A DNA stretch of 64,000 nucleotides, from assembly GCF_900102675.1 (NCBI RefSeq), contig NZ_FMYX01000001.1:434001-498000 (forward strand), in the 5' to 3' direction. The number at the start of each line of letters is the position of its first letter. Positions within the stretch are counted from its first letter, which is position 1. This DNA is from Pseudomonas guariconensis (lineage in GTDB: Bacteria > Pseudomonadota > Gammaproteobacteria > Pseudomonadales > Pseudomonadaceae). Of this stretch, positions 1 to 64,000 are shown piece after piece. The notes below the pieces were generated by a model. It ran no database searches. It saw nothing but the letters and a program-made list of their open reading frames with translations, and was not told where the DNA came from. The position numbers were made by a program, and so were the translations under genes.

Positions 1-263
1 CCGAGCGCTCCAGCGCCACGGTGCCCGACACCCGCACCTCGCACAACATCAGCAACATCGAGATCGTCGAGCAGGGCGATGGCCAATGCCAGGTGCGCTT
101 CAACTGGCACACCTTGAGCTTTCGCTACAAGACCACCGACAGCTATTTCGGCACCAGCTTCTACACCCTCGATCTGCGCGGCGAGCAGCCGCTGATCCTG
201 GCCAAGAAGGTGGTCCTGAAGAACGACTACGTCCGTCAGGTCATCGACATCTACCACATCTGA
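1..263 (+). CDS. benB: benzoate 1,2-dioxygenase small (beta) subunit, 3' end only
   Basis: This is the last ~86 codons of an ORF that is open to the left edge of the window and stops at 261-263. BenB is the beta subunit of the Rieske non-haem iron oxygenase that converts benzoate to its cis-1,2-dihydrodiol; it has a structural role and carries no metal. The sequence shows the beta-sheet C-terminus typical of ring-hydroxylating dioxygenase beta subunits, ending in a KKVVLKND stretch followed by IDIYHI. The assignment rests mainly on position, directly before benC and benD. The start and the large subunit benA lie outside the window. Confidence 0.88.
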   Translation, partial: ERSSATVPDTRTSHNISNIEIVEQGDGQCQVRFNWHTLSFRYKTTDSYFGTSFYTLDLRGEQPLILAKKVVLKNDYVRQVIDIYHI

Positions 264-336
264 TTCCAGGTCACGGCGAGGGCCGTTCGGGGTGCCGCAA
301 GGCGCGCCGCGGCCAGGCTCGCCCCGGAGGTACGCC

Positions 337-1347
337 ATGAGCTTCCAGATCGCACTGAATTTCGAAGACGGGGTCACCCGTTTCATCCAGGCCGACGGCC
401 ACGAAACCGTCGCCGATGCCGCCTACCGCCAAGGCATCAACATCCCGCTGGACTGCCGCGACGGTGCCTGTGGCACCTGCAAGTGCCAGGCCGAGGCCGG
501 GCGCTACGACTTGGGCGACAACTTCATCGAAGACGCCCTGAACGAGGACGAGATCGCCCAGGGTTATGTCCTGACCTGTCAGATGCGTGCGTTGAGCGAA
601 TGCGTGATCCGCGTTCCGGCGTCCTCGCAGCTGTGCAAGACCGAGCAGGCCAGCTTCGAGGCCACCATCGCCGATGTGCGGCAGTTGTCCGAAAGCACCA
701 TTGCCTTGTCGATCAAGGGCGAGGCGTTGAACCGTCTGGCGTTCCTGCCGGGGCAGTACGTCAACCTCAAGGTGCCGGGCAGCGAACAGACCCGCGCCTA
801 CTCGTTCAGTTCGCTGCAAAAGGACGGCGAGGTCAGTTTCCTGATCCGCAATGTGCCGGGTGGCCTGATGAGCAGTTTCCTCACGAGCCTAGCCAAGGCG
901 GGCGACCAGATGACCCTGGCCGGCCCTCTGGGCAGCTTCTACCTGCGCCCGATCCAGCGGCCTCTGTTGCTGCTGGCCGGTGGCACCGGCCTGGCACCGT
1001 TCACGGCGATGCTGGAGAAGATCGCCGAGCAGGGCAGCGAGCACCCGCTGCATCTGATCTACGGGGTCACCAACGACTTCGACCTGGTCGAGCTGGACCG
1101 CCTGCAGGCCTTCGCCGCGCAGATTCCCAACTTCACCTTCAGCGCCTGCGTGGCCAACCCCGACAGCCAGTACCCACAAAAGGGTTACGTGACCCAGCAC
1201 ATCGACCCACGCCACCTCAATGACGGCGACGTGGACGTGTACCTGTGCGGGCCGCCACCGATGGTCGAGGCGGTCAGCCAGTACATCCGCGAGCAAGGCA
1301 TCACGCCGGCGAACTTCTACTACGAGAAGTTCGCGGCGGCGGCCTGA
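337..1347 (+). CDS. benC: benzoate 1,2-dioxygenase electron transfer component (reductase)
   Basis: 336 aa. This NADH-dependent iron-sulphur flavoprotein feeds electrons to the BenAB oxygenase. The N-terminal ~90 residues are a plant-type [2Fe-2S] ferredoxin with Cys40, Cys45, Cys48 (CRDGACGTCKC) and Cys81. A FAD domain follows (RAYSFSS, flavin-binding), then an NAD domain (LLAGGTGLAPF and the C-terminal YLCGPPPMVEA). The length matches known BenC and XylZ proteins. The ATG at 337 is preceded by GGAGG at 326-330; an upstream in-frame start at 292 has no ribosome site and would add low-complexity residues. An intrinsic-terminator-like hairpin follows the gene. Confidence 0.97.
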   Translation: MSFQIALNFEDGVTRFIQADGHETVADAAYRQGINIPLDCRDGACGTCKCQAEAGRYDLGDNFIEDALNEDEIAQGYVLTCQMRALSECVIRVPASSQLCKTEQASFEATIADVRQLSESTIALSIKGEALNRLAFLPGQYVNLKVPGSEQTRAYSFSSLQKDGEVSFLIRNVPGGLMSSFLTSLAKAGDQMTLAGPLGSFYLRPIQRPLLLLAGGTGLAPFTAMLEKIAEQGSEHPLHLIYGVTNDFDLVELDRLQAFAAQIPNFTFSACVANPDSQYPQKGYVTQHIDPRHLNDGDVDVYLCGPPPMVEAVSQYIREQGITPANFYYEKFAAAA

Positions 1348-1355
1348 GGTTTCAC

Positions 1356-1396
1356 GGGGCTGCCCGCATCGTGCGGGTGAGGGCGGCCCCCTTTTT
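1356..1396 (+). terminator. terminator-like hairpin inside the ben operon, between benC and benD
   Basis: The arms 1356-1365 (GGGGCTGCCC) and 1381-1390 (GGGCGGCCCC) pair over 10 bp with one G-U. They enclose a second possible stem, CCCGCA/TGCGGG, at 1363-1377. A run of five T follows at 1392-1396. This has the form of a rho-independent terminator but sits between two genes of one pathway, so it probably attenuates readthrough or separates benABC from benDK rather than fully ending transcription. Confidence 0.65.
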
Positions 1397-1442
1397 ATTT
1401 CGTCCGCGAACGCTGTGGCAGCGGCGCATCGGAGAAGTGCAG

Positions 1443-2204
1443 ATGAACAACAGATTCCAAGGCAAGGTCGCCCTGGTCACCGGCGCCGCCCAAGGCATCG
1501 GCCGTGGCGTGTGCTGGCGGCTCAAGGCCGAGGGCGCCCAGGTGGTTGCGGTGGACCGCTCCGAGCTGGTCCACGAGCTGGCCGGGGAGGGCGTGCTGAC
1601 CCTCATCGCCGATCTGGAGCAGCACACTGACTGCGCCCAGGTGATGGCTGAGGCCGTGGCGACCTTCGGCCGTCTCGACATCCTGATCAACAACGTCGGC
1701 GGGACCATCTGGGCCAAGCCGTTCGAGCACTACGCGGTCGAGCAGATCGAGGCCGAAGTGCGGCGCTCGCTGTTCCCGACCCTGTGGTGCTGTCATGCGG
1801 CGCTGCCGTACATGCTCGAGCGCGGCAGCGGCGCCATCGTCAACGTTTCCTCCATTGCCACCCGTGGCGTCAACCGCGTGCCCTATGGCGCAGCCAAAGG
1901 CGGCGTCAACGCGCTGACCGCCTGCCTGGCGTTCGAAACCGCCGGCCGTGGGGTGCGCGTCAATGCCACCGCTCCGGGCGGCACCGAGGCGCCACCGCGG
2001 CGCATCCCGCGTAACAGCACCGAGCAGAGCGAGCAGGAAAAGGCCTGGTACCAGCAGATCGTCGACCAGACCGTCGCCAGCAGCCTGATGAAGCGCTACG
2101 GAACCATCGACGAGCAGGTCGGCGCGATCCTGTTCCTGGCCTCCGACGAGGCCTCCTACATCACCGGCGTCACGTTGCCGGTCGGTGGTGGCGATCTCGG
2201 CTGA
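1443..2204 (+). CDS. benD: cis-1,6-dihydroxycyclohexa-2,4-diene-1-carboxylate dehydrogenase (benzoate diol dehydrogenase)
   Basis: 253 aa, a short-chain dehydrogenase/reductase. It oxidises and decarboxylates the benzoate cis-diol to catechol with NAD+. Visible motifs are the nucleotide-binding TGAAQGIGRG near residue 13, NNVGG near residue 80, the catalytic Ser in NVSS and the YGAAK (YxxxK) pair. The ATG at 1443 is preceded by GGAGAAG, about 7 bases upstream. The C-terminal PVGGGDLG is typical of BenD/XylL. It lies between benC and benK, and the gap before it carries the terminator-like hairpin, so benD may be expressed at a level different from benABC. Confidence 0.95.
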   Translation: MNNRFQGKVALVTGAAQGIGRGVCWRLKAEGAQVVAVDRSELVHELAGEGVLTLIADLEQHTDCAQVMAEAVATFGRLDILINNVGGTIWAKPFEHYAVEQIEAEVRRSLFPTLWCCHAALPYMLERGSGAIVNVSSIATRGVNRVPYGAAKGGVNALTACLAFETAGRGVRVNATAPGGTEAPPRRIPRNSTEQSEQEKAWYQQIVDQTVASSLMKRYGTIDEQVGAILFLASDEASYITGVTLPVGGGDLG

Positions 2205-2233
2205 GATTGCCTGCGGCAAGGTTTTCTTCACAC

Positions 2234-2248
2234 AACAAAAACAACAGA
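2234..2248 (+). promoter_or_regulatory. A-rich Hfq/Crc-type CA motif at the benK ribosome binding site
   Basis: The run AACAAAAACAACAGA parses as five consecutive A-R-N triplets (AAC AAA AAC AAC AGA) and ends about 10 bases before the benK ATG. A-R-N repeats are the known binding sequence of the distal face of Hfq; in Pseudomonas, Hfq with Crc blocks translation of transport and catabolic mRNAs at such sites. The functional link here is inferred from sequence and position only. Confidence 0.6.
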
Positions 2249-2258
2249 GATAGATGCC

Positions 2259-3587
2259 ATGCGAACCCTCGACGTCCAAGCGATCATCGACAACGCACGC
2301 TTCACGCCCTTTCACTGGATGGTCATGGCCTGGTGCGGCCTGCTGCTGATCTTCGACGGCTATGACCTGTTCATTTACGGCGTGGTCCTGCCGGTCATCA
2401 TGAAAGAGTGGGGCCTGACCCCGTTGCAGGCCGGTGCTCTGGGCAGCTATGCGCTGTTCGGCATGATGTTCGGCGCCCTGGCGTTCGGCAGCCTGGCCGA
2501 CCGCATCGGCCGCAAGAAAGGCATTGCCCTGTGCTTTGCGCTGTTTTCCGGGGCGACCATCCTCAATGGCTTTGCCAGCAGCCCTGGCGAATTCGGTATC
2601 TACCGCTTTATCGCCGGGCTCGGCTGCGGCGGGCTGATGCCCAACGCCGTGGCGCTAATGAACGAATACGCGCCCAAGCGCCTGCGCAGCACCCTGGTGG
2701 CGGTCATGTTCAGCGGGTACTCCCTGGGCGGCATGCTCTCGGCAGGCGTCGGCATCTACTTGCTGCCGCGCTTTGGCTGGGAGTCGATGTTCTTTGCCGC
2801 AGCGCTGCCGCTGCTGCTGTTGCCGGTGATCCTCTACTACCTGCCGGAGTCCATCGGCTTTCTGGTGCGCCAGGGCCGCGTGAAGGACGCACGTGCGCTG
2901 CTCAAGCGTGTGGATCCTGACTGCGATGTGCAGACGGACGATGTACTGCAGGTCTCGGAGCGCAAGGCCAAGGGCGCTTCAGTGGCGGCGTTGTTCCGCG
3001 AGGGCCTGGCGGTGCGCACCCTGGCGCTGTGGCTGGCGTTCTTCTGCTGTCTGCTGATGGTGTATGCGCTGAGCTCCTGGCTGCCAAAGCTGATGGCCAA
3101 TGCCGGCTACAGCCTGGGCTCGAGCCTGTCGTTCCTACTGGCGCTGAACTTTGGTGGCATGGCCGGGGCGATCTTCGGTGGTTGGCTGGGGGACCGCTAC
3201 AACCTGGTCAAGGTCAAGGTGGCGTTCTTCTTGGCTGCGGCCTTGTCCATCAGTCTTCTGGGCGTGAACAGCCCAATGCCGGTGCTTTATGGGCTGATCT
3301 TCATCGCCGGCGCCACCACCATCGGCACGCAGATCCTGCTGTATGCCGGCGCCGCCCAGCTTTACGGCCTGTCGGTGCGCTCCACGGGGCTGGGCTGGGC
3401 GTCGGGTATCGGCCGCAATGGCGCCATTGTCGGCCCGCTGTTGGGGGGTGCGCTGATGGGCATCAACCTGCCGCTGCAATTGAACTTCATCGCATTTGCC
3501 ATCCCTGGTGCCATTGCCGCGCTGGCCATGGCCGTGCACCTGGCCAGCGGCCGGCGCCACGGCCTGACCGCGCCTGCCCAGGCCTGA
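2259..3587 (+). CDS. benK: benzoate/H+ symporter of the major facilitator superfamily
   Basis: 442 aa with about 12 hydrophobic segments. It belongs to the aromatic acid:H+ symporter group of the MFS and would import benzoate across the inner membrane. The MFS loop 2-3 signature GSLADRIGRKKG is seen near residue 80, with the acidic DGYDLF in the first membrane segment that is typical of aromatic acid importers (BenK, PcaK). The gene sits directly between benD and catB, as expected for benABCDK. The ATG at 2259 follows an A-rich leader that overlaps a probable Hfq/Crc site and has only a weak Shine-Dalgarno sequence (CAGAGA). Confidence 0.93.
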   Translation: MRTLDVQAIIDNARFTPFHWMVMAWCGLLLIFDGYDLFIYGVVLPVIMKEWGLTPLQAGALGSYALFGMMFGALAFGSLADRIGRKKGIALCFALFSGATILNGFASSPGEFGIYRFIAGLGCGGLMPNAVALMNEYAPKRLRSTLVAVMFSGYSLGGMLSAGVGIYLLPRFGWESMFFAAALPLLLLPVILYYLPESIGFLVRQGRVKDARALLKRVDPDCDVQTDDVLQVSERKAKGASVAALFREGLAVRTLALWLAFFCCLLMVYALSSWLPKLMANAGYSLGSSLSFLLALNFGGMAGAIFGGWLGDRYNLVKVKVAFFLAAALSISLLGVNSPMPVLYGLIFIAGATTIGTQILLYAGAAQLYGLSVRSTGLGWASGIGRNGAIVGPLLGGALMGINLPLQLNFIAFAIPGAIAALAMAVHLASGRRHGLTAPAQA

Positions 3588-3616
3588 CCGTTCACTGACG
3601 CAACTGGAGGCCTTGC

Positions 3617-4738
3617 ATGACAAGCCCGACTATCGACCGGCTGGAGGCGATCATCGTCGACCTGCCGACCATCCGCCCGCACAAGCTGGCGATGCATACG
3701 ATGCAGCAGCAGACCTTGGTGATCCTGCGCCTGCGCTGCAGCGACGGCGTGGAGGGCATCGGCGAGGCCACCACCATCGGCGGGCTGGCCTACGGCTACG
3801 AAAGCCCCGAAGGCATCAAGGCCAACATCGACGCGCACCTGGCACCGGCGTTGATCGGCCTGCCGGCAGACAACATCAACGCCGCCATGCTCAAGCTCGA
3901 CAAGCTGGCCAAGGGCAACACCTTTGCTAAATCCGGCATCGAGAGCGCGTTGCTCGACGCCCAGGGCAAACGCCTGGGGCTGCCGGTCAGCGAACTGCTC
4001 GGCGGGCGGGTGCGCGACAGCCTGGAAGTGGCCTGGACCCTGGCCAGCGGCGACACCGCACGCGACATCGCCGAGGCCGAGCACATGCTCGAGGCACGTC
4101 GCCACCGGGTGTTCAAGCTCAAGATCGGCGCCAACCCGGTGGAGCAGGACCTCAAGCACGTGGTGGCAATCAAGCGTGCCCTGGGCGAGCGGGCCAGCGT
4201 GCGGGTCGACGTCAACCAGTACTGGGACGAGTCCCAGGCCATCCGCGCCTGCCAGGTGCTGGGCGACAACGGTATCGATCTGATCGAGCAGCCGATCTCG
4301 CGTATCAACCGCGCCGGCCAGGTCCGCCTGAACCAGCGCAGCCCGGCGCCGATTATGGCCGATGAGTCGATCGAAAGCGTCGAGGATGCGTTCAGCCTGG
4401 CCGCCGACGGCGCCGCCAGCATCTTCGCCCTGAAGATCGCCAAGAACGGTGGCCCACGCGCCGTGCTGCGCACCGCGCAGATCGCCGAAGCCGCCGGTAT
4501 CGCCCTGTATGGCGGAACCATGCTCGAAGGCGCGATCGGTACCCTGGCCTCGGCCCACGCGTTCCTCACCCTGCGCCAGATCACCTGGGGCACCGAACTG
4601 TTCGGGCCGTTGCTGCTGACCGAGGAAATCGTCACCCAGGCGCCGGAGTACCGCGACTTCCAGTTGCATGTGCCGCGCACCCCGGGCCTGGGCCTGACCC
4701 TGGACGAAGCCCGCCTGGCGCGCTTCGCCCGCCGCTGA
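3617..4738 (+). CDS. catB: muconate cycloisomerase I
   Basis: 373 aa, a member of the enolase superfamily (muconate lactonizing subgroup). It converts cis,cis-muconate to muconolactone in the catechol branch of the beta-ketoadipate pathway. The expected catalytic and metal ligands are present at canonical numbering: Lys167 and Lys169 (FKLKIG), Asp198 (VDVNQYWD), Glu224 (IEQP), Asp249 (MADES) and Lys273 (LKIAKNGG). The ATG at 3617 has GGAGG at 3606-3610. It follows benK by 29 bases on the same strand, so cat and ben genes form one cluster. No catR regulator is beside it. Confidence 0.97.
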   Translation: MTSPTIDRLEAIIVDLPTIRPHKLAMHTMQQQTLVILRLRCSDGVEGIGEATTIGGLAYGYESPEGIKANIDAHLAPALIGLPADNINAAMLKLDKLAKGNTFAKSGIESALLDAQGKRLGLPVSELLGGRVRDSLEVAWTLASGDTARDIAEAEHMLEARRHRVFKLKIGANPVEQDLKHVVAIKRALGERASVRVDVNQYWDESQAIRACQVLGDNGIDLIEQPISRINRAGQVRLNQRSPAPIMADESIESVEDAFSLAADGAASIFALKIAKNGGPRAVLRTAQIAEAAGIALYGGTMLEGAIGTLASAHAFLTLRQITWGTELFGPLLLTEEIVTQAPEYRDFQLHVPRTPGLGLTLDEARLARFARR

Positions 4739-4751
4739 AAAAGCGCACGAC

Positions 4752-4842
4752 CCTGTGGGTGCGGCTTAAGCCGCGAAGCAGACAACGCGGTGGATGGCAC
4801 CGGCTGTGCCGGTGTTCGCGGCTAAAGCCGCGCCCGCAACGA
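4752..4842. repeat. paired REP-like element between catB and catC
   Basis: Two oppositely oriented copies of a GCGGCTTAAGCCGCG / CGCGGCTAAAGCCGCG palindromic unit lie about 45 bases apart, each next to a CGC(A/C)CCGCAA-like flank. This is the usual layout of Pseudomonas REP pairs. It lies inside an operon and could stabilise the upstream catB mRNA or dampen readthrough into catCA. Confidence 0.6.
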
Positions 4843-4867
4843 CTTAACCAGACTCAAGGAGAATCCC

Positions 4868-5158
4868 ATGCTGTTCCACGTGAAGATGACCGTGAAGCTG
4901 CCGGTCGACATGGACCCGGCCAAGGCCGCGCAACTCAAGGCCGATGAAAGGGAACTGGCCCAGCGTCTGCAACGCGAGGGCACCTGGCGCCATTTGTGGC
5001 GTATTGCCGGCCACTACGCCAACTACAGCGTATTCGACGTGCCCAGCGTCGAGGCCCTGCACGACACCCTGATGCAACTGCCGCTGTTTCCCTACATGGA
5101 CATCGAGGTCGACGGCCTGTGCCGCCACCCCTCGTCGATCCACAGCGACGATCGCTGA
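4868..5158 (+). CDS. catC: muconolactone delta-isomerase
   Basis: 96 aa, the full family length. It isomerises muconolactone to beta-ketoadipate enol-lactone. The start MLFHVKMTVKLP, the TWRHLWRIAGHYAN segment and the tail LPLFPYMDIEVDGL are characteristic of CatC. The ATG at 4868 has AAGGAG a few bases upstream. The gene sits 129 bases after catB (the gap holds a REP pair) and 38 bases before catA. No feature argues against full activity. Confidence 0.97.
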   Translation: MLFHVKMTVKLPVDMDPAKAAQLKADERELAQRLQREGTWRHLWRIAGHYANYSVFDVPSVEALHDTLMQLPLFPYMDIEVDGLCRHPSSIHSDDR

Positions 5159-5196
5159 TTCGAACCCTTGCACAAGAACAAGATGAGGTACGCACC

Positions 5197-6123
5197 ATGA
5201 CCGTGAAGATTTCCCACACTGCCGATATCCAGAAGTTCTTCGAAGAAGCGGCCGGCTTCGGTAACGATGATGGCAGCCCGCGCATCAAGCGCATCATCCA
5301 GCGCGTGCTGCAGGATACCGCGCGCCTGATCGAGGACCTGGAGATCACCGAGGACGAGTTCTGGCTCGCCGTCGACTACCTCAACCGCCTGGGCGGGCGA
5401 GGCGAGGCCGGGCTGCTGGTGGCAGGCCTGGGTCTTGAGCATTTCCTCGACCTGCTGCAAGACGCCAAGGACGCCCAGGCCGGCTTGACCGGGGGCACCC
5501 CGCGCACCATCGAAGGCCCGCTGTATGTCGCCGGTGCGCCTATTGCTGAAGGCGAAGTGCGCATGGACGACGGTAGCGAGGAGGGCGTGGCCACGGTGAT
5601 GTTCCTCGAAGGCCAGGTGCTCGACCCGAACGGCCAGCCGGTGGCCGGCGCCACGGTCGATTTGTGGCATGCCAACACCCGCGGCACCTACTCGTTCTTC
5701 GACCAGAGCCAGTCGCAGTACAACCTGCGCCGGCGCATCGTCACCGACGCCCAGGGCCGCTACCGCGCACGCAGCATCGTGCCTTCGGGCTACGGCTGCG
5801 ACCCGCAGGGCCCGACCCAGGAATGCCTGGACTTGCTCGGCCGCCACGGCCAGCGCCCGGCGCACATCCACTTCTTCATTTCTGCGCCGGGCCATCGCCA
5901 CCTGACCACCCAGATCAACCTGGCCGGTGACCAGTACCTGTGGGACGACTTCGCCTACGCCACCCGTGATGGGCTGGTCGGCGAGATCAAGTTCCGCGAG
6001 GACGGCGCGCGGGGTGTACAGGGGCGGTATGCCGAGCTCACGTTCGATTTCCAACTGCAGAAGGCTGTGGACAGCGAGGCAGAGCAGCGCAGCGGACGGC
6101 CGCGGGCATTGCAGCAGGGCTGA
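5197..6123 (+). CDS. catA: catechol 1,2-dioxygenase
   Basis: 308 aa, an intradiol dioxygenase that opens catechol to cis,cis-muconate using Fe(III). The N-terminal ~100 residues form the helical dimerisation domain. The four iron ligands are visible: Tyr165 (RGTYSFF), Tyr199 (PSGYGCD), His223 and His225 (PAHIHFF). The RIVTDAQGRYR segment is also typical. The ATG at 5197 follows GATGAGG about 7 bases upstream; in-frame upstream codons overlap catC and are not needed. The C-terminal extension after residue ~295 is short and polar. Confidence 0.97.
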   Translation: MTVKISHTADIQKFFEEAAGFGNDDGSPRIKRIIQRVLQDTARLIEDLEITEDEFWLAVDYLNRLGGRGEAGLLVAGLGLEHFLDLLQDAKDAQAGLTGGTPRTIEGPLYVAGAPIAEGEVRMDDGSEEGVATVMFLEGQVLDPNGQPVAGATVDLWHANTRGTYSFFDQSQSQYNLRRRIVTDAQGRYRARSIVPSGYGCDPQGPTQECLDLLGRHGQRPAHIHFFISAPGHRHLTTQINLAGDQYLWDDFAYATRDGLVGEIKFREDGARGVQGRYAELTFDFQLQKAVDSEAEQRSGRPRALQQG

Positions 6124-6140
6124 TACCCCGAGGTGTCCCC

Positions 6141-6192
6141 TTCGCGGGTAAACCCGCTCCCACAGGGACGGTGGGCGGGCTTACTCGTGAAG
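6141..6192. repeat. paired REP element between catA and benE
   Basis: A unit TTCGCGGGTAAACCCGCTCC at 6141-6160 is followed about 10 bases later by an inverted, diverged copy GGTGGGCGGGCTTACTCGTG. This is a standard P. putida-type REP pair at the 3' end of catA. Confidence 0.75.
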
Positions 6193-6283
6193 AACGCATC
6201 GCACACGCAACGCCAGCCTGCGATGCAGTCAACACAAAACAAGTGCCAGCCATCAAGGCCGGCCAGCGCTTGCGAGAGGTCCC

Positions 6284-7483
6284 ATGAAAGACCTGTTCAA
6301 GGATTGCTCCGTGTCGGCCATCGTCGCCGGCATGATCGCAACGATGATTTCCTATGCCGGGCCACTGGTCATCATCTTCCATGCCGCCGAGGCAGCCGGC
6401 TTGCCCCACGCGGTGCTGTCCTCATGGGTCTGGGCGGTGTCCATGGGCAGCGCGCTGCTGGGGGCGCTGCTGAGCCTGCGCTATCGGGTGCCGGTGGTGA
6501 TCGCCTGGTCGATCCCGGGCTCGGCGCTGCTGGTCACCGCCTTGCCGCAGTTGGGCCTGGGACAGGCCATCGGCGCCTACCTGGTGGCGAACCTGGTGTT
6601 GCTGGTGATCGGCATCAGCGGCGCCTTCGACCGCATCATCGCTCGCCTGCCAGGCTCCATTGCCGCCGGCATGCAGGCTGGGATTCTGTTCAGTTTCGGG
6701 GCCGAGGTGTTCCGCGCGTTACCGGCACAGCCAATGTTGGTGCTGGCGATGTTCGCCACCTATGTGCTGATGCGCGCGCGCCAGCCGCGCTATGCGGTGG
6801 CGATGGTGCTGCTGGTCGGTGCGCTTGTCACGCTATTGAGCGGGCAGTTTCGCAGTGATGCGTTGGTGCTGGAGCTGGCCTCGCCACGCTTGATCGCACC
6901 GCAGTTCAGTGTTGCAGCCCTGTTCAGCCTGGCGCTGCCCATGGTGCTGGTGGCCCTGACCGGGCAGTTCATGCCGGGCATGGCGGTACTGCGCAATGCC
7001 GGTTACAGCGTGCCGGCGAGCCCGCTGATCAGCGCCAGTGCCGTAGGGGGGGCGTTGCTCGCGCCCTTTGGCTGCCATGGACTGAACCTTGCGGCGGTCA
7101 CCGCGAGCCTGTGCACCGGGCGCGAAGCCCATGAGGACCCACGCAGGCGCTATGTGGCGGCAGTATCCGGCAGCGTGCTGTACCTGCTGCTGGGTATCGC
7201 CGGCGCTACCTTGATGTCGCTGTTCGCGGCCTTTCCCGCCGCGCTCATTGCCGCGCTGGCAGGCCTGGCCTTGTACGGCGCGATCAGTGAGGCCCTGGTC
7301 AGGAGCCTGTCCGAACCGGGCGAACGCGACGCGGGGTTGTTCACTTTCCTGGTGACGGCCTCCGGTGTGTCCTACCTGGGGTTGTCGGCGCCGTTCTGGG
7401 GTTTGTTGTTCGGTCTTGCCGCCCACGTCTTGCCACGCCTGCGTCGCCCCCTTGTTCAAGCGGCCTTGCGCCGCGCCCGCTGA
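6284..7483 (+). CDS. benE: benzoate transporter BenE family
   Basis: 399 aa, very hydrophobic, with about 11-12 membrane segments. It belongs to the benzoate:H+ symporter (BenE) family, distinct from the MFS transporter BenK, so the locus carries two inner-membrane benzoate importers. Family hallmarks visible are [15 protein letters not shown] near the N-terminus and the conserved polar segment [14 protein letters not shown] around residues 262-275. The ATG at 6284 has GAGAGG upstream. It is separated from catA by 160 bases that include a REP pair, so it may be transcribed partly from its own promoter. Confidence 0.93.
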
Positions 7484-7532
7484 AGAGGAGAGGCATAACT
7501 CAAGACCCACGCGTTCCCAGCGCTTTACCCAT

Positions 7533-7541
7533 AAAAACAAG
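7533..7541 (+). promoter_or_regulatory. possible Hfq/Crc CA motif upstream of benF
   Basis: AAAAACAAG is three A-R-N triplets 18 bases before the benF ATG. It is shorter than the benK site, so the assignment as an Hfq/Crc site is tentative. Confidence 0.35.
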
Positions 7542-7559
7542 ATCAAAGAGAGCTTCGGA

Positions 7560-8810
7560 ATGAACCACACCCCTTGTGTCGCCCTGGGCATCACCTTGCT
7601 CAGCCAACCCCTGCTGGCCGCGGAAAACGGCTTTTTCGAGGATGCCAAGGCCAGCCTGAGCGCCCGCAACTATTACTTCAGCCGCGACTATTCGGATATC
7701 GTCGGGGCCAATCAGCAATCGAAGGCCCAGGAGTGGGCCCAGGGTTTCATCCTCGACTTCAAGTCGGGCTACACCCCCGGCACGGTGGGGTTCGGCCTGG
7801 ACGCCCTGGGCTTGCTGGGCATCAAGCTCGACAGCAGCCCTGACCGGGTCAATACCGGGTTGTTGCCGGTTCACAGCGATGGCCGCGCCGCGGACGAATA
7901 CAGCCGCCTGGCGCCGACCTTCAAGGCGCGTCTGTCCAAGACCGAACTGAGGTTCGGCGAACTTCAGCCCAACCTGCCAGTGCTGACGTTCAGCGACATT
8001 CGCCTGCTGCCGCCGACCTACCAAGGTGTGAGCCTCAGCTCCGGCGAACTGACCGGCCTGACCCTGCAGGCCGGACACCTGACCTCCAGCCACCTGCGTA
8101 ACGAGGCCGGTGACGACAAGATGATCGCCATGCTCGGGCATGTGCCCATGCGCCAGGCACAAAGCGACGCCTTCAACTACCTCGGTGGCGACTATGCCTT
8201 CAACGACAACCAAAGCAGCGCTAGCCTCTGGTACGGCCAACTGCAGGACATCTACGAACAGGGCTTCATTGGCCTCAAGCACAGCAAGCCGCTCGGCGAC
8301 TGGGTGCTCAGCGCCAACCTGGGCTACTTCACCGCCCGCGAGGACGGTGATGCGCTGCTGGGCAACATCGACAACCAGGCGTTCTTTTCGATGCTCACCG
8401 CCCGGCAGGGCGGGCATAGCTTCCATGTCGGCTATCAGGGGATCTATGGCGACAGCCCGTTCCCTCGGGTATTCGCCAACATCTCGCCGCTGGGCAATGA
8501 AGTGCCGACGTACGAGTTCGCCTACACCGACGAGCGTTCCTACCAGGTGCGTTACGACTACAACTTCGCCGCGATGGGTATCCCTGGACTGACGGCCACG
8601 GTGCGCTACATCACCGGCAACAACGTCGACACCGGCCAAGGCTACGAGGGCAAGGACCGCGAGCGCGACCTGGATCTTGGTTACGCGGTGCAGGGCGGGC
8701 TGTTCAAAGGCTTGGGGATTCGCGTGCGCAATGCCATGGCACGCTCCAACTACCGCAGTGACATCGATGAGAACCGCTTGATCCTGGTGTATACCTGGCA
8801 ACTGCTGTAA
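7560..8810 (+). CDS. benF: OprD-family outer membrane porin, benzoate-specific (BenF-like)
   Basis: 416 aa. The N-terminus [19 protein letters not shown] is a Sec signal peptide with a cut near residue 20. The mature part starts with the OprD hallmark [20 protein letters not shown] and ends in the aromatic YTWQLL typical of an outer-membrane beta barrel. The LFRMGGLG-like OprD signatures appear in diverged form. BenF-type porins pass benzoate and other monocarboxylates across the outer membrane, and the position after benE supports that substrate. The start at 7560 is chosen because it gives a clean signal peptide; longer in-frame starts lie inside benE. Confidence 0.92.
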
Positions 8811-8844
8811 GCCTTCTTGAGCCTCTACGACGCAAGGCCCAGGT

Positions 8845-8863
8845 GCAGCCTGCGATAGGCTGC
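8845..8863. terminator. stem-loop downstream of benF
   Basis: GCAGCCT (8845-8851) and AGGCTGC (8857-8863) form a 7-bp stem with a 5-base loop, 34 bases after the benF stop. No T-run follows, so this is either a weak terminator or an mRNA 3' stabiliser. Confidence 0.35.
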
Positions 8864-8933
8864 GCAGCCGCCCCTTGGCGAGTACGGTGAATGAGGGTAG
8901 GTTCCTGAAAAACACCGATCAGGGACTTTCACC

Positions 8934-10016
8934 TTGGACTCACTGACCCAAGCTGTCCTCGGCGCCGCCCTCCAAGGCGCGGTGCTGGGGCGTATCCAGG
9001 GGCGTCGTTCGTTGCTGTACGGCGCGGCCCTGGGCACCTTGCCGGACCTCGACGTGCTGATCCGCTATGCCGACCCGGTGTCGCAGATGACTTACCACCG
9101 AGGCTTTTCCCACTCCCTCTTCGTCCTCACCGCCCTGGCGGCGGCCCTGGCCTGGCTGGTCAGCGCGGTCGCCCGAAGGCGCTGGCCCGACAAAGGCTAC
9201 CGCCTACCGCGGGTGTTCCTGGCGTTCTGGCTAGTGTTGGTGACTCATCCGATACTCGATGCCTTCACCGTTTACGGCACCCAGTTGTTCTGGCCCCTGC
9301 ACCTGACCCCGCAGAGTTGGGCGGCGGTGTTCATCATCGATCCTGTGTACACCTTGCCCTTGCTCGGCGCTGTGCTGTACGCGGCGTTCAAAGGCATGAG
9401 TGGCAAGGCTGTCACCGTGCTAGGCGTGGCCTTGGCGTTCAGCACCGCTTACCTGGGCTATGGGCTGGCCGGGCGCATGGCGGCCGAACAGCGTTTTGCG
9501 CTCGCCCTCGATGAGCAGGGCATTGCCGTGACCCACGTGCGCGCCGTGCCCATCGCCTTCAACAGCTTGGTCTGGCGGGTATTGGCCAAAACCCCGGATG
9601 GCCAGTACTACGAAGGCATCAGCAGCGCCTTTGACCAGGAACCGCCGGAAATGCAGCGCCAGTCGCTGAACCTGGAGGCCGCCCAGGTACTGCGTGGCAT
9701 GCCGCTGCACGAGCGACTGCGTTGGTTCACCGATGATTGGCTGCGCTACGACAGGGTGGGCAATGCCTTGGTGGTGACCGACCTGCGCATGGGCATCCCA
9801 GGCAACTACACCTTCCGCTTCCAGATGGCCAGCCGGGACAGTACCGGGCGCTGGAACGCGGTGACGCCGACCCTGTGGCTGGGCGATGGCGTGGGCTCGA
9901 TGTTCAACGGCGAGGACCTCGCGCTGATCTGGCGGCGCATTGTCCAGCAGAAGCCTCCGCTGCCGCTGGCGGCCTGGACCGAGAAATACCTAGGGCAACG
10001 CGAGGCGGGGCGTTGA
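8934..10016 (+). CDS. inner-membrane metal-dependent hydrolase, DUF457 (YdjM-like)
   Basis: 360 aa. The N-terminal half has several membrane helices and histidine/aspartate motifs of the DUF457/YdjM family: PDLDVLIRYADP, YHRGFSHS and THPILDAF. These would bind a metal near the membrane surface. The C-terminal ~180 residues are soluble and probably periplasmic. The start is a TTG at 8934 with AGGGA at 8921-8925, because no ATG fits and the motif-bearing N-terminus begins MDSLTQAVLGAA. The E. coli family member is LexA-controlled, but I see no clear LexA box here. Substrate unknown. Confidence 0.8.
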   Translation: MDSLTQAVLGAALQGAVLGRIQGRRSLLYGAALGTLPDLDVLIRYADPVSQMTYHRGFSHSLFVLTALAAALAWLVSAVARRRWPDKGYRLPRVFLAFWLVLVTHPILDAFTVYGTQLFWPLHLTPQSWAAVFIIDPVYTLPLLGAVLYAAFKGMSGKAVTVLGVALAFSTAYLGYGLAGRMAAEQRFALALDEQGIAVTHVRAVPIAFNSLVWRVLAKTPDGQYYEGISSAFDQEPPEMQRQSLNLEAAQVLRGMPLHERLRWFTDDWLRYDRVGNALVVTDLRMGIPGNYTFRFQMASRDSTGRWNAVTPTLWLGDGVGSMFNGEDLALIWRRIVQQKPPLPLAAWTEKYLGQREAGR

Positions 10017-10072
10017 GCCTTGCCATCGCCCGAGGCTGAGGGATTGCAGTGGGGGCTGCGCGCGCCCAACGC

Positions 10073-11083
10073 CTATGGGCGAGCCAGGCGCCCGGTGACG
10101 AAATGCGCCACATCGTTGAACCCGGGCGTCGAGGCATGCCCCGGGGTGACCAGCGAATCGATGAAGGCCTCGTCCTCGGCGGTGATCTTCACCTCCAGCG
10201 CACCGGCATAGGTGTCCCACTGCGCCTCGGTGCGCGGTCCGACGATCGCCGAACTGACCAGTTGGTTGTTCAGCACCCAGGCAATGGCGAACTCCACGAT
10301 CCCGACCCCTTTGGCCTGGGCGTAGGTCTGGATTTTCTGGGCGATGGCCAGCGATTCCTGGCGCCATTCTACTTCCATGATGCGTTTGTCCTGGCGCGCA
10401 GCGCGGCTGCCAGCCGCAGGCTCGGCACCCGGCGCGTACTTGCCGCTGAGCACGCCTCGGGCCAGCGGGCTGAACGGCACTACACCCAGGCCATGGTAGG
10501 CGGCTGCAGTCAGTTGCTCGGGCTCGGCCTGGCGGTTGACGATGTTGTACAAAGGCTGGCTCACCACCGGCTTGGCCACACCCAGGCGTTCGGCCAGGTT
10601 GCACAGCTCGGCGATGCGCCAGCCGCGGAAGTTGGACACGCCCCAATAGCGGATTTTGCCTTGTTGCAGCAGGTCGCCCATGGCCCGCACCGTCTCTTCC
10701 AGGGGCACCTTGTGGTCTTCGCGGTGCAGGTAGTAGATGTCCAGGTAGTCCAGGTCCATACGCGTGAGCGAGGCCTCGATGGCATTGAACAGGTGCTTGC
10801 GCGAGAGCCCACTGCGGTTGGGCAAGCCTTCTGCCGGGCCGAAACCGGCCTTGGAGGCGACGATCCAGTCCTGGCGATGGCGGGCCACGGCCTCGCCGAC
10901 GATCTCTTCGGAGCGCCCGGCGTTGTAAACGTCAGCGGTGTCGATGAAGTTGATGCCTTGGTCCCAGGCCTTGTCGATGATGCGCAGCGAGTCCTCGGTG
11001 CTGGTCTGTTCGCCGAACATCATGCTGCCAAGGGTGAGGGCGGAAACCTGAAGGCCACTGTGGCCGAGGGGGCGGTAGATCAT
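10073..11083 (-). CDS. aldo/keto reductase
   Basis: 336 aa, NADPH-dependent TIM-barrel oxidoreductase of the AKR superfamily, close to the YajO/Tas-like group. It starts MIYRPLGHSGLQVSALTLGSMMFG. The catalytic tetrad is visible: Asp in FIDTADVYNAGRSEE with Tyr five residues later, Lys in IVASKAG, and His in YYLHRED. The start at 11083 aligns with the family N-terminus; longer in-frame versions run through low-complexity residues. It lies just downstream of the Rieske-FAD reductase on the same strand with 92 bases between. The physiological substrate cannot be read from sequence. Confidence 0.9.
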   Translation of the reverse strand: MIYRPLGHSGLQVSALTLGSMMFGEQTSTEDSLRIIDKAWDQGINFIDTADVYNAGRSEEIVGEAVARHRQDWIVASKAGFGPAEGLPNRSGLSRKHLFNAIEASLTRMDLDYLDIYYLHREDHKVPLEETVRAMGDLLQQGKIRYWGVSNFRGWRIAELCNLAERLGVAKPVVSQPLYNIVNRQAEPEQLTAAAYHGLGVVPFSPLARGVLSGKYAPGAEPAAGSRAARQDKRIMEVEWRQESLAIAQKIQTYAQAKGVGIVEFAIAWVLNNQLVSSAIVGPRTEAQWDTYAGALEVKITAEDEAFIDSLVTPGHASTPGFNDVAHFVTGRLARP

Positions 11084-11175
11084 GCGCGGCGCCTTGTGTC
11101 GAGGAGTGTAGGGCTGTTTTACACACATCCACCTGCCATTGAAAGGATCCGGCTGGCCACAGGGCACGTGCAGGC

Positions 11176-12708
11176 TCAGCCCGGCCAGGCATCGATCAGT
11201 TCCCGCGCCTCGCGACTGTTCAAGGGGCGTTTCATCCGTTGCGACAGTACCGCCATGACGCGGGCGTAGCCTTTGGCGATCACGGCTTCGACCCGATCGT
11301 CGATGCATTGCAGGGCAATGAAATCGCCTTTCTCCGGTTCACCCACATACTCGATACGGTTCCAGTGCTGTCCATGACCGAGCACTTCATAGGTGCGTCC
11401 GTGTTGGTAGGTCCAGAAGAACGGCACGTCGTCGTAACGGCGCTGCTCACCGAGCATGTTGGCGGCGGCGATCACGCCGTGCTGCTCGGCCAGTCGCCAG
11501 TGCTCGATGCGCACGGGGCGGCCGGCCAAGGGGAAGGTGACGATGTCGCCGGCGGCCCAGAGCCCTTCGGCGGCGTGCAGCTCGGCGTCCACCGGCAAGG
11601 ACTGATCGTCTGCCAGCTCCAGGCCCTGCACGAAACCGGTGGCCGGTCTGACGCCCACTCCCAGCAGCACCAGCGCGGTATCCAGGCGCTCGCCATTGGC
11701 CAGCACCACGGTCTGGACGTGGTCGGTGCCTTCGAAGCGTTCGACCTCTGTCGGTCCATGGAACACCACACCCTTGAGCTCGTGCAGCTCGCGCAGGGTG
11801 CGGCCGATACGTTCGCCGAGCTGCCTGGCCAGGGGGATTTCATGGCGGCTGACCACATGCACTTGCGCGCCGTACTTGCGCAGGGCCGAAGCCGCCTCCA
11901 GGCCGATAAAGCCGTCGCCGACGATGACCACAGGCTGGCCCGGTTCGGCGGCATCGAGCAGGCGTGCGGCGTCGTCCCGGGAGCGCAACAAGCAGATGCC
12001 AGGCAACTGGGCGCCGGGAAGGTCCGGGCGTTTGGGTTTGCCCCCGGTGGCCACCAGGGCCGCGTCGTAATCCAGGCGCTTGCCGTCGGCCAGCAGGATT
12101 TGGCGCTTGGCGACATCCAGCGCCCGCACCTTGGCGTGCCAGCGCTCCAGATGGCCCTGGCGCAGGGCTTCAGGCTCGAGCAGGGCGGGGACTTCGTCGG
12201 GGGCCATCTGCCCGGCGATGACGAATTTGCTCAAGGACGTGCGGTCGTAGGCGGGGTGCTGTTCCTGGTCGATCCACACCAGACGGCCGCCGAAACCATG
12301 GCTGAGCAGGGTTGCCACCGCCGCGCTGCCAGCCGCACCCGCGCCTATCACGGCAAAGCAGCGGGCGTCGCTGTGCCGGGGAGGGTTGGCCCTGGGCAGC
12401 GGCTGGTCGTCGACCAGGATCTCGCCGTTTTTCACCTGCACGGGATAACGCCGCAGGTCGGCCAGGGCCGGAGGCTCGCAGACCGCGCCTTCGTCCACGG
12501 CGAACGCCGCCTTGTGCCAAGGGCACACCAGCAACCCGCCACACAGGGCACCTTCGTCCAGCGGCGCGCCTTCATGGGGACAATGGGCCTGGTAGGCATG
12601 CACCAAGTCGCCCTGACGGATCAGGATGACTTCTTCGCTGCCAGCCTGGACGCGCAAAGGCGTGTGGTTGTCGAGCTGTTCGAGGCGGGCCACGCTGTGC
12701 TGGGTCAT
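11176..12708 (-). CDS. FAD-dependent pyridine nucleotide-disulfide oxidoreductase with N-terminal Rieske domain
   Basis: 510 aa. Residues 1-100 form a Rieske-type [2Fe-2S] domain with CPHEGAPL (Cys43, His45) and CPWHKAAF (Cys62, His65). The rest is a two-dinucleotide-fold FAD/NAD(P)H reductase: FAVIGAGAAGSAAVATL for FAD, VVIVGDGFIGLEAASALR for NAD(P)H, and the second FAD segment GLWAAGDIVTF. The architecture matches AIF/AIFM3-like and Nfr-type oxidoreductases that carry their own iron-sulphur donor. It could serve an oxygenase or act as a stand-alone NADH oxidoreductase; no oxygenase lies beside it. The start MTQHSVARLE at 12708 follows GGAGACGCCCC. Confidence 0.88.
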   Translation of the reverse strand: MTQHSVARLEQLDNHTPLRVQAGSEEVILIRQGDLVHAYQAHCPHEGAPLDEGALCGGLLVCPWHKAAFAVDEGAVCEPPALADLRRYPVQVKNGEILVDDQPLPRANPPRHSDARCFAVIGAGAAGSAAVATLLSHGFGGRLVWIDQEQHPAYDRTSLSKFVIAGQMAPDEVPALLEPEALRQGHLERWHAKVRALDVAKRQILLADGKRLDYDAALVATGGKPKRPDLPGAQLPGICLLRSRDDAARLLDAAEPGQPVVIVGDGFIGLEAASALRKYGAQVHVVSRHEIPLARQLGERIGRTLRELHELKGVVFHGPTEVERFEGTDHVQTVVLANGERLDTALVLLGVGVRPATGFVQGLELADDQSLPVDAELHAAEGLWAAGDIVTFPLAGRPVRIEHWRLAEQHGVIAAANMLGEQRRYDDVPFFWTYQHGRTYEVLGHGQHWNRIEYVGEPEKGDFIALQCIDDRVEAVIAKGYARVMAVLSQRMKRPLNSREARELIDAWPG

Positions 12709-12722
12709 GGGGCGTCTCCGTA

Positions 12723-12737
12723 GAACCGTTCAGGTTC
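12723..12737. promoter_or_regulatory. inverted repeat upstream of the Rieske-FAD reductase
   Basis: GAACC-GTTCA-GGTTC, a 5-bp dyad with a 5-base centre, lies 15-29 bases upstream of the reductase start. It may be an operator; nothing else supports it. Confidence 0.25.
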
Positions 12738-12781
12738 ATTTGACGCCTTCGCCGAGCCGGGGATGCAACAGACCGACGATC

Positions 12782-12801
12782 GGAGGCGCCGAAGCGCCCC
12801 C
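12782..12801 (-). terminator. UUCG-tetraloop hairpin after the MFS transporter gene
   Basis: Read on the minus strand, GGGGGCGC-TTCG-GCGCCTCC forms an 8-bp stem (one G-U) capped by the very stable UUCG loop, 9 bases after the stop of the transporter. It is not followed by a T-run, so termination is probable but not certain. Confidence 0.5.
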
Positions 12802-12809
12802 GAACAGCT

Positions 12810-14138
12810 TCAGTTGGCGCGGGCAGCGCTCAGCGCGCCGGCACGGGTCGCACGCAGGGCCACGAGGCTGCCGAACACGATCAGCGCGGCCAGCGAATAG
12901 AGCGCAGCGTCGGTGGAGCCTGTCTGGTCCTTGATGAAGCCGACCAGGTAGGGGCTCAGGAAACCAGCCATCTGGCCCACCGAGTTGATGATCGCAAGGC
13001 CCGCTACGGCAGCGCTGGCACTGAGCAGGGCGGTCGGCATCGGCCAGAACATCGGCAGCCCGGTCAGCGCGCCCATGGTAGCGATTGACAGGCCCAGGAT
13101 GGCGATGGTCGGGCTCTGGGCGAAATTCACCGCGATCAACAGACCGAGCGCACCCATCAGCATCGGCACCACAAGGTGCCAGCGCCGCTCGTTGCGCAGG
13201 TCCGCCGAACGCCCGACGACGATCATGAACACACCGGCCAGCAGGTAGGGGATGGCGCTCAGCCAGCCGATCAGCAGCGGATTGTCGAAGCCCAGGTTCT
13301 TGATGATCGAGGGCAGCCAGAAGTTGATGGCGTACACGCCGCTCTGGATGCAGAAGTAGACGAAGCCGAAGGTCCAGACCAGCGGATTAGTGAGCACGGC
13401 CAACACACCGTCACCCTGGGTGGTGGGCTTGCCAGCGGCATCGGCCTTGAGGTCGGCCTCGATCACCTGGCGCTCGGCCGGGCTCAGCCAGGCAGCTTTC
13501 TGGTAACCGTCGCTGAGCTGCAGCACGGCGAGGATGCCCAGCACCACGGTAGGCACGCCCTGGATCAGGAACATCCACTGCCAGCCGGCCAGGCCGTGCT
13601 GGCCTGCGGCGAAGTGATCGAGGATCCAGCCGGAGAACGGCCCGCCCAGCAGCCCCGAGACCGGGATCGCCGACATGAACAGCGCCATGATGCGGCCGCG
13701 GCGGTCCGCCGGGAACCAGCGCGAAAGGTACAGCACCACGCCGGGGAAGAAGCCGGCCTCAGCGGCGCCGGTGAGCAGGCGCAGGGCGTAGAACTCCGTG
13801 GGCGTGGTGACGAACAGCAGGCAGGTCGAGAGCGTACCCCAGGCGATCATCATCAGTGCGATCCAGCGCCGCGGGCCGAAGCGGTTGAGCGCCAGGTTGC
13901 TGGGCAGGCCGCACAGCACGTAGCCGATGAAGAAGATCCCGGCACCCAGGCCGTAGACGGTCTCGCTGAACTTCAGGGCGTCGAGCATTTGCAGCTTGGC
14001 GAAGCCGACGTTGACGCGGTCCAGGTAGTTGAACAGGTAGCAGATGAAGATGAAGGGAATCAGCCGCACGGTGATACGCCGGTACAGCGCATCGCGGGTG
14101 ATGTCTTTGCCTTGGTCAGGGGCGGGGCTGTGTGCCAT
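12810..14138 (-). CDS. MFS transporter, anion:cation symporter family (probable sugar diacid/glycerate importer)
   Basis: 442 aa with about 12 membrane segments. The start MAHSPAPDQGKDITRDALYRRITVRL and the segment FICYLFNYLDRVNVGFAKLQM are hallmarks of the ACS family (glucarate, galactarate, tartrate and phthalate transporters). The amphipathic central loop and PESPRWL-like region are diverged. It is divergent from a CdaR-type sugar-diacid regulator and a glycerate kinase, so import of glycerate, glucarate/galactarate or a related hydroxy acid is likely. The start at 14138 is chosen because upstream in-frame codons overlap the regulator on the other strand. Confidence 0.88.
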   Translation of the reverse strand: MAHSPAPDQGKDITRDALYRRITVRLIPFIFICYLFNYLDRVNVGFAKLQMLDALKFSETVYGLGAGIFFIGYVLCGLPSNLALNRFGPRRWIALMMIAWGTLSTCLLFVTTPTEFYALRLLTGAAEAGFFPGVVLYLSRWFPADRRGRIMALFMSAIPVSGLLGGPFSGWILDHFAAGQHGLAGWQWMFLIQGVPTVVLGILAVLQLSDGYQKAAWLSPAERQVIEADLKADAAGKPTTQGDGVLAVLTNPLVWTFGFVYFCIQSGVYAINFWLPSIIKNLGFDNPLLIGWLSAIPYLLAGVFMIVVGRSADLRNERRWHLVVPMLMGALGLLIAVNFAQSPTIAILGLSIATMGALTGLPMFWPMPTALLSASAAVAGLAIINSVGQMAGFLSPYLVGFIKDQTGSTDAALYSLAALIVFGSLVALRATRAGALSAARAN

Positions 14139-14228
14139 GATCGGATTCTCTTTTTTTATGGTTGTCGCGGCGTCGCGGGTTCCGGCGCTCGCCACGACGA
14201 GTCTCGGTGAGCGCGGCGCGGCTGTCTT

Positions 14229-14242
14229 TGTGCTTTTGCACA
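14229..14242. promoter_or_regulatory. probable CdaR operator in the divergent transporter/regulator region
   Basis: TGTGC-TTTT-GCACA is a perfect 5-bp dyad with a 4-base spacer, 59 bases before the cdaR-like start. A second, GC-rich dyad GGCAC/GTGCC follows at 14249-14266. A half-site TTGTGCA recurs in front of the glycerate kinase gene at 15446-15452. Shared sites in both intergenic regions of this module suggest local autoregulation. Confidence 0.45.
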
Positions 14243-14300
14243 GCTTCTGGCACGGGGCGCTGTGCCGGCGACCAAAGCCTACCACCGCAAGGACCCTTGA

Positions 14301-15398
14301 ATGTTCGAACTGGACCACGACCTGGCGCAGGACATCGTCGACCGGGCGATGGCTATCCTGCCGTGCAACGTCAACGTCATGGACAGCCAGGGTTTGATCC
14401 TGGGCAGTGGCGAGCCGGAGCGTATCAACACCCGCCATGAAGGCGCGCAATTGGTGTTGGCCAACGGGCGGATCGTCGAACTGGATGTGGAGGCCGCCAA
14501 GTGCCTCAAGGGCGTGCAGCCCGGGGTGAACCTGCCGCTGATGCTCGATGACCGCCTGATCGGCGTGTTGGGGCTTACGGGCGATCCGCAGCAGTTGCGT
14601 ACCTATGGCGAGTTGGTGCGCATGACCGCCGAAATGCTCCTGGCCCAGCGCCACTTGCAGGTGGAGCAACAGTGGCGGCGTCAGCGCTGCGACGACCTGT
14701 TGGCCTTGTTGCTCGGAGGCAGCAGCGACTCCCCACGGCTGCTCGATGAAGCCCAGCAGTTGGGCCTCAAGCCCCAGTTGCCTCGGGTGCCGTGCCTGTT
14801 CGAACTCGAGCCTGGGCCGAGCGCGGAGACATTGTCCGGCTGGTTGATGAGTCGTTTTCCCGACAGTTGGTGCGTCAGCCCGGCCCGGCATTCGTTGTTG
14901 TGGTGTCGGCCTGCAGGCGTCGCGCTGGATGAACAGCGCCTGGTCGAACGTCTTCATCGCCATGGCTGGCAGGTCCAGCGCTTGGCCATGGGCAATACGG
15001 CGCAGAGCCTGGAGCAACTGCGCCGGGGTTATCGGCGGGTGCGCGACCTGCTCGCCTACGGGCGCGAGGTCCTGCCTCAGGAACGGCTGCTGAGTCTATC
15101 GCGCTACCGCCTGCCTGCCTTGCTCTGGCGCCATCGCAACGATGACGCGCTGGACGAACTGCTCGAGCCCTTGCAGCGCATCCGCGCCAAGGATGCCAGC
15201 GGGCAGTTGCTTGCGACCCTGCGCGCCTGGTGTGCCCACGACGGGCAGAGCCAGGCCTGCGCCGATGCCCTGGGTATCCATCGCAACAGCCTGAGGTATC
15301 GCCTGGAGCGGATCGCCGAGGTGAGCGAGGTCGATCCGTTGCGCCTTGAAGGGCTGCTCAGCCTGTACCTGGGCTTGCAACTGCTGCCGACGCAGTGA
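14301..15398 (+). CDS. cdaR: carbohydrate diacid regulator (CdaR/SdaR family)
   Basis: 365 aa. Residues ~4-135 are the putative sugar-diacid recognition domain (IVDRAMAILPCNVNVMDSQGLILGSG...NTRHEGAQ). The C-terminal ~60 residues are a PucR/CdaR-type helix-turn-helix (CADALGIHRNSLRYRLERIAE). CdaR proteins activate genes for glucarate, galactarate and glycerate use in response to the diacid or glycerate. Its neighbours, a divergent ACS-type transporter and a downstream glycerate kinase, fit that role closely. The ATG at 14301 follows AAGGAC. Regulation is probably autogenous through the TTGTGC-type sites on both sides. Confidence 0.92.
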   Translation: MFELDHDLAQDIVDRAMAILPCNVNVMDSQGLILGSGEPERINTRHEGAQLVLANGRIVELDVEAAKCLKGVQPGVNLPLMLDDRLIGVLGLTGDPQQLRTYGELVRMTAEMLLAQRHLQVEQQWRRQRCDDLLALLLGGSSDSPRLLDEAQQLGLKPQLPRVPCLFELEPGPSAETLSGWLMSRFPDSWCVSPARHSLLWCRPAGVALDEQRLVERLHRHGWQVQRLAMGNTAQSLEQLRRGYRRVRDLLAYGREVLPQERLLSLSRYRLPALLWRHRNDDALDELLEPLQRIRAKDASGQLLATLRAWCAHDGQSQACADALGIHRNSLRYRLERIAEVSEVDPLRLEGLLSLYLGLQLLPTQ

Positions 15399-15445
15399 TG
15401 CCCCCTGGCAAAAAAGGCATTCGCCCAAACAACACCGCAACGCTT

Positions 15446-15452
15446 TTGTGCA
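15446..15452. promoter_or_regulatory. TTGTGCA half-site upstream of glycerate kinase
   Basis: TTTTGTGCA at 15444-15452 repeats the left arm of the dyad at 14229-14242. It lies 65 bases before the glycerate kinase start. It may be a second binding site for the CdaR-like regulator; only one arm is conserved. Confidence 0.3.
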
Positions 15453-15516
15453 TTCGACAGAGGCCCCGCTGCACCACAACTGGCAGCATGCGGGGTATCT
15501 GGACAGGAGAATCCCC

Positions 15517-16653
15517 ATGAAAGTCGTCATCGCCCCCGATTCGTTCAAGGACAGCCTCGACGCTGCCGGTGTGGCCCGCGCTATCGGTGCGGGCCTGGCC
15601 GAAGTGTGGCCGGACGCCGAACGGGTCGAATGCCCCATGGCCGATGGAGGCGAGGGGACCATGGACGCGATCCTGGCCGCCAGCCATGGCGAGCTGCGTC
15701 GCCAGGTGGTACGTGGGCCGCTGGGCCATAGCGTCGAGGCCGGCTGGGGCTGGCTGGCCGAGAGCCGTACGGCGATCATCGAGATGGCCCAGGCCAGTGG
15801 CTTGCAACGGGTGCCGACCGACCAGCGTGATGCGTGCCGCAGCAGCACCTGGGGCACTGGCGAGCTGATCGCCGCCGCGTTGGCTGCCGGTGCGACGCGC
15901 ATCGTCCTGGCCATTGGCGGCAGCGCCACCAACGATGGCGGCAGCGGCATGCTGCGAGCCCTGGGCCTGCGCCTGCTGGATGCCGACGGTCAGGCACTGG
16001 AGGAGGGCGGGTTGGCCTTGGGCCGACTGGCCCGTATCGATGCCAGCGATCTGGACCCCCGCCTGGCGGAGGTTCAGGTAGAGGTGGCGGCCGATGTCGA
16101 CAATCCTTTGTGCGGCCCCAATGGCGCCTCGGCGATCTTTGGCCCGCAGAAGGGCGCAAGCCCCGCGCAGGTGCAGGCACTGGACCAGGCCCTGGGGCAT
16201 TTTGCCGACCTGTGCGCACAATTGCTGGGTGACGATGTGCGTGAGTTTCCCGGATGTGGCGCGGCGGGCGGCATGGGCTTTGCGGCCAAGGCCTTCATGG
16301 GCGCGCAATTCCGCCCTGGGGTTGAAGTGGTGGCAGAACTGGCAGGGCTCGATGCGCTGGTGCAGGGGGCGGATCTGGTGATCACCGGGGAAGGGCGCTT
16401 CGATGCCCAGACCTTGCGCGGCAAGACGCCGATGGGCGTGGCCCGGGTGGCCAAGCGTCATGGTGTGCCTGTGGTGGTGCTGGCCGGAACTTTGGGCGAG
16501 GGCTACCAGCAGTTGTATGCCCATGGCATCGATGCGGCCTTCGCCTTGGCCAGCGGGCCGATGAGCCTGGAACAGGCGTGCGCCCAGGCAGCGCAGTTGT
16601 TGCAAGCGCGGGCCACTGACGTCGCCCGGTTGTGGCAGGTGGCGCGGGACTGA
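15517..16653 (+). CDS. garK: glycerate 2-kinase (GarK/GlxK family)
   Basis: 378 aa, the full length of the bacterial type I glycerate kinase family. It phosphorylates D-glycerate to 2-phosphoglycerate, feeding glycolysis. The N-terminus KVVIAPDSFKDSLDA, the segment CPMADGGEGTMDA, the glycine-rich AIGGSATNDGGSGML and the C-terminal TGEGRFDAQTLRGKTP are family signatures. The ATG at 15517 has AGGAGA at 15505-15510. It is downstream of and co-oriented with the CdaR-like regulator, and 118 bases separate them, so it may have its own promoter. Confidence 0.95.
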   Translation: MKVVIAPDSFKDSLDAAGVARAIGAGLAEVWPDAERVECPMADGGEGTMDAILAASHGELRRQVVRGPLGHSVEAGWGWLAESRTAIIEMAQASGLQRVPTDQRDACRSSTWGTGELIAAALAAGATRIVLAIGGSATNDGGSGMLRALGLRLLDADGQALEEGGLALGRLARIDASDLDPRLAEVQVEVAADVDNPLCGPNGASAIFGPQKGASPAQVQALDQALGHFADLCAQLLGDDVREFPGCGAAGGMGFAAKAFMGAQFRPGVEVVAELAGLDALVQGADLVITGEGRFDAQTLRGKTPMGVARVAKRHGVPVVVLAGTLGEGYQQLYAHGIDAAFALASGPMSLEQACAQAAQLLQARATDVARLWQVARD

Positions 16654-16696
16654 ACGCGATTCGCGGCGATGGGTCGCCTGGACGCAGGAGACGCCG

Positions 16697-19027
16697 TCAG
16701 AGGCTGCAACAGGCGCTCTCCCGGGCGCCACTGAAGGGCGGGTATTCCAGCAGTTGCGCCGGTGACAGAGGCCGGCTGAAGTGGTAGCCCTGAGCGCTGT
16801 CGCATCCGGCGAGTTTCAGGCACACCACCTGCTCGCGGGTCTCCACGCCCTCGGCGATCACTTCCAGGCCCAGGCGTTTGGCCAGGATGATGGTGGAGGA
16901 GACGATCGGGCTGTCGTCGTGGCTATTGCACAACGGGGCGATCAAGGCACGGTCGATCTTGAGTTTGGTCAGTGGCAGCGCATGCAGGTGGGCAAAGCCT
17001 GCATAACCTCGACCGAAATCATCCAGGCTGACGCCCAGGCCTGCCTGGCGTAGGCGGTGCAGGTGGTCCAGCGCGGTGCCTTCGGGGTCGAGCACGGTGG
17101 TTTCGGTGATTTCCAGCTCCAGCCGGTGTGCGTCGATGGCATGCTCGTGCAGCGTGGCCAGCAAGCGCTCGCTGAAATCCATCTGGCGCAGTTGCAAGGC
17201 CGAGACATTGACTGCCAGGCGCTCATCACGCCCTTGGGCTTGCCAGCGGCCGAGCGCTTCGCAGGCAAGGCGCAGCACCTCCCAGCCCAGCTCTACGATG
17301 AAACCACTGCGCTCGGCCATGGCGATGAAGCGATCAGGGTAAAGCAAGCCGAACTCAGGGTGGTTCCAGCGCACCAGCGCTTCGTAGCCCTGCACCTCCA
17401 GGGTGTCGAGGCGAATCTGGGGTTGGAAATGGAGCAGGAACTGGCGTTCGGCCAGGGCGATGCCGAAGGCTTGCTCGAGGGTGAAGGCCTGGATGTCGGA
17501 AAGGTTCAAGGACGGGTCGAAGAAGCGGTACTGGGCGCGCCCGGCCTGCTTGGCCGAGTACATCGCAGCGTCGGCGCAGCGGATCAGTGTGTCGATGTCC
17601 TGACCATCGCGCGGGCAGATGCTCACCCCGACACTGGGGCTGGTATTGACCTCCTGGCCGTCCAGGGCATAGGTGGCAGAGAGCTTGGCGACCAGCTCGC
17701 GCACCCAGGTGTCGATCTGCTCCTCGTCGCGTTCGCCGGCCAGCAGCACCACGAACTCGTCCCCGCCAAAGCGCGAGGCCTCGTCGCCGAGTTCCAGCAG
17801 GCGCTGGATGCGCCCGGCCACGGCCTGTAGCAGCAGGTCGCCGATCTTGTGGCCGAGGGAGTCGTTGATCGATTTGAAGCGGTCCATGTCGATGAACAGG
17901 ATCGCCATCAATCGGCGCTTGCCCCGTTGCCGGGCCAGGGCCTGGGTCGCCACTTCGACGAATTGTCGGCGATTGTGCAAACCGCTCAGGTGGTCGGTAG
18001 CAGCGGCGTGGCTGCTGCGTCGATGTTCATCCTCCAGGCGGCCGATCAGTTGCTGGTTGACCCGTTGGGCGTGCTCCAGGGCGCTGAAGGCCTCCTGGCG
18101 CTTGCCCAGCAGGCGCAGGCTCCAGGCGAGGCTGGCGAGAATCATCAGGGTCATGCTCAGGTTCAGCCAGAACTGGCGGGCGTAGGTCAGCGCCGAGGGG
18201 GCGAGGATCTCATCGTGCTGCTGGCTCACCACCACGCTGAACCCCCGGTTGGCCACGCGCCGGTACAGGCTCTGGTAGGCGCCCTCGACGCTGTACTGGG
18301 TGAGCAGGCCGGCCTCCTCACCGGTTTCGGGCAGGTTCGGCATCAGTCGGTCGCCGGTCATCACCACGCCGCTGGAGTCGATGCGCAGGCGCTCCTGGCC
18401 ATCGTCCTGGAGCACACGCATCAACCCGGTGCGGCCTAGGTCGATGTGCTGGAGCAGGACAGCGAGATAGCCGACATCCAGCTGTACCACCAGGAGGCTG
18501 TCGATCTCCCGCCCGCGCACGTCGGTCAGCGGCAGAATGAACGGCAGGCGCCAGTGGGGCCCGGACGTTGGGGTGTCTGAAGGCGCGAGGTGGGGCATGA
18601 AGGGTTTGAAGCCATCGTGGGAAACCCGCACCTTGAGCTGGTCGAGCCAATCCGGGGGCAGCGCCTGGGGTTCGTCGGCGTGGCTGGAGGCGAGCAGCCG
18701 GCCCTGGCGGTCATACAGGCTCATGCGCTTGAACGCTGGGTCTTCGACCAAGATCCGCGCCAGGCTCAGATTGCCCTGGCGCAGGGATTTCATGTCGTGC
18801 TGTGTCACCCGGCCCACCGCTTGGGCGCGGTCCACCAATTGGCCAAGGTTCTGCGCGACGATACTGGCCAGGTTCATGTGCTCGGCGGCCTTGGCCGACA
18901 GCGCATCCTGGCGCGAGGCGGCCTTCTGGGTGACATGCAGCCCCCACAGGAAGGCGAGGGTGATAGCGCAGAGCGTCAGTATCAGTAGGGGAAGCAACCC
19001 TGCGGACGATAAGAAACGGCGAATCAC
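16697..19027 (-). CDS. membrane GGDEF-EAL protein (c-di-GMP turnover)
   Basis: 776 aa from a GTG start at 19027 (VIRRFLSSAGLL), chosen because the first membrane segment begins there. Longer in-frame starts run into the hchA upstream region. Layout: TM1, a ~270-residue periplasmic sensing region of dCache/CHASE type, TM2 (FWLNLSMTLMILASLAWSLRLL), then GGDEF (RFGGDEFVVLL) and EAL (YEALVRW). The EAL site looks complete: EALVRW, NVSALQL, ELEITET, DDFGRGY, KIDRALI and AEGVET. The GGDEF active site is also intact, but the RxxD inhibitory site is replaced by ELGD. It could be bifunctional or mainly a phosphodiesterase. The signal is unknown. Confidence 0.92.
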   Translation of the reverse strand: MIRRFLSSAGLLPLLILTLCAITLAFLWGLHVTQKAASRQDALSAKAAEHMNLASIVAQNLGQLVDRAQAVGRVTQHDMKSLRQGNLSLARILVEDPAFKRMSLYDRQGRLLASSHADEPQALPPDWLDQLKVRVSHDGFKPFMPHLAPSDTPTSGPHWRLPFILPLTDVRGREIDSLLVVQLDVGYLAVLLQHIDLGRTGLMRVLQDDGQERLRIDSSGVVMTGDRLMPNLPETGEEAGLLTQYSVEGAYQSLYRRVANRGFSVVVSQQHDEILAPSALTYARQFWLNLSMTLMILASLAWSLRLLGKRQEAFSALEHAQRVNQQLIGRLEDEHRRSSHAAATDHLSGLHNRRQFVEVATQALARQRGKRRLMAILFIDMDRFKSINDSLGHKIGDLLLQAVAGRIQRLLELGDEASRFGGDEFVVLLAGERDEEQIDTWVRELVAKLSATYALDGQEVNTSPSVGVSICPRDGQDIDTLIRCADAAMYSAKQAGRAQYRFFDPSLNLSDIQAFTLEQAFGIALAERQFLLHFQPQIRLDTLEVQGYEALVRWNHPEFGLLYPDRFIAMAERSGFIVELGWEVLRLACEALGRWQAQGRDERLAVNVSALQLRQMDFSERLLATLHEHAIDAHRLELEITETTVLDPEGTALDHLHRLRQAGLGVSLDDFGRGYAGFAHLHALPLTKLKIDRALIAPLCNSHDDSPIVSSTIILAKRLGLEVIAEGVETREQVVCLKLAGCDSAQGYHFSRPLSPAQLLEYPPFSGARESACCSL

Positions 19028-19203
19028 AGCTGATGGTCCCGACCTTGGGTAGTGATCGGAAAATACGACAGAAAGATGACAGCTGGATGACTGGTGGCAC
19101 ATAGCCTTTATTGACCGACGCACCGCAAGTCGCGTCCTGCGATAGCTTTTACTGGGCTGGACTAGACTGCCCGATTGTCCCCACCAGCCTGTTGGAGAAC
19201 GCC

Positions 19204-20079
19204 ATGGCACAGCCGAACGATGACAAACGCCCCACGCCTGACCCGGCCGAGGACAATGCGTTTTTCCCCTCGCCCTATTCGCTGAGTCAGTTCACTTCGC
19301 CCACATCCGACCTCAGTGGCGCCGATTACCCAAGGCCCTACACGGGAGGCCGCTGGAAAGTGCTGATGATCGGTGCCGACGAGCGCTACTTGCTCACCGA
19401 CAACGGCACGATGTTCTCCACCGGCAACCATCCGGTGGAAACCCTGCTGCCCATGTACCACCTGGACAAAGCCGGCTTTGCCTTCGATGTGGCGACGTTG
19501 TCTGGCAACCCGGTCAAGTTCGAGTTCTGGGCGATGCCTTCGGAGGATGCCGAGGTCAAGGGCCTGTACGCCCGCTATCGCGATGCCTTCAAACAACCGC
19601 TCAAACTCGAGGATGTCGTCGAGCGTGCATTGGGCCCTGACTCGGACTACATCGGTGTGTTCATCCCCGGTGGCCACGGCGCGTTGATTGGCCTGCCCGA
19701 AAGCAAAGCGGTGAAACAGCTGCTGCTCTGGGCGGCCAAGCACGACAAGTTCGTCATCACTCTATGCCATGGCCCAGCGGCGCTGCTCGCCGCGGGTCTC
19801 GGCGAGACGCGCGATAGCTGCATCTACAACGGCTACCGCATCTGCGCCTTCCCGGACGATCTGGATGCCAAGACCCCGGACATTGGCTACATGCCCGGGC
19901 ACCTGACGTGGAAGTTCGGCGAGCAGCTCAAGGCCCTGGGCGTGGAAATCATCAACAAAGACATTTCCGGCGCCACCTTGCAGGACCGCAAGCTGCTCAC
20001 CGGCGACAGCCCGTTGGCCGGCAATGCACTGGGCAAGCTGGCGGCCGCTGCGCTGCTCAAGGAAGTCGGCGCCGGGTGA
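19204..20079 (+). CDS. hchA: protein/nucleic acid deglycase and chaperone Hsp31
   Basis: 291 aa, DJ-1/PfpI superfamily, full length for HchA. It repairs methylglyoxal- and glyoxal-damaged amino acids and nucleotides and also acts as a holding chaperone and glyoxalase III. The nucleophile is Cys188 in [11 protein letters not shown]; the upstream [15 protein letters not shown] provides the acidic residue and oxyanion region. N-terminal [18 protein letters not shown] and [18 protein letters not shown] are typical of HchA. The ATG at 19204 has TTGGAGA upstream. It is divergent from the GGDEF-EAL gene and converges with the quinone oxidoreductase. Confidence 0.95.
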
Positions 20080-20091
20080 GTTGCTTTGGTG

Positions 20092-21096
20092 TCAGGCGTC
20101 GACGGTCAGCACCACCTTGCCCATGTGCTGGCCGCTTTCCATCAAGGCGTGGGCCTGGGCCGCATCGCCCAGGGCGAAGGTGCGGAAGATCAGAGGCTTG
20201 ACCGCGCCACTGCGCACATGGGGCCAGACGTGTCGTTGCAGGTCGGTGATGATCTGCGCCTTGTCGTCTGCGCTTCGTGCACGCAAGGTCGAGCCTGTGT
20301 GGGTCAGGCGCTTGACCAGCATCGGGAACAGGTCAACCTGCGGCGCCGGGCCCTTGATGACGCCAATCTGCACGATCCGCCCGTTCATGGCCGCGGCCTG
20401 GAAGTTACGCGCTATGTATTCGCCGGCGATGATGTCGACGATCACGTCCACACCCTGGCCCTCGGTATGGCGCAAGACCTCCTCGACGAAGTCCTGACGG
20501 TTGTAGTCGATCGCAACGTCGGCACCCAGGGCCTGGCTGGCCGCTTGCTGTTCGGGGTTGGCGACGGTGGTGAAAATCCGCGAGGCACCGAGGGCCTTGG
20601 CCAGCATCGTCGCGGTGGTGCCGATACCGGATACGCCCCCGTGGATCAGCACCGACTCGCCGGCTTTGAACCCGCCTCGCTGGAACAGGTTGACCCAGAC
20701 GGTCATGAACGTCTCGGGCAGGGCCGCGGCTTCGATCATCGACAGGCCCTCGGGCAGGTGCAAGGTGGTACGCTCGTCGGCCACGGCGTATTCAGCGTAG
20801 CCGCCACCGGTCACCAGTGCGATCACCGGATCACCAACGGCAAAGCCTCGGACTTCGCTGCCAAGGGCAACGACTTCACCTGCGATCTCCAGGCCAGGGA
20901 TGTCCGAGGCACCTGCGGGTGGGTCGTACAGGCCCTTGCGCTGGAGCAGGTCCGGGCCATTGACGCCTGCGGCGCGAACCTTGATCAGGACCTCGCGTGC
21001 GGCAGGCTCGGGAATCGTCCGGCGAGTGGGTTGGAGGACATCGGGGCCGCCCGGTTGGGTGATCTCGATGGCGGTCATGTTGGAAACGTTGTTCAT
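20092..21096 (-). CDS. zinc-type alcohol dehydrogenase-like / NADPH:quinone oxidoreductase
   Basis: 334 aa of the medium-chain dehydrogenase superfamily, quinone oxidoreductase (QOR/PIG3) branch. It shows the N-terminal GroES-like fold (AAGVNGPDLLQRKGLYDPP), the NADPH-binding LIHGGVSGIGTTATMLAKALGA, and lacks the structural zinc cysteines, as QOR enzymes do. It would reduce quinones or alpha,beta-unsaturated carbonyls in the cytosol. The start at 21096 has AAGGG about 11 bases upstream. It is divergent from a LysR gene, the usual arrangement for a regulator and its target. Confidence 0.9.
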   Translation of the reverse strand: MNNVSNMTAIEITQPGGPDVLQPTRRTIPEPAAREVLIKVRAAGVNGPDLLQRKGLYDPPAGASDIPGLEIAGEVVALGSEVRGFAVGDPVIALVTGGGYAEYAVADERTTLHLPEGLSMIEAAALPETFMTVWVNLFQRGGFKAGESVLIHGGVSGIGTTATMLAKALGASRIFTTVANPEQQAASQALGADVAIDYNRQDFVEEVLRHTEGQGVDVIVDIIAGEYIARNFQAAAMNGRIVQIGVIKGPAPQVDLFPMLVKRLTHTGSTLRARSADDKAQIITDLQRHVWPHVRSGAVKPLIFRTFALGDAAQAHALMESGQHMGKVVLTVDA

Positions 21097-21202
21097 GGGT
21101 ACTGTGCCCTTGTGAGGTGAAGGTTGGCCGCGTTGGCGACTTGCTCCCAAGGGTACGGAACTCGTCGGCCCCGGGCGCGCGGCGATTTCGCGGCGCCCTG
21201 TT

Positions 21203-21212
21203 GCACAAGTGC
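21203..21212. promoter_or_regulatory. short dyad in the LysR/quinone oxidoreductase divergent region
   Basis: GCAC-AA-GTGC, a perfect 4-bp dyad extended to TTGCACAAGTGC, lies 19 bases before the LysR start. It is a candidate autoregulatory site but too short to be sure. Confidence 0.25.
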
Positions 21213-21230
21213 TGTGAGGAAAGACCATCG

Positions 21231-22097
21231 ATGAATTGGGATGACGCAAGGATCCTGCTGGCCCTGGGCCGCGAACAGACATTGCGCCGGGCCGCGCGCG
21301 TGCTGCGGGTCGACCAGGCGACCGTAGGGCGACGGATCGCTGCGTTGGAGGCCGACCTGGGGTCGACCCTGTTCCTGCGAACGCCCGCAGGCTATCAACT
21401 GACCGCCATTGGCGAGGAGGCGTTCGCGCTCGCGCAGAAGGTCGAAAGCGCGGCGCTTGAGCTCACCCGGCGTATTCGCGGGGTAGACAATGAAGGCGCT
21501 GGGGAGGTGCGGATTTCCACCACCGATTCCCTGGCCTGCGATTTCGTGATGCCAGCCCTGCGTCAGTTGCACCTGGCCCACCCTGAGATCCGCGTGGTGC
21601 TGCATGGCTCCTCGGATTTGGTCAACCTGTCGCAACGCGAGACCGATATCGCCATCCGCAACCAGCGTCCGGACAACCCGGACCTGATCCTGCGCAAGCT
21701 GGCGAGCTGGCCGATGGGCCTGTACGCCAGCACCGACTATCTGGCCCGCCAAGGCGAACCGGTGCCGGCCAGTGGTTTCGCAGGGCACGATTTGGTGATG
21801 TATGAGCCGTACTGGCGTGATCGGACGGTGCCGACGCTGGTCGATGAGGTGATCGACCAGGGGCGGGTGGTGGCAGCGGTGAACTCCAGCATGATGGTGC
21901 GCCGCGCCATCGCCGAAGGCTTAGGAATCGGCGAGATTCCCATTGCCCTGGGCGAGCGCGACGGCTTGGCGCGGGTCTGGCCGTCACGTGAACGCAGCGC
22001 GCCTTACGAGGTGTGGATGGTCACCCACAAAGATTTGCGTCACACGGCCCGGGTTCGTCTGGTCATCGACCAGTTGGTCCGAACCTTCGAGGGCTGA
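21231..22097 (+). CDS. LysR-family transcriptional regulator
   Basis: 288 aa. Residues 1-60 are the winged helix-turn-helix (MNWDDARILLALGREQTLRRAARVLRVDQATVGRRIAALEADLG), of the subgroup with the conserved DQATVGRRI seen in regulators beside oxidoreductase genes. The remainder is a LysR substrate-binding domain. The ATG at 21231 has GAGGAAAG upstream. Its divergent neighbour, the quinone oxidoreductase, is the most likely target. Confidence 0.9.
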   Translation: MNWDDARILLALGREQTLRRAARVLRVDQATVGRRIAALEADLGSTLFLRTPAGYQLTAIGEEAFALAQKVESAALELTRRIRGVDNEGAGEVRISTTDSLACDFVMPALRQLHLAHPEIRVVLHGSSDLVNLSQRETDIAIRNQRPDNPDLILRKLASWPMGLYASTDYLARQGEPVPASGFAGHDLVMYEPYWRDRTVPTLVDEVIDQGRVVAAVNSSMMVRRAIAEGLGIGEIPIALGERDGLARVWPSRERSAPYEVWMVTHKDLRHTARVRLVIDQLVRTFEG

Positions 22098-22101
22098 GCG
22101 G

Positions 22102-22848
22102 TCAGTCCTTGAGCAGGGCGCGCAAGGCGGCCTTGGCTTCAGGGGTTTGCAGGCGTTCGACGAACAGTTGGCTTTCACGCTCGACTGTGGCCTCAAGTTC
22201 GGCGCGATGGGCCTCTTTGATCAGGCGCTTGCTGATGAGCAGTGACTCACGGGGCATCGCTTGCAGGCGCCGGGCAAGCTTCCGCGCCGCCGCCAGGCAT
22301 TGCTCGCCGTCTTCGTGCAGTTCGTTGGCCAAGCCCCAGTCCACGGCCTGCTCGCCGGTCAGCAGTTCGTTGGCCAGCAGCAGGCGAGCGGCGCGGGCAT
22401 GGCCGAGCAGGCGAGGCAGCAGCAGGCTGGAGCCGAATTCCGGACACACCCCTAGCGGTGCGAAAGGCATGCGCAGTTTGGCCGAGCGGCTGACCAGCAC
22501 CTGGTCACAGTGCAGCAGCAGGGTGCTGCCGATGCCGATGGCCGCGCCGCTGACGGCGGCGATCAGTGGTTTCTTCACACCCATGACCACACGCATCAGG
22601 TGAAACACCGGGCTGTCCCGGTCACGTGGCGGGTTATCGAGAAAGTCGCGCAGGTCGTTACCGGCGCTGAAGCATTGCGGGCCGCCGGTAAGCACGATGA
22701 CGTCCACCTGCGGGTCTTCGTCAGCCGCCAGCAGCCGCTCGGCGAGCTGCTCGTACATGGCGATGTTCAGGGCGTTGAGCTTGTCCAGGCGGTTGAAGGT
22801 CAGGGTCAACAGGCCTTGGTCCAGCTCGCGTGTGATCAGGTCGTTCAT
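22102..22848 (-). CDS. crotonase-family protein, probable delta3-delta2-enoyl-CoA isomerase
   Basis: 248 aa. The crotonase fold is clear from the oxyanion-hole motifs FSAGNDLRDF and VSGAAIGIGS. The two hydratase glutamates are absent: Thr109 and Phe129 occupy those positions. Instead Glu137 in GVCPEFGSS matches the SPEGCSS-type catalytic Glu of delta3-delta2-enoyl-CoA isomerases. I therefore expect isomerase rather than hydratase activity. It is convergent with the LysR gene (4 bases apart) and divergent from a TetR-family regulator. The start MNDLITRELD at 22848 is unambiguous. Confidence 0.82.
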   Translation of the reverse strand: MNDLITRELDQGLLTLTFNRLDKLNALNIAMYEQLAERLLAADEDPQVDVIVLTGGPQCFSAGNDLRDFLDNPPRDRDSPVFHLMRVVMGVKKPLIAAVSGAAIGIGSTLLLHCDQVLVSRSAKLRMPFAPLGVCPEFGSSLLLPRLLGHARAARLLLANELLTGEQAVDWGLANELHEDGEQCLAAARKLARRLQAMPRESLLISKRLIKEAHRAELEATVERESQLFVERLQTPEAKAALRALLKD

Positions 22849-23052
22849 GGCAGCCGCTTTTGTTGTTGGAATCGGGGTCTTGGCGCGAGGGCGCCGTGAG
22901 GGTTTATCACGGTGCTTGGCTTGTTGTACAGTCGTTCAGCCAGACTAGTCCCCTTGTGGGAGCCCCAGTCGCCCTGGCGCACAGAGAATGAAAGTCGCCG
23001 CTGCCAAAGGCGCGTGCCAACTCGATAACGCTGTTTTTCTCCAGGAGCACCG

Positions 23053-23697
23053 ATGAGTCAGGAAGCCCGCTACAACCGCATGCTGCCGGAACTGCGCAAG
23101 GCCAATCTGGTGGAGGCGACCTTGGTGTGCCTGAAACGCCATGGCTTCCAGGGCGCGTCGATCCGCAAGATCTCGGCCGAGGCAGGGGTGTCGGTGGGGC
23201 TGATCAGCCACCACTACTCGGGCAAGGATGAACTGGTGGCCGATGCCTACATGGCGGTCACCGGGCGGGTCATGGGCCTGTTGCGCGAGGCCATGGCCAA
23301 GGCCGCGCCCAATGCCCGCGAGCGGCTGTCGGCGTTCTTTCGCGCATCGTTCGGATCGGACGTACTGGACCCCAAGCTGCTCGACGCGTGGCTTGCATTC
23401 TGGGGGGCGGTGAAGACCGCCGAGGCGATCAACCAGGTCCACGACCATTCCTACGGTGAATACCGCAACGAACTGAGCAAGCTGCTGGCGTCACTGGCCA
23501 CGGAGGAGGGCTGGGAAGGCTTCGATGCGGACCTTGCGGCCATCAGCCTCAGTGCACTGCTCGACGGGCTGTGGCTGGAATCCGGGCTCAACCCGGGGAC
23601 GTTCTCGCCGGAACAGGGGGTGTTGATCTGCGAGGCCTGGGTCGATGGTCTCCAGGCGGGTGGTCGACGTCGCTTCAGTGTCAGTGGGGGCTGTTGA
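23053..23697 (+). CDS. TetR-family regulator, BetI-like
   Basis: 214 aa. The N-terminal helix-turn-helix (GASIRKISAEAGVSVGLISHHYSGKDEL) and the C-terminal domain beginning FRASFGSD are close to BetI, the choline-responsive repressor. No betA, betB or choline transporter lies in the window, so this is an orphan paralogue and should not be called BetI outright. It is divergent from the isomerase-like crotonase (204 bases between) and 74 bases upstream of aruR on the same strand. Either could be a target. The ATG at 23053 has CAGGAG upstream. Confidence 0.8.
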   Translation: MSQEARYNRMLPELRKANLVEATLVCLKRHGFQGASIRKISAEAGVSVGLISHHYSGKDELVADAYMAVTGRVMGLLREAMAKAAPNARERLSAFFRASFGSDVLDPKLLDAWLAFWGAVKTAEAINQVHDHSYGEYRNELSKLLASLATEEGWEGFDADLAAISLSALLDGLWLESGLNPGTFSPEQGVLICEAWVDGLQAGGRRRFSVSGGC

Positions 23698-23771
23698 TCG
23701 GCTGTTCAGTAACGAGTACGCTGCGGGCGCGGGTTCGATGAACAACACCTATAAAAAAGAGACAACACGCA

Positions 23772-24488
23772 ATGACGCCTCGGGTACTGATCGTCGATGA
23801 CGATCCGATTATTCGCGACTTGCTGCACGCCTACCTGTCCCAGGAAGGCTACGACGTCCACTGTGCCGACACCGCCGAACAGGCCGATGCCTTCCTCGCC
23901 AGCCAGGATGTCGATCTGGTGCTGCTCGACATTCGCCTGCCGGGCAAGGACGGTCTGACGCTGACTCGCGAACTGCGGGTGCGCTCGGAAGTCGGCATCA
24001 TCCTGATCACCGGTCGCAACGACGACATCGACCGTATCGTCGGCCTGGAATGCGGCGCCGACGACTATGTGATCAAACCCCTCAACCCACGCGAGCTGGT
24101 CTCGCGCGCCAAGAACCTCATCCGCCGCGTGCGCCACGCTCGTGTCGCCAAGCCTGCGCCGGCCTGCGTGCAGTCGCTCAAGCAGTTTGCCGATTGGGCG
24201 CTCGATACCGATCGCCGTCGCCTGATCGACCCGCGCGGCGCCGAAACCCTGCTCACGCACGGCGAGTTCCAACTGCTCAGTGTGTTCCTGCGCAACAGCG
24301 GCCATACCCTGACCCGCGACCAATTGATGGACCAGATCCGCAATCGCGAGTGGGTGCCCAACGACCGCTCCATCGACGTGCTGGTCGGCCGTCTGCGGCG
24401 CAAGTTGCATGACGATCCGGCCGAGCCGCACCTGATCATCACCATCCACGGCACCGGTTACCTGTTCACCGCCAGCGTGGCGGCCTGA
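23772..24488 (+). CDS. aruR: OmpR-family response regulator, probable AruR
   Basis: 238 aa. The receiver domain has the acidic pocket DDD (residues 9-11) and phospho-acceptor Asp in LVLLDIRLPGKDG near residue 57, followed by a conserved Lys in VIKPLN. The C-terminal winged helix ends in LHDDPAEPHLIITIHGTGYLF. It is TorR/ArcA-like. The order response regulator, hybrid kinase, amino acid permease and CoA enzymes, aruI, aruH matches the P. aeruginosa aruRS-aruIH locus that controls the arginine transaminase pathway, so I call it AruR. The ATG at 23772 follows an AAAGAG/ACAACA leader. Confidence 0.85.
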   Translation: MTPRVLIVDDDPIIRDLLHAYLSQEGYDVHCADTAEQADAFLASQDVDLVLLDIRLPGKDGLTLTRELRVRSEVGIILITGRNDDIDRIVGLECGADDYVIKPLNPRELVSRAKNLIRRVRHARVAKPAPACVQSLKQFADWALDTDRRRLIDPRGAETLLTHGEFQLLSVFLRNSGHTLTRDQLMDQIRNREWVPNDRSIDVLVGRLRRKLHDDPAEPHLIITIHGTGYLFTASVAA

Positions 24489-24493
24489 CGCCC

Positions 24494-25267
24494 ATGGGCC
24501 GCCTGTGCGCCCTGGCCCTGATGCTGGTGAGCCTGCACGGTGTGGCCGGCGAGCGCATCCGCTACTGCGACTACCCGGTGTACCCGCCGATTTCCTGGAG
24601 CGATGGCCGCCAGGTCCGAGGCCTGGCACCCACCGTGGTGCGCGAGTTGCTCGGGCGCTTGGGCTACGAGGTCGAGATCGTTGTGCTGGGCAACTGGAAG
24701 CGCTGCCTGATGGACGCCGCCGCAGGGCGGGTCGATGTGGTGCTGGCCTACAACAGCGACCAGCGCGACCAGGGCATGCGCTTTTCCACGGTGCCGGTGC
24801 TGCGCGAGGAGGTGGCGGTGTTCGTCAATCAGCGCCGGCCGGTGCGCTTCGAGCACCTGGACGACCTGGCCGGCTACCGGGGCGGTCTGCTCTACGGCGA
24901 AAGCTATGGGCCTGAGTTCGACCGTTTCGTGGCGCGGCACCAGAACATCGAATGGGTGTCCTCCAGCCAGCAGAACTTCGGCAAGCTGATCCGTGGTCGC
25001 ATCGACTTCGTGATCCAGGAGCGGCGTACCGGCCAGCTGTTCGTCGAGCACCTGCCTGGGGCCAAGGATATCCACGCCTTACCCACCGCACTGAGCGTGG
25101 ATTATCTGCGCGTTGCGGTTTCGCGACATTCCCCTTTGAGCCGGCGCATGGATGCCATCGACCAGCAGTTGCGCAAGATGACCGAGGCTGGCGAAATCCA
25201 GCGTTGGCTGGAGCAGAGCGAAGTGACTTACCGCGACATGATCAACCTGCCGGTGGACGCCCGATGA
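24494..25267 (+). CDS. periplasmic family-3 solute-binding protein, probable sensory partner of AruS
   Basis: 257 aa. A short Sec signal peptide ([19 protein letters not shown]) precedes a family-3 binding fold ([29 protein letters not shown], ending TYRDMINLP). It begins 5 bases after aruR and its stop overlaps the aruS start by 4 bases, so the three are co-translated. No permease or ATPase gene accompanies it. A binding protein fixed between a response regulator and its kinase suggests that it presents ligand (arginine or a related amino acid) to the kinase rather than serving an ABC importer. This is inference from gene order. Confidence 0.8.
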
Positions 25268-27519
25268 TCCGCCTGCACACCGACGGCCTGCTGCGCCGCC
25301 TGCTGCTGTTCATCTTTCTGTTCAGCCTGTGCTTTACCGTGCTGGCAAGCTCCGTCCAGCTGTACTTCGAGTACCGCCGGGAAATGCGCGACATCGAGGC
25401 GCGCATGGCGTTGATCCGCGCCGGCTACCTGGCGAGCCTGGAGCGCAGCCTGTGGGATCTGGACGAGGCGCAACTGGACGTGCAACTGCGTGGGTTGGTG
25501 GACTTTTCCGACGTGGCGCGGGTGCGGCTGATCAGCGAAGACTTCAGGCTGCTGCGCGGCGACGCCACGCCCAAGGGGCCGCTGCGCATCGAACGTTTCG
25601 CCCTGGATTACCAACCGCCGTCCGGGCCTGCGCGGCACTTGGGCGAGCTGGAGGTCAGCATCGACCTGGGCGCTGTGCATCGGCGATTGTTTGCCACGGG
25701 GCTGACCAGCCTGTTGTGGATGGGCGTGTTCCTCTGCGGCCTTGCGGTGGCGCTGTCCGGGCTGTTCTACCGCCTGGTGACGCGCCACCTGCAAGTGATG
25801 GCCGAATTCGCACGGCGTATCGGTGCGGGGCAGTGGCAGGAACCGCTGCGCCTGGCCCGGCGCCGCTCGGCCCGTCCGGACGAGATCGACACCGTGGCCC
25901 ATGCCCTGGATGACATGCGCCGGGCCATCCTGCGGGACATCGAGCGCCGCGAATTGGATCGCCTGGCCTTGCAGGACAAGCGCGACGAGCTACAGGCGAT
26001 GGTCGAGCGGCGCACCGCGAGCCTGGCCAGGGCCAAGGACGAGGCGGAGGCGGCCAACCTGGCCAAGTCCAGGTTCCTGGCGACCATGAGCCATGAACTG
26101 CGCACGCCGCTCAATGGCATCCTGGGCATGGCCGAGCTGCTGCGCGGCGGCAGCCTGGCGCTGCGTGACCGCGAGCGCCTGGAAGCGTTGTACAAGGCCG
26201 GCGAGGGATTGCTGGCGATTCTCAACGAAGTGCTCTATTTCGCCCGCCTGGAAGAAGGCGAGAGCCGTCCGGAAATGGTCGACTTCTCCCTGCGCCAGTT
26301 GTGCCAGGAAGTCATGACCCTGCTCGAGCCCAGGGCTGTCGACAACGGCAACCGCCTGCACTGCCACATCGACGAACAGCTGGCCGAGTTCCAGCACGGC
26401 GCCGAACAGTACCTGCGCCAGGTACTGAGCAACCTGTTGGCCAACGCCATCAAGTTCACCGAACACGGGCAGGTCACGCTGCAGGTGCAGGTGCTGGAGC
26501 CGCGGATGGACCTGCAACGGGTGCGGGTGAACGTAAGTGACGATGGCATCGGCATCGCCCCTGCCATGCAGGCGAAGATCTTCGATCGTTTCACCCAGGC
26601 CAGCGAAGCCGTGGCCAGGCGCTACGGCGGTACCGGCCTTGGCCTGGCGATCTGCAAGCACCTGGTGGAGAAACTCGGCGGGCGCATCGGCCTGGACAGC
26701 GTCGAGGGGCAGGGCAGCTGCTTCTGGTTCGAGCTGGACCTGGCCTGCGGTCGGCAGCCTAAGACCCAGGCGCTGGTACGCCAGGCCCTGTCACCACTGA
26801 AAATTCTGGTGGTCGAGGACGTGGCGCTGAACCGAGAAGTCGCCGGGGGGTTGCTCACCCGAGATGGCCACCAAGTCAGTTTCGCCGAGCATGCCCAGCA
26901 AGCCCTTCAAGCGTGCGCCGAGTGCCGGTTCGACCTGATCCTGCTGGACGTGCACCTGCCTGGGATGAGCGGGGTGGAATTGTGCCGCCTCATCCGCGCT
27001 ACGCCAGGGCTCAACCGTGAGACGCGCATTCTGGCTTTGACCGCAGGTGTGCAACCGGCGCAGGTGCCCGGTTACCTGGAGGCTGGGATGCAGGGCGTGC
27101 TGGCCAAGCCTTTGAAGCTGGACAGCCTGCGCGAGGCTCTGGTTGACCTGACGCCGGTGGTGGACGCACAAGTGCCCGAGGCGTCGATGGACTGGGCCTT
27201 GCTGCAGACCCACCGCGCGTTACTGGGCGAGCAGAAACTGCAAGGTCTGCTCGTGGTTCTGCGCCAGGCGATCGATCAGCACGAGGCGGCGCTGGGGGAG
27301 GCGCTGAAGGCAGGTGACTGCACAGAGGTGGTCCACTTGGCCCATCGTCTGGCGGGCAGCTGCGATTCGTTGGGCTTTGCGGGCCTGGCGACGACGTTAC
27401 GACACCTGGAGAACGTCGGGTTGAAGGGAGATGCTGGGGCATTCGAAGCCTTGAGCGAACCGCTGGCCGAGCAGATCCGCCTGGCCCGCACCACCTTGGA
27501 ACAGCTGATCCAGGGCTGA
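25264..27519 (+). CDS. aruS: hybrid sensor histidine kinase with HPt domain, probable AruS
   Basis: 751 aa from the ATG at 25264, which overlaps the upstream stop (ATGA). Layout: TM1 ([18 protein letters not shown]), a ~130-residue periplasmic domain, TM2 ([19 protein letters not shown]), HAMP, HisKA ([15 protein letters not shown]), HATPase ([25 protein letters not shown]), REC (ILLDVHLPG) and C-terminal HPt ([13 protein letters not shown]). This is the TorS-like unorthodox phosphorelay layout, which would pass phosphate to AruR. A longer in-frame reading upstream is the shadow of the binding protein gene. Confidence 0.88.
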
Positions 27520-27541
27520 CGTACAAAAAAGTTACGACTTT

Positions 27542-27580
27542 TTACATCTTTGATCCGTCCGTACAACGGCACCTTACATC
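27542..27580. promoter_or_regulatory. permease upstream region with repeated TTACATC
   Basis: TTACATC occurs at 27542-27548 and 27574-27580, 32 bases apart (three helical turns), and GTACAA occurs at 27521 and 27561. OmpR-type regulators bind such in-phase direct repeats, so these are candidate AruR sites. No convincing -35/-10 pair stands out. Confidence 0.35.
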
Positions 27581-27645
27581 CGTTTCCAATAATCGATGGC
27601 AACCGTGCTCCACACGGTCCATGAGGCTTATTGGAGATAAGAATA

Positions 27646-27726
27646 ATGAAATGCCGTAAAGCTCAAGACCTCCTGAATTGTCTTCCCGCCCAGTGCGCCT
27701 GCCAGGTCGAGGTGCGCCATGTCTGA
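27646..27726 (+). CDS. short Cys-rich upstream ORF (leader peptide) overlapping the permease start
   Basis: 26 codons, starting MKCRKAQDLL and ending VEVRHV. The ATG at 27646 has a good ribosome site, TTGGAGATAAG. The stop TGA (27724-27726) overlaps the permease start in ATGTCTGA, so the two frames share 8 bases. The peptide has four cysteines, at positions 3, 12, 17 and 19, and two clustered basic residues near the start. I do not recognise it. Placement and overlap suggest translational coupling or a regulatory leader. It could also be chance, since such a short frame has no statistical weight alone. Confidence 0.5.
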   Translation: MKCRKAQDLLNCLPAQCACQVEVRHV

Positions 27727-29131
27727 ATCCACTGACCGCAAAGGCATCCAACTGACCCGTGCGCTCAAGAGCCGGCACATCTTCATGCTGTCGCTGGGCG
27801 GGGTGATCGGCACCGGCCTGTTCATGGGCTCGGGGGTCACGATCAACCAGGGCGGCCCGATGGGGGCGATCCTGGCTTATTTGGTCGCGGGCCTTCTGAT
27901 GTACCTGGTCATGGTCTGCCTGGGCGAGCTGTCGGTGCAGATGCCCGTGTCCGGTTCGTTCCAGGCCCATGCCACCAAGTTCATCGGCCCGGCCACGGGG
28001 TTCATGATCGGCTGGGTGTACTGGATGAGCTGGGCCACCACCGTGGGCCTTGAGTTCACCGCCGCCGGCATGCTGATGACCCGTTGGTTCCCCGAGGTGC
28101 CGATCTGGTATTGGTCGGCGCTGTTCGTCGCCGTGCTGTTCGGACTCAATGCCCTGGCCACCCGCGCCTTCGGTGAGGCCGAGTATTGGTTCTCGGGCAT
28201 CAAGGTCGCGACCATCCTGGGCTTTATCGTGATCGGCCTGTTGGTGATCTTCGGCGGCATTCCGCTGAACAATGGGACGCCGGCCCCGATGCTCGACAAC
28301 CTCATTGGCGATTCGCTGTTCCCCCATGGGCTGTCGGCGGTGTTCGCGGTCATGATGACCGTGGTGTACGCCTTCCAGGGTTGCGAGATCATGGGCGTGG
28401 CCGCGGGCGAGACCGAGCATCCGGAAAAGAGCATCCCTCGCGCTGTGCGCAACGTGGTGTTCCGCGTCCTGATCTTCTATGTGCTGGCCATCGCCGTGCT
28501 CTCGGCCATCGTGCCGCACGAGCAGGCCGGCCTGATGGAAAGCCCGTTCGTGCAAGTGTTCGACATGGTCGGTATCCCTTACGCGGCGGACCTGATGAAC
28601 TTTGTGATCCTCACCGCGATCCTGTCGGTGGGTAACTCGGGGCTGTATGCCTCCACGCGTATCCTCTGGGCCATGTCCAAGACCGGCATGGCGCCCAAGA
28701 GCCTGTCGCCGCTGAGCAAGCGCGGCGTGCCGCTGCGGGCGCTGAGCATCACCTTGTGCTTCGCTTTGATCTCGCTGATGACCAGTTTCGTCGCCGCCGA
28801 CACCCTGTTCATGGTGTTGATGGCGGTGAGCGGAATGTCCGGCACCGTGACCTGGATCGTCATTGCCCTGGCTCAGTACCGCTTCCGCAAAGCCTTCCTG
28901 CGTGATGGCGGCAAGCTTGAGGAGCTCAAGTACCGCGCGCCGCTGTACCCCCTGGTGCCGCTGCTGTGCATCACCTTGTGCAGTTCGTTGTTCGTGTTCC
29001 TGGCCTTGGACGAGACCCAGCGTCCGTCGCTGTACTGGGGCTTTGGCTTCATTGCCGTGTGCTACGCGGCGTACTTCCTGATCAACCGTCGTCGGCAGGG
29101 GGCCTTCGAGCCGAGCGCGCCTGGCGTATGA
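27719..29131 (+). CDS. APC-family amino acid permease (arginine/lysine type)
   Basis: 470 aa with 12 membrane segments. It shows the APC signatures SRHIFMLSLGGVIGTGLF at the first segment, GELSVQMPVSGSF, and FQGCEIMGVAAGETEHPEKSIPRA in the middle. This is the LysP/AroP-like amino acid:H+ symporter group. The matching gene in the P. aeruginosa aru locus is annotated as a lysine/arginine permease, so a basic amino acid is the likely substrate. Start ATG at 27719 has GAGGTG 7 bases upstream, inside the overlapping short ORF. A REP pair follows the stop. Confidence 0.92.
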   Translation: MSESTDRKGIQLTRALKSRHIFMLSLGGVIGTGLFMGSGVTINQGGPMGAILAYLVAGLLMYLVMVCLGELSVQMPVSGSFQAHATKFIGPATGFMIGWVYWMSWATTVGLEFTAAGMLMTRWFPEVPIWYWSALFVAVLFGLNALATRAFGEAEYWFSGIKVATILGFIVIGLLVIFGGIPLNNGTPAPMLDNLIGDSLFPHGLSAVFAVMMTVVYAFQGCEIMGVAAGETEHPEKSIPRAVRNVVFRVLIFYVLAIAVLSAIVPHEQAGLMESPFVQVFDMVGIPYAADLMNFVILTAILSVGNSGLYASTRILWAMSKTGMAPKSLSPLSKRGVPLRALSITLCFALISLMTSFVAADTLFMVLMAVSGMSGTVTWIVIALAQYRFRKAFLRDGGKLEELKYRAPLYPLVPLLCITLCSSLFVFLALDETQRPSLYWGFGFIAVCYAAYFLINRRRQGAFEPSAPGV

Positions 29132-29150
29132 CGTGACAGTGGCGGTGCCT

Positions 29151-29217
29151 ATAAGCGGGTAAGCCCGCTCCTGCAGGGTGTTGCACAAGCCCTGTGGGAG
29201 CGGGCTTACCCGCGAAT
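29151..29217. repeat. paired REP element after the aru permease
   Basis: AGCGGGTAAGCCCGCTCC at 29152-29169 and GGGAGCGGGCTTACCCGCGAA at about 29197-29217 are inverted copies of the P. putida REP unit separated by about 27 bases. It marks the 3' end of the permease transcript. Confidence 0.8.
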
Positions 29218-29441
29218 GCTTTGGCGCCGTCAGTGCAAAACCGTAGTTGTGCGAAGTTGTAACAGCCGACGCATCAAAGCCTTTTCTGTTGGAGAAATAC
29301 TCTTATAAAACAATTAGATATAGCGCTTTATTGAGTTGTTACAGTAACTCAGGCCCCGATTGCCGTCTTGTTGAACACTTGTTTAGTATCTCTCCCAAGT
29401 CGTCCCCCTCATACCCACCAACAACAATATCGAGGCCTCCC
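29218..29441. promoter_or_regulatory. promoter region of the aru CoA/transaminase operon
   Basis: Unlike its surroundings, this stretch is AT-rich around 29288-29335. It holds two near-identical decamers, GTTGTAACAG at 29256-29265 and GTTGTTACAG at 29335-29344, the second being part of the dyad GTTAC-A-GTAAC (29338-29348). It also holds an A-R-N triplet run AACAACAAT at 29420-29428 just before the ribosome site. No gene is seen in it. Confidence 0.45.
29420..29428 (+). promoter_or_regulatory. Hfq/Crc-type CA motif before the aru crotonase gene
   Basis: AACAACAAT is three A-R-N triplets ending 3 bases before the GAGG ribosome site of the first gene in the operon. The position is right for Hfq/Crc translational repression. 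Confidence 0.45.
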
Positions 29442-30233
29442 ATGACTAGCCCGTCCTCACTGCTGAGCAAGGTCGAAGCCGGCGTTGCCTGGATCACCCT
29501 GAACCGCCCCGAGCAACGCAACGCGCTGGACATCCCCAGCCTCAAGCAACTGCACGCACTGCTGGAAGCCTTCAACACCGATCCAGCCGTGCGGGTGGTG
29601 GTGCTGACCGGCACTGGGCGCAGCTTCTGCGCAGGCGCGGACCTGGCCGAGTGGGCCGAGGCCGAAGCCCGCGGTGCCCTGGAAAGCTACGGCTGGACCG
29701 AGACCGCCCACGCCTTGATGCAGCGTCTGCACAGCCTGGACAAACCCACCATCGCCGCCATCAACGGCACCGCCGTCGGCGCCGGGATGGACCTGAGCCT
29801 GTGCTGCGACCTGCGTATCGCCGCCGCCTCGGCGCGCTTCAAGGCCGGTTACACCAGCATGGCCTACAGCCCGGACGCCGGTGCCAGCTGGCACTTGCCA
29901 CGGCTGATCGGTACCGAGCAGGCCAAGCGTTTGTTGTTCTTGGACGAGCTGTGGGGCGCCGAGCGCGCCCTGGCTGCCGGACTGGTGAGCGAGGTGTGCG
30001 CCGATGACCAGTTGCCGACCGTCACTGCCGAACTGGCCGCTCGCCTGGCCAAGGGGCCGACTTTCGCCTACGCCCAGACCAAGCGCCTGATCCGTGACGG
30101 AGCCCAGCGCACCTTGAGCGAGCAGCTGGAAGCCGAGCTTGCCGCAGGCCTGCTGTGCGGGCGCAGCCAGGACGGCGCCGAGGCGCTACGGGCTTCGGTC
30201 GAACGACGCGCGCCAGAATTCGTTGGTAAATAA
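29442..30233 (+). CDS. crotonase-family protein of the aru locus (PaaG-like, likely isomerase)
   Basis: 263 aa. Crotonase fold with FCAGADLAEW and INGTAVGAGMDLSLCCD. The residues that match the two hydratase glutamates are Asp117 and Tyr137, so ordinary enoyl-CoA hydration is unlikely. Asp145 in AYSPDAGASWHLPR lines up with the catalytic Asp of PaaG-type isomerases. It heads a tight run with the acyl-CoA dehydrogenase (33 bases on) and acyl-CoA synthetase. The start at 29442 (MTSPSSLLSKVEAG) follows GAGG; the longer in-frame reading runs through the promoter region. The substrate is probably a guanidino-acyl-CoA, by context only. Confidence 0.83.
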   Translation: MTSPSSLLSKVEAGVAWITLNRPEQRNALDIPSLKQLHALLEAFNTDPAVRVVVLTGTGRSFCAGADLAEWAEAEARGALESYGWTETAHALMQRLHSLDKPTIAAINGTAVGAGMDLSLCCDLRIAAASARFKAGYTSMAYSPDAGASWHLPRLIGTEQAKRLLFLDELWGAERALAAGLVSEVCADDQLPTVTAELAARLAKGPTFAYAQTKRLIRDGAQRTLSEQLEAELAAGLLCGRSQDGAEALRASVERRAPEFVGK

Positions 30234-30266
30234 CCCCTTACACGACCTTCTTCAGGACGATTCCAG

Positions 30267-31427
30267 ATGAATTTCCAACTGACCCAAGAACAAGAAATGT
30301 TGGTGGAAGCGGTACGCAGCTTCCTGACCAAAGAGCTGCTGCCCTATGAGGAAGAGGTGGACCGCGCCGATGCGGTGTCGCCGGAGCTGGCGGCGCAGAT
30401 CCGCGGCAAAGCGATCGCGGCTGGGTTCTATGCCTTCAACATGCCCGAGGAAGTCGGCGGCGGTGGCCTGGATTATCTGTCCCAGGCGCTGATCGAGCGT
30501 GAGTTGTCCAAGGTTTCCTGGGCCTTGCACGTGTTCGTGGCGCGCCCCTCAAAGATCCTCATGGCCTGTAAGGACGAGCAGATCAACGACTACCTGCTGC
30601 CGTGCGTGCAAGGCGAGAAGATCGATTGCTTCGCCCTCACCGAGCCGGGCGCCGGCTCCGACGCCAATGCCATCAAGACCCGCGCTGTACGCGACGGTGA
30701 CGATTTCGTCATCAATGGCAGCAAGCACTTCATCAGTCACGCCGGCCACGCCGACTTCGCCATCGTCTTCGCGGTCACCGACACCTACGAACACAACGGC
30801 CGCAAGCGCAATGCCGTGACGGCCTTCTTGGTCGACCGCGGTACGCCAGGCATGACCATCCGCCGTGGCCCCAAGTGCGTGAGCAACCGTGGCTACCACA
30901 CCTACGAGCTGTTCTTCGACGACTGCCGCGTGCCGGCCAGCAAGGTGCTGGGCGAGGTGGACAAAGGCTGGGAGGTGGCCAACGCCTGGCTCACCGCAGG
31001 TCGGGTGATGGTGGCCGCCAACTGCGTGGGCCAGGCCCAGCGCGCCCTTGATCTTTCCCTGCAGTGGTCCGCCGACCGCAAGCAGTTCGGCCAGGCCATC
31101 GGCAGCTACCAGGGCGTGTCGTTCAAGCTCGCCGACATGGCCACCCAGATCCGCGCCGCGGAACTGCTGACCCTGCACACCGCCTGGAAGATGGACCAAG
31201 GCAGCATGACCGACGGCGAGGCCGGCATGGCCAAGCTGTTCGCCAGTGAAGTGCTGGGCAAGGTGGCTGACGAGGCGGTGCAGATCTTCGGTGGCATGGG
31301 CCTGATGGACGAGGGACCGGTCGAGCGCATCTGGCGTAACGCGCGGATCGAGCGGATCTGGGAGGGCACATCCGAAATCCAGCGACACATCATTTCCCGC
31401 GAACTGCTGCGTCCGCTGCTGCGCTGA
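30267..31427 (+). CDS. acyl-CoA dehydrogenase of the aru locus
   Basis: 386 aa, FAD-dependent acyl-CoA dehydrogenase with the usual three-part fold. Visible motifs are CFALTEPGAGSDA for flavin and acyl binding, KHFISHAG, and the catalytic Glu in RIERIWEGTSEIQRHII near the C-terminus. It would introduce a 2,3-double bond in an acyl-CoA and pass electrons to electron-transfer flavoprotein. Neighbours point to 4-guanidinobutyryl-CoA or a related short acyl-CoA. The ATG at 30267 follows AGGACGAT. An equivalent gene lies in the P. aeruginosa aru cluster. Confidence 0.92.
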   Translation: MNFQLTQEQEMLVEAVRSFLTKELLPYEEEVDRADAVSPELAAQIRGKAIAAGFYAFNMPEEVGGGGLDYLSQALIERELSKVSWALHVFVARPSKILMACKDEQINDYLLPCVQGEKIDCFALTEPGAGSDANAIKTRAVRDGDDFVINGSKHFISHAGHADFAIVFAVTDTYEHNGRKRNAVTAFLVDRGTPGMTIRRGPKCVSNRGYHTYELFFDDCRVPASKVLGEVDKGWEVANAWLTAGRVMVAANCVGQAQRALDLSLQWSADRKQFGQAIGSYQGVSFKLADMATQIRAAELLTLHTAWKMDQGSMTDGEAGMAKLFASEVLGKVADEAVQIFGGMGLMDEGPVERIWRNARIERIWEGTSEIQRHIISRELLRPLLR

Positions 31428-31445
31428 TCGGCCTGGAGATTGCCC

Positions 31446-33563
31446 ATGTCGCACTCGATTCGTGACAACCTCAAGCGCCTGCTGGCGCCCCGGCACCTGG
31501 CCTTCGTCGGCGGGCGCAGCATGGCGCGGGCGCTCAAGCGCTGCGCCGAAGGCGGCTTCGCCGGCCAGATGTGGCTGGTGAACCCACAGCATGAAAGCCT
31601 CGATGGCGTACCGTGCGTGCCCAGTGTGGCCGAGTTGCCCTGTGGGCCGGACGCGGTGTTCATCGCCACCAACCGTGACCTGACCTTGCAATGCGTCAAG
31701 GACCTGGCCGCGATCGGCGCCGGTGGCGCCATCTGCTACGCCTCAGGCTTTGCCGAGAGCGGCGAGCAAGGGCGCGTGCTGCAACAGCGCCTGCTCGAGG
31801 CGGCCGGCTCTATGGCCTTGCTCGGCCCTAACTGCTATGGCCTGCTCGATTACCTGCATGGCGCAGCCCTGTGGCCGGTTGCCCACGGCGGCAAACAGGT
31901 GGAGAAGGGCGTGGCGATCCTCACCCAGAGCGGCAATTTCGCCTACAACCTGTCCATGAGCGACCGCTCGCTGCCGGTGGCCTACATGGCCTCGGTGGGC
32001 AACCAGGCGCAGTTGGGCGTGGCCGAGCTGATGGACGTGCTACTCGACGACCCTCGCGTTACCGCCATCGGCCTGCACCTGGAAGGCCTGAAGAACGTGC
32101 CGGGCTTTGCCCGTGCCGCACACAAGGCGTTGGAGCGGGGCATCCCGATCATCGCTTTGAAGACCGGCGTGTCGCAGATCGGCGCCGAGCTCGCCCTGAG
32201 CCACACCAGCTCGCTGTCGGGCTCCGATGCCCTGTACGACAGCCTGTTCCAGCGCTTGGGCGTGATCCGCGTGAGCGGCCCGGTCAGTTTTGCCGAAACC
32301 CTCAAGGCGGCCGCCTGCGGCCACTTGCCCCAGGATGGCCGATTGATCGCCCTGGCGTGCTCCGGAGGCGATGCGGGCCTGATCGCCGACTACGCCGAGC
32401 GCAACCACCTGGCCTTGCCCAAGCTTGAGCAAATGCAGGTGGATGAGTTGGCCCAGGTGTTGCCGGCCTACGCCAACCTGGTCAACCCACTGGACTTCAC
32501 CACGGCGATCTGGGGCGATGGCGCGGCGCTCGAGCGCATGCTCGACAGCGCCCTGCAAACCGATGCCGATGCGGCCATGCTGGTGCTGGATTACCCGGCG
32601 GAGTTCACCGGCGAGCGCAAGGAGTGCGACCTGCTGCTGGGGCTGTACTGCGATGCCTTGCAGCGCCACGGCAAAATCGGCTTCGTCACCTCGGCCTTCC
32701 CTGAGCTGCTGCCGGCCAGCGCCCGCGAACGCCTGCATGCGCGAGGCATCGCCGCATTGCAGGGCGTGGAAGATGGCCTGGCGGCCTGGGGGCGGATCGT
32801 TGCCTACCAGCGCAACCGCCAGCGCTTGCTGGAGCTGGGCGAGTCGGCCTTGGTGCCACTGTGCCCGCAGGCCCTGGGTGGCCAGGCGCAACTGCTCGAT
32901 GAATGGCAATCCAAGCAGGCGCTGCGTGCCTTTGGCCTGCCGGTACCTGGCGGTGTGCTGAGCACGCCCGAGCAGGCACTCAAGGATGCCGCACGCGTCG
33001 GCTACCCGCTGGTGCTCAAGGCGGTCAGCGCACAATTGCCGCACAAGACCGAAGCCGGCGCGGTGGCCCTGAACCTGCGCGATGCCGACGCCCTGCAAGC
33101 GGCGCTCGAGCAGATGCACGGGCGCATCGCGGCCTACGCCCCTGGCGTGCCGTTCGACCAGGTGTTGCTCGAGCCCATGGCCCAGGCGCCGTTGGCCGAG
33201 CTGATCGTCGGCATCAAGCGCGAGAACGATTTTGCCCTGGCCTTGGTGATCGGTGCCGGTGGGGTGCTGGTGGAATTGCTCAAGGACAGCGTCAATCTGC
33301 TGCTGCCGACCACCGACGGCGCCATCCGCAACGCCGTGCTGGGCCTGCGCAGCGCCGGTCTGTTGCAAGGTTTCCGTGGCCGCCCGGCCGCCGATCTCGA
33401 CGCCTTGGTGGCGGCGATCCGCGCGGTGGCCGACTACGCCTGCGAAAACGCCGGCCAGTTGCTGGAGCTCGACGTAAACCCATTGATGGTCGGTGCCCAA
33501 GGCACCACCGCGGTCGACGCGCTGATCCGCCTCGGCCAGGCGCAAGGAGAACAACATGCATGA
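31446..33563 (+). CDS. acyl-CoA synthetase, NDP-forming (acetate--CoA ligase family)
   Basis: 705 aa fusion of CoA-binding, succinyl-CoA-ligase-like and ATP-grasp domains. The phospho-relay His253 is seen in ELALSHTSSLSGSDA. The ATP-grasp part begins at about residue 480 (WQSKQALRAFGLPVPGG, PLVLKAVSAQLPHKTEAGAV). It would activate a carboxylic acid to its CoA ester with ADP release. In this operon 4-guanidinobutyrate is the logical substrate. Start ATG 31446 has TGGAG 7 bases upstream; a TTG two codons earlier is possible. Its stop overlaps the aruI start by 8 bases. Confidence 0.9.
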   Translation: MSHSIRDNLKRLLAPRHLAFVGGRSMARALKRCAEGGFAGQMWLVNPQHESLDGVPCVPSVAELPCGPDAVFIATNRDLTLQCVKDLAAIGAGGAICYASGFAESGEQGRVLQQRLLEAAGSMALLGPNCYGLLDYLHGAALWPVAHGGKQVEKGVAILTQSGNFAYNLSMSDRSLPVAYMASVGNQAQLGVAELMDVLLDDPRVTAIGLHLEGLKNVPGFARAAHKALERGIPIIALKTGVSQIGAELALSHTSSLSGSDALYDSLFQRLGVIRVSGPVSFAETLKAAACGHLPQDGRLIALACSGGDAGLIADYAERNHLALPKLEQMQVDELAQVLPAYANLVNPLDFTTAIWGDGAALERMLDSALQTDADAAMLVLDYPAEFTGERKECDLLLGLYCDALQRHGKIGFVTSAFPELLPASARERLHARGIAALQGVEDGLAAWGRIVAYQRNRQRLLELGESALVPLCPQALGGQAQLLDEWQSKQALRAFGLPVPGGVLSTPEQALKDAARVGYPLVLKAVSAQLPHKTEAGAVALNLRDADALQAALEQMHGRIAAYAPGVPFDQVLLEPMAQAPLAELIVGIKRENDFALALVIGAGGVLVELLKDSVNLLLPTTDGAIRNAVLGLRSAGLLQGFRGRPAADLDALVAAIRAVADYACENAGQLLELDVNPLMVGAQGTTAVDALIRLGQAQGEQHA

Positions 33564-35163
33564 ACGTCCTTTGACCGGCGGCCAAGCCCTGGTACGGCTG
33601 TTGAGCAACTATGGGGTCGACACGGTGTTCGGTATCCCCGGGGTACACACCCTGGAGCTGTACCGGGGGCTGCCGGGCAGCGGCATCCGCCATGTGCTGA
33701 CCCGCCATGAACAAGGCGCGGGCTTCATGGCCGACGGCTATGCGCGGGTCAGTGGCAAGCCGGGAGTGTGCTTCGTCATCACCGGCCCTGGTGTGACCAA
33801 CGCTGCCACCGCCATCGGCCAGGCCTACGCCGATTCCATCCCGATGTTGGTGATTTCCAGCGTCAACCACACCGCAAGCCTGGGCAAAGGCTGGGGCTGT
33901 CTGCACGAGACCCAGGACCAGCGCGCCATGACCGCGCCGATCACCGCATTCTCCGCCGTGGCGCTGAGCACCGAGGACCTGCCGGAGCTGATCGCCCGTG
34001 CCTGGGCGGTGTTCGACAGCGAGCGTCCGCGTCCGGTGCACATCTCGGTGCCGCTGGATGTGCTGGCCGCGCCGGTCACCCGCGACTGGAGCAATGACGT
34101 GGTGCGCCGCCCAGGGCGCGGCCTGCCGGATCGCGACAGTCTGCAGCAGGCTGCCGTCAAGCTGGCCAACGCCAAGCGGCCGATGATCATCGCGGGCGGT
34201 GGCGCTTTGCACGCGGCGGCTGAGCTCGCGCAACTGAGTACGCGCCTGGCCGCACCGGTGTTCACCAGTGTCGCCGGCAAGGGCCTGCTAGCCCCGCAGG
34301 CGCCGCTCAATGCCGGTGCCAGCCTGTGCGTCGAACCGGGCTGGCAAATGATCGGCGAGGCCGATGTGGTGCTGGCGGTAGGCACCGAGATGGCCGATAC
34401 CGATTTCTGGCGTGAACGTCTGCCATTGGCCGGCGAACTGCTGCGGGTGGACATCGACCCACGCAAGTTCAACGACTTCTACCCCTGCGCGATTGCCCTG
34501 CACGGCGATGCCCGGCAGACCCTGGCCAGCCTGCTGGAGCATCTGCCGCAGGCCACCCGCGATGCCGGTGCCGCCATCGCGGCCGTCAACAACCTGCGCC
34601 AGGCGATCCGGGCAGGGCATGCGCCGCTGCAGGCGATTCACCAGGCGATTCTCGACCGCATCGCCGCCGCACTGCCGGAAAACGCCTTCATCAGCACCGA
34701 CATGACCCAACTCGCCTACACCGGCAACTACGCCTTCACCAGCCGGGCACCGCGCAGCTGGCTGCACCCGACCGGCTACGGCACCCTGGGCTACGGCCTG
34801 CCGGCCGGCATCGGCGGTATGTTCGCCACCGAAGACCGCCCGGGCCTGGTGCTGGTGGGTGATGGCGGCTTCCTCTATACCGCCCAGGAATTGGCCACCG
34901 CCGTTGAAGAGCTCGACCGCCCGCTGGTGGTGCTGCTGTGGAACAACGACGCCTTGGGGCAGATTCGTGACGACATGCTGGGCCTGGACATCGAACCGAT
35001 TGGCGTATTGCCACGCAACCCGGACTTCATCGGCCTGGCCCGCGCCTTTGGGTGCGCCGTGCGCCAGCCGCGCAGTCTGGACGAGTTGCAATCGGATCTG
35101 GTCGACGGATTTGCCACGCCAGGCGTGACCTTCATCGAACTCAAGCACGCCTGTGCCCGTTGA
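33556..35163 (+). CDS. aruI: 5-guanidino-2-oxopentanoate (2-ketoarginine) decarboxylase
   Basis: 535 aa, a thiamine diphosphate enzyme of the acetolactate-synthase-like group. Glu of RHEQGAGFMADGYAR activates the cofactor, and GDGGFLYTAQELATAVEEL...NN forms the diphosphate/Mg site. It decarboxylates 2-ketoarginine to 4-guanidinobutyraldehyde in the arginine transaminase pathway. Assignment over acetolactate synthase rests on the absence of an adjacent small regulatory subunit and on the flanking transaminase, racemase and aldehyde dehydrogenase, as in the known aruIH cluster. It begins with an 8-base overlap with the acyl-CoA synthetase gene. Confidence 0.88.
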   Translation: MHERPLTGGQALVRLLSNYGVDTVFGIPGVHTLELYRGLPGSGIRHVLTRHEQGAGFMADGYARVSGKPGVCFVITGPGVTNAATAIGQAYADSIPMLVISSVNHTASLGKGWGCLHETQDQRAMTAPITAFSAVALSTEDLPELIARAWAVFDSERPRPVHISVPLDVLAAPVTRDWSNDVVRRPGRGLPDRDSLQQAAVKLANAKRPMIIAGGGALHAAAELAQLSTRLAAPVFTSVAGKGLLAPQAPLNAGASLCVEPGWQMIGEADVVLAVGTEMADTDFWRERLPLAGELLRVDIDPRKFNDFYPCAIALHGDARQTLASLLEHLPQATRDAGAAIAAVNNLRQAIRAGHAPLQAIHQAILDRIAAALPENAFISTDMTQLAYTGNYAFTSRAPRSWLHPTGYGTLGYGLPAGIGGMFATEDRPGLVLVGDGGFLYTAQELATAVEELDRPLVVLLWNNDALGQIRDDMLGLDIEPIGVLPRNPDFIGLARAFGCAVRQPRSLDELQSDLVDGFATPGVTFIELKHACAR

Positions 35164-35196
35164 CCGCACCTTCAGGACAACAAATAGAGAACAAGC

Positions 35197-36426
35197 ATGA
35201 TGCCATTCCGTCGTACCCTTCTTGCCGCCTCCCTGGCCCTGCTGGCCGCCCAGGCCCCGCTGTACGCCGCACCGCCGTTGTCGATGGACAACGGCATCAA
35301 CGCCCTGACCATCCAGAACAGTAACGCCTGGGTCGAGATCAGCAAGAGCGCCATCGAACACAACATCCGGACCCTGCAGGCAGAACTGAACGGTAAATCC
35401 AAGCTGTGCGCGGTGCTCAAGGCTGACGCCTATGGCCACGGTATTGGTCTGGTAATGCCCTCGATCATCGCCTTGGATGTGCCGTGCGTGGCGGTGGCGA
35501 GCAACGAGGAAGCCCGTGTGGTCCGTGCCAGCGGCTTCAAAGGGCAACTGGTGCGGGTGCGCCTGGCCAGCGTGAGCGAGGTGGAAGACGCCTTGCAGTA
35601 CAACATGGACGAGTTGGTCGGCAGCGCCGAGTTCGCCCGCCAGGTGGCGGCGATCGCCCAGCGCCACGGCAAGACCCTGCGTATCCACCTGGCCCTGAAC
35701 TCCAGCGGGATGAGCCGCAACGGCGTGGAAATGGCCAGTTGGTCGGGCCGTGGTGAAGCACTGGAGATCGCCGAGCAGCCGAACCTGGAACTGGTCGCGC
35801 TGATGACCCACTTCGCCGTCGAAGACAAGGACGACGTGCGCAAGGGCCTGGCCGCCTTCAAGGAGCAGAGCGACTGGCTGATCAAGCATGCCAAACTCGA
35901 CCGCCGCAAGCTGACCCTGCACGCGGCCAACTCCTTCGCCACCCTGGAGGTGCCCGAAGCGCGCCTGGACATGGTACGCACCGGCGGCGCGCTGTTCGGC
36001 GACACCGTGCCCAGCCACACCGAGTACCGCCGCGCCATGCAGTTCAAGTCCCGCGTGGCGGCTGTGCACAGTTACCCGGCCGGCAACACCGTCGGCTATG
36101 ACCGCACCTTCACCCTGAGCCGCGATTCGCGCCTGGCCAACATCACCGTCGGCTACTCCGATGGCTATCGCAGGGTGTTCACCAACAAAGGCCATGTGCT
36201 GATCAACGGTCACCGTGTGCCGGTGGTAGGCAAGGTGTCGATGAACACCCTGATGGTGGATGTCACCGATTTCCCTGACGTCAAGAATGGCAACGAGGTG
36301 GTGCTGTTCGGCAAGCAGGCGGGCGGTGAAATCACCCAGAGCGAAATGGAAGAAATCAATGACGCGCTGCTGGCCGACCTCTACACGGTCTGGGGTAGTG
36401 CCAACCCGAAGATCCTCGTCGACTGA
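35197..36426 (+). CDS. periplasmic broad-specificity amino acid racemase
   Basis: 409 aa, PLP-dependent fold-type III racemase. Unlike house-keeping alanine racemases it has a Sec signal peptide (RRTLLAASLALLAAQAPLYAA, cut near residue 25), so it works in the periplasm. The PLP lysine is in CAVLKADAYGHG and the second catalytic tyrosine in VGYDRTFTL; GYSDGYRRVF completes the family pattern. Exported racemases of this type act on Lys, Arg and other residues, and one is known in the matching P. putida locus. Placed between aruI and aruH, it would interconvert D- and L-arginine/lysine before uptake. Confidence 0.9.
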   Translation: MMPFRRTLLAASLALLAAQAPLYAAPPLSMDNGINALTIQNSNAWVEISKSAIEHNIRTLQAELNGKSKLCAVLKADAYGHGIGLVMPSIIALDVPCVAVASNEEARVVRASGFKGQLVRVRLASVSEVEDALQYNMDELVGSAEFARQVAAIAQRHGKTLRIHLALNSSGMSRNGVEMASWSGRGEALEIAEQPNLELVALMTHFAVEDKDDVRKGLAAFKEQSDWLIKHAKLDRRKLTLHAANSFATLEVPEARLDMVRTGGALFGDTVPSHTEYRRAMQFKSRVAAVHSYPAGNTVGYDRTFTLSRDSRLANITVGYSDGYRRVFTNKGHVLINGHRVPVVGKVSMNTLMVDVTDFPDVKNGNEVVLFGKQAGGEITQSEMEEINDALLADLYTVWGSANPKILVD

Positions 36427-36446
36427 CGCCTTCATAGGAGACGCTC

Positions 36447-37637
36447 ATGCGCTTTGCCAAGCTGACCCAACGCATCGCCGGCGACGGCGCCGCCGCCTGG
36501 GACATCCACTACCGCGCCCTTGCGATGCAGGCCGAGGGCAAGGACGTCCTGTTGCTGTCGGTGGGAGATCCGGATTTCGACACGCCGGCGCCCATCGTCG
36601 AGGCGGCCATCGATAGCCTGCGCGATGGCCACACCCATTATTCGGATGTACGCGGCAAGCTGGCCCTGCGCCAGGCCATTGCCCGTCGCCACCAGCAACG
36701 CAGCGGCCAGGCGGTGAGCGCCGACCAGGTCACGGTGCTGGCCGGTGCGCAGTGCGCGTTGTTCTGCGTGGCCCAGTGCGTGCTCGATCCGGGCGACGAG
36801 GTGATCGTCGCCGAACCCATGTACGTGACCTACGAGGCCGTGTTCGGCGCCTGTGGCGCGACGGTGGTGCCGGTGCCGGTCAAGCCTGAGAACGGGTTCC
36901 GCGTGTGCCCCGAGGATGTGGCGGCACGTATCACCCCGCGTACCCGTGCCTTGGCACTGAACAGCCCGCACAACCCTTCGGGCGCGAGCCTGCCGCGCGC
37001 CACCTGGGAGGCGCTGGCCGAGCTGTGCATCGCCCATGACCTGTGGCTGATCTCCGATGAGGTGTACAGCGAGCTTTTGTACGAGGGCGAGCATGTCAGC
37101 CCCGGCAGCCTGCCGGGCATGGCCGAACGCACGGCGACCCTCAACAGCCTGTCCAAGTCGCACGCGATGACCGGCTGGCGGGTGGGCTGGGTGGTGGGTT
37201 CGACCGCGCTGGCGGACCATCTGGAAAATCTCGCCCTGTGCATGCTCTACGGCTCCCCCGACTTCATCCAGGACGCTGCGGTGGCGGCACTGGAGCAACA
37301 GCTGCCGGAGCTTGAGGCAATGCGCCTGGCGTACCGCCAGCGCCGTGACCTGGTCTGCGAGCGTCTGGCTGGTTGCCCGGGTATCAAGGCGCTCAAGCCT
37401 GATGGGGGCATGTTCGTGATGGTCGATATCCGCGAAACCGGCCTCAGTGCCCAGGCCTTCGCCGACCGCCTGCTGGATAGTCAGGGTGTATCGGTACTGG
37501 CGGGCGAGGCCTTCGGCCCGAGCGCTGCCGGGCATATCCGCCTTGGCCTGGTGGTCGGTGCACAGGCGCTGGAAGAGGCGTGCCGACGCATCGCCCGGTG
37601 CGCCGCCGAACTGATGAAGGAGCAGACTCATGCGTGA
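36447..37637 (+). CDS. aruH: arginine:pyruvate transaminase (class I/II aminotransferase)
   Basis: 396 aa, PLP fold-type I aminotransferase. The PLP lysine is in NSLSKSHAMTGWR, with NSPHNPSGASLP and the aspartate in LISDEVYSELL. AruH transfers the amino group of L-arginine to pyruvate, giving 2-ketoarginine and alanine. The call over a generic aspartate aminotransferase relies on the neighbouring aruI and the aru gene order. The ATG at 36447 has AGGAGAC upstream; the 3' end overlaps the aldehyde dehydrogenase gene by 8 bases, so they are probably translated together. Confidence 0.87.
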   Translation: MRFAKLTQRIAGDGAAAWDIHYRALAMQAEGKDVLLLSVGDPDFDTPAPIVEAAIDSLRDGHTHYSDVRGKLALRQAIARRHQQRSGQAVSADQVTVLAGAQCALFCVAQCVLDPGDEVIVAEPMYVTYEAVFGACGATVVPVPVKPENGFRVCPEDVAARITPRTRALALNSPHNPSGASLPRATWEALAELCIAHDLWLISDEVYSELLYEGEHVSPGSLPGMAERTATLNSLSKSHAMTGWRVGWVVGSTALADHLENLALCMLYGSPDFIQDAAVAALEQQLPELEAMRLAYRQRRDLVCERLAGCPGIKALKPDGGMFVMVDIRETGLSAQAFADRLLDSQGVSVLAGEAFGPSAAGHIRLGLVVGAQALEEACRRIARCAAELMKEQTHA

Positions 37638-39045
37638 GTACGCGCGGCTTTACATCGACGGCGCCTGGCAGGTGCCGAGCGGGCAGAGGATGGCCGAGGT
37701 CATCGACCCGGCCAGCGAAGTTGCCATCGGCCGTGTGCCGCTGGGTGACGAGCAGGATGTGGAGCGGGCGGTGAATGCGGCGCGAAGGGCGTTCGCTGAG
37801 TGGTCGCATACGCCATCGAGCCGGCGTGCAGGCTATATCCGTGCCTTGGCCGAGCAATTGCGTGCGCGGGCCGGAGAAATGGCCGATGTGATCACCAGCG
37901 AACTGGGCATGCCGGTGCAGTGGTGCCAGATGGTGCAGGTCGACGGGCCAATCGAAGGGCTGGAGCAGTATGTCGAACTGGCTGGCTTGATGGATGAGGT
38001 GCGTGAAGTCGGTAACTCGCTGGTGTACCGCGAGGCGGTGGGCGTGTGTGCCTTCATCAACCCGTGGAACTACCCGCTGCACCAGATGATCGGCAAGCTG
38101 GCACCGGCCTTGGCTGCCGGTTGCACGGTGGTGGTCAAGCCGAGCCAGGAGACGCCGCTGCACGCCTTCTTGCTGGCTGAGATGATCGACGCCATTGGGC
38201 TGCCGGCCGGGGTGTTCAACCTGGTCAGCGGGCCGGGGTCGAAGGTGGGCGAGGCGCTGGCCCGGCATCCGCAGGTAGACATGGTGTCATTCACCGGCTC
38301 TACCGGCGCTGGGGTGCGGGTGTCCCAGGCGGCGGCGCCGACGGTCAAACGGGTGTGCCTCGAACTGGGCGGCAAGTCGCCGCTGCTGATCACCGCCGAC
38401 GCCGACCTGGAAGCGGCGGTGCGCCATGGTGTGCAGGACGTGATGATCAACTCCGGACAGACGTGCACGGCGTTGACCCGCATGCTGCTGCCGGTCGAGC
38501 GCTACGCCGAGGCCTTGGAGATCGCCTTGGCCGAGACGCGTGCGCTGGTCATGGGCGATCCGCGTGATCCGCAGAGTTTTCTGGGGCCGATGTGTTCGGC
38601 AGGGCAGCGGCGCACGGTGCTCGACTACATCCGCCTGGGGCAGGAAGAGGGCGCGCGATTGTTGTGCGGTGGTGATTCGGCGCCTGGGTTCGAGCGTGGA
38701 TTCTACGTTGCGCCGACGCTGTTCGCCGATGTCGACAACCGCATGCGCATCGCCCAGGAAGAGAGCTTCGGGCCGGTACTGTGCCTGATCCCGTATGCCG
38801 ATGAGCAGCAGGCTATTTCGATGGCCAACGACTCGCCGTTTGGCTTGTCCAGCGCAGTGTGGGCAGGCGATCGCGAGCGTGGGCTGGCCTTGGCCCGACA
38901 GATGCGTGCCGGGCAGTGCTTCGTCAACGGTGGCGGGTTCAACTACCGGGCACCGTTTGGCGGCTACAAACAGTCCGGAAACGGGCGCGAGTGGGGCGAG
39001 GAGGGGTTGGGTGAGTTCATCGAAGTGAAGGCGGTTCAGCTCTGA
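37630..39045 (+). CDS. NAD(P)-dependent aldehyde dehydrogenase, likely for 4-guanidinobutyraldehyde
   Basis: 471 aa, full-length aldehyde dehydrogenase. The catalytic Cys is in INSGQTCTALTR, the general base Glu in CLELGGKSP, and the cofactor motif is FTGSTGAG. It begins inside the end of aruH (ATGCGTGA overlap). In P. aeruginosa the matching step uses KauB, coded elsewhere, so an ALDH inside the aru cluster is a difference. It would oxidise 4-guanidinobutyraldehyde, or an aldehyde formed further along the CoA arm. The substrate is inferred from context only. Confidence 0.88.
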   Translation: MREYARLYIDGAWQVPSGQRMAEVIDPASEVAIGRVPLGDEQDVERAVNAARRAFAEWSHTPSSRRAGYIRALAEQLRARAGEMADVITSELGMPVQWCQMVQVDGPIEGLEQYVELAGLMDEVREVGNSLVYREAVGVCAFINPWNYPLHQMIGKLAPALAAGCTVVVKPSQETPLHAFLLAEMIDAIGLPAGVFNLVSGPGSKVGEALARHPQVDMVSFTGSTGAGVRVSQAAAPTVKRVCLELGGKSPLLITADADLEAAVRHGVQDVMINSGQTCTALTRMLLPVERYAEALEIALAETRALVMGDPRDPQSFLGPMCSAGQRRTVLDYIRLGQEEGARLLCGGDSAPGFERGFYVAPTLFADVDNRMRIAQEESFGPVLCLIPYADEQQAISMANDSPFGLSSAVWAGDRERGLALARQMRAGQCFVNGGGFNYRAPFGGYKQSGNGREWGEEGLGEFIEVKAVQL

Positions 39046-39052
39046 GACCGGA

Positions 39053-39069
39053 GGGCTGCTGTGCAGCCC
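39053..39069. terminator. stem-loop after the aldehyde dehydrogenase gene
   Basis: GGGCTGC-TGT-GCAGCCC is a perfect 7-bp stem with a 3-base loop, starting 8 bases after the stop. It has no T-run but leads directly into a REP pair. Confidence 0.4.
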
Positions 39070-39070
39070 A

Positions 39071-39152
39071 TTCGCGGGTAAACCCGCTCCGACAGCAACC
39101 TCGCTGCTTTAGGGCAACGGTGAACCTTTGGGAGCGGGTTTACCCGTGAAGA
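39071..39152. repeat. paired REP element between the aru operon and the rrf2 gene
   Basis: TTCGCGGGTAAACCCGCTCC at 39071-39090 and the inverted GGGAGCGGGTTTACCCGTGAA at about 39130-39150 flank a ~40-base spacer. Same family as the other REP pairs of the window. Confidence 0.78.
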
Positions 39153-39169
39153 GGACGCGAAGGGAAGGA

Positions 39170-39610
39170 TCAACCCGCCGCCACATCCTCCACGGGCCTG
39201 TCGAACGCCACGAACAATTGATCGGCCGTGATCGCCCCCAGATCCAGGCGCATGTTCGCCTCGAGCATGGCGAACAGACGGGTGAACACCTCGTACACCT
39301 TGCAGTGATCCTCCATCCCGGAAAACGGGTTGTCGATCTTCTCGGCGATCAATGAGCTTTCCTGCACCGCGTCGTACACCTCGCGCAGGGTGATTTCGCT
39401 GGCCGGGCGGGCCAGGGTCAGGCCGCCATGAGCGCCACGCCAGGACTTGAGAATGTCGGCCTTGACCAGTTGCGAGGCCAGGCTGCGCACCCGTGCCGGA
39501 TGGACCTTGACCCACTTGGCGATGGTCTCCGTACGCAGTTTCTGCGGTGCGTTGGCGGCCACGAACGAGAGGATGTACGAGGCGGTGATCAGGCGAGTCG
39601 ACTGGCTCAT
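39170..39610 (-). CDS. Rrf2-family transcriptional regulator
   Basis: 146 aa. It has the Rrf2 winged helix (AKWVKVHPARVRSLASQLVKAD, WRGAHGGLTLARP). Only one cysteine (DHCKVYE, about residue 98) is present, so it cannot hold an IscR- or NsrR-type cluster with three Cys ligands in the usual way; it is closer to CymR/YwnA-type Rrf2 proteins. ATG 39610 is preferred over the TTG two codons upstream. It is divergent from an ABC importer operon, with a 15-base palindrome in between that may be its operator. Confidence 0.87.
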   Translation of the reverse strand: MSQSTRLITASYILSFVAANAPQKLRTETIAKWVKVHPARVRSLASQLVKADILKSWRGAHGGLTLARPASEITLREVYDAVQESSLIAEKIDNPFSGMEDHCKVYEVFTRLFAMLEANMRLDLGAITADQLFVAFDRPVEDVAAG

Positions 39611-39664
39611 CGGCAAAGGTCCCTGGGTAAAAACCGAAGTCTACACCCCTGTGAAAATCTCACT

Positions 39665-39710
39665 TGGCAGGGGCGTGGCATTGAGTCTAATGTATTTGTC
39701 ACGATGACAA
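39665..39710 (+). promoter_or_regulatory. operator palindrome and possible sigma-54-like element before the ABC importer
   Basis: TTGTCA-CGA-TGACAA at 39696-39710 is a perfect 6-bp dyad with a 3-base centre, in the 162-base gap between the Rrf2 gene and the binding-protein gene. Upstream, TGGCAGGGGCGTGGCA at 39665-39680 has the GG-N10-GC spacing of a sigma-54 promoter but departs from consensus at two positions. The palindrome is the firmer of the two. Confidence 0.42.
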
Positions 39711-39772
39711 TTACAAATATTTGGTCGTCGGGCGAACAAGACCTTTCCTGGCGGTTCAACAGAGGCGATGCC

Positions 39773-41374
39773 ATGAGCGATAACAAGAACAAGATCACTC
39801 AAGCGATGCCCGATAGCGGCCTGCCGCGTCGGGATTTCCTCAAGTACAGCGCGGCGGCGGCCACCTTCGCCGGCGCCTTCTCGCTGGGCCTGCCGATGTC
39901 GGGCTGGGCCGAGGAGGGCACCCCTAAGGCCGGCGGCGTCCTGCGCATGGGCCTGGCGGGTGGCAGCACCACTGATTCCGGCGACCCAGGCTCGTGGAGC
40001 GATACGTTTACGTTTGTCGGGTTCTCGGCCGTATACAACACCCTGAGCGAAATCAGCGTCGACGGCACGGCGATTCCAGAGTTGGCCGAGCGCTGGGAGT
40101 CCAGCCCCGACGCCAAGGTCTGGACCTTCACCCTGCGCCAGGGCGTCACCTTCCACGATGGCAAGACCCTGGACGCCAACGATGTGGTCGCCTCGATCCA
40201 GCACCACCTGGGCGAAAAATCCACCTCGGCGGCCAAGACCGTGCTCGGCGATGTCGCCCAGGTCCGCGCCCAGGGCAACGACACCGTGGTGTTCGAGCTG
40301 CATTCGGGCAATGCCGACTTCGCCTATGTAGTCGCCGATTACCATCTGGTGATCATGCCGGCCAAGGACGGTGTGGCTGACTGGCGCTCCGGCAACGGCA
40401 CCGGCGGCTACCGCCTCAAGCGCTTCGAGCCAGGCGTGCGCATGGACCTGGAGCGCAACCCGAACTACTGGAAGCCCGGTCGTGCGCATTTTGCCAGCGC
40501 CGAACTGCTGGCCATCGCCGATGGCGCTGCGCGGGTCAATGCCCTGGTCACCGGCCAGGTGGACGTGATCAACAAGGTCGATCTCAAGACCGTGGCGCTG
40601 CTCAAGCGCAACCCGCAGTTGGTGATCGAAGAGACCAAGGGCGCCCAGCACTACACCTTCCCCATGCTCTGCGACAGCACCCAGTTCAAGAACAACGACG
40701 TGCGTTTGGCGCTCAAGTACGCCATCGACCGCCAGGCCTTGTTGACTTCAGTGCTGCATGGCTACGGCCAGATCGGCAACGACCATCCGATCCAGCCGGG
40801 CAGCCGCTTCATCAACCCGGCGCTCGAACAGCGCGCCTACGACCCGGACAAAGCCCGTTTCCATCTGCGCCAGGCTGGGCTGGACGCGCTCAAGGTGCGT
40901 TTGCAGGCTTCGGACGCCGCCTATACCGGCGCGGTGGACGCTTCGGTGCTGTTCAAGGAGCAGGCGCGCAAGTCGGGTATCGACATCGATGTGGTGCGCG
41001 AACCGGCCGATGGCTTCTTCACCAACGTATGGATGAAGCAGCCGTTCACCACTTCGTTCTGGTACAGCAGCCTGACCGCCGACCGCATGTTCAGCATCGG
41101 CTATGCAAAAGGCGCAGCCTGGAACGAGACGCACTGGGACAACGCCCGCTTCAACCAGCTGCTCAATGCCGCCCGTGGCGAGATGAACGCGCCGCTGCGG
41201 CAGGAGATGTACAACGAAATGCAGGCCCTGTGCCGCGACGACGGCGGCGCCATCGTGCCGCTGTTCGCAAGCTCGGTGGCGGCGCGTTCGCGTCGGGTCA
41301 CCCACGGCGGGGTCACCGCGCCCTATGGCGAACTCGATGGCCTGCGGCTGATCGAGCGCTGGTGGCAGGCCTGA
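39773..41374 (+). CDS. ABC transporter substrate-binding protein, family 5 (peptide/opine/nickel type)
   Basis: 533 aa. The N-terminus carries a twin-arginine signal (LPRRDFLKYSAAAATFAG...GWA, cut near residue 45), so the protein is exported folded. The mature part is a DppA/OppA-like family-5 binding fold (WTFTLRQGVTFHDGKTLDANDVV, RLALKYAIDRQALLTSVLHGYG). It is the first gene of a complete importer with two permeases and a fused double ATPase. The ligand cannot be told from sequence; short peptides, opines or glutathione-like compounds are possible. The ATG at 39773 follows AGAGGCG. Confidence 0.9.
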   Translation: MSDNKNKITQAMPDSGLPRRDFLKYSAAAATFAGAFSLGLPMSGWAEEGTPKAGGVLRMGLAGGSTTDSGDPGSWSDTFTFVGFSAVYNTLSEISVDGTAIPELAERWESSPDAKVWTFTLRQGVTFHDGKTLDANDVVASIQHHLGEKSTSAAKTVLGDVAQVRAQGNDTVVFELHSGNADFAYVVADYHLVIMPAKDGVADWRSGNGTGGYRLKRFEPGVRMDLERNPNYWKPGRAHFASAELLAIADGAARVNALVTGQVDVINKVDLKTVALLKRNPQLVIEETKGAQHYTFPMLCDSTQFKNNDVRLALKYAIDRQALLTSVLHGYGQIGNDHPIQPGSRFINPALEQRAYDPDKARFHLRQAGLDALKVRLQASDAAYTGAVDASVLFKEQARKSGIDIDVVREPADGFFTNVWMKQPFTTSFWYSSLTADRMFSIGYAKGAAWNETHWDNARFNQLLNAARGEMNAPLRQEMYNEMQALCRDDGGAIVPLFASSVAARSRRVTHGGVTAPYGELDGLRLIERWWQA

Positions 41375-41401
41375 TCCCTTTCGTTACTGCACGAGGAGCC
41401 C

Positions 41402-42364
41402 ATGGTGAATAGTCTTGGTTCATTACTCGCGCGACGCCTGGCCTTGGGCCTGTTGTCGCTGCTGGCCGTCTCGGTGATCATCTTCCTGGCCGTGGGCATG
41501 CTGCCTGGCGATGTCGCCCAGGCCATGCTGGGCCAGGCGGCCACCCCTGAAACCGTCGCGGCGCTGCGGGCACAACTGGGTCTGGACATGCCGGCCTGGA
41601 GCCGCTTCGGCCACTGGGCCTGGCAGCTGTTGCACGGTGATCTGGGTGTATCGCTGGCCAACCAGCGGCCGATCGCAGAGCTGATCGGCGCGCGACTGGG
41701 CAACACCTTCAGCCTGGCGCTGCTGGCGGCGCTGGTCTCGGTGCCGTTGGCCTTGCTATTGGGCATGCTGGCGGCGCTGTACCGCAACAGTTGGTTCGAC
41801 CGGTTGCTCAACACCAGTGCGCTGACGGCGGTGTCGTTTCCGGAGTTCTTCGTCGCCTACATCCTGATCCTAGTATTCGCGGTGAAGCTGGCCTGGCTGC
41901 CGAGCATTTCCAACCTGTCGCCTGATGCCTCCCTGGGCGAAGTGCTGGAGCGCTCGTTGCTGCCGGTGCTGACCCTGGCCCTGGTGGTGGTCGCGCAGAT
42001 GATGCGCATGACCCGTGCGTCGCTGATCAACCTGCTGGCCAGCCCCTACATCGAGATGGCCCGGCTCAAGGGCATCTCGCCGGCGCGAGTCATCTTCCGC
42101 CATGCCTTGCCCAACGCCTTGGCGCCAATCATCAACGTGGTGGCGTTGAACCTGGCGTATCTGGTGGTGGGGGTGGTGGTGGTCGAGGTGGTGTTCGTCT
42201 ACCCAGGCCTGGGCCAACTGCTGGTGGATTCTGTCGCCAAGCGCGACATCCCGGTGGTGCAGGCCTGCAGCCTGATCTTCGCCGCCACCTACATTCTGCT
42301 CAACACCAGTGCCGATGTGCTGTCGATCGCCAGCAATCCGCGCCTGATGCATCCGAAGGGGTAG
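41402..42364 (+). CDS. ABC transporter permease, DppB-like
   Basis: 320 aa with six membrane segments. It shows the conserved family-5 permease start (LARRLALGLLSLLAVSVIIFLAVGMLPGD) and the EAA loop (EMARLKGISPARVIFRHALPNALAPI) that contacts the ATPase. It pairs with the next gene, 3 bases downstream, to form the membrane channel. The ATG at 41402 has GAGGAG upstream. Confidence 0.93.
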   Translation: MVNSLGSLLARRLALGLLSLLAVSVIIFLAVGMLPGDVAQAMLGQAATPETVAALRAQLGLDMPAWSRFGHWAWQLLHGDLGVSLANQRPIAELIGARLGNTFSLALLAALVSVPLALLLGMLAALYRNSWFDRLLNTSALTAVSFPEFFVAYILILVFAVKLAWLPSISNLSPDASLGEVLERSLLPVLTLALVVVAQMMRMTRASLINLLASPYIEMARLKGISPARVIFRHALPNALAPIINVVALNLAYLVVGVVVVEVVFVYPGLGQLLVDSVAKRDIPVVQACSLIFAATYILLNTSADVLSIASNPRLMHPKG

Positions 42365-42367
42365 CCG

Positions 42368-43195
42368 ATGAGCCTGTTCAAGCAATTGCAGCGTGCGCCG
42401 CTGAGCGCCAAGTTCGGTTTGCTGGTGATCGTCCTGTATGTGCTGGTGGCATTGTTTGCTCCGGTACTGGCGCCATTCGGCGAGACCGAGGTGGTGGGCG
42501 AGGGCTTCGCGCCCTGGGGTGGGCAGTTCCTGCTGGGCACCGACAACCTGGGTCGCGACATGTTCAGCCGTCTGGTCTATGGCGCGCGCAATACCTTGGG
42601 GATCGCTTTTCTGACCACTGCCCTGGCCTTTGCCGTGGGCGGCTTTTGCGGCCTGGTCGCGGCGATCAAGGGCGGCTGGATCGACCAGGGCCTGTCGCGC
42701 CTGGTAGATGTGTTGATGGCCATCCCGCAGCTGATCTTCGCCTTGCTGATCCTGAGCGTAGTCGGCACCACGGCCACCTCGTTGGTGCTGGTGATCGCAC
42801 TGCTCGATGCCACCCGGGTGTTCCGCCTGGCACGGGCGGTGGCAATGACAGTGGTGGTACAGGACTTCGTCGAGGCCGCGCGCCTGCGCGGGGAGGGACT
42901 GTGGTGGCTGGTCAGCCGCGAGGTGCTGCCCAATGCCGCAGCGCCGTTGATCGCCGAGTTCGGCCTGCGCTTCTGTTTTGTCTTTCTGTTCATCAGTGCC
43001 TTGTCGTTCCTGGGCCTGGGTATCCAGCCACCGACCGCCGACTGGGGCAGCATGGTGCGTGACAACGCCGTGCTGATCACCTTCGGTGACGTCAGCCCAC
43101 TATTGCCGGCGCTGGCCGTGGCGCTGATCACCGTCAGCGTGAACTTCGTCGTGGACTGGGTGCTGCACACGGCCAGTGGCCTCAAGGAGTGCTGA
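42368..43195 (+). CDS. ABC transporter permease, DppC-like
   Basis: 275 aa, six membrane segments. It contains the DppC hallmark FLLGTDNLGRDMFSRLVYGARNTL, the EAA loop (FVEAARLRGEGLWWLVSREVLPNAAAPL) and the C-terminal SFLGLGIQPPTADWGSMV. It starts 3 bases after the dppB-like gene and ends 2 bases before the ATPase gene, so the operon is very tight. Confidence 0.93.
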   Translation: MSLFKQLQRAPLSAKFGLLVIVLYVLVALFAPVLAPFGETEVVGEGFAPWGGQFLLGTDNLGRDMFSRLVYGARNTLGIAFLTTALAFAVGGFCGLVAAIKGGWIDQGLSRLVDVLMAIPQLIFALLILSVVGTTATSLVLVIALLDATRVFRLARAVAMTVVVQDFVEAARLRGEGLWWLVSREVLPNAAAPLIAEFGLRFCFVFLFISALSFLGLGIQPPTADWGSMVRDNAVLITFGDVSPLLPALAVALITVSVNFVVDWVLHTASGLKEC

Positions 43196-43197
43196 AC

Positions 43198-44844
43198 ATG
43201 AGCCAATCATTGCTGGAAATCCGTAATCTGCGCATCGACGGCCACCACGACGATGCCTGGCACCCGCTGATCAAGGGCATCGACCTGACCCTGGCGCGAG
43301 GCGAGGTGCTGGGGCTGATCGGCGAATCGGGGGCGGGCAAATCGACCTTGGGCCTGGCGGCCATGGGCTACGTCCGCGACGGCTGTCGCATCAGCGGCGG
43401 CTCGGTGCGTTTCGATGGCCAAGAGCTGGTGAGCGCAGCGCCCGAGACCTTGCGCCGTCTGCGCGGCTTGCGCATCGCCTACGTGGCACAGAGCGCGGCA
43501 GCATCGTTCAACCCGGCCCATCGTTTGATCGACCAACACATCGAGACGGCGGTGAAGAACGGTGGCATCGACCGGGCCAAGGCCGAGGCCGAAGCGGTGG
43601 AGCTGTACCGGGTGCTGCGCCTGCCGGACCCCGAGCACATCGGTCAACGCTACCCGCACCAGGTCTCCGGTGGTCAACTGCAGCGGGTGATGACCGCCAT
43701 GGCCATGGCCTGTCATCCGGACCTGATCGTCTTCGACGAGCCCACCACGGCCCTGGACGTCACCACCCAGATCGAAGTGCTGACGGCCATTCGCGATGCC
43801 GTGCGCACCTATGGGAGCGCCGCGCTGTACATCAGTCATGACCTGGCGCTGGTAGCCCAGATCGCCGATCGCATCATGGTGTTGCGTCACGGCAGCCTGG
43901 TGGAAGAGGCCCAGACCCGCGCCATGCTGCAAACCCCCACCCAGGACTACACCCGCTCGCTATGGGCGGTGCGCAGTTTCCACACCCAGCCCAAAGCGCG
44001 CCCACCCCAGGCCCAGCCCTTGCTTGAGGTGCGCAAGGCCAATGCCAGCTACGGCGCCCAGCCGGTGCTGCATGAGGTTTCGCTCACGCTGCATCGGGGC
44101 CAGACCCTGGCGGTGATCGGCGAGTCGGGCAGCGGCAAGAGCACCACCGCGCGGCTGATCACCGGCCTGTTGCCGGCCAGTAGTGGGCAAGTGCTGTACG
44201 ACGGCCAGGCGCTGCCAGCGGACTATCGCCAGCGCAACAAGGAGCAGTTGCGGCGGATCCAGATGATCTACCAGATCCCCGACACCGCCTTGAACCCCCG
44301 CCAGCGCATCGTCGACATCATCGGCCGTCCGCTGACCTTCTACCTGGGCCTCAAGGGCAAGGCCTTGCGCCAGCGCGTGGCTGAGCTGTTGGAGATGATC
44401 GAACTGGACCCGGCCAAGTACATGGACCGCCAGCCCCGCGAGCTATCCGGCGGGCAGAAGCAGCGCATCTGCATCGCCCGGGCCCTGGCGGCTGAGCCTG
44501 AGCTGATCATCTGCGACGAAGTCACCTCGGCCCTCGATCAACTGGTGGCCGAGGGCGTGCTCAAGCTGCTTGATCGCATCCAGCGGCAACTGGGCGTTTC
44601 CTACTTGTTCATCACCCACGACGTGGCCACGGTACGCGCCATTGCCGACGAAGTGATGGTGATGCAACGCGGCCGAGTGGTCGATCACGGCAGCCGCGAG
44701 GCCATCTTCTCGCCGCCGTATCGCGACTACACCGGGCTGCTGTTCTCCTCCGAACCGGAAATGGACCCTGACTGGCTCGACCGCCTGCTGGCCCGCCGCG
44801 CCGGAGACTCCAACCTGCAACCTGTGCAAGGACAACCTTCATGA
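43198..44844 (+). CDS. ABC transporter ATPase with two fused nucleotide-binding domains (DppD-DppF type)
   Basis: 548 aa. Domain 1: Walker A GESGAGKST, signature VSGGQLQRV, Walker B LIVFDEPTTALD. Domain 2 (from about residue 275): Walker A GESGSGKST, signature LSGGQKQRI, Walker B LIICDEVTSALD. Both sites look complete. The fusion replaces separate DppD and DppF subunits. ATG 43198 is chosen over a GTG three codons upstream because of AAGGAG at 43184-43189. The last bases overlap the downstream reductase start (ATGA). Confidence 0.93.
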   Translation: MSQSLLEIRNLRIDGHHDDAWHPLIKGIDLTLARGEVLGLIGESGAGKSTLGLAAMGYVRDGCRISGGSVRFDGQELVSAAPETLRRLRGLRIAYVAQSAAASFNPAHRLIDQHIETAVKNGGIDRAKAEAEAVELYRVLRLPDPEHIGQRYPHQVSGGQLQRVMTAMAMACHPDLIVFDEPTTALDVTTQIEVLTAIRDAVRTYGSAALYISHDLALVAQIADRIMVLRHGSLVEEAQTRAMLQTPTQDYTRSLWAVRSFHTQPKARPPQAQPLLEVRKANASYGAQPVLHEVSLTLHRGQTLAVIGESGSGKSTTARLITGLLPASSGQVLYDGQALPADYRQRNKEQLRRIQMIYQIPDTALNPRQRIVDIIGRPLTFYLGLKGKALRQRVAELLEMIELDPAKYMDRQPRELSGGQKQRICIARALAAEPELIICDEVTSALDQLVAEGVLKLLDRIQRQLGVSYLFITHDVATVRAIADEVMVMQRGRVVDHGSREAIFSPPYRDYTGLLFSSEPEMDPDWLDRLLARRAGDSNLQPVQGQPS

Positions 44845-45545
44845 ATGTACTGATCGTCCACGCTCATCCCGAGCCGCAATCCTTCACCGCCGCCCTGCGT
44901 GACCAGGCGGTGGAAACCTTCAAGGCCCAGGGGCATCAGGTGCAGGTCAGCGACCTGTACGCGATGGGCTGGAACCCGGTGGCCAGCGCCGAGGACTTCG
45001 GCAAACGCGAAAACCCCGACTACCTGGTCTATGCCTTGGAGCAGCGCCTGGGCGTCAAGAGCGGTTCGATCGCCCCGGACATCCAGGCCGAGCTGGACAA
45101 GTTGCTGTGGGCGGACCTGCTGGTGCTCAACTTCCCGATCTTCTGGTTCTCGGCGCCGGCCATGCTCAAGGGCTGGATCGACCGGGTGCTGGTGTCCGGC
45201 GTTTGCTATGGCGGAAAGCGTTTCTACGACCAAGGCGGGCTGGTGGGCAAGAAAGCGCTGGTCACCGTGACCCTTGGCGGGCGCGAGCACATGTTCGGCG
45301 AAGGGGCGATTCATGGTCCGCTGGAAGACATGCTCCGGCCGATCCTGCGCGGCACCTTGGCGTACGTGGGGCTGGAGGTGCTGCCGCCGTTCGTGGCCTG
45401 GCACGTGCCTTACATCAGCGATGAAGCACGCAAGGGCTTTTTGCGCGACTACCAGCAGCGCCTGGAGCACCTGTCGGACGACCTGCCGCTTGAGTTCCCC
45501 AAGCTTTCGCAATTCGACGAGGCGCTGTACCCGCTGGCCAAATGA
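44841..45545 (+). CDS. flavodoxin-like NAD(P)H:quinone oxidoreductase (NQO1/MdaB/KefF family)
   Basis: 234 aa. The N-terminal MNVLIVHAHPEPQSF and the FPIFWFSAPAMLKGWIDRVL segment are hallmarks of FMN/FAD-binding quinone reductases of the NQO1 family. It would carry out two-electron reduction of quinones or nitro/azo compounds. It overlaps the ATPase gene by 4 bases, so it is translated with the importer. This suggests that the imported compound, or a product of it, is redox active. It ends before a strong hairpin at 45573-45607. Confidence 0.9.
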   Translation: MNVLIVHAHPEPQSFTAALRDQAVETFKAQGHQVQVSDLYAMGWNPVASAEDFGKRENPDYLVYALEQRLGVKSGSIAPDIQAELDKLLWADLLVLNFPIFWFSAPAMLKGWIDRVLVSGVCYGGKRFYDQGGLVGKKALVTVTLGGREHMFGEGAIHGPLEDMLRPILRGTLAYVGLEVLPPFVAWHVPYISDEARKGFLRDYQQRLEHLSDDLPLEFPKLSQFDEALYPLAK

Positions 45546-45572
45546 TTGCGACCGATTGTCGCTGAGCGGACG

Positions 45573-45607
45573 CCGGGGAGGGCGGCGCAGGCCGTCTGCC
45601 CCGGTTT
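45573..45607 (+). terminator. terminator at the end of the ABC/quinone reductase operon
   Basis: CCGGGG (45573-45578) pairs with CCCCGG (45599-45604), enclosing a second stem CGGC-GCAG-GCCG, and TTTGTT follows. It fits an intrinsic terminator, 27 bases after the last stop. Confidence 0.55.
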
Positions 45608-45633
45608 GTTGCCCGGCGCGCAACAGATATTCT
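45605..45633 (+). promoter_or_regulatory. possible sigma-70 promoter of hemB
   Basis: TTTGTT (45605-45610) and TATTCT (45628-45633) are spaced by 17 bases. The -35 is weak. It lies about 70 bases upstream of the hemB start and overlaps the tail of the preceding terminator. Confidence 0.3.
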
Positions 45634-45703
45634 TTGCGTCAAGACTTTTCAGTGGCGGCCCTACGACTTAAGGTGGCAGCAAGCAAAACTGTCTGGAGCT
45701 CCA

Positions 45704-46675
45704 ATGTCGAACTTCCCCACTGTCCGCCCTCGTCGCCTGCGGCAGAACGAATCCCTGCGTACGCTGTTCCAGGAGACCGAATTTCGCCTTGACGATTTGA
45801 TCCTGCCGATCTTCGTCGAAGAGGGTATCGATGATTTCGTCCCGATCACCAGCATGCCGGGGGTCAACCGCATTCCTGAGAAGATGCTCGCCCGTGAAAT
45901 CGAGCGTTATGCCCGTGCCGGTATCAAGTCGGTGATGACCTTCGGCGTTTCGCATCACCTGGATGCCACAGGCAGCGACACCTGGAACGAAAACGGCCTG
46001 GTGGCGCGCATGGCGCGCATCTGCAAGGACACGGTGCCGGAAATGGTGGTGATGTCCGACACCTGCTTCTGTGAATACACCAGCCACGGCCATTGCGGCG
46101 TGCTGCACGATCACGGCGTGGACAACGATGCCACCCTGGCCAACCTGGGCAAGCAGGCGGTGGTGGCCGCGGCGGCCGGTGCCGACTTCATCGCCCCTTC
46201 GGCGGCGATGGACGGCCAGGTCCAGGCGATCCGCAGCGCCCTGGACGGCGCAGGCTTCCATGACACCGCGATCATGGCCTACTCGACCAAGTTCGCTTCC
46301 TCGCTCTACGGCCCGTTCCGCGAGGCCGGCGGCACCGCACTCAAGGGTGACCGCAAGAGCTACCAGATGAACCCGATGAACCGCCGCGAGGCCGTACGCG
46401 AGTCGTTGCTCGACGAGCAGGAAGGGGCGGATGTGCTGATGGTCAAGCCGGCCGGTGCCTACCTGGATGTCATTGCCGACATCCGCGCCGCCTCGCGCTT
46501 GCCGTTGGCGGCGTATCAGGTCAGCGGCGAGTACGCGATGATCAAGTTCGGTGCTTTGGCCGGTGCCATCGACGAAGCCCGCGTGGTGCGTGAGAGCATC
46601 GGCTCGATCAAGCGTGCTGGTGCGGACCTGATCCTGACCTACTTCGCGATGGACCTGGCGCGCGACGGTATCTAA
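45704..46675 (+). CDS. hemB: delta-aminolevulinic acid dehydratase (porphobilinogen synthase), zinc type
   Basis: 323 aa. It condenses two 5-aminolevulinate molecules to porphobilinogen in haem synthesis. Schiff-base lysines are in AYSTKFASS and [10 protein letters not shown]. The metal region reads [15 protein letters not shown] with Cys121, Cys123 and Cys131, the full zinc-binding pattern DxCxCx(Y/F)x3G(H/Q)CG. This differs from the magnesium-type enzyme with Asp/Ala in place of those Cys that is known from P. aeruginosa, so this may be a second paralogue. ATG 45704 follows TGGAGCTCC. It is monocistronic, between two terminators. Confidence 0.95.
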
Positions 46676-46682
46676 GCCCTCG

Positions 46683-46702
46683 GGGCCGCGCTGCGGCCCT
46701 TT
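46683..46702 (+). terminator. hemB terminator
   Basis: GGGCCGC-GCT-GCGGCCC is a perfect 7-bp stem with a 3-base loop followed by TTT, 8 bases after the hemB stop. A REP-like half (TTCGCGGCTCAAGCCGCTC) follows at about 46709-46727. Confidence 0.7.
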
Positions 46703-46758
46703 CACAGGTTCGCGGCTCAAGCCGCTCTGCAGGAACGGCGTTGCCCTGCGGATTCGCA

Positions 46759-47874
46759 TCAGGTCCCGTTCTTGATCTTGCTCCAGGTCCGTGTGCGCAT
46801 CCGCTCGTATTTGAGCGGCAACGTCTCCAGGGTGAACAACGTGCCCATCACCTCAGCCGGTGGATAGACCGCCGGGTCTTTCAACAGCCGTGGATCGACC
46901 AGGGGCAGTGCGTCCTTGTTGCCGTTGGGGTAGCCCACATAGTCGGATGACTTGGCCACCACCTCCGGACGCATCATGTAGTTGATGAAGGCGTGCCCCT
47001 GTTCGGGGTGCGGGGCGTCCTTGAGCACCACCATGTTGTTGATCCACATGGGCGCGCCTTCGCGGGGGATGCTGTAGGTCACCTGCACGCCATTGTTGGC
47101 CCGCTCGGCCGCCTGCTTGGCGCTGTACACCGAGCCGCCCCAGCCTACCACCACGCAGATGTCGCCATTGGCCAGGTCCGTGGTGAACTTCGACGAATCG
47201 AAATAGCGCACATAGGGACGGATGCCCTGCAGCAGTTCCTCGGCCTTGCGGTAGTCGTCCGGGTTGCGGCTGTTGGCGGGCAGGCCAAGGTAGTGCAGGG
47301 CGATCGGCAGGATCTCTACCGGCGCATCGAGCATGGCCACGCCACAGGCGCTTAGCTTTTCGATGTTCTCCTTGCGCAGCACCAGGTCCCAGGAATCCAC
47401 CGGCGCGTCCTTGCCCAGCAGTCGGGTCACCTTAGCCTTGTCGTAGCCGATACCGGTGGTGCCCCACATGTAAGGCACCGCGTAGCGATTGCCCGGGTCG
47501 TTGGTGGCGAGCTTGCGCATCAGCTGCTCGTCCAGGTGCGAGCGGTTGCCCAACTGGGCGAGGTCCAGCGGCGCGAGCACGCCGGCCTTGATGAAGTTGG
47601 GCAGCAGGTCGTCGGGCACCATCACCACGTCATACCCGCTATGGCCGGCCATCAGCTTACTTTCCATGACTTCGGCGTTGTCGAAGGCATCCAGCACCAA
47701 GGTCGTGCCGGTGGCCTGCTCGAAGGCCTTGGGCGTTTCCGGTGCCAGGAAGTCGGACCAGTTGTAGAAATGCACGGTGGGTGCACCGGCGGCGACGGCA
47801 TCGAGGCTGAGGAGCCCGGCAAGGCCGAGCGTGGCCAGGCGACGGCCGAGGGCTGGGGGACGTACGAGCTGCAT
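46759..47874 (-). CDS. PotF/SpuD-like polyamine-type periplasmic binding protein (orphan)
   Basis: 371 aa. A Sec signal peptide (RRLATLGLAGLLSLDAVAAG) precedes a family-1 polyamine-binding fold: VHFYNWSDFLAPETPKAFEQATG, the VPYMWGTTGIGYD segment, and VVGWGGSVYSAKQAAE. PotF and SpuD bind putrescine or spermidine for an ABC importer. No pot/spu permease or ATPase genes are next to it, so it either serves a transporter coded elsewhere or acts in sensing. The start at 47874 has AAGGA upstream. It is divergent from the roc-like kinase operon. Confidence 0.85.
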   Translation of the reverse strand: MQLVRPPALGRRLATLGLAGLLSLDAVAAGAPTVHFYNWSDFLAPETPKAFEQATGTTLVLDAFDNAEVMESKLMAGHSGYDVVMVPDDLLPNFIKAGVLAPLDLAQLGNRSHLDEQLMRKLATNDPGNRYAVPYMWGTTGIGYDKAKVTRLLGKDAPVDSWDLVLRKENIEKLSACGVAMLDAPVEILPIALHYLGLPANSRNPDDYRKAEELLQGIRPYVRYFDSSKFTTDLANGDICVVVGWGGSVYSAKQAAERANNGVQVTYSIPREGAPMWINNMVVLKDAPHPEQGHAFINYMMRPEVVAKSSDYVGYPNGNKDALPLVDPRLLKDPAVYPPAEVMGTLFTLETLPLKYERMRTRTWSKIKNGT

Positions 47875-48009
47875 TTGTAATCCTTGTTATCGCGCTGCAA
47901 AAGGGGTAGGGCGAATGTAGGCGCGTACCGAATGCTTTCCTATCCCGTCGAAGGGTTAACCCCTGGGGTAGGGGAGACTGGCATTGTCCTCAGGCGAAGT
48001 CAGCACATT

Positions 48010-48027
48010 AGGATTCGTCTCATGGGG
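48010..48027 (+). promoter_or_regulatory. roc/fimbrial shared motif, copy 1
   Basis: AGGATTCGTCTCATGGGG, 163 bases upstream of the first kinase start. It matches copy 3 (56190-56206) except for one inserted T and one C/T change. Confidence 0.5.
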
Positions 48028-48142
48028 CGCCGGATGGCCTGGCCTTAACCTTGAGGCTTTGATCGACGCTTGCTCGAGCCGTGGACTGGCAAGAAGAGGA
48101 GCCAGACCCATGGGAGATGGCAGGCAGTATGCGTCGGAACTA

Positions 48143-48156
48143 AGGATCGTCTGATG
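48143..48156 (+). promoter_or_regulatory. roc/fimbrial shared motif, copy 2
   Basis: AGGATCGTCTGATG, 34 bases upstream of the first kinase start. The AGGATCGTCT core is identical to copy 3. Confidence 0.45.
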
Positions 48157-48189
48157 TCCATTGGCCAGCTCGAATCTTAGATTCGGCGG

Positions 48190-51015
48190 ATGAGATTAAA
48201 AAGCTACCTGTTGCAGATCAGCCCTTTGCTTTCCAGTCCCGAAGCCGTCCGCCGACTGCTTCGGGTGTTCGCGATCGTGCTGTCGGTCGGCATCCTCAGC
48301 GGTGCCTACAACTTCCTGCTGTTCACCTTCAATAACGACATTTCCCAACGCCGCGGCTACATGAGCAGTGCCATCGCCGAGGCGCACACCTTCTTCACCA
48401 CCCGCGAAGCATTGCTCGAAAGCCTGAGCCTGTCGGCCGTGCGCAAGGGCTGGCAGGCCGAGCCGCTGGTCTACCTGCCGTCCTTCGAGGAGGTTCACCT
48501 GCAACTAGGCGATGCGGCCGGCAAGCAGTGGAGCATCTGGTTGACCCGACGCATGTGCGACTACCTCAGGGCACAGCAGGTCAGTCTTTTGTATGTGGGT
48601 AATGGGGCGCATGACCACGGCGTGCGCCTGTTCAGCCCGTCCGGCGCAGAGCCGGCGTTGCCTCGCCGCATTCTCGAGCAATTGCAGGCGTTGCGCGACG
48701 ACGATGGCTCACCGCTACAAGAACTGTGGCTGACCGATCAGGATCAACAGGCCACGCACCTGTATATCTTCAAGCGCCTGGACGAAGAGGATGCCGATTC
48801 CGGCTGGCTGGGCCTGGAGATGGACAGCCGGGCCGTGTCGGCAGCGCTGAGCGACCAGAGCGCCGGCGAATTCATGATGCTCAACGCCGATGAAATGCTG
48901 GTGTTCAGCAACATGCCGGGCGCGCGCTTGAGCCGATCGCTGCTGGAGCGCCGGGGCGACAATTTTTTCGGTTTCGTCGGCGACGGCCTGTTTCCGGATC
49001 ATCTGGTCATCCGCAAGAACCTGATGTCCTCGGACTGGCAGCTGGTCTATTCGATCGATCTTATCGACGTATTGCAGGGGCTGTGGAAGCAGTTGCTCGG
49101 CACTTTGCTGTTCTGTCTGCTCAATATTTTATTGATCGTGCTGTTGCTGCGCCGCTTCGAGCAGCGCCTGATCACCCCGACCATCCATCGGATCCAGGCG
49201 CTGATCGAAAGTGAGGCGTTCAGCCGTGACGTGATCCAGGCCGCGCCGGTGGCGCTGTGCGTACTGCGCCGCAGTGACGGTCAGATGGTGCTGGAAAATT
49301 CGTTGGCCCAGCAGTGGCTGGGCAAGGGATTGGACCGGGAGATCCTCTGCCCAGGCTGGATCCGCCAGGCATTCGACGCGCCCGAAGCTCCCCATGGCGA
49401 GACCTTCGAGACCTCAAGCGGTCGTCACCTGCACCTTAGCAGTGTGCCCACCCGCTACAAAGGAGAGGATGTGCTGCTGTGTGCTTTCAATGACGTCACC
49501 GCCAGCAAGCAGGTGGAGGCGGCGCTCAAAGCGGCGCGCCAATCGGCGGATGCGGCCAACGAAGCCAAGACACTGTTTCTGGCCACCATGAGCCATGAGA
49601 TCCGGACACCGCTGTATGGCGTGCTGGGGACGCTGGAGCTGTTGTCGCGTACACATTTGGATGCCCAACAGCGCGACTACCTGCAAGCGCTCGAAGGCTC
49701 TTCGGCCACCTTGTTGCAGTTGATCTGCGATGTGCTGGATGTCTCGAAAATCGAAGCCGGCCAGTTGGCCCTGGAGGTCAGTGAGTTTTCCCCGCTGGAG
49801 CTGGTGCACGAGGTGATCCAGGGCTACAGCGCCGCGGCCCTGGGCAAGGGCCTGGAGCTCTATGCCTGCCTCGATCCGCAACTGCCGCTGCGGCTGTTGG
49901 GGGATCGTGCGCGCATCCGGCAAATCCTGAATAACCTGCTGAGCAACGCCGTCAAGTTCACCGACTATGGCCGCGTTGTGCTGCGTGTGCGCCTGTCGCA
50001 CCGGGAGGGAGAGCGTTCCTGTCTGCTGTGGCAGGTCGCCGACACCGGGCGTGGCATCGCCGAGGAAGAACACCCATTGATCTTCGACCCGTTCTATCAG
50101 ACCGCAGGCAACATCCAAGGGGTGGCGGGTACTGGCCTGGGCCTGCCGATCTGCCAGCGCCTGACGCAATTGATGAACGGCCAGATGCGTATGGTCAGCG
50201 AACTCGGCTTGGGCACCAGCTTCACCTTGCTGTTGCCGCTGGAGGAGTCCTTGCGCACCCACGAGGCGGCTTTGCCCTGCAACCTGTTGGCCGAGCGCAT
50301 CCATGTGGTGTCGCCGCTGCGCGAGCTGGCCGAGAGCCTGGCAGGGTGGTTGCGGCGCTGGGGCGCGCGGGCCCAGGTCGGGCAGCCGGTATCGATGAGT
50401 GCAGGCGGGGTCCTGCTCGAGGCGCATCCCGGCAGGTTGGACACTCAGCTGGTGCCGCAATGGAATGGACGCCGGGTATTAGCCAGCGCCGATGGCTGCA
50501 GCGAACCGCGCCAGGACGGCGAAAGCTGGCACGTCAACCTCAGCCACCTGGTCGCATTACACCAGGCCATCTGCCAGGCCCAAGGGCTTTGGGTGGCAGG
50601 TGATCAGACGCGCAGCGCTGGCCCCCAGATCCGCCACCTTGGCCTGAGCATTCTGGTGGCCGAGGACAACATCATCAACCAGTTGATTCTGCGTGATCAG
50701 CTCGAAGAACTCGGCTGCACCGTAGTGCTCGCTGGCGACGGCGAGCAGGCCCTGCGCTGCTGGGATCAGGGGGCGTTCGATGTGGTGCTGAGCGACGTCA
50801 ACATGCCCCGGGTCAACGGCTACGAACTGGCCAGAACCCTGCGCCGGCGAGGCTGCACCGTACCCATCGTCGGTGCCACGGCAAATGCCCTGCGCGGCGA
50901 GGAGGAGCTGTGCCTGGCCGCCGGCATGAATCACTGCCTGGTCAAGCCCTTCACGTTGCAGACGCTGTACCACTGCCTGGCCGCCTACCAAGGAAACGCC
51001 CATGAGAGCCTTTGA
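48190..51015 (+). CDS. hybrid sensor histidine kinase, RocS-like, without HPt
   Basis: 941 aa. TM1 ([16 protein letters not shown]), a ~270-residue periplasmic region, TM2 ([19 protein letters not shown]), a PAS-like linker, HisKA ([15 protein letters not shown]), HATPase ([26 protein letters not shown]), a degenerate middle receiver-like region, and a C-terminal REC (ILVAEDN..., [13 protein letters not shown]). It ends right after REC and has no HPt. The second kinase of the cluster (from 52277) is a related copy with an HPt, so phosphate may pass through that protein's HPt. It overlaps the REC-EAL gene by 14 bases. The start ATG has only a weak ribosome site (GGCGG). Confidence 0.9.
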
Positions 51016-52195
51016 AATCCTCATCGTCGAGGACCACCCGTTCCAGTGCATGTACCTGCAGCACCTGTTCAATGAACTGGGCGAGCTGCGTGTGGACACC
51101 GCCCGGGACGGCACCGAGGCGCTGTTGCGCCTGCAGCAGCGCGACTATGACCTGATCCTTACGGACCTGTTGATGCCAGGCATGGACGGTGTGCAGTTCA
51201 TCCAGCACCTGGCAGCACTGCCAGGCAGGACAGGCCTGGCGATCATGAGCGCGGCATCACGGCGGATGCTGATGGCCGCAAGCTTGGCGGCCAAACATCT
51301 TGGCGTGGACGTGGTGGGGTTGTTGTCCAAGCCTGTCACGCCCGAGGCGCTAAGGGCTGTCGTCGAGCAACTGCGCGAGCAGCGGCGAACACCCGCCCAT
51401 GCCACACCGCAGGCAGTCGATTATGACCGCCAGACTTTGCTCGAAGCCCTGAACAACCGGGCGTTCCAGGCCTGGTTCCAACCCAAGAAGTCTTTGAGCA
51501 CCGGCCGTATCGTCGCCGCCGAGGCTCTGGTGCGCTGGATACATCCCGAGCACGGTGTGCTGTTGCCAGGGGCATTTCTGCCAGCGCTCAGGGCCTTCGA
51601 TCTGGAGGAGCGCCTGTTGTGGTCGATGCTCAAGCAGAGCCTGGACGCCCAGGCCCAATGGCGCGCCCGGGGTTATGACTTGCCCGTGTCGATCAACCTG
51701 CCGACCCACCTGCTCAACAGTCATGACTTGGCTGACCGTCTGCTGGAATTCGTATTGCACCATGGGGGCAACCCAGCCCGGATCTGCTTCGAGCTGATGG
51801 AATGCTCCGTTCCTGACGAGGTGAGCAACTACTACGCGGGCGCCTGCCGTCTGCGCATCAAGGGCTTCGGCCTTTCACAGGATGATTTTGGCAAGGGCTA
51901 CAGCTCTTACATGAATCTGGTGTCTACGCCGTTCACCGAGCTCAAGATCGATCGCGCGTTGGTGCAGGGCTGCCACGAGAACGACAACCTGGCCTGCGCC
52001 CTGGCCAGCATTGTCGCCCTTGGCCGCCGGCTGGGCCTTAACGTGGTCGCCGAGGGTGTGGAGAAACCTGAGGAACTGGCTTTGCTGCGCCGGCTGGAGT
52101 GCAGCCATGTGCAGGGCTTCCTGATTTCCCATGCGGTGTCCCTGGACCAGTTCCTGCATTTGCTGAAGGTCGATGGACCGGCAATGAGCCATTAA
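51002..52195 (+). CDS. REC-EAL response regulator, RocR-like c-di-GMP phosphodiesterase
   Basis: 397 aa. Receiver domain with phospho-acceptor Asp55 (LILTDLLMPGMDG), then an EAL domain beginning EALVRW at residues 174-179. The catalytic set looks complete: EAL, NLPTHLL, FELMECS, DDFGKGYSSY, KIDRALV and VAEGVE. In P. aeruginosa RocR is a phosphodiesterase controlled by RocS and counters fimbrial gene activation; gene order here fits that. It starts inside the end of the first kinase gene, with AAGGAAACGCC upstream. Confidence 0.92.
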   Translation: MRAFEILIVEDHPFQCMYLQHLFNELGELRVDTARDGTEALLRLQQRDYDLILTDLLMPGMDGVQFIQHLAALPGRTGLAIMSAASRRMLMAASLAAKHLGVDVVGLLSKPVTPEALRAVVEQLREQRRTPAHATPQAVDYDRQTLLEALNNRAFQAWFQPKKSLSTGRIVAAEALVRWIHPEHGVLLPGAFLPALRAFDLEERLLWSMLKQSLDAQAQWRARGYDLPVSINLPTHLLNSHDLADRLLEFVLHHGGNPARICFELMECSVPDEVSNYYAGACRLRIKGFGLSQDDFGKGYSSYMNLVSTPFTELKIDRALVQGCHENDNLACALASIVALGRRLGLNVVAEGVEKPEELALLRRLECSHVQGFLISHAVSLDQFLHLLKVDGPAMSH

Positions 52196-52276
52196 TCGGA
52201 CCTGGCGCAACGCTCGCGCCTAGCTTAGGAGGTAGACTCCCACCCTTACGCGTATTGCTGGCCCACGGACCCATTG

Positions 52277-55200
52277 ATGAAACACTCCAACGCGCTTCTG
52301 GACAATCTCACCCGCAGCTCGTCGCGTCTGAGCAAAGGCATCATGGTGCTGCTCGGGGTGGCGGTGCTGCTGGTGAGCACCACCTATTGGTCGTTCCAGC
52401 GGCTGATCGAGGAGCACCACGACACGGTGCGTTTCCACTTCACCCGGCTGATGCAGAACATTCAGGAGCAGGAGCTGTTCCTGACCTCGCTGCGCCAGCG
52501 TAGCCTGCGCGGCGAGTTGATGCCCCGCGATGCAGCCCAGATGCCCGGGGTCGAGCCGCGTCAATGGGAAGGCGATGGCATGTACCGTGGTCAGGAGAAT
52601 CCCTTCTCGATGCCGTTCAGTGTCAGGCTCGCCACTCATGCCGAGGACACTGACAAGGCCGCCCAGGTTGCCGTCCTCGCAGCGCACCTGAGCGCTTATT
52701 ACAGCGCCTTTTGGGCCACTTCGCATTTCCAGTCTCCCCAAGCCTTCCTGTTCAATCGACAGGGCGATTTCGACGTGGCCGTGCCCGCGAGAGGTGAGCA
52801 CAGTACCGGTACGGGCACACGGGAGCCAATCGGCCAGATGTTCGACATGGTTCGCGCCCAGGCACCACAGGGCGATGGCCCCGAGGTCAAGTGGCGCGCC
52901 TATGGCAGCCCCGGAAACGGGGTGGTTGCCGCGCGCGTGCTGGCCTATGCCAACCTCGATTTGCTGCCTGAACAGCTGCGCATCAAGGATTCCGGTCCGC
53001 ACGCCACGGCTGCGGTAATGCTCGACCTGACCCATGCCAATGATTTTCAGCGCACCATGGACTGGTCGGTGTATGACCGTTTCACCTTGGTCACCCCGTC
53101 GGGGCAAGTGCTCTCGGGCATCCTGCGTCCCGAGATGACGTTGCATGAGGGGTTCAACCTCAAGTCCGACGGGCTGGTGTTCAAGCTGGTCAACCACGAC
53201 GGGCCAGCCTGGACGGCGATCTACACCATCGGCTTCAAGAGCTTTTTCCGCTATGCGCTGGGTTCGTTGCTCAGTCTAGGCGCGGGGCTGGCCGGCCTGG
53301 GCGGCCTGGGTTGGGCGGCGAGCCGCTGGTATCGGCGCCAGGTGATCCTGCCGGCCAACCAGGCCCACGCCGCCATTGCCGAGAGCGAGGCCTTCAGCCG
53401 TGTGGTCATCGATACTGCCCCCACAGGGCTGTGTGTGGTGCGCCGGGCAGATCGCAAGGTACTGCTGGAAAACCAGCGCGCAAGGCAGTGGCAAGGGACC
53501 GCGGCGTTGGTGGCAGCTTTGGACCATTGGCAGGACAGCGGCGAGGGGGCCGAGCATGCGCTCGAGATCGAGGGACGGCATCTGCAGGTTGGTTTCGTCG
53601 CCACTCGCTACCAGGGCCAGGATGTACGGCTTTATGCCTTCAATGACGTGACGCGTCATGTCGAGGATGCCCGGGCGCTGGAAGACGCCCGGCGCACGGC
53701 GGCTGCGGCCAACGAGGCCAAGACACTGTTCCTGGCCACCATGAGTCATGAGATTCGCACACCGCTGTATGGGGTGCTGGGCACCTTGGAGCTGCTCGGC
53801 CTGACGCCGTTGGCGCCTCGCCAGCAAGCCTACCTACAGACCATCCAGCGCTCTTCGGCCACGCTGTTCCAGCTGATCAGCGACGTGCTCGATGTTTCGA
53901 AGATCGAGTCGGGGCAGATGGCCCTGGAGCCCGTGGAGTTCTGTCCACTGGAGATGATCGAAGACACCCTGCGCACCTATTCAGCCTTTGCCCAGCGTAA
54001 AGGGTTGCTGCTGTACGGCTGCACCGATGCCCGGCTGCCACAGCGGGTATTTGGCGACCCGATCCGGATTCGGCAGATCCTCAACAACCTGCTCAGCAAC
54101 GCTATCAAGTTCACCGACAGTGGCCGCGTTGTGCTGCGTACCCGGGTGTTCGACTGCGCCGAGGGCCAGGTGCACCTGGAATGGCAGGTCGCCGATACCG
54201 GCATCGGGTTGTCCGACTCGCAGCAGGCCAGGCTGTTCGAGCTGTTCTATCAGGTGCATGGAGGCTCCAATGAGGGCGGCGCCGGCCTGGGCCTGCCGAT
54301 CTGCGGATGGCTGAGCGAAATGATGGGCGGGCAGATGAAAGTGGTCAGCGAGCCGGGCCTGGGCAGCAGCTTCACGCTGCGGCTTGCCTTGCCGGTGGTG
54401 ACGGACGCGTTGCCCTCGCTTACCGAAGGCGTGCCGTCGGCGATGCCGGTGTTCGTCCGCGCGCCGATTCCGGAGCTGGCGCAGCACCATTGCGACTGGC
54501 TCAATCGCCTGGGACTGCGTGCCCATCTGGCGCCCTCTACGTCCGCTGCAATTCCTGCGCGGGCGGTGCTGGTCGATGTGCTGCCCGATGAAACGGCGCC
54601 AGCTTGGCCTGGCCCGCGCATTCGTTGCCATGCTACCGACTCGGCGCAAGCCGGGCGCGGCGACTGGGACATGAGCCTGCACGATGTCCAGGCCATAGCC
54701 CGGGCGGTTTGTCGGATCAACCAGGGGCAGATGGAACCTGCTGTGCAGCGGCAGGCCGGCACCGATAACGAGCTAGGCTTGCACATCCTGGTGGCCGAGG
54801 ATAACCCGATCAACCAGGCGATCCTCAAGGAGCAGCTCGAGGCGCTGGGTTGCAGTGTCGTGGTTGCACGCAATGGCGAACACGCCCTGCAGCTATGGCA
54901 GCCGGAAGTGTTCGACCTCGTGCTGACCGATGTGAACATGCCAGTCGTCAATGGCTATGAGCTGGCCACCGCACTGCGTGAACAGGACCCTGAGCTGCCG
55001 ATCATCGGCGTCACCGCCAACGCGATGCGCGAGGAGGGCGCACGTTGCCTGGAGGTGGGCATGAATGCCTGGATCGTCAAGCCGCTGAGCTTGCAGACCT
55101 TGCGCAGCCAACTGCTCAAACTGTGCCGGCCACACTGGCAGGGCGACAAGCAGGAACCCGTGGTGCCGCAAGCCGACACCACGGATGAGCAGCACGAGGA

Positions 55201-55486
55201 TGTGCTGGCGAAGCTATCGCCGGCCATGCGCGCCCTGTTCATCGAGACCATGACCCAGGACATCCAGGCACTGGAGACCGCCTTGGAGCAGGGCGACCTG
55301 CAGGCGCTCGGTAGACAACTGCACAGTATCGCCGGCGCGCTGGGCGCGGTACAGGCGAGCAGCCTGGCGCAACAGTGCATCGCGCTTGAGGTGTTGCTCG
55401 CCGACCAGGCGTACGATGAGGCCGCACACCTACAGGTCCGAAAGGTCATTCAACGCTTGGCGGCAATGATCGACGCGCTCAAGTAA
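52277..55486 (+). CDS. hybrid sensor histidine kinase with HPt, RocS-like
   Basis: 1069 aa from ATG 52277 (a TTG one codon earlier is also open). TM1 (IMVLLGVAVLLVSTTYW), periplasmic domain, TM2 (ALGSLLSLGAGLAGLGGLG), a PAS-like region, HisKA ([15 protein letters not shown]), HATPase (NNLLSNAIKFTDSG, GAGLGLPICGWL), degenerate receiver, REC (ILVAEDNPINQ, LVLTDVNMPVVNG) and C-terminal HPt with His1016 (LHSIAGALG). The kinase core is clearly homologous to the first kinase, which suggests duplication. Its HPt probably serves both kinases, feeding the LuxR-type regulator 37 bases downstream and the REC-EAL protein upstream. Confidence 0.9.
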   Translation: MKHSNALLDNLTRSSSRLSKGIMVLLGVAVLLVSTTYWSFQRLIEEHHDTVRFHFTRLMQNIQEQELFLTSLRQRSLRGELMPRDAAQMPGVEPRQWEGDGMYRGQENPFSMPFSVRLATHAEDTDKAAQVAVLAAHLSAYYSAFWATSHFQSPQAFLFNRQGDFDVAVPARGEHSTGTGTREPIGQMFDMVRAQAPQGDGPEVKWRAYGSPGNGVVAARVLAYANLDLLPEQLRIKDSGPHATAAVMLDLTHANDFQRTMDWSVYDRFTLVTPSGQVLSGILRPEMTLHEGFNLKSDGLVFKLVNHDGPAWTAIYTIGFKSFFRYALGSLLSLGAGLAGLGGLGWAASRWYRRQVILPANQAHAAIAESEAFSRVVIDTAPTGLCVVRRADRKVLLENQRARQWQGTAALVAALDHWQDSGEGAEHALEIEGRHLQVGFVATRYQGQDVRLYAFNDVTRHVEDARALEDARRTAAAANEAKTLFLATMSHEIRTPLYGVLGTLELLGLTPLAPRQQAYLQTIQRSSATLFQLISDVLDVSKIESGQMALEPVEFCPLEMIEDTLRTYSAFAQRKGLLLYGCTDARLPQRVFGDPIRIRQILNNLLSNAIKFTDSGRVVLRTRVFDCAEGQVHLEWQVADTGIGLSDSQQARLFELFYQVHGGSNEGGAGLGLPICGWLSEMMGGQMKVVSEPGLGSSFTLRLALPVVTDALPSLTEGVPSAMPVFVRAPIPELAQHHCDWLNRLGLRAHLAPSTSAAIPARAVLVDVLPDETAPAWPGPRIRCHATDSAQAGRGDWDMSLHDVQAIARAVCRINQGQMEPAVQRQAGTDNELGLHILVAEDNPINQAILKEQLEALGCSVVVARNGEHALQLWQPEVFDLVLTDVNMPVVNGYELATALREQDPELPIIGVTANAMREEGARCLEVGMNAWIVKPLSLQTLRSQLLKLCRPHWQGDKQEPVVPQADTTDEQHEDVLAKLSPAMRALFIETMTQDIQALETALEQGDLQALGRQLHSIAGALGAVQASSLAQQCIALEVLLADQAYDEAAHLQVRKVIQRLAAMIDALK

Positions 55487-55523
55487 CATTAACCAGACTG
55501 TTCACCCACTCGCCTGAGGCTTT

Positions 55524-56171
55524 ATGGAAAAACTCAAGGTCATCATTGCCGACGATCATCCCATTGTGTTGTTTGGCGTTCGCGAACTGGTCGAACGGGA
55601 CCCGCATTTTTGCGTGGTCGGGGAGGCGGTAAGTTCCAGCGCATTGATCGCTTTACTGCAGGAACAACCAGTCGATCTGGTGATTACCGACTACAACATG
55701 CCGGATGACTCGCCCTATGGCGACGGCTTGAAGTTGATCGACTATCTCAAACGGCACTACCCCGCAGTTCAAGTGTTGATATTGACGATGATATCCAGCT
55801 CGATGATTCTTGAGCGCCTGCACGAGTTGGGTGTGGTGGGCGTCATTCAGAAGAATCACCTGCACACCGAGATCGAGCGCGCGCTCAAGGCGATTCGCGG
55901 CAAACGCCCGTACTTGAGCCCTCAGGCGCCCAGAGCCTCAGTGGTTGATTCGGGGTTGGACACTGACCAGCGCCTGGAAACGCTGTCGCTCAAAGAACGT
56001 GAAGTGTTGCGCTTGTTCGTGGCCGGCAAGACCGTGGGTGATATTGCCCTTAGCCTCAGCCGCAGCCCCAAGACAATCAGTGCGCAAAAAGTCTCGGCCA
56101 TGCGCAAACTTGAAGTCGATAATGACCAGGCACTATTGGCTTATTGCCTGGAGCGGCGTCTGTTTAATTGA
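55524..56171 (+). CDS. LuxR/FixJ-type response regulator, RocA-like
   Basis: 215 aa. Receiver domain (IIADDHPIVLFGVREL, acceptor Asp in VDLVITDYNMPDD) and a C-terminal LuxR helix-turn-helix (LSLKEREVLRLFVAGKTVGDIALSLSRSPKTISAQKVSAMRKL). It resembles BvgA, FimZ and RocA1, which activate fimbrial operons. It is the last gene of the kinase cluster and lies 102 bases before the fimbrial subunit gene. The shared motif just before the fimbrial gene is a likely binding site. Start ATG has TGAGG upstream. Confidence 0.92.
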   Translation: MEKLKVIIADDHPIVLFGVRELVERDPHFCVVGEAVSSSALIALLQEQPVDLVITDYNMPDDSPYGDGLKLIDYLKRHYPAVQVLILTMISSSMILERLHELGVVGVIQKNHLHTEIERALKAIRGKRPYLSPQAPRASVVDSGLDTDQRLETLSLKEREVLRLFVAGKTVGDIALSLSRSPKTISAQKVSAMRKLEVDNDQALLAYCLERRLFN

Positions 56172-56184
56172 CGCTTGGCGGAGC

Positions 56185-56208
56185 TTATCAGGATCGTCTT
56201 ATGGGGAT
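56185..56208 (+). promoter_or_regulatory. roc/fimbrial shared motif, copy 3, with internal direct repeat
   Basis: AGGATCGTCTTATGGGG at 56190-56206 is part of a direct repeat TTATCAGGAT (56185-56194) and TTATGGGGAT (56199-56208), 14 bases in phase. A possible -10 TATTAAT begins at 56222. The layout would place the motif near -35, as expected for an activator site. It lies 66 bases before the fimbrial subunit start. Confidence 0.5.
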
Positions 56209-56273
56209 AGGTGTCCGGGTTTATTAATGTGTTCTGGCAGTTCAGTGCAGCACATTTCAACTAGGACATCATC

Positions 56274-56879
56274 ATGAAAAACTATTCACTCGCCGCTTTG
56301 GCACTGTCGACACTCGTTACTTCCATGGGCACTTTGGCCGCAGGAGAACCACCGGTTCCTGTACAAGGTGGCAGCGGCAAGATCAGCTTCAGCGGCGTCA
56401 TCAACAATGACGCGTGCTCGGTCGACGGCGCCAATGCCGATCGCGTGATCTCTGTGGATATGGGCAACGTTTCGATCAAAGACATGGGTAGCGCCGAAGC
56501 TCCAGCCTCGGGTCGTGTCACCAGCAAGGACTTCAACCTCAACGTCAACTGCAACCTGGGCACCAAGGTTTCCATGGTCTTCGACCCGACCATCCTCGGC
56601 GGCTCCGGTATCGTCACCGGCAAGGGCGTGCTGGCACTGACTCCAGGCAGTGGCGCAGCCAAGAACGTCGGTATCGCACTGCTCGACAGCACTGGGGCGA
56701 AGATCGACCTCAGCAGCAAGACCACTGCCACTATCCAGAGCGGCATGCATGGTGTCGGCGCAGCGGGCGGCGATGCCACCTTGAGTTTCTCGGCCGCCTA
56801 CGTGACCACCGGCGCCGAGGGCACTGCCACCGCCGGTCGCGGTGATGCCACCCTGCCATTCATCCTGCAGTACGAATAA
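56274..56879 (+). CDS. major fimbrial subunit of a chaperone-usher fimbria
   Basis: 201 aa. Sec signal peptide (MKNYSLAALALSTLVTSMGTLAA, cut near residue 23). The mature protein starts GEPPVPVQGGSGKISFSGVINNDACSV and has two cysteines about 45 residues apart for the pilin disulfide. It ends in the donor-strand-accepting pattern DATLPFILQYE, with the aromatic penultimate residue recognised by the chaperone. It resembles CupC1-type subunits. ATG 56274 follows TAGGACATC. A strong hairpin follows the gene at 56904-56923. Confidence 0.92.
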   Translation: MKNYSLAALALSTLVTSMGTLAAGEPPVPVQGGSGKISFSGVINNDACSVDGANADRVISVDMGNVSIKDMGSAEAPASGRVTSKDFNLNVNCNLGTKVSMVFDPTILGGSGIVTGKGVLALTPGSGAAKNVGIALLDSTGAKIDLSSKTTATIQSGMHGVGAAGGDATLSFSAAYVTTGAEGTATAGRGDATLPFILQYE

Positions 56880-56903
56880 GTCGTCACCCAGGGTTCTGTA
56901 CGC

Positions 56904-56923
56904 GCGAGGCCTCAGGGCCTCGC
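56904..56923 (+). other. strong hairpin between fimbrial subunit and chaperone genes
   Basis: GCGAGGCC-TCAG-GGCCTCGC is a perfect 8-bp GC-rich stem with a 4-base loop and no T-run, in the 74-base gap after the subunit gene. It could be a processing or stabilising element that favours subunit expression over chaperone and usher, as known for other fimbrial operons. Confidence 0.55.
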
Positions 56924-56953
56924 CGTCCGCTTAGATAAACGGGGTGATTGCAC

Positions 56954-57706
56954 ATGTTGACTCCCAGACTCATTGCCTGCCTGGGCCTGCTGGGCATGCT
57001 CCTAGCGCCTCCGGCGATGGCCGGCATTTCGTTGAGCGCCACACGTGTGGTGTTCGACGGCGCCCACAAGGAAGCCAACGTGACCGTGCGCAATGGCGGC
57101 CAGGACGTCTTGATCCAGTCGTGGATCGACAGTGACGACGACCAGCACCATACGGTCCCGTTCGCGGTGACACCGCCCTTGGCCAGGGTCATGGCCAAGC
57201 AGCAGCAATTGCTGCGAATCCTCTATGAAGGGACAGGCTTACCTCAGGATCGCGAGTCGGTCGTGTGGCTCAATGTCCAGGAAATCCCTCAGGCCAGCGA
57301 AAAGGCCAACACACTGCAACTGGCCGTGCGCCAGCGCATCAAGGTGTTCTTCCGACCGGCCGGGCTGCCTGGCGATGCGTTGCAGGCGCCGACGGAGCTG
57401 GGCTGGCGCTTGACCCGCGAGGGCGCCTCCACAGTCCTGTCGGTGACTAATCCGAGCCTGTACCACGTGTCGATGGCCGACCTCACGGTTACGGCCAATG
57501 GTCAGCGAACGCTGGCGGCCGATTCGGCGATGATCGCGCCCGGACAGACCCGCACCTTTGCCTTGGCCAAGGTTTTGGCCGATGCACCGGCGAACCTGTC
57601 CTTTCGCAGCATCAACGATTATGGGGCGCAGAGCGAGTACCACGCGGCGCTGATGCCGAGCACTGTGGTCAAGGCCAAGGCTGTCGAGCCCGCCGCTTCT
57701 TCTTAA
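56954..57706 (+). CDS. periplasmic fimbrial chaperone
   Basis: 250 aa. Signal peptide (RLIACLGLLGMLLAPPAMA) followed by the two-domain PapD-like fold: ISLSATRVVFDGAHKEANVTVRN, PPLARVMAKQQQLLRIL (G1-strand subunit-binding region), and a second domain ending SINDYGAQSEYHA. It would guide subunits through the periplasm to the usher. ATG 56954 with GGGGTGA upstream is preferred over a TTG two codons earlier. It is 84 bases before the usher gene. Confidence 0.93.
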   Translation: MLTPRLIACLGLLGMLLAPPAMAGISLSATRVVFDGAHKEANVTVRNGGQDVLIQSWIDSDDDQHHTVPFAVTPPLARVMAKQQQLLRILYEGTGLPQDRESVVWLNVQEIPQASEKANTLQLAVRQRIKVFFRPAGLPGDALQAPTELGWRLTREGASTVLSVTNPSLYHVSMADLTVTANGQRTLAADSAMIAPGQTRTFALAKVLADAPANLSFRSINDYGAQSEYHAALMPSTVVKAKAVEPAASS

Positions 57707-57790
57707 CACCCTCAAATATCTTGGGCGCATGCCGGCGCACGCGCGGCATCGCCGTGCCCGGTATTTGCCACGGATGAAAGGTTTCCACGC

Positions 57791-60322
57791 ATGTTTCTGC
57801 CGTTCGACAACCGGGGATGCTTCCGTGCACCCGCGCCGCTCAAGCTCGCCGCCTTGTCTCTGGCCATTTACAGCGCCTGTGTACACGCCGATGCAGCTTC
57901 CCAGCAGGTTGCCGACCCGCAGTTGCTGGCCTTCAATACCTCTTTCCTGCAGGGCGCGGCCTCATCGGTCGATCTACAACTTCTGCTGGTCGGCACTCGT
58001 GTGCTGCCCGGTAGCTACCGTGTCGACCTGTACAGCAACCAAGTATTGGTCGGGCGACGGGACGTTGACTTTCAACGCAACCCCACCAGTGGCCGCGTCG
58101 AACCGTGCCTGACCGTCGAGCTACTCAAGCAGTTGGGGATCGACCTGGACAAGCTCCAGGCCCAGGCCAAGCTTGATCTTGAAAATGTTCAGGCCTGCCA
58201 GGACCTCTCAGCGCTCATCGACCAGGCCGCCGTGAGTTTTGATGCCAGTCGCTTGCGCCTGGAAATCAGCGTGCCGCAGGTGGCCATGCAGCGCGGTCTA
58301 CGCGGCTACGTCGATCCGCAGCTGTGGGATAACGGGGTGCCGGCGGCCTTCGTCAACTACCAGATGAGTACCAGCCGCAACGCTGGCAGCACCGACACCC
58401 GCTACAACACCAACCTGGGCCTGCGCAATGGCATCACCCTGGGCGGCTGGCGGTTGCGCAACGAGTCCAACTTCAGCAGCGGCACTGGCCGCCCGGACAC
58501 CTTCAAAAGCAACCGCAGCTACTTGCAGCATGATGTCACGGCCCTGAAAGGACAGTTCAGCGCAGGGGACATCTTCTCCGATGCGCAGCTGTTCGACAGC
58601 GTGCGCTACCGGGGCCTGAAGCTTGAATCCGACGACGGCATGCGCGCAGACAGCGAGCGTGGCTATGCGCCGATCATCCGAGGTGTAGCGCAGACAAACG
58701 CAACGGTGGAGATCCGCCAGGACAACTACCTGCTGTACACCACCAACGTGCCTCCTGGCCCGTTCGAGATCAGCGACATCTATCCCAGCGGCTCAAACGG
58801 CGACCTGCAGATCACCGTCATCGAGGCCGATGGCAGCCGGCGGGTGACCCAGCAGGCGTTCTCTAGCTTGCCGATCATGGTCCGTGAAGGGCAGGTGCGC
58901 TACAGCGTCTCGGCCGGTCGCTACAACAGCAACAGCGAAGGGCTGGCCACACCGCAGATGCTCAGCGCCAACCTGGCCTATGGCATCGACAGCAACCTGA
59001 CCGGCATCGTCGGCGTCCAGGCCACCGATCAGTACAAGGCGCTGGCCTTAGGCGTAGGACGAAATACCTCGCTAGGCGCAGTGTCGCTGGACATCACCCA
59101 TTCCAGCAGCCAGGCCCAGGGCGAGCGCAAGACGGGCAACAGCCTGCGTGCCCTGTATGCCAAGACCTTCACTGGCACGGCCACCAGTTTCACCCTGGCC
59201 GCTTACCGCTATTCCACCGAAGGCTACCGAACGCTGAGCAACCATATCGAGGACCTCAGTAGCGGCCCGCTGCTGCGCTCGGGGCACTCCAAGACCCGCA
59301 CCGACTTGACCATCAACCAGAGCCTGGGCGCGGATCGACAACTGGGCAGCCTCTACCTGAACGCCAGCGACCAGCGCTACTGGAACCGCGGCGGATCGCG
59401 CAGCTTCTCGGCCGGCTATGGCAACAACTGGGGCGATGCCAGCTACAACCTCACCTGGAGCCAGACACAGGACCTGAGCAGCGGCGCTGGCGGCACCGAC
59501 ACCCAGGTCAGCCTGTCGGTGTCGTTCCCGCTCGGTACTCGCCCACGTGCACCGCGGGCGTTCGTCACCACCAGTTCGCAGAAAAGCGGCAACAACACCC
59601 AGGCCGGTATCAATGGCTACTTCAACGAAAGCGCCGACACGTTCTATTCGCTGCAGGCCGGCAGCAGCGATGGGGGCGGGCGTTCGGCCTCGGCCAACGT
59701 CAGCACGCGGACATCGGTGGCCGATGTCAGCGTCGGCTACAGCCAGGGCAGGGGGTACGACTCGCAGAGCCTGAACGTCTCAGGTTCAGTGGTGGCCCAT
59801 CAAGGTGGCATCAACCTCGGCCAGACCGTGGGCGAAACCTTCGCGTTGGTGGAGGTTTCGGGTGTGCGTGGTGCCAAGATCAGCAGCTACAGCGGCGTCG
59901 AGACCGGGCGCAATGGCTATGCGGTGATCCCGAGCGCACAGCCCTATCGAGTCAACTGGATCAGCTTGGATACCCGAGAGTTGGGCGCCGATATCGAGAT
60001 CGACAATGCCACCCAGCAACTGGTACCCCGGCGCGGCGCCGTGGTGCTGGCGCGTTACGCCGGCAAGACCGGGCGCCGCGTGCAGTTCGAGCTGTCCGAC
60101 AGCCAAGGTGGCAAGATCCCGTTCGGTGCCGCGCTGGAAGATGCCGAGGGCAAGCAACTGGCGATCTCCGACCCGAGCGGCAAGGCGTTGGCCTTGGTCG
60201 AGCAAGAGCAGGGCAAGCTGACGATTCGCTGGGGCGACCAGCAATGTCAGGCATCCTATGCGTTGCCCGCGCGCGATAAGGCGCTGAACTATGAGCGTTT
60301 GCCATTGCGCTGCGGGCAGTAG
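57791..60322 (+). CDS. fimbrial outer-membrane usher
   Basis: 843 aa, standard usher length. Signal peptide ends near residue 35 (YSACVHADAA). Then the periplasmic N-domain (FNTSFLQGAASSVDLQ), the 24-strand barrel, plug and C-terminal domains (GRNGYAVIPSAQPYRVNWISLDT, ending LRCGQ). It translocates and assembles subunits at the outer membrane. The cluster is only subunit-chaperone-usher with no separate tip adhesin, as in P. aeruginosa cupC1-C3. It ends 87 bases before an unrelated SnoaL-like gene. Confidence 0.94.
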   Translation: MFLPFDNRGCFRAPAPLKLAALSLAIYSACVHADAASQQVADPQLLAFNTSFLQGAASSVDLQLLLVGTRVLPGSYRVDLYSNQVLVGRRDVDFQRNPTSGRVEPCLTVELLKQLGIDLDKLQAQAKLDLENVQACQDLSALIDQAAVSFDASRLRLEISVPQVAMQRGLRGYVDPQLWDNGVPAAFVNYQMSTSRNAGSTDTRYNTNLGLRNGITLGGWRLRNESNFSSGTGRPDTFKSNRSYLQHDVTALKGQFSAGDIFSDAQLFDSVRYRGLKLESDDGMRADSERGYAPIIRGVAQTNATVEIRQDNYLLYTTNVPPGPFEISDIYPSGSNGDLQITVIEADGSRRVTQQAFSSLPIMVREGQVRYSVSAGRYNSNSEGLATPQMLSANLAYGIDSNLTGIVGVQATDQYKALALGVGRNTSLGAVSLDITHSSSQAQGERKTGNSLRALYAKTFTGTATSFTLAAYRYSTEGYRTLSNHIEDLSSGPLLRSGHSKTRTDLTINQSLGADRQLGSLYLNASDQRYWNRGGSRSFSAGYGNNWGDASYNLTWSQTQDLSSGAGGTDTQVSLSVSFPLGTRPRAPRAFVTTSSQKSGNNTQAGINGYFNESADTFYSLQAGSSDGGGRSASANVSTRTSVADVSVGYSQGRGYDSQSLNVSGSVVAHQGGINLGQTVGETFALVEVSGVRGAKISSYSGVETGRNGYAVIPSAQPYRVNWISLDTRELGADIEIDNATQQLVPRRGAVVLARYAGKTGRRVQFELSDSQGGKIPFGAALEDAEGKQLAISDPSGKALALVEQEQGKLTIRWGDQQCQASYALPARDKALNYERLPLRCGQ

Positions 60323-60409
60323 GCGAGGGGCAGGTGAGAGGCGGCGCTCCACGCGTCGCCCATTTGAGCTATAGCTTAAGGCCTCTGAACGCCTCTGGAA
60401 GTCATCGAA

Positions 60410-60883
60410 ATGAGCGAGTCATCACGCCCACCCTTGCCGCCTTTCACTCTGGAAACCGCCATCGAGAAAGTCCGACGCGCCGAGGACGGTTGGAATACGC
60501 GCGACCCTGCGAAAGTGGTGCTGGCCTATACGGAGGACACCTACTGGCGCAACCGCAGCGAGTTCATCGAAGGGCGCGACCAGGCTCAGGCGTTTCTGGA
60601 GCGCAAATGGCGCAGGGAGTTGGATTACCGCCTGATCAAGGAACTCTGGACATTCGCCGATAACCGGATCGCCGTGCGTTTCGCCTACGAATGGCACGAT
60701 GATTCAGGCAATTGGTTCCGCTCCTATGGCAACGAAAACTGGGAGTTCGGCCCGAACGGCCTGATGCAGCGGCGCTATGCAAGTATCAATGACCTGCCCA
60801 TCACCGAGCAGGAGCGCAAGTACCACTGGCCGTTGGGGAGACGCCCGGACGACCATCCAGGCTTGAGTGAACTGGGCCTCTAG
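60410..60883 (+). CDS. SnoaL-like (NTF2-fold) protein, DUF1348
   Basis: 157 aa. The sequence [40 protein letters not shown] and the tail [19 protein letters not shown] are typical of the DUF1348 nuclear-transport-factor-2-like family. These form a small hydrophobic-pocket fold; no enzymatic role is established. ATG 60410 is chosen because upstream in-frame starts overlap the usher end. It is convergent with the acyltransferase gene and has no clear functional partner here. Confidence 0.88.
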
Positions 60884-60915
60884 CGCTTGGCTGTTCATGG
60901 CGGGGCAGCCCGGCA

Positions 60916-63003
60916 TCAAGGGTTGGATTCGTTAAAGGGATTGCCCTTGGCCTGCAAATACATCTTGCCCATCGCCGTGGATGCGAAATCGGTGATATGG
61001 CCGATGTCCCGATAGATCGGCAGGCCGTCGATCGACAGCTTGCACTGGCCATCGACGCACTGCACGTCCTTGGGGTCGATGACCAGCAAGTCCGGGTGTG
61101 CCTGCTTGGCGTCCCGGAACAGCTGCGCAAGCCAGAGGTTTTCTTCCGGTTGCGCGACGCTCGTCGCGCAATGATGCTCCTCGATCGTGCCCCTGAGCTT
61201 GATGCTGCGGTACAGGCAGTCATTGGCGCCTTCGGGCATGACGATGTTGCTCTTGATCAGCACGGGCCTGGCGCCGGAGCGCTCGATGATGTCGAGGCTC
61301 TTGAGCAGGGCGGCCTTCATGCGTTCGCGCGACAGGGCCTGGGAGCGTTGGTCATCGATCGACAGCACCACGGCGCTGCTGTTGGCGTAGGTTTCCCAAG
61401 TCAGGCCGATGATCACGTAGTCATAGTGGCTGCGAGCGATCAGCTTGTGGTACTCGGCGGCGGCGTCATGGCACTTCTTGTAGAGGGTGTTCTTGTACTT
61501 CCACCAGTCGTAGAGATAGACATCCGGCAGAGCCAGGCACCCTGGGCTGCCCTGGGCCATGACGGAAAGGTTGGCGTCCTTGGCCAAAATGTCAATGAAG
61601 CCCCAGAAGTGGTTGGAGTAGGAATCGCCCATCAGCAATGCGGTGGTGCTGGCGTTGGCTTGCCCCAGCACACAACTGCTGTCGGAGCCGTCGCTGGCAC
61701 CGCCCAGGCACGGCCCACGCTGGGGTATTTCGCTTGCCTTCAGACGCGGCAGGATGTGCGTCGGGCCATTGCCGAAGCGCTCCATCCAGCCGCCGGCGGA
61801 CTTGCCCGCCGAGTGCAGCGCCGAAAACGCGATGGCAGGTACGACCAGCAGCATGAACAGCGATTTGCCAAAACCCAGCCGGGTACGGCGCAGGGGCTTT
61901 TCGATGAGGTAGTACGAGGCGATGCCCAGGGCAAACGAGGCGATGAAGTAGCCGGCAAGGATGGCTGGCGTCTTTTCAACGCCCAGGTACTCCACGATGG
62001 CGATGACAGGCCAATGCCACAGGTACAGCGAATAGGAAATCGTCCCGATGAATACCAGCGGTGACCATGACAGCAGCCTGGACGTGATGCCCACCCGGCC
62101 AACCTGGCCCGAGATCAGTACCGCCGTTGCCAGGCAGATTGCGATGGCAGGGTAGCCTGGATAGGCAGTGGTCGGTATGGATTGCGTTGCGCCATACAGG
62201 AGCACGCCAAGGGCGCCCAGGCCCAGTGCGCAGGCACTGACACGGCCGAGTCGTTGGCGGTCGTTGCCGAACACGGCTGCGCACGAGCCGATCAGCAGCT
62301 CGAAGCTGCGCGCCAAGAACGCGTAGTAGCTTTTATCCGGGGAGGTTTTTGCGATGAACAGCGCGACAGCCATGAAGACGACGGTCAGCATCACGACAGC
62401 GGCTTTCAATCGATGGGGCGCCAGGTAGCGCGTCAGCGCCATCAACCCGAGCGGCAAGAAGATGTACCACTGCCATTCGATGGCCAGCGACCAGGTGTGC
62501 AGCAAGGGCAGGGTCGCCGCCTCGGCGGTCGCATAGCCGTCGGTGGCTTTGGAGAAGTACTGGTTGGACAGCAGCAGGCTGGTGTACTTCTCGCTTTTGA
62601 GAAAGTCGATGAAGTCCTTGGGCAGATACAGCACGCTGGCCGCGCCGAGCGTGACGATCAACAGCGCCAGTATCGCTGGCTGCAAGCGCCATAGGCGCTT
62701 GACATAGAACTGTCCAAGGTTGAAATCACCCCGGCTTAGCGCGCCCAGGATGATCGAGGTGGTGAGGTAGCCGGAGATCACGAAGAAAATATCGACGCCA
62801 ATGAACCCGGAAGGGAACAGCGCCAGCCCACCATGGAAAATCAGCACCAGCAGGACAGCAACGGCGCGCAGCCCGTCGATATCGGCGCGGTACGAGGCCG
62901 GTTGCACACCGGTAGGGGCCCCGTGTGCCTTGCCGCGGTCGGCGGCAGCCTGGGCGCCGGTGCTTGCAGGAGCTTTGAATACCAGGTTCTGATCGGTTGA
63001 CAC
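60916..63003 (-). CDS. membrane acyltransferase (acyltransferase-3 family) with C-terminal SGNH domain
   Basis: 695 aa. Residues ~40-390 are the ten-segment acyltransferase-3 (OafA/YrhL-like) domain beginning ADIDGLRAVAVLLVLIFHGGLALFPSGFIGVDIFFVISGYL, with the active-site His in LIFH. The C-terminal ~280 residues are a periplasmic SGNH/GDSL-like domain: the block-I Ser in LLMGDSYSNHFWG and the late DIGHITDFA pair. Such OafA-type fusions acetylate lipopolysaccharide O-antigen or other exported polysaccharides. No polysaccharide genes flank it, so the target is unknown. Start 63003 (MSTDQNLVFK) is the first good ATG. Confidence 0.9.
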   Translation of the reverse strand: MSTDQNLVFKAPASTGAQAAADRGKAHGAPTGVQPASYRADIDGLRAVAVLLVLIFHGGLALFPSGFIGVDIFFVISGYLTTSIILGALSRGDFNLGQFYVKRLWRLQPAILALLIVTLGAASVLYLPKDFIDFLKSEKYTSLLLSNQYFSKATDGYATAEAATLPLLHTWSLAIEWQWYIFLPLGLMALTRYLAPHRLKAAVVMLTVVFMAVALFIAKTSPDKSYYAFLARSFELLIGSCAAVFGNDRQRLGRVSACALGLGALGVLLYGATQSIPTTAYPGYPAIAICLATAVLISGQVGRVGITSRLLSWSPLVFIGTISYSLYLWHWPVIAIVEYLGVEKTPAILAGYFIASFALGIASYYLIEKPLRRTRLGFGKSLFMLLVVPAIAFSALHSAGKSAGGWMERFGNGPTHILPRLKASEIPQRGPCLGGASDGSDSSCVLGQANASTTALLMGDSYSNHFWGFIDILAKDANLSVMAQGSPGCLALPDVYLYDWWKYKNTLYKKCHDAAAEYHKLIARSHYDYVIIGLTWETYANSSAVVLSIDDQRSQALSRERMKAALLKSLDIIERSGARPVLIKSNIVMPEGANDCLYRSIKLRGTIEEHHCATSVAQPEENLWLAQLFRDAKQAHPDLLVIDPKDVQCVDGQCKLSIDGLPIYRDIGHITDFASTAMGKMYLQAKGNPFNESNP

Positions 63004-63151
63004 GGCACAACATCCTATCGCGTTGAGACTTCTTTGACGCGGCAGGGCTCGCGAGCAAAAGCGGCGAGTTTATCAAAGGCTCTAAGGATCGCTCCTGGCA
63101 GGCTATCCGATTGGCTGGATAAATATTACCGAATGTTTCCATGTGAGGGGC

Positions 63152-63205
63152 TGTCGGCCAAGCGGCTGGTCCATGCCATCGGCGATGGCCAGGGCTTGGC
63201 CGACA
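63152..63205 (-). other. long three-tier hairpin downstream of the ferric-reductase-like gene
   Basis: TGTCGGCCAAG (63152-63162) pairs with CTTGGCCGACA (63195-63205); inside it CTGG/CCAG, and at the tip GCCATC-GGC-GATGGC (63175-63189). It starts 3 bases beyond the stop of the minus-strand gene at 63209. There is no T-run on either side, so it may be a 3' stabiliser, a two-way barrier or a repeat element. Confidence 0.5.
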
Positions 63206-63208
63206 CGA

Positions 63209-63844
63209 TCAGGCCCTGACCTCGGTGCGCGCACTGCGACGCAGATGCGTGGCCAACTTGGCCGTGAGCTTGAAGACGATGGCACTGAAAATCAGCGCGA
63301 ATGCCAGCGGATACCAGGATCCCATGGGAATGCGTTTGTAGAACGACAGCACGAAAACTCCCGCGATCACCCACGTACCGGTGCTGTGCAGCGCCTTCCA
63401 GGTGCGTGCGCCGAGCAGCCGGACGGCCGCAGGAAACGAGGTGAGGGTCAGCAAAATGATGAAGAAGTAGCCGACCGAGCCGGGGATGTTGGTCACGGCC
63501 GTGCGACCCTGCCAGAAGGTGTCGGGGAACGAGTTGGCGTACACGATGATCAGCACCGCATGCACCGCGTGGGAAAAGGCGAAAGCCAATCCGAGAAACC
63601 GTCGCTCGCGCAGTAGCCCGCGAGTGAAGGCACTGGGCACCAGGGTCGCTAGCGAGGAGGCCAGGAACGTCGCCAGAAACAACAGGAACGATGTGCGCGC
63701 GGTCACCCGGATCGCACTGCGCAACGCCTCCACCAGAGGCGATTGAGCCATCAGCGCCAATGCCGTGATGATCAGAACCGAAACAGACAGCACACTGAAC
63801 AGACGCCAGCCATGCAGGCTGGCAGGTTGAGCATGAAGGTGCAT
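63209..63844 (-). CDS. ferric-reductase-like transmembrane protein
   Basis: 211 aa with six hydrophobic segments. The histidines in FAFSHAVHAVLII and KALHSTGTWVIAG, in neighbouring helices, are spaced as haem ligands of the ferric reductase-like/MsrQ (YedZ) domain. No flavin or NADPH domain is fused. It could relay electrons across the membrane for a partner coded elsewhere. The start MHLHAQPASL at 63844 is preferred over a longer in-frame start 18 codons upstream that lacks a ribosome site. Confidence 0.78.
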   Translation of the reverse strand: MHLHAQPASLHGWRLFSVLSVSVLIITALALMAQSPLVEALRSAIRVTARTSFLLFLATFLASSLATLVPSAFTRGLLRERRFLGLAFAFSHAVHAVLIIVYANSFPDTFWQGRTAVTNIPGSVGYFFIILLTLTSFPAAVRLLGARTWKALHSTGTWVIAGVFVLSFYKRIPMGSWYPLAFALIFSAIVFKLTAKLATHLRRSARTEVRA

Positions 63845-64000
63845 GGCAAACTCCGTCGTTGGGGCGGCGTGCAGGGTGCCACCGCGGTCCGGAGCCATGG
63901 TGTCCGAGGTGTTTATCTCAGATGTGTCTGGGATCGGTCTTTATGTATCGCTTTGTAGAGAGGCAGAGCCAGGCAGGCGGCGTCAGAGCAGCAGATAGTC

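What the first reader, a model, noticed from the sequence alone, without database searches (positions are those of the whole stretch)
29442..39045. Acyl-CoA arm grafted onto the arginine transaminase pathway: possible guanidine-releasing route
Seen: a crotonase, an acyl-CoA dehydrogenase, an NDP-forming acyl-CoA synthetase, AruI, an exported racemase, AruH and an aldehyde dehydrogenase in one tight strand, several with 8-base overlaps. Known: AruH and AruI give 4-guanidinobutyraldehyde, which is oxidised to 4-guanidinobutyrate and normally cut by a guanidinobutyrase (ureohydrolase). No ureohydrolase, thiolase or 3-hydroxyacyl-CoA dehydrogenase is present here. Inference: 4-guanidinobutyrate is activated to its CoA ester, dehydrogenated to the 2-enoyl-CoA, then shifted by the isomerase-like crotonase to the 3-enoyl form. 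That product is an N-vinyl guanidine (enamine) that would hydrolyse to guanidine and 4-oxobutyryl-CoA, leading to succinyl-CoA. This would be a new way to remove the guanidino group.
Basis: partly seen in the sequence, partly recalled or inferred. Interest (0 to 1): 0.8.

Follow-up and report, generated by a model that had tools for sequence, protein, structure and literature searches.

The report
Guanidine-releasing CoA arm of arginine catabolism
Many Pseudomonas genomes carry three coenzyme-A enzyme genes that travel with the gene for the second step of the arginine transaminase pathway; they likely act on 4-guanidinobutyrate and are predicted to split off free guanidine, which would be an unrecognised way to break down arginine alongside the known urea-forming enzyme whose gene this genome also carries.

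Summary
Crotonase, acyl-CoA dehydrogenase (ACD) and NDP-forming acyl-CoA synthetase (ACS) genes abut aruI, racemase, aruH and aldehyde dehydrogenase on one strand. The link is old: crotonase occurs in 41 of 149 genus genomes, all 41 among the 42 with AruI. The hint that the usual hydrolase is missing fails for the genome: a guanidinobutyrase ortholog lies elsewhere, as in all 42 AruI genomes.

Three results point to 4-guanidinobutyrate as substrate and an isomerase as last step. (1) In two species without AruH/AruI orthologs the arm follows a polyamine-binding-type protein and a class-III aminotransferase, a possible agmatine entry to the same aldehyde. (2) The nearest ACD/ACS relatives found outside the genus sit with carnitine/butyrobetaine-type genes, whose substrate is also a 4-cationic butyrate. 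(3) The crotonases there keep both hydratase glutamates; the arm's crotonase has Asp/Tyr instead (41 of 41; 81 of 81).

Guanidine release itself is inferred. Guanidine riboswitches do not discriminate. Ten literature searches found no role for the arm in arginine breakdown; the 2007 papers on this locus are not held.

The parts
29442..30233 (+). Crotonase, isomerase-type site; residues D117/Y137/D145 counted from the ATG at 29442
   Evidence: 421 bits to PDB 5ylo, whose residue 1 aligns with the ATG at 29442; triad 41/41 and 81/81
30267..31427 (+). Acyl-CoA dehydrogenase; predicted 4-guanidinobutyryl-CoA dehydrogenase; catalytic-type Glu366 in WEGTSEIQ
   Evidence: Glu366 and Trp365 in 83/83 arm proteins
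31440..33563 (+). NDP-forming acyl-CoA synthetase (fused CoA-binding, ligase and ATP-grasp domains); predicted 4-guanidinobutyrate-CoA ligase; His255, Trp358
   Evidence: His255 and Trp358 in 84/84 arm proteins
33556..35163 (+). AruI, ThDP-dependent 2-ketoarginine (5-guanidino-2-oxopentanoate) decarboxylase
   Evidence: PRK07524 783 bits, cut-off 500
35197..36426 (+). Alanine racemase-family protein with signal-peptide-like N-terminus; present in a minority of arm loci (3 of 43, 11 of 80)
36447..37637 (+). AruH-like class I aminotransferase (best NCBIfam model GntC, below cut-off)
37630..39045 (+). Aldehyde dehydrogenase; predicted 4-guanidinobutyraldehyde (possibly also 4-oxobutyryl-CoA) dehydrogenase
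   Evidence: substrate inferred from position
27719..29131 (+). Amino-acid permease (S-methylmethionine/GABA permease-like)
   Evidence: in 23 of 43 and 57 of 80 arm loci
23053..23697 (+). BetI-type TetR regulator
   Evidence: Pfam TetR_C_6; 72% identical to the TetR beside the arm in L090
23772..24488 (+). Response regulator of the upstream two-component system
24494..25267 (+). Family-3 solute-binding protein
24952..27519 (+). Hybrid sensor histidine kinase (CHASE5); counterpart of the PA4982/PA4983 pair by position. The 5' end overlaps the binding-protein gene, so the true start is probably later
39428..41374 (+). Family-5 (Opp/Dpp/Nik-type) solute-binding protein (true start probably downstream)
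   Evidence: in 23 of 43 arm loci, directly after the ACS without AruI between in L082, L084, L087
41402..42364 (+). ABC permease
42368..43195 (+). ABC permease
43189..44844 (+). ABC ATPase, two ABC domains
44841..45545 (+). Flavodoxin_2 / quinone-reductase-like protein; frequent partner of the arm, role unknown
   Evidence: found in 39 of 43 loci

Best explanation
The three-gene CoA arm of the Pseudomonas arginine transaminase cluster likely activates 4-guanidinobutyrate to its CoA ester and oxidises it to 4-guanidinocrotonyl-CoA, and its crotonase, which lacks both hydratase glutamates, is predicted to move the double bond to C3-C4 so that the resulting N-vinyl guanidine would hydrolyse to guanidine and 4-oxobutyryl-CoA. 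Shown by the sequence: gene content and order, near-obligate linkage to AruI, a catalytic-type Glu in the ACD, a phospho-acceptor-type His in the ACS, and the D/Y/D crotonase site. Inferred from linkage and relatives: 4-guanidinobutyrate as substrate (about 0.65). Inferred from residues: isomerase rather than hydratase (about 0.7 given the substrate). Inferred from chemistry alone: spontaneous or enzyme-aided hydrolysis to guanidine, and oxidation of 4-oxobutyryl-CoA to succinyl-CoA or succinate. The arm would run beside, not instead of, the guanidinobutyrase route; dumping guanidine during growth on nitrogen-rich arginine is one possible reason to keep both.
For: Co-inheritance: crotonase in 41 and AruI in 42 of 149 genus genomes; all 41 crotonase genomes have AruI and only G055 has AruI alone (set check and Fisher p 5e-36, ignoring phylogeny). 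In 398 phylum genomes the same 4 hold both. Nine loci keep crotonase-ACD-ACS-AruI with no AruH or ALDH nearby (L016, L129-L136), so AruI is the tightest partner; AruH relatives of 50-52% identity lie elsewhere in those nine genomes. Second entry route: L219 and L220 lie in genomes with no AruH match (E<=1e-60) and only a 48-49% AruI paralog; there the arm follows, on the same strand, a PotF-like binding protein (369 bits in L219, cut-off 636), a class-III aminotransferase (PRK07036, 786 bits in L219, cut-off 618) and a LuxR-type gene. Relatives of that aminotransferase occur in 20 of 124 arm/aru stretches, 1 to 11 kb from the crotonase and at several different positions. Relatives of the arm: the ACD (57-59%) and ACS (38-44%) of L013 and L014 sit beside a crotonase whose best model is crotonobetainyl-CoA hydratase (306 and 338 bits, cut-off 500), and in L013 also beside carnitine 3-dehydrogenase (751 bits, cut-off 592) and BKACE. 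Crotonase columns: D/Y/D in 41 of 41 arm proteins, E/E/D in those two; 81 of 81 in the larger set.
Against: No enzyme assay, mutant or metabolite exists here. GbuA is present in 42 of 42 AruI genomes, against 91 of 107 others (p 0.006), so the cell should not need the arm to use 4-guanidinobutyrate. Guanidine-I riboswitches are not enriched with the arm (21 of 41 against 61 of 108) and none was found in the window's genome; guanidine-II is in 41 of 41 arm genomes but also in 98 of 108 others (p 0.06). Guanidine-handling genes beside the arm were not searched for. The flavodoxin-like gene (39 of 43) has no role in the proposed chemistry. The substrate of the class-III aminotransferase is unknown and could be putrescine or another amine; that gene is not in the window. 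The Asp145 that recalls PaaG is also in the two hydratase-type crotonases, so only the loss of the two Glu discriminates. The crotonase scores below the PaaG cut-off (192 of 345) and two general crotonase/enoyl-CoA hydratase models score slightly higher (196, 195); among PDB hits after 5ylo, entries called hydratase (162-164 bits) stand beside one called 1,2-epoxyphenylacetyl-CoA isomerase (156 bits). The crotonobetainyl-CoA hydratase label of the L013/L014 crotonases is below cut-off.
Confidence: 0.42

Rival explanations
1. Same substrate, but the crotonase hydrates 4-guanidinocrotonyl-CoA to 3-hydroxy-4-guanidinobutyryl-CoA, as in the butyrobetaine-to-carnitine route, and beta-oxidation enzymes elsewhere then cut it to guanidinoacetyl-CoA and acetyl-CoA.
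For: The ACD and ACS relatives in L013 and L014 sit beside a hydratase-type crotonase; general enoyl-CoA hydratase models score as high as PaaG on the window crotonase.
Against: Both hydratase glutamates are replaced in 41 of 41 and 81 of 81 proteins; no 3-hydroxyacyl-CoA dehydrogenase or thiolase among the cluster genes scanned in the window.
Confidence: 0.15
2. The arm acts on a different acid linked to AruI or the class-III aminotransferase, for example 4-aminobutyrate or another amine-derived acid, and releases ammonia or another group.
For: The PotF-like protein and the class-III aminotransferase fit putrescine as well as agmatine; the Opp-type transporter's ligand is unknown.
Against: AruI (5-guanidino-2-oxopentanoate decarboxylase model) is the tightest partner; the simplest product common to both linked routes is 4-guanidinobutyraldehyde.
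Confidence: 0.2
3. 4-Guanidinocrotonyl-CoA cyclises inside the crotonase (a guanidine nitrogen adds to C3) to a 2-aminoimidazoline acetyl-CoA that is processed further, perhaps with the flavodoxin-like enzyme.
For: A five-membered ring is geometrically easy (chemical inference); the flavodoxin-like gene is a frequent partner (39 of 43) that the guanidine-release model leaves unused.
Against: No gene for further use of such a ring was recognised among the scanned genes; no precedent came up in the calls.
Confidence: 0.1
4. The arm makes a fatty-acid signal (cis-2-decenoic acid) sensed by the neighbouring two-component system, as proposed for PA4978-PA4983.
For: Proposed from microarray and interaction data in PMC4412052 (passages read).
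Against: Linkage to AruI (41 of 42) and an ACD closest to short-chain and butyrobetaine-type enzymes; the same paper notes that Amari et al. reported another crotonase gene, PA0745, in contrast to it (passage cut).
Confidence: 0.03

Closest known systems
P. aeruginosa arginine transaminase locus with PA4978-PA4980 and the PA4982/PA4983 two-component system (from PMC4412052 passages; aruH = PA4976, aruI = PA4977 recalled)
   Same: Same kinds of genes; the three sister-genus loci L137-L139 carry permease, crotonase, ACD, ACS, AruI, AruH, ALDH and the flavodoxin-like gene
   Different: The window adds the racemase and the Opp-type ABC genes; my ten literature searches found no role for the CoA arm in arginine breakdown
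Gamma-butyrobetaine CoA arm of carnitine catabolism, as read from L013 (ACS, ACD, CaiD-like crotonase, carnitine 3-dehydrogenase, BKACE), with a similar trio in L014
   Same: Homologous ACD (57-59%) and ACS (38-44%); substrate would also be a butyrate with a cation on C4
   Different: Third enzyme is a different crotonase (30-32% identical) without the E/E pair; no carnitine dehydrogenase or BKACE among the window cluster genes
PaaG-type enoyl-CoA isomerase (PDB 4fzw_C; 3hrx and 6sl9, which PDB lists as hydratases and I recall as Thermus PaaG)
   Same: Has the Asp that is residue 136 in the 3hrx numbering; lacks both hydratase Glu
   Different: Scores 192 bits against the PaaG cut-off of 345; has Asp at the Glu144 position
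DddX, an NDP-forming synthetase that makes DMSP-CoA and cleaves it (PMC8163506, passages; PDB 7cm9)
   Same: Best solved relative of the ACS (220 bits); also takes a short acid with a cation; His292 of DddX aligns with His255
   Different: Distant relative; the Glu432 cleavage base falls at E395, which is Q in 10 of 84 arm proteins, so no lyase activity is claimed
Known guanidine-releasing enzymes: ethylene-forming enzyme, NapI, guanylurea hydrolase, plant homoarginine-6-hydroxylases (abstract and passages of PMC11018352 and PMC11410670)
   Same: In the homoarginine-6-hydroxylase route guanidine leaves spontaneously from the hydroxylated intermediate (abstract), as proposed here for the imine
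   Different: These use an oxygenase or a hydrolase; the arm would use CoA chemistry with no oxygenase

Membership tests
Arginine transaminase pathway | 2-ketoarginine decarboxylase AruI | tested here: met
   PRK07524, 783 bits, cut-off 500
Arginine transaminase pathway | Arginine:pyruvate transaminase AruH | tested here: inconclusive
   Class I aminotransferase beside AruI; no AruH model among the 25 best NCBIfam hits, the best being GntC below its cut-off
Arginine transaminase pathway | Guanidinobutyrase in the genome | tested here: met
   L002, 667 bits to 3nio; 42 of 42 AruI genomes
Gamma-butyrobetaine/carnitine CoA arm | Homologous ACS and ACD | tested here: met
   57-59% (ACD) and 38-44% (ACS) identity to L013 and L014
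Gamma-butyrobetaine/carnitine CoA arm | Crotonobetainyl-CoA hydratase with two catalytic Glu | tested here: not met
   D/Y in 41 of 41; the CaiD model NF002936 is not among the 25 best hits of the window crotonase
Gamma-butyrobetaine/carnitine CoA arm | Carnitine 3-dehydrogenase / BKACE neighbours | tested here: not met
   Absent from the window cluster genes scanned; other arm loci were matched only against a fixed query set without these genes
PaaG isomerase | Hydratase Glu pair absent, Asp136-equivalent present | tested here: met
   the Asp alone does not discriminate, as two hydratase-type crotonases have it too
PaaG isomerase | Curated equivalog score | tested here: not met
   192 bits, cut-off 345
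Guanidine-producing pathway | Free guanidine formed from substrate | not testable with these tools
   needs assay or LC-MS
Guanidine-producing pathway | Linked guanidine-responsive regulation | tested here: not met
   No Rfam match at gathering score in the window; guanidine-I not enriched, guanidine-II near-universal, guanidine-III absent in 149 genomes

The most novel reading that the evidence does not exclude
Pseudomonas breaks part of its arginine and agmatine down through a CoA pathway that ends in free guanidine and succinyl-level carbon. 4-Guanidinobutyrate enters a butyrobetaine-type activation and dehydrogenation arm, and an isomerase-type crotonase then destabilises the C4-N bond, with no oxygenase and no hydrolase of the guanidino group. 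This would be a new class of guanidine source in many Pseudomonas species, and one reason why guanidine riboswitches are so widespread there.
Probability: 0.38. Interest if true: 0.85.

Novelty: new variant of a known kind. Interest (0 to 1): 0.62.

Why it matters
Guanidine riboswitches and degradation enzymes are common, yet few enzymes that make free guanidine are known (abstract of PMC11018352). If the arm releases guanidine, arginine catabolism in many Pseudomonas species becomes a widespread source of it. It would also explain three genes that travel with AruI but for which my ten literature searches found no role in arginine breakdown, and it would be a clear example of a butyrobetaine-type CoA arm retargeted by swapping one crotonase. 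The idea can be tested with gene removals in a P. putida laboratory strain.

Tried and rejected
Missing-guanidinobutyrase idea: rejected; GbuA is in the genome and in all 42 AruI genomes. Guanidine riboswitch linkage: guanidine-I, -II and -III searched in 149 genomes; no useful association. Two guanidine-II loci looked at (L107, L108) lie between genes that look like a urea/guanidine carboxylase operon (my reading of the translations; not domain-scanned). Fatty-acid-signal reading of PA4978-PA4983: considered and given little weight. DddX-like lyase activity of the ACS: considered because an alignment put a Glu at the DddX Glu432 position; dropped because it is Q in 10 of 84 arm proteins. ACD pocket analysis: no coordinates to map onto, so only shared motifs with the L013/L014 ACDs were noted. 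Promoter scan found 0 sites and terminator-like sites below the shuffle mean: uninformative. No structure prediction was run, because a close solved relative (5ylo) exists. Phylogenetic correction of the 41/42 association was not done (no species tree for all 149 genomes). Literature: searches. Three papers on this locus or on agmatine use are not held: Yang and Lu 2007a, a guess at the DOI of Yang and Lu 2007b, and Chou et al. 2008. A statement there about PA4978-PA4981 may have escaped me; I know these papers only from recall and from reference lists.

Limits of the counts: the first looks scored 17, 9, 6 or 3 candidates per genome at most, so divergent relatives may be missed. The 43-locus and 80-locus sets overlap (at least 16 shared contigs by length), and so do stretches (L140 and L153, for example). 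Many stretches end before the flanking genes, so counts for SBP5, ABC and flavodoxin-like genes are lower bounds. One search did not count the LuxR-type gene because my query was taken in a wrong frame. In one search, proteins shorter than 85% or below 65% identity were left out among the 80 named loci, giving 84 ACS and 83 ACD arm proteins of at most 84 each (window, 80 named, 3 sister-genus).

Full report
What is there. AruI is well assigned (PRK07524, 783 bits, cut-off 500). The ACS is a fused NDP-forming enzyme (CoA-binding, succinyl-CoA ligase-like and ATP-grasp domains). The ACD is short-chain-like. The racemase begins with a signal-peptide-like stretch (by eye). Two of six junctions overlap by 8 bases. 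The unit extends further: a BetI-type TetR gene, a response regulator, a family-3 binding protein, a hybrid sensor kinase and a permease upstream; an Opp-type ABC transporter and a flavodoxin-like protein downstream, the last overlapping the ABC gene by 4 bases. No Rfam family reaches its gathering score in the window. Of the 80 named loci returned for the crotonase, 79 are labelled Pseudomonas and one Pantoea; the closest is P. guariconensis (95% in the crotonase), so the window is probably from the P. putida group (inferred).

A wrong premise. The finding notes that no ureohydrolase is present 'here'. The genome has two elsewhere. L002 matches solved guanidinobutyrase at 667 bits and L001 is agmatinase-like. 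A GbuA ortholog occurs in 133 of 149 genus genomes: 42 of 42 with AruI and 91 of 107 without. The arm therefore does not replace guanidinobutyrase.

The arm goes with AruI. In 149 genus genomes the crotonase is found in 41 and AruI in 42; every crotonase genome has AruI, and only G055 has AruI without the arm. The p-value of 5e-36 ignores shared ancestry. In 398 genomes across the phylum the same four genomes, all of one family, have both. In 43 further arm loci the three CoA genes are always together; AruI is in the same stretch in 39 and 12 to 18 kb from the crotonase in the other four; AruH is in 30 stretches and ALDH in 25. Nine loci keep crotonase-ACD-ACS-AruI without AruH or ALDH nearby. 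AruH relatives of 50-52% identity occur elsewhere in those nine genomes; in L090 such a protein is fused to an ABC ATPase. In 80 named loci the trio is together in all and AruI is in the stretch in 73. Of the other seven, two stretches run off the contig (L216 holds a 205-residue AruI fragment at its end; the L186 genome has an 83% AruI on another contig), three are P. gingeri with AruI 18 to 19 kb away (L209 and L214; L211 by its contig's length equal to that of G083), and two lack an AruI ortholog (L219, L220).

Two loci that speak for the substrate. In P. turukhanskensis (L219) and Pseudomonas sp. GV071 (L220) there is no AruH match at E<=1e-60 and only a 48-49% AruI paralog. There the arm directly follows a PotF-like polyamine-binding protein, a class-III aminotransferase (PRK07036, 786 bits in L219) and a LuxR-type gene on the same strand, the aminotransferase about 1 kb before the crotonase. 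A related aminotransferase appears in 20 of 124 arm/aru stretches, 1 to 11 kb away, upstream, downstream or divergent; it is not in the window. Transamination of agmatine gives 4-guanidinobutyraldehyde (pathway knowledge, recalled), the same aldehyde that AruI makes. Two routes that could share this aldehyde and are both tied to the arm point to its acid, 4-guanidinobutyrate, as the arm's substrate. The aminotransferase's substrate is not tested here and could be putrescine.

Relatives and the swapped crotonase. The closest ACD and ACS relatives found outside the genus (L013, L014; 57-59% and 38-44%) sit beside a crotonase whose best model is crotonobetainyl-CoA hydratase (306 and 338 bits, below the cut-off of 500). 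In L013 they also sit with carnitine 3-dehydrogenase (751 bits, cut-off 592) and BKACE, and in L014 with a gene whose best model is a trimethylamine methyltransferase (262 bits, cut-off 525). Gamma-butyrobetaine is butyrate with a cation on C4, as is 4-guanidinobutyrate. In those clusters the crotonase has Glu at both hydratase positions. In the Aru arm the crotonase is a different one (30-32% identical), with Asp and Tyr there: 41 of 41 arm proteins and 81 of 81 in the larger set. The Asp that corresponds to residue 136 of 3hrx is present in both kinds, so it does not tell them apart. The roles of these positions in rat crotonase, PaaG and dienoyl-CoA isomerase are recalled, not looked up. 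The crotonase is below the PaaG model's cut-off, and general enoyl-CoA hydratase models score about the same, so it is said to work like an isomerase but is not filed as PaaG.

Mechanism. ACS: 4-guanidinobutyrate, CoA and NTP to the CoA ester (predicted; His255 in 84 of 84). ACD: to 4-guanidinocrotonyl-CoA (predicted; Glu366 in 83 of 83). Crotonase: shift of the double bond to C3-C4 (predicted). Tautomerisation to the imine and hydrolysis to guanidine and 4-oxobutyryl-CoA (chemical inference; the spontaneous step after homoarginine 6-hydroxylation is a precedent, abstract of PMC11018352). ALDH could oxidise 4-guanidinobutyraldehyde and perhaps 4-oxobutyryl-CoA (inference). The flavodoxin-like protein, present in 39 of 43 stretches, is unexplained.

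Guanidine evidence. The guanidine-I riboswitch occurs in 82 of 149 genomes, 21 of 41 with the arm and 61 of 108 without; none was found in the window's genome. Guanidine-II occurs in 139 of 149, in all 41 with the arm and 98 of 108 without (p 0.06). Guanidine-III occurs in none. This neither supports nor excludes guanidine release.

Literature. The term guanidinobutyryl-CoA is in four papers; by title and abstract three concern Streptomyces products or tools and one an alga-fungus association (listing only). P. putida locus tags found none. PA4976-PA4981 found one paper, which proposes a fatty-acid-signal role (passages). The papers that defined aruHI are not held. Within these searches no role of the arm in arginine breakdown is in print.

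Verdict. Observation confirmed; interpretation partly supported. Substrate assignment about 0.65, isomerase about 0.7 given the substrate, the whole guanidine-releasing route about 0.4.

Noticed in passing
window:44841-45545: A flavodoxin-like (Flavodoxin_2) gene overlaps the ABC ATPase gene by 4 bases and is in the same stretch as the CoA arm in 39 of 43 loci; no role is evident.
   Followed up: partly
window:39428-44844: An Opp/Dpp/Nik-type ABC transporter lies near the arm in 23 of 43 loci and directly after the ACS, without AruI between, in L082, L084 and L087; its ligand is unknown.
   Followed up: partly
window:35197-36426: A racemase with a signal-peptide-like start sits between aruI and aruH only in a minority of loci (3 of 43, 11 of 80).
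   Followed up: partly
L090:11776-13869: An AruH-like transaminase is fused to a HisP-type ABC ATPase and followed by a family-3 binding protein and, by eye, permease genes: an uptake-plus-transamination fusion. Nine other genomes have AruH relatives in 669-residue open frames, not domain-scanned in full.
   Followed up: partly
L081 (G055): The only genome of 149 with AruI but no arm; an Na+/H+-antiporter-family gene stands before aruI, and no guanidine-II riboswitch was found in this genome. L094 has the same antiporter gene with the arm.
   Followed up: partly
L107, L108: Guanidine-II riboswitches lie between genes that look like a guanidine/urea carboxylase operon in these genomes (by eye).
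   Followed up: no
window:22102-22848: A second crotonase gene on the - strand, near a LysR-type regulator gene and a zinc-binding dehydrogenase gene.
   Followed up: no
L161: A record labelled Pantoea sp. Ap-967 carries the Pseudomonas-type cluster at 86% crotonase identity; the label is probably wrong.
   Followed up: no
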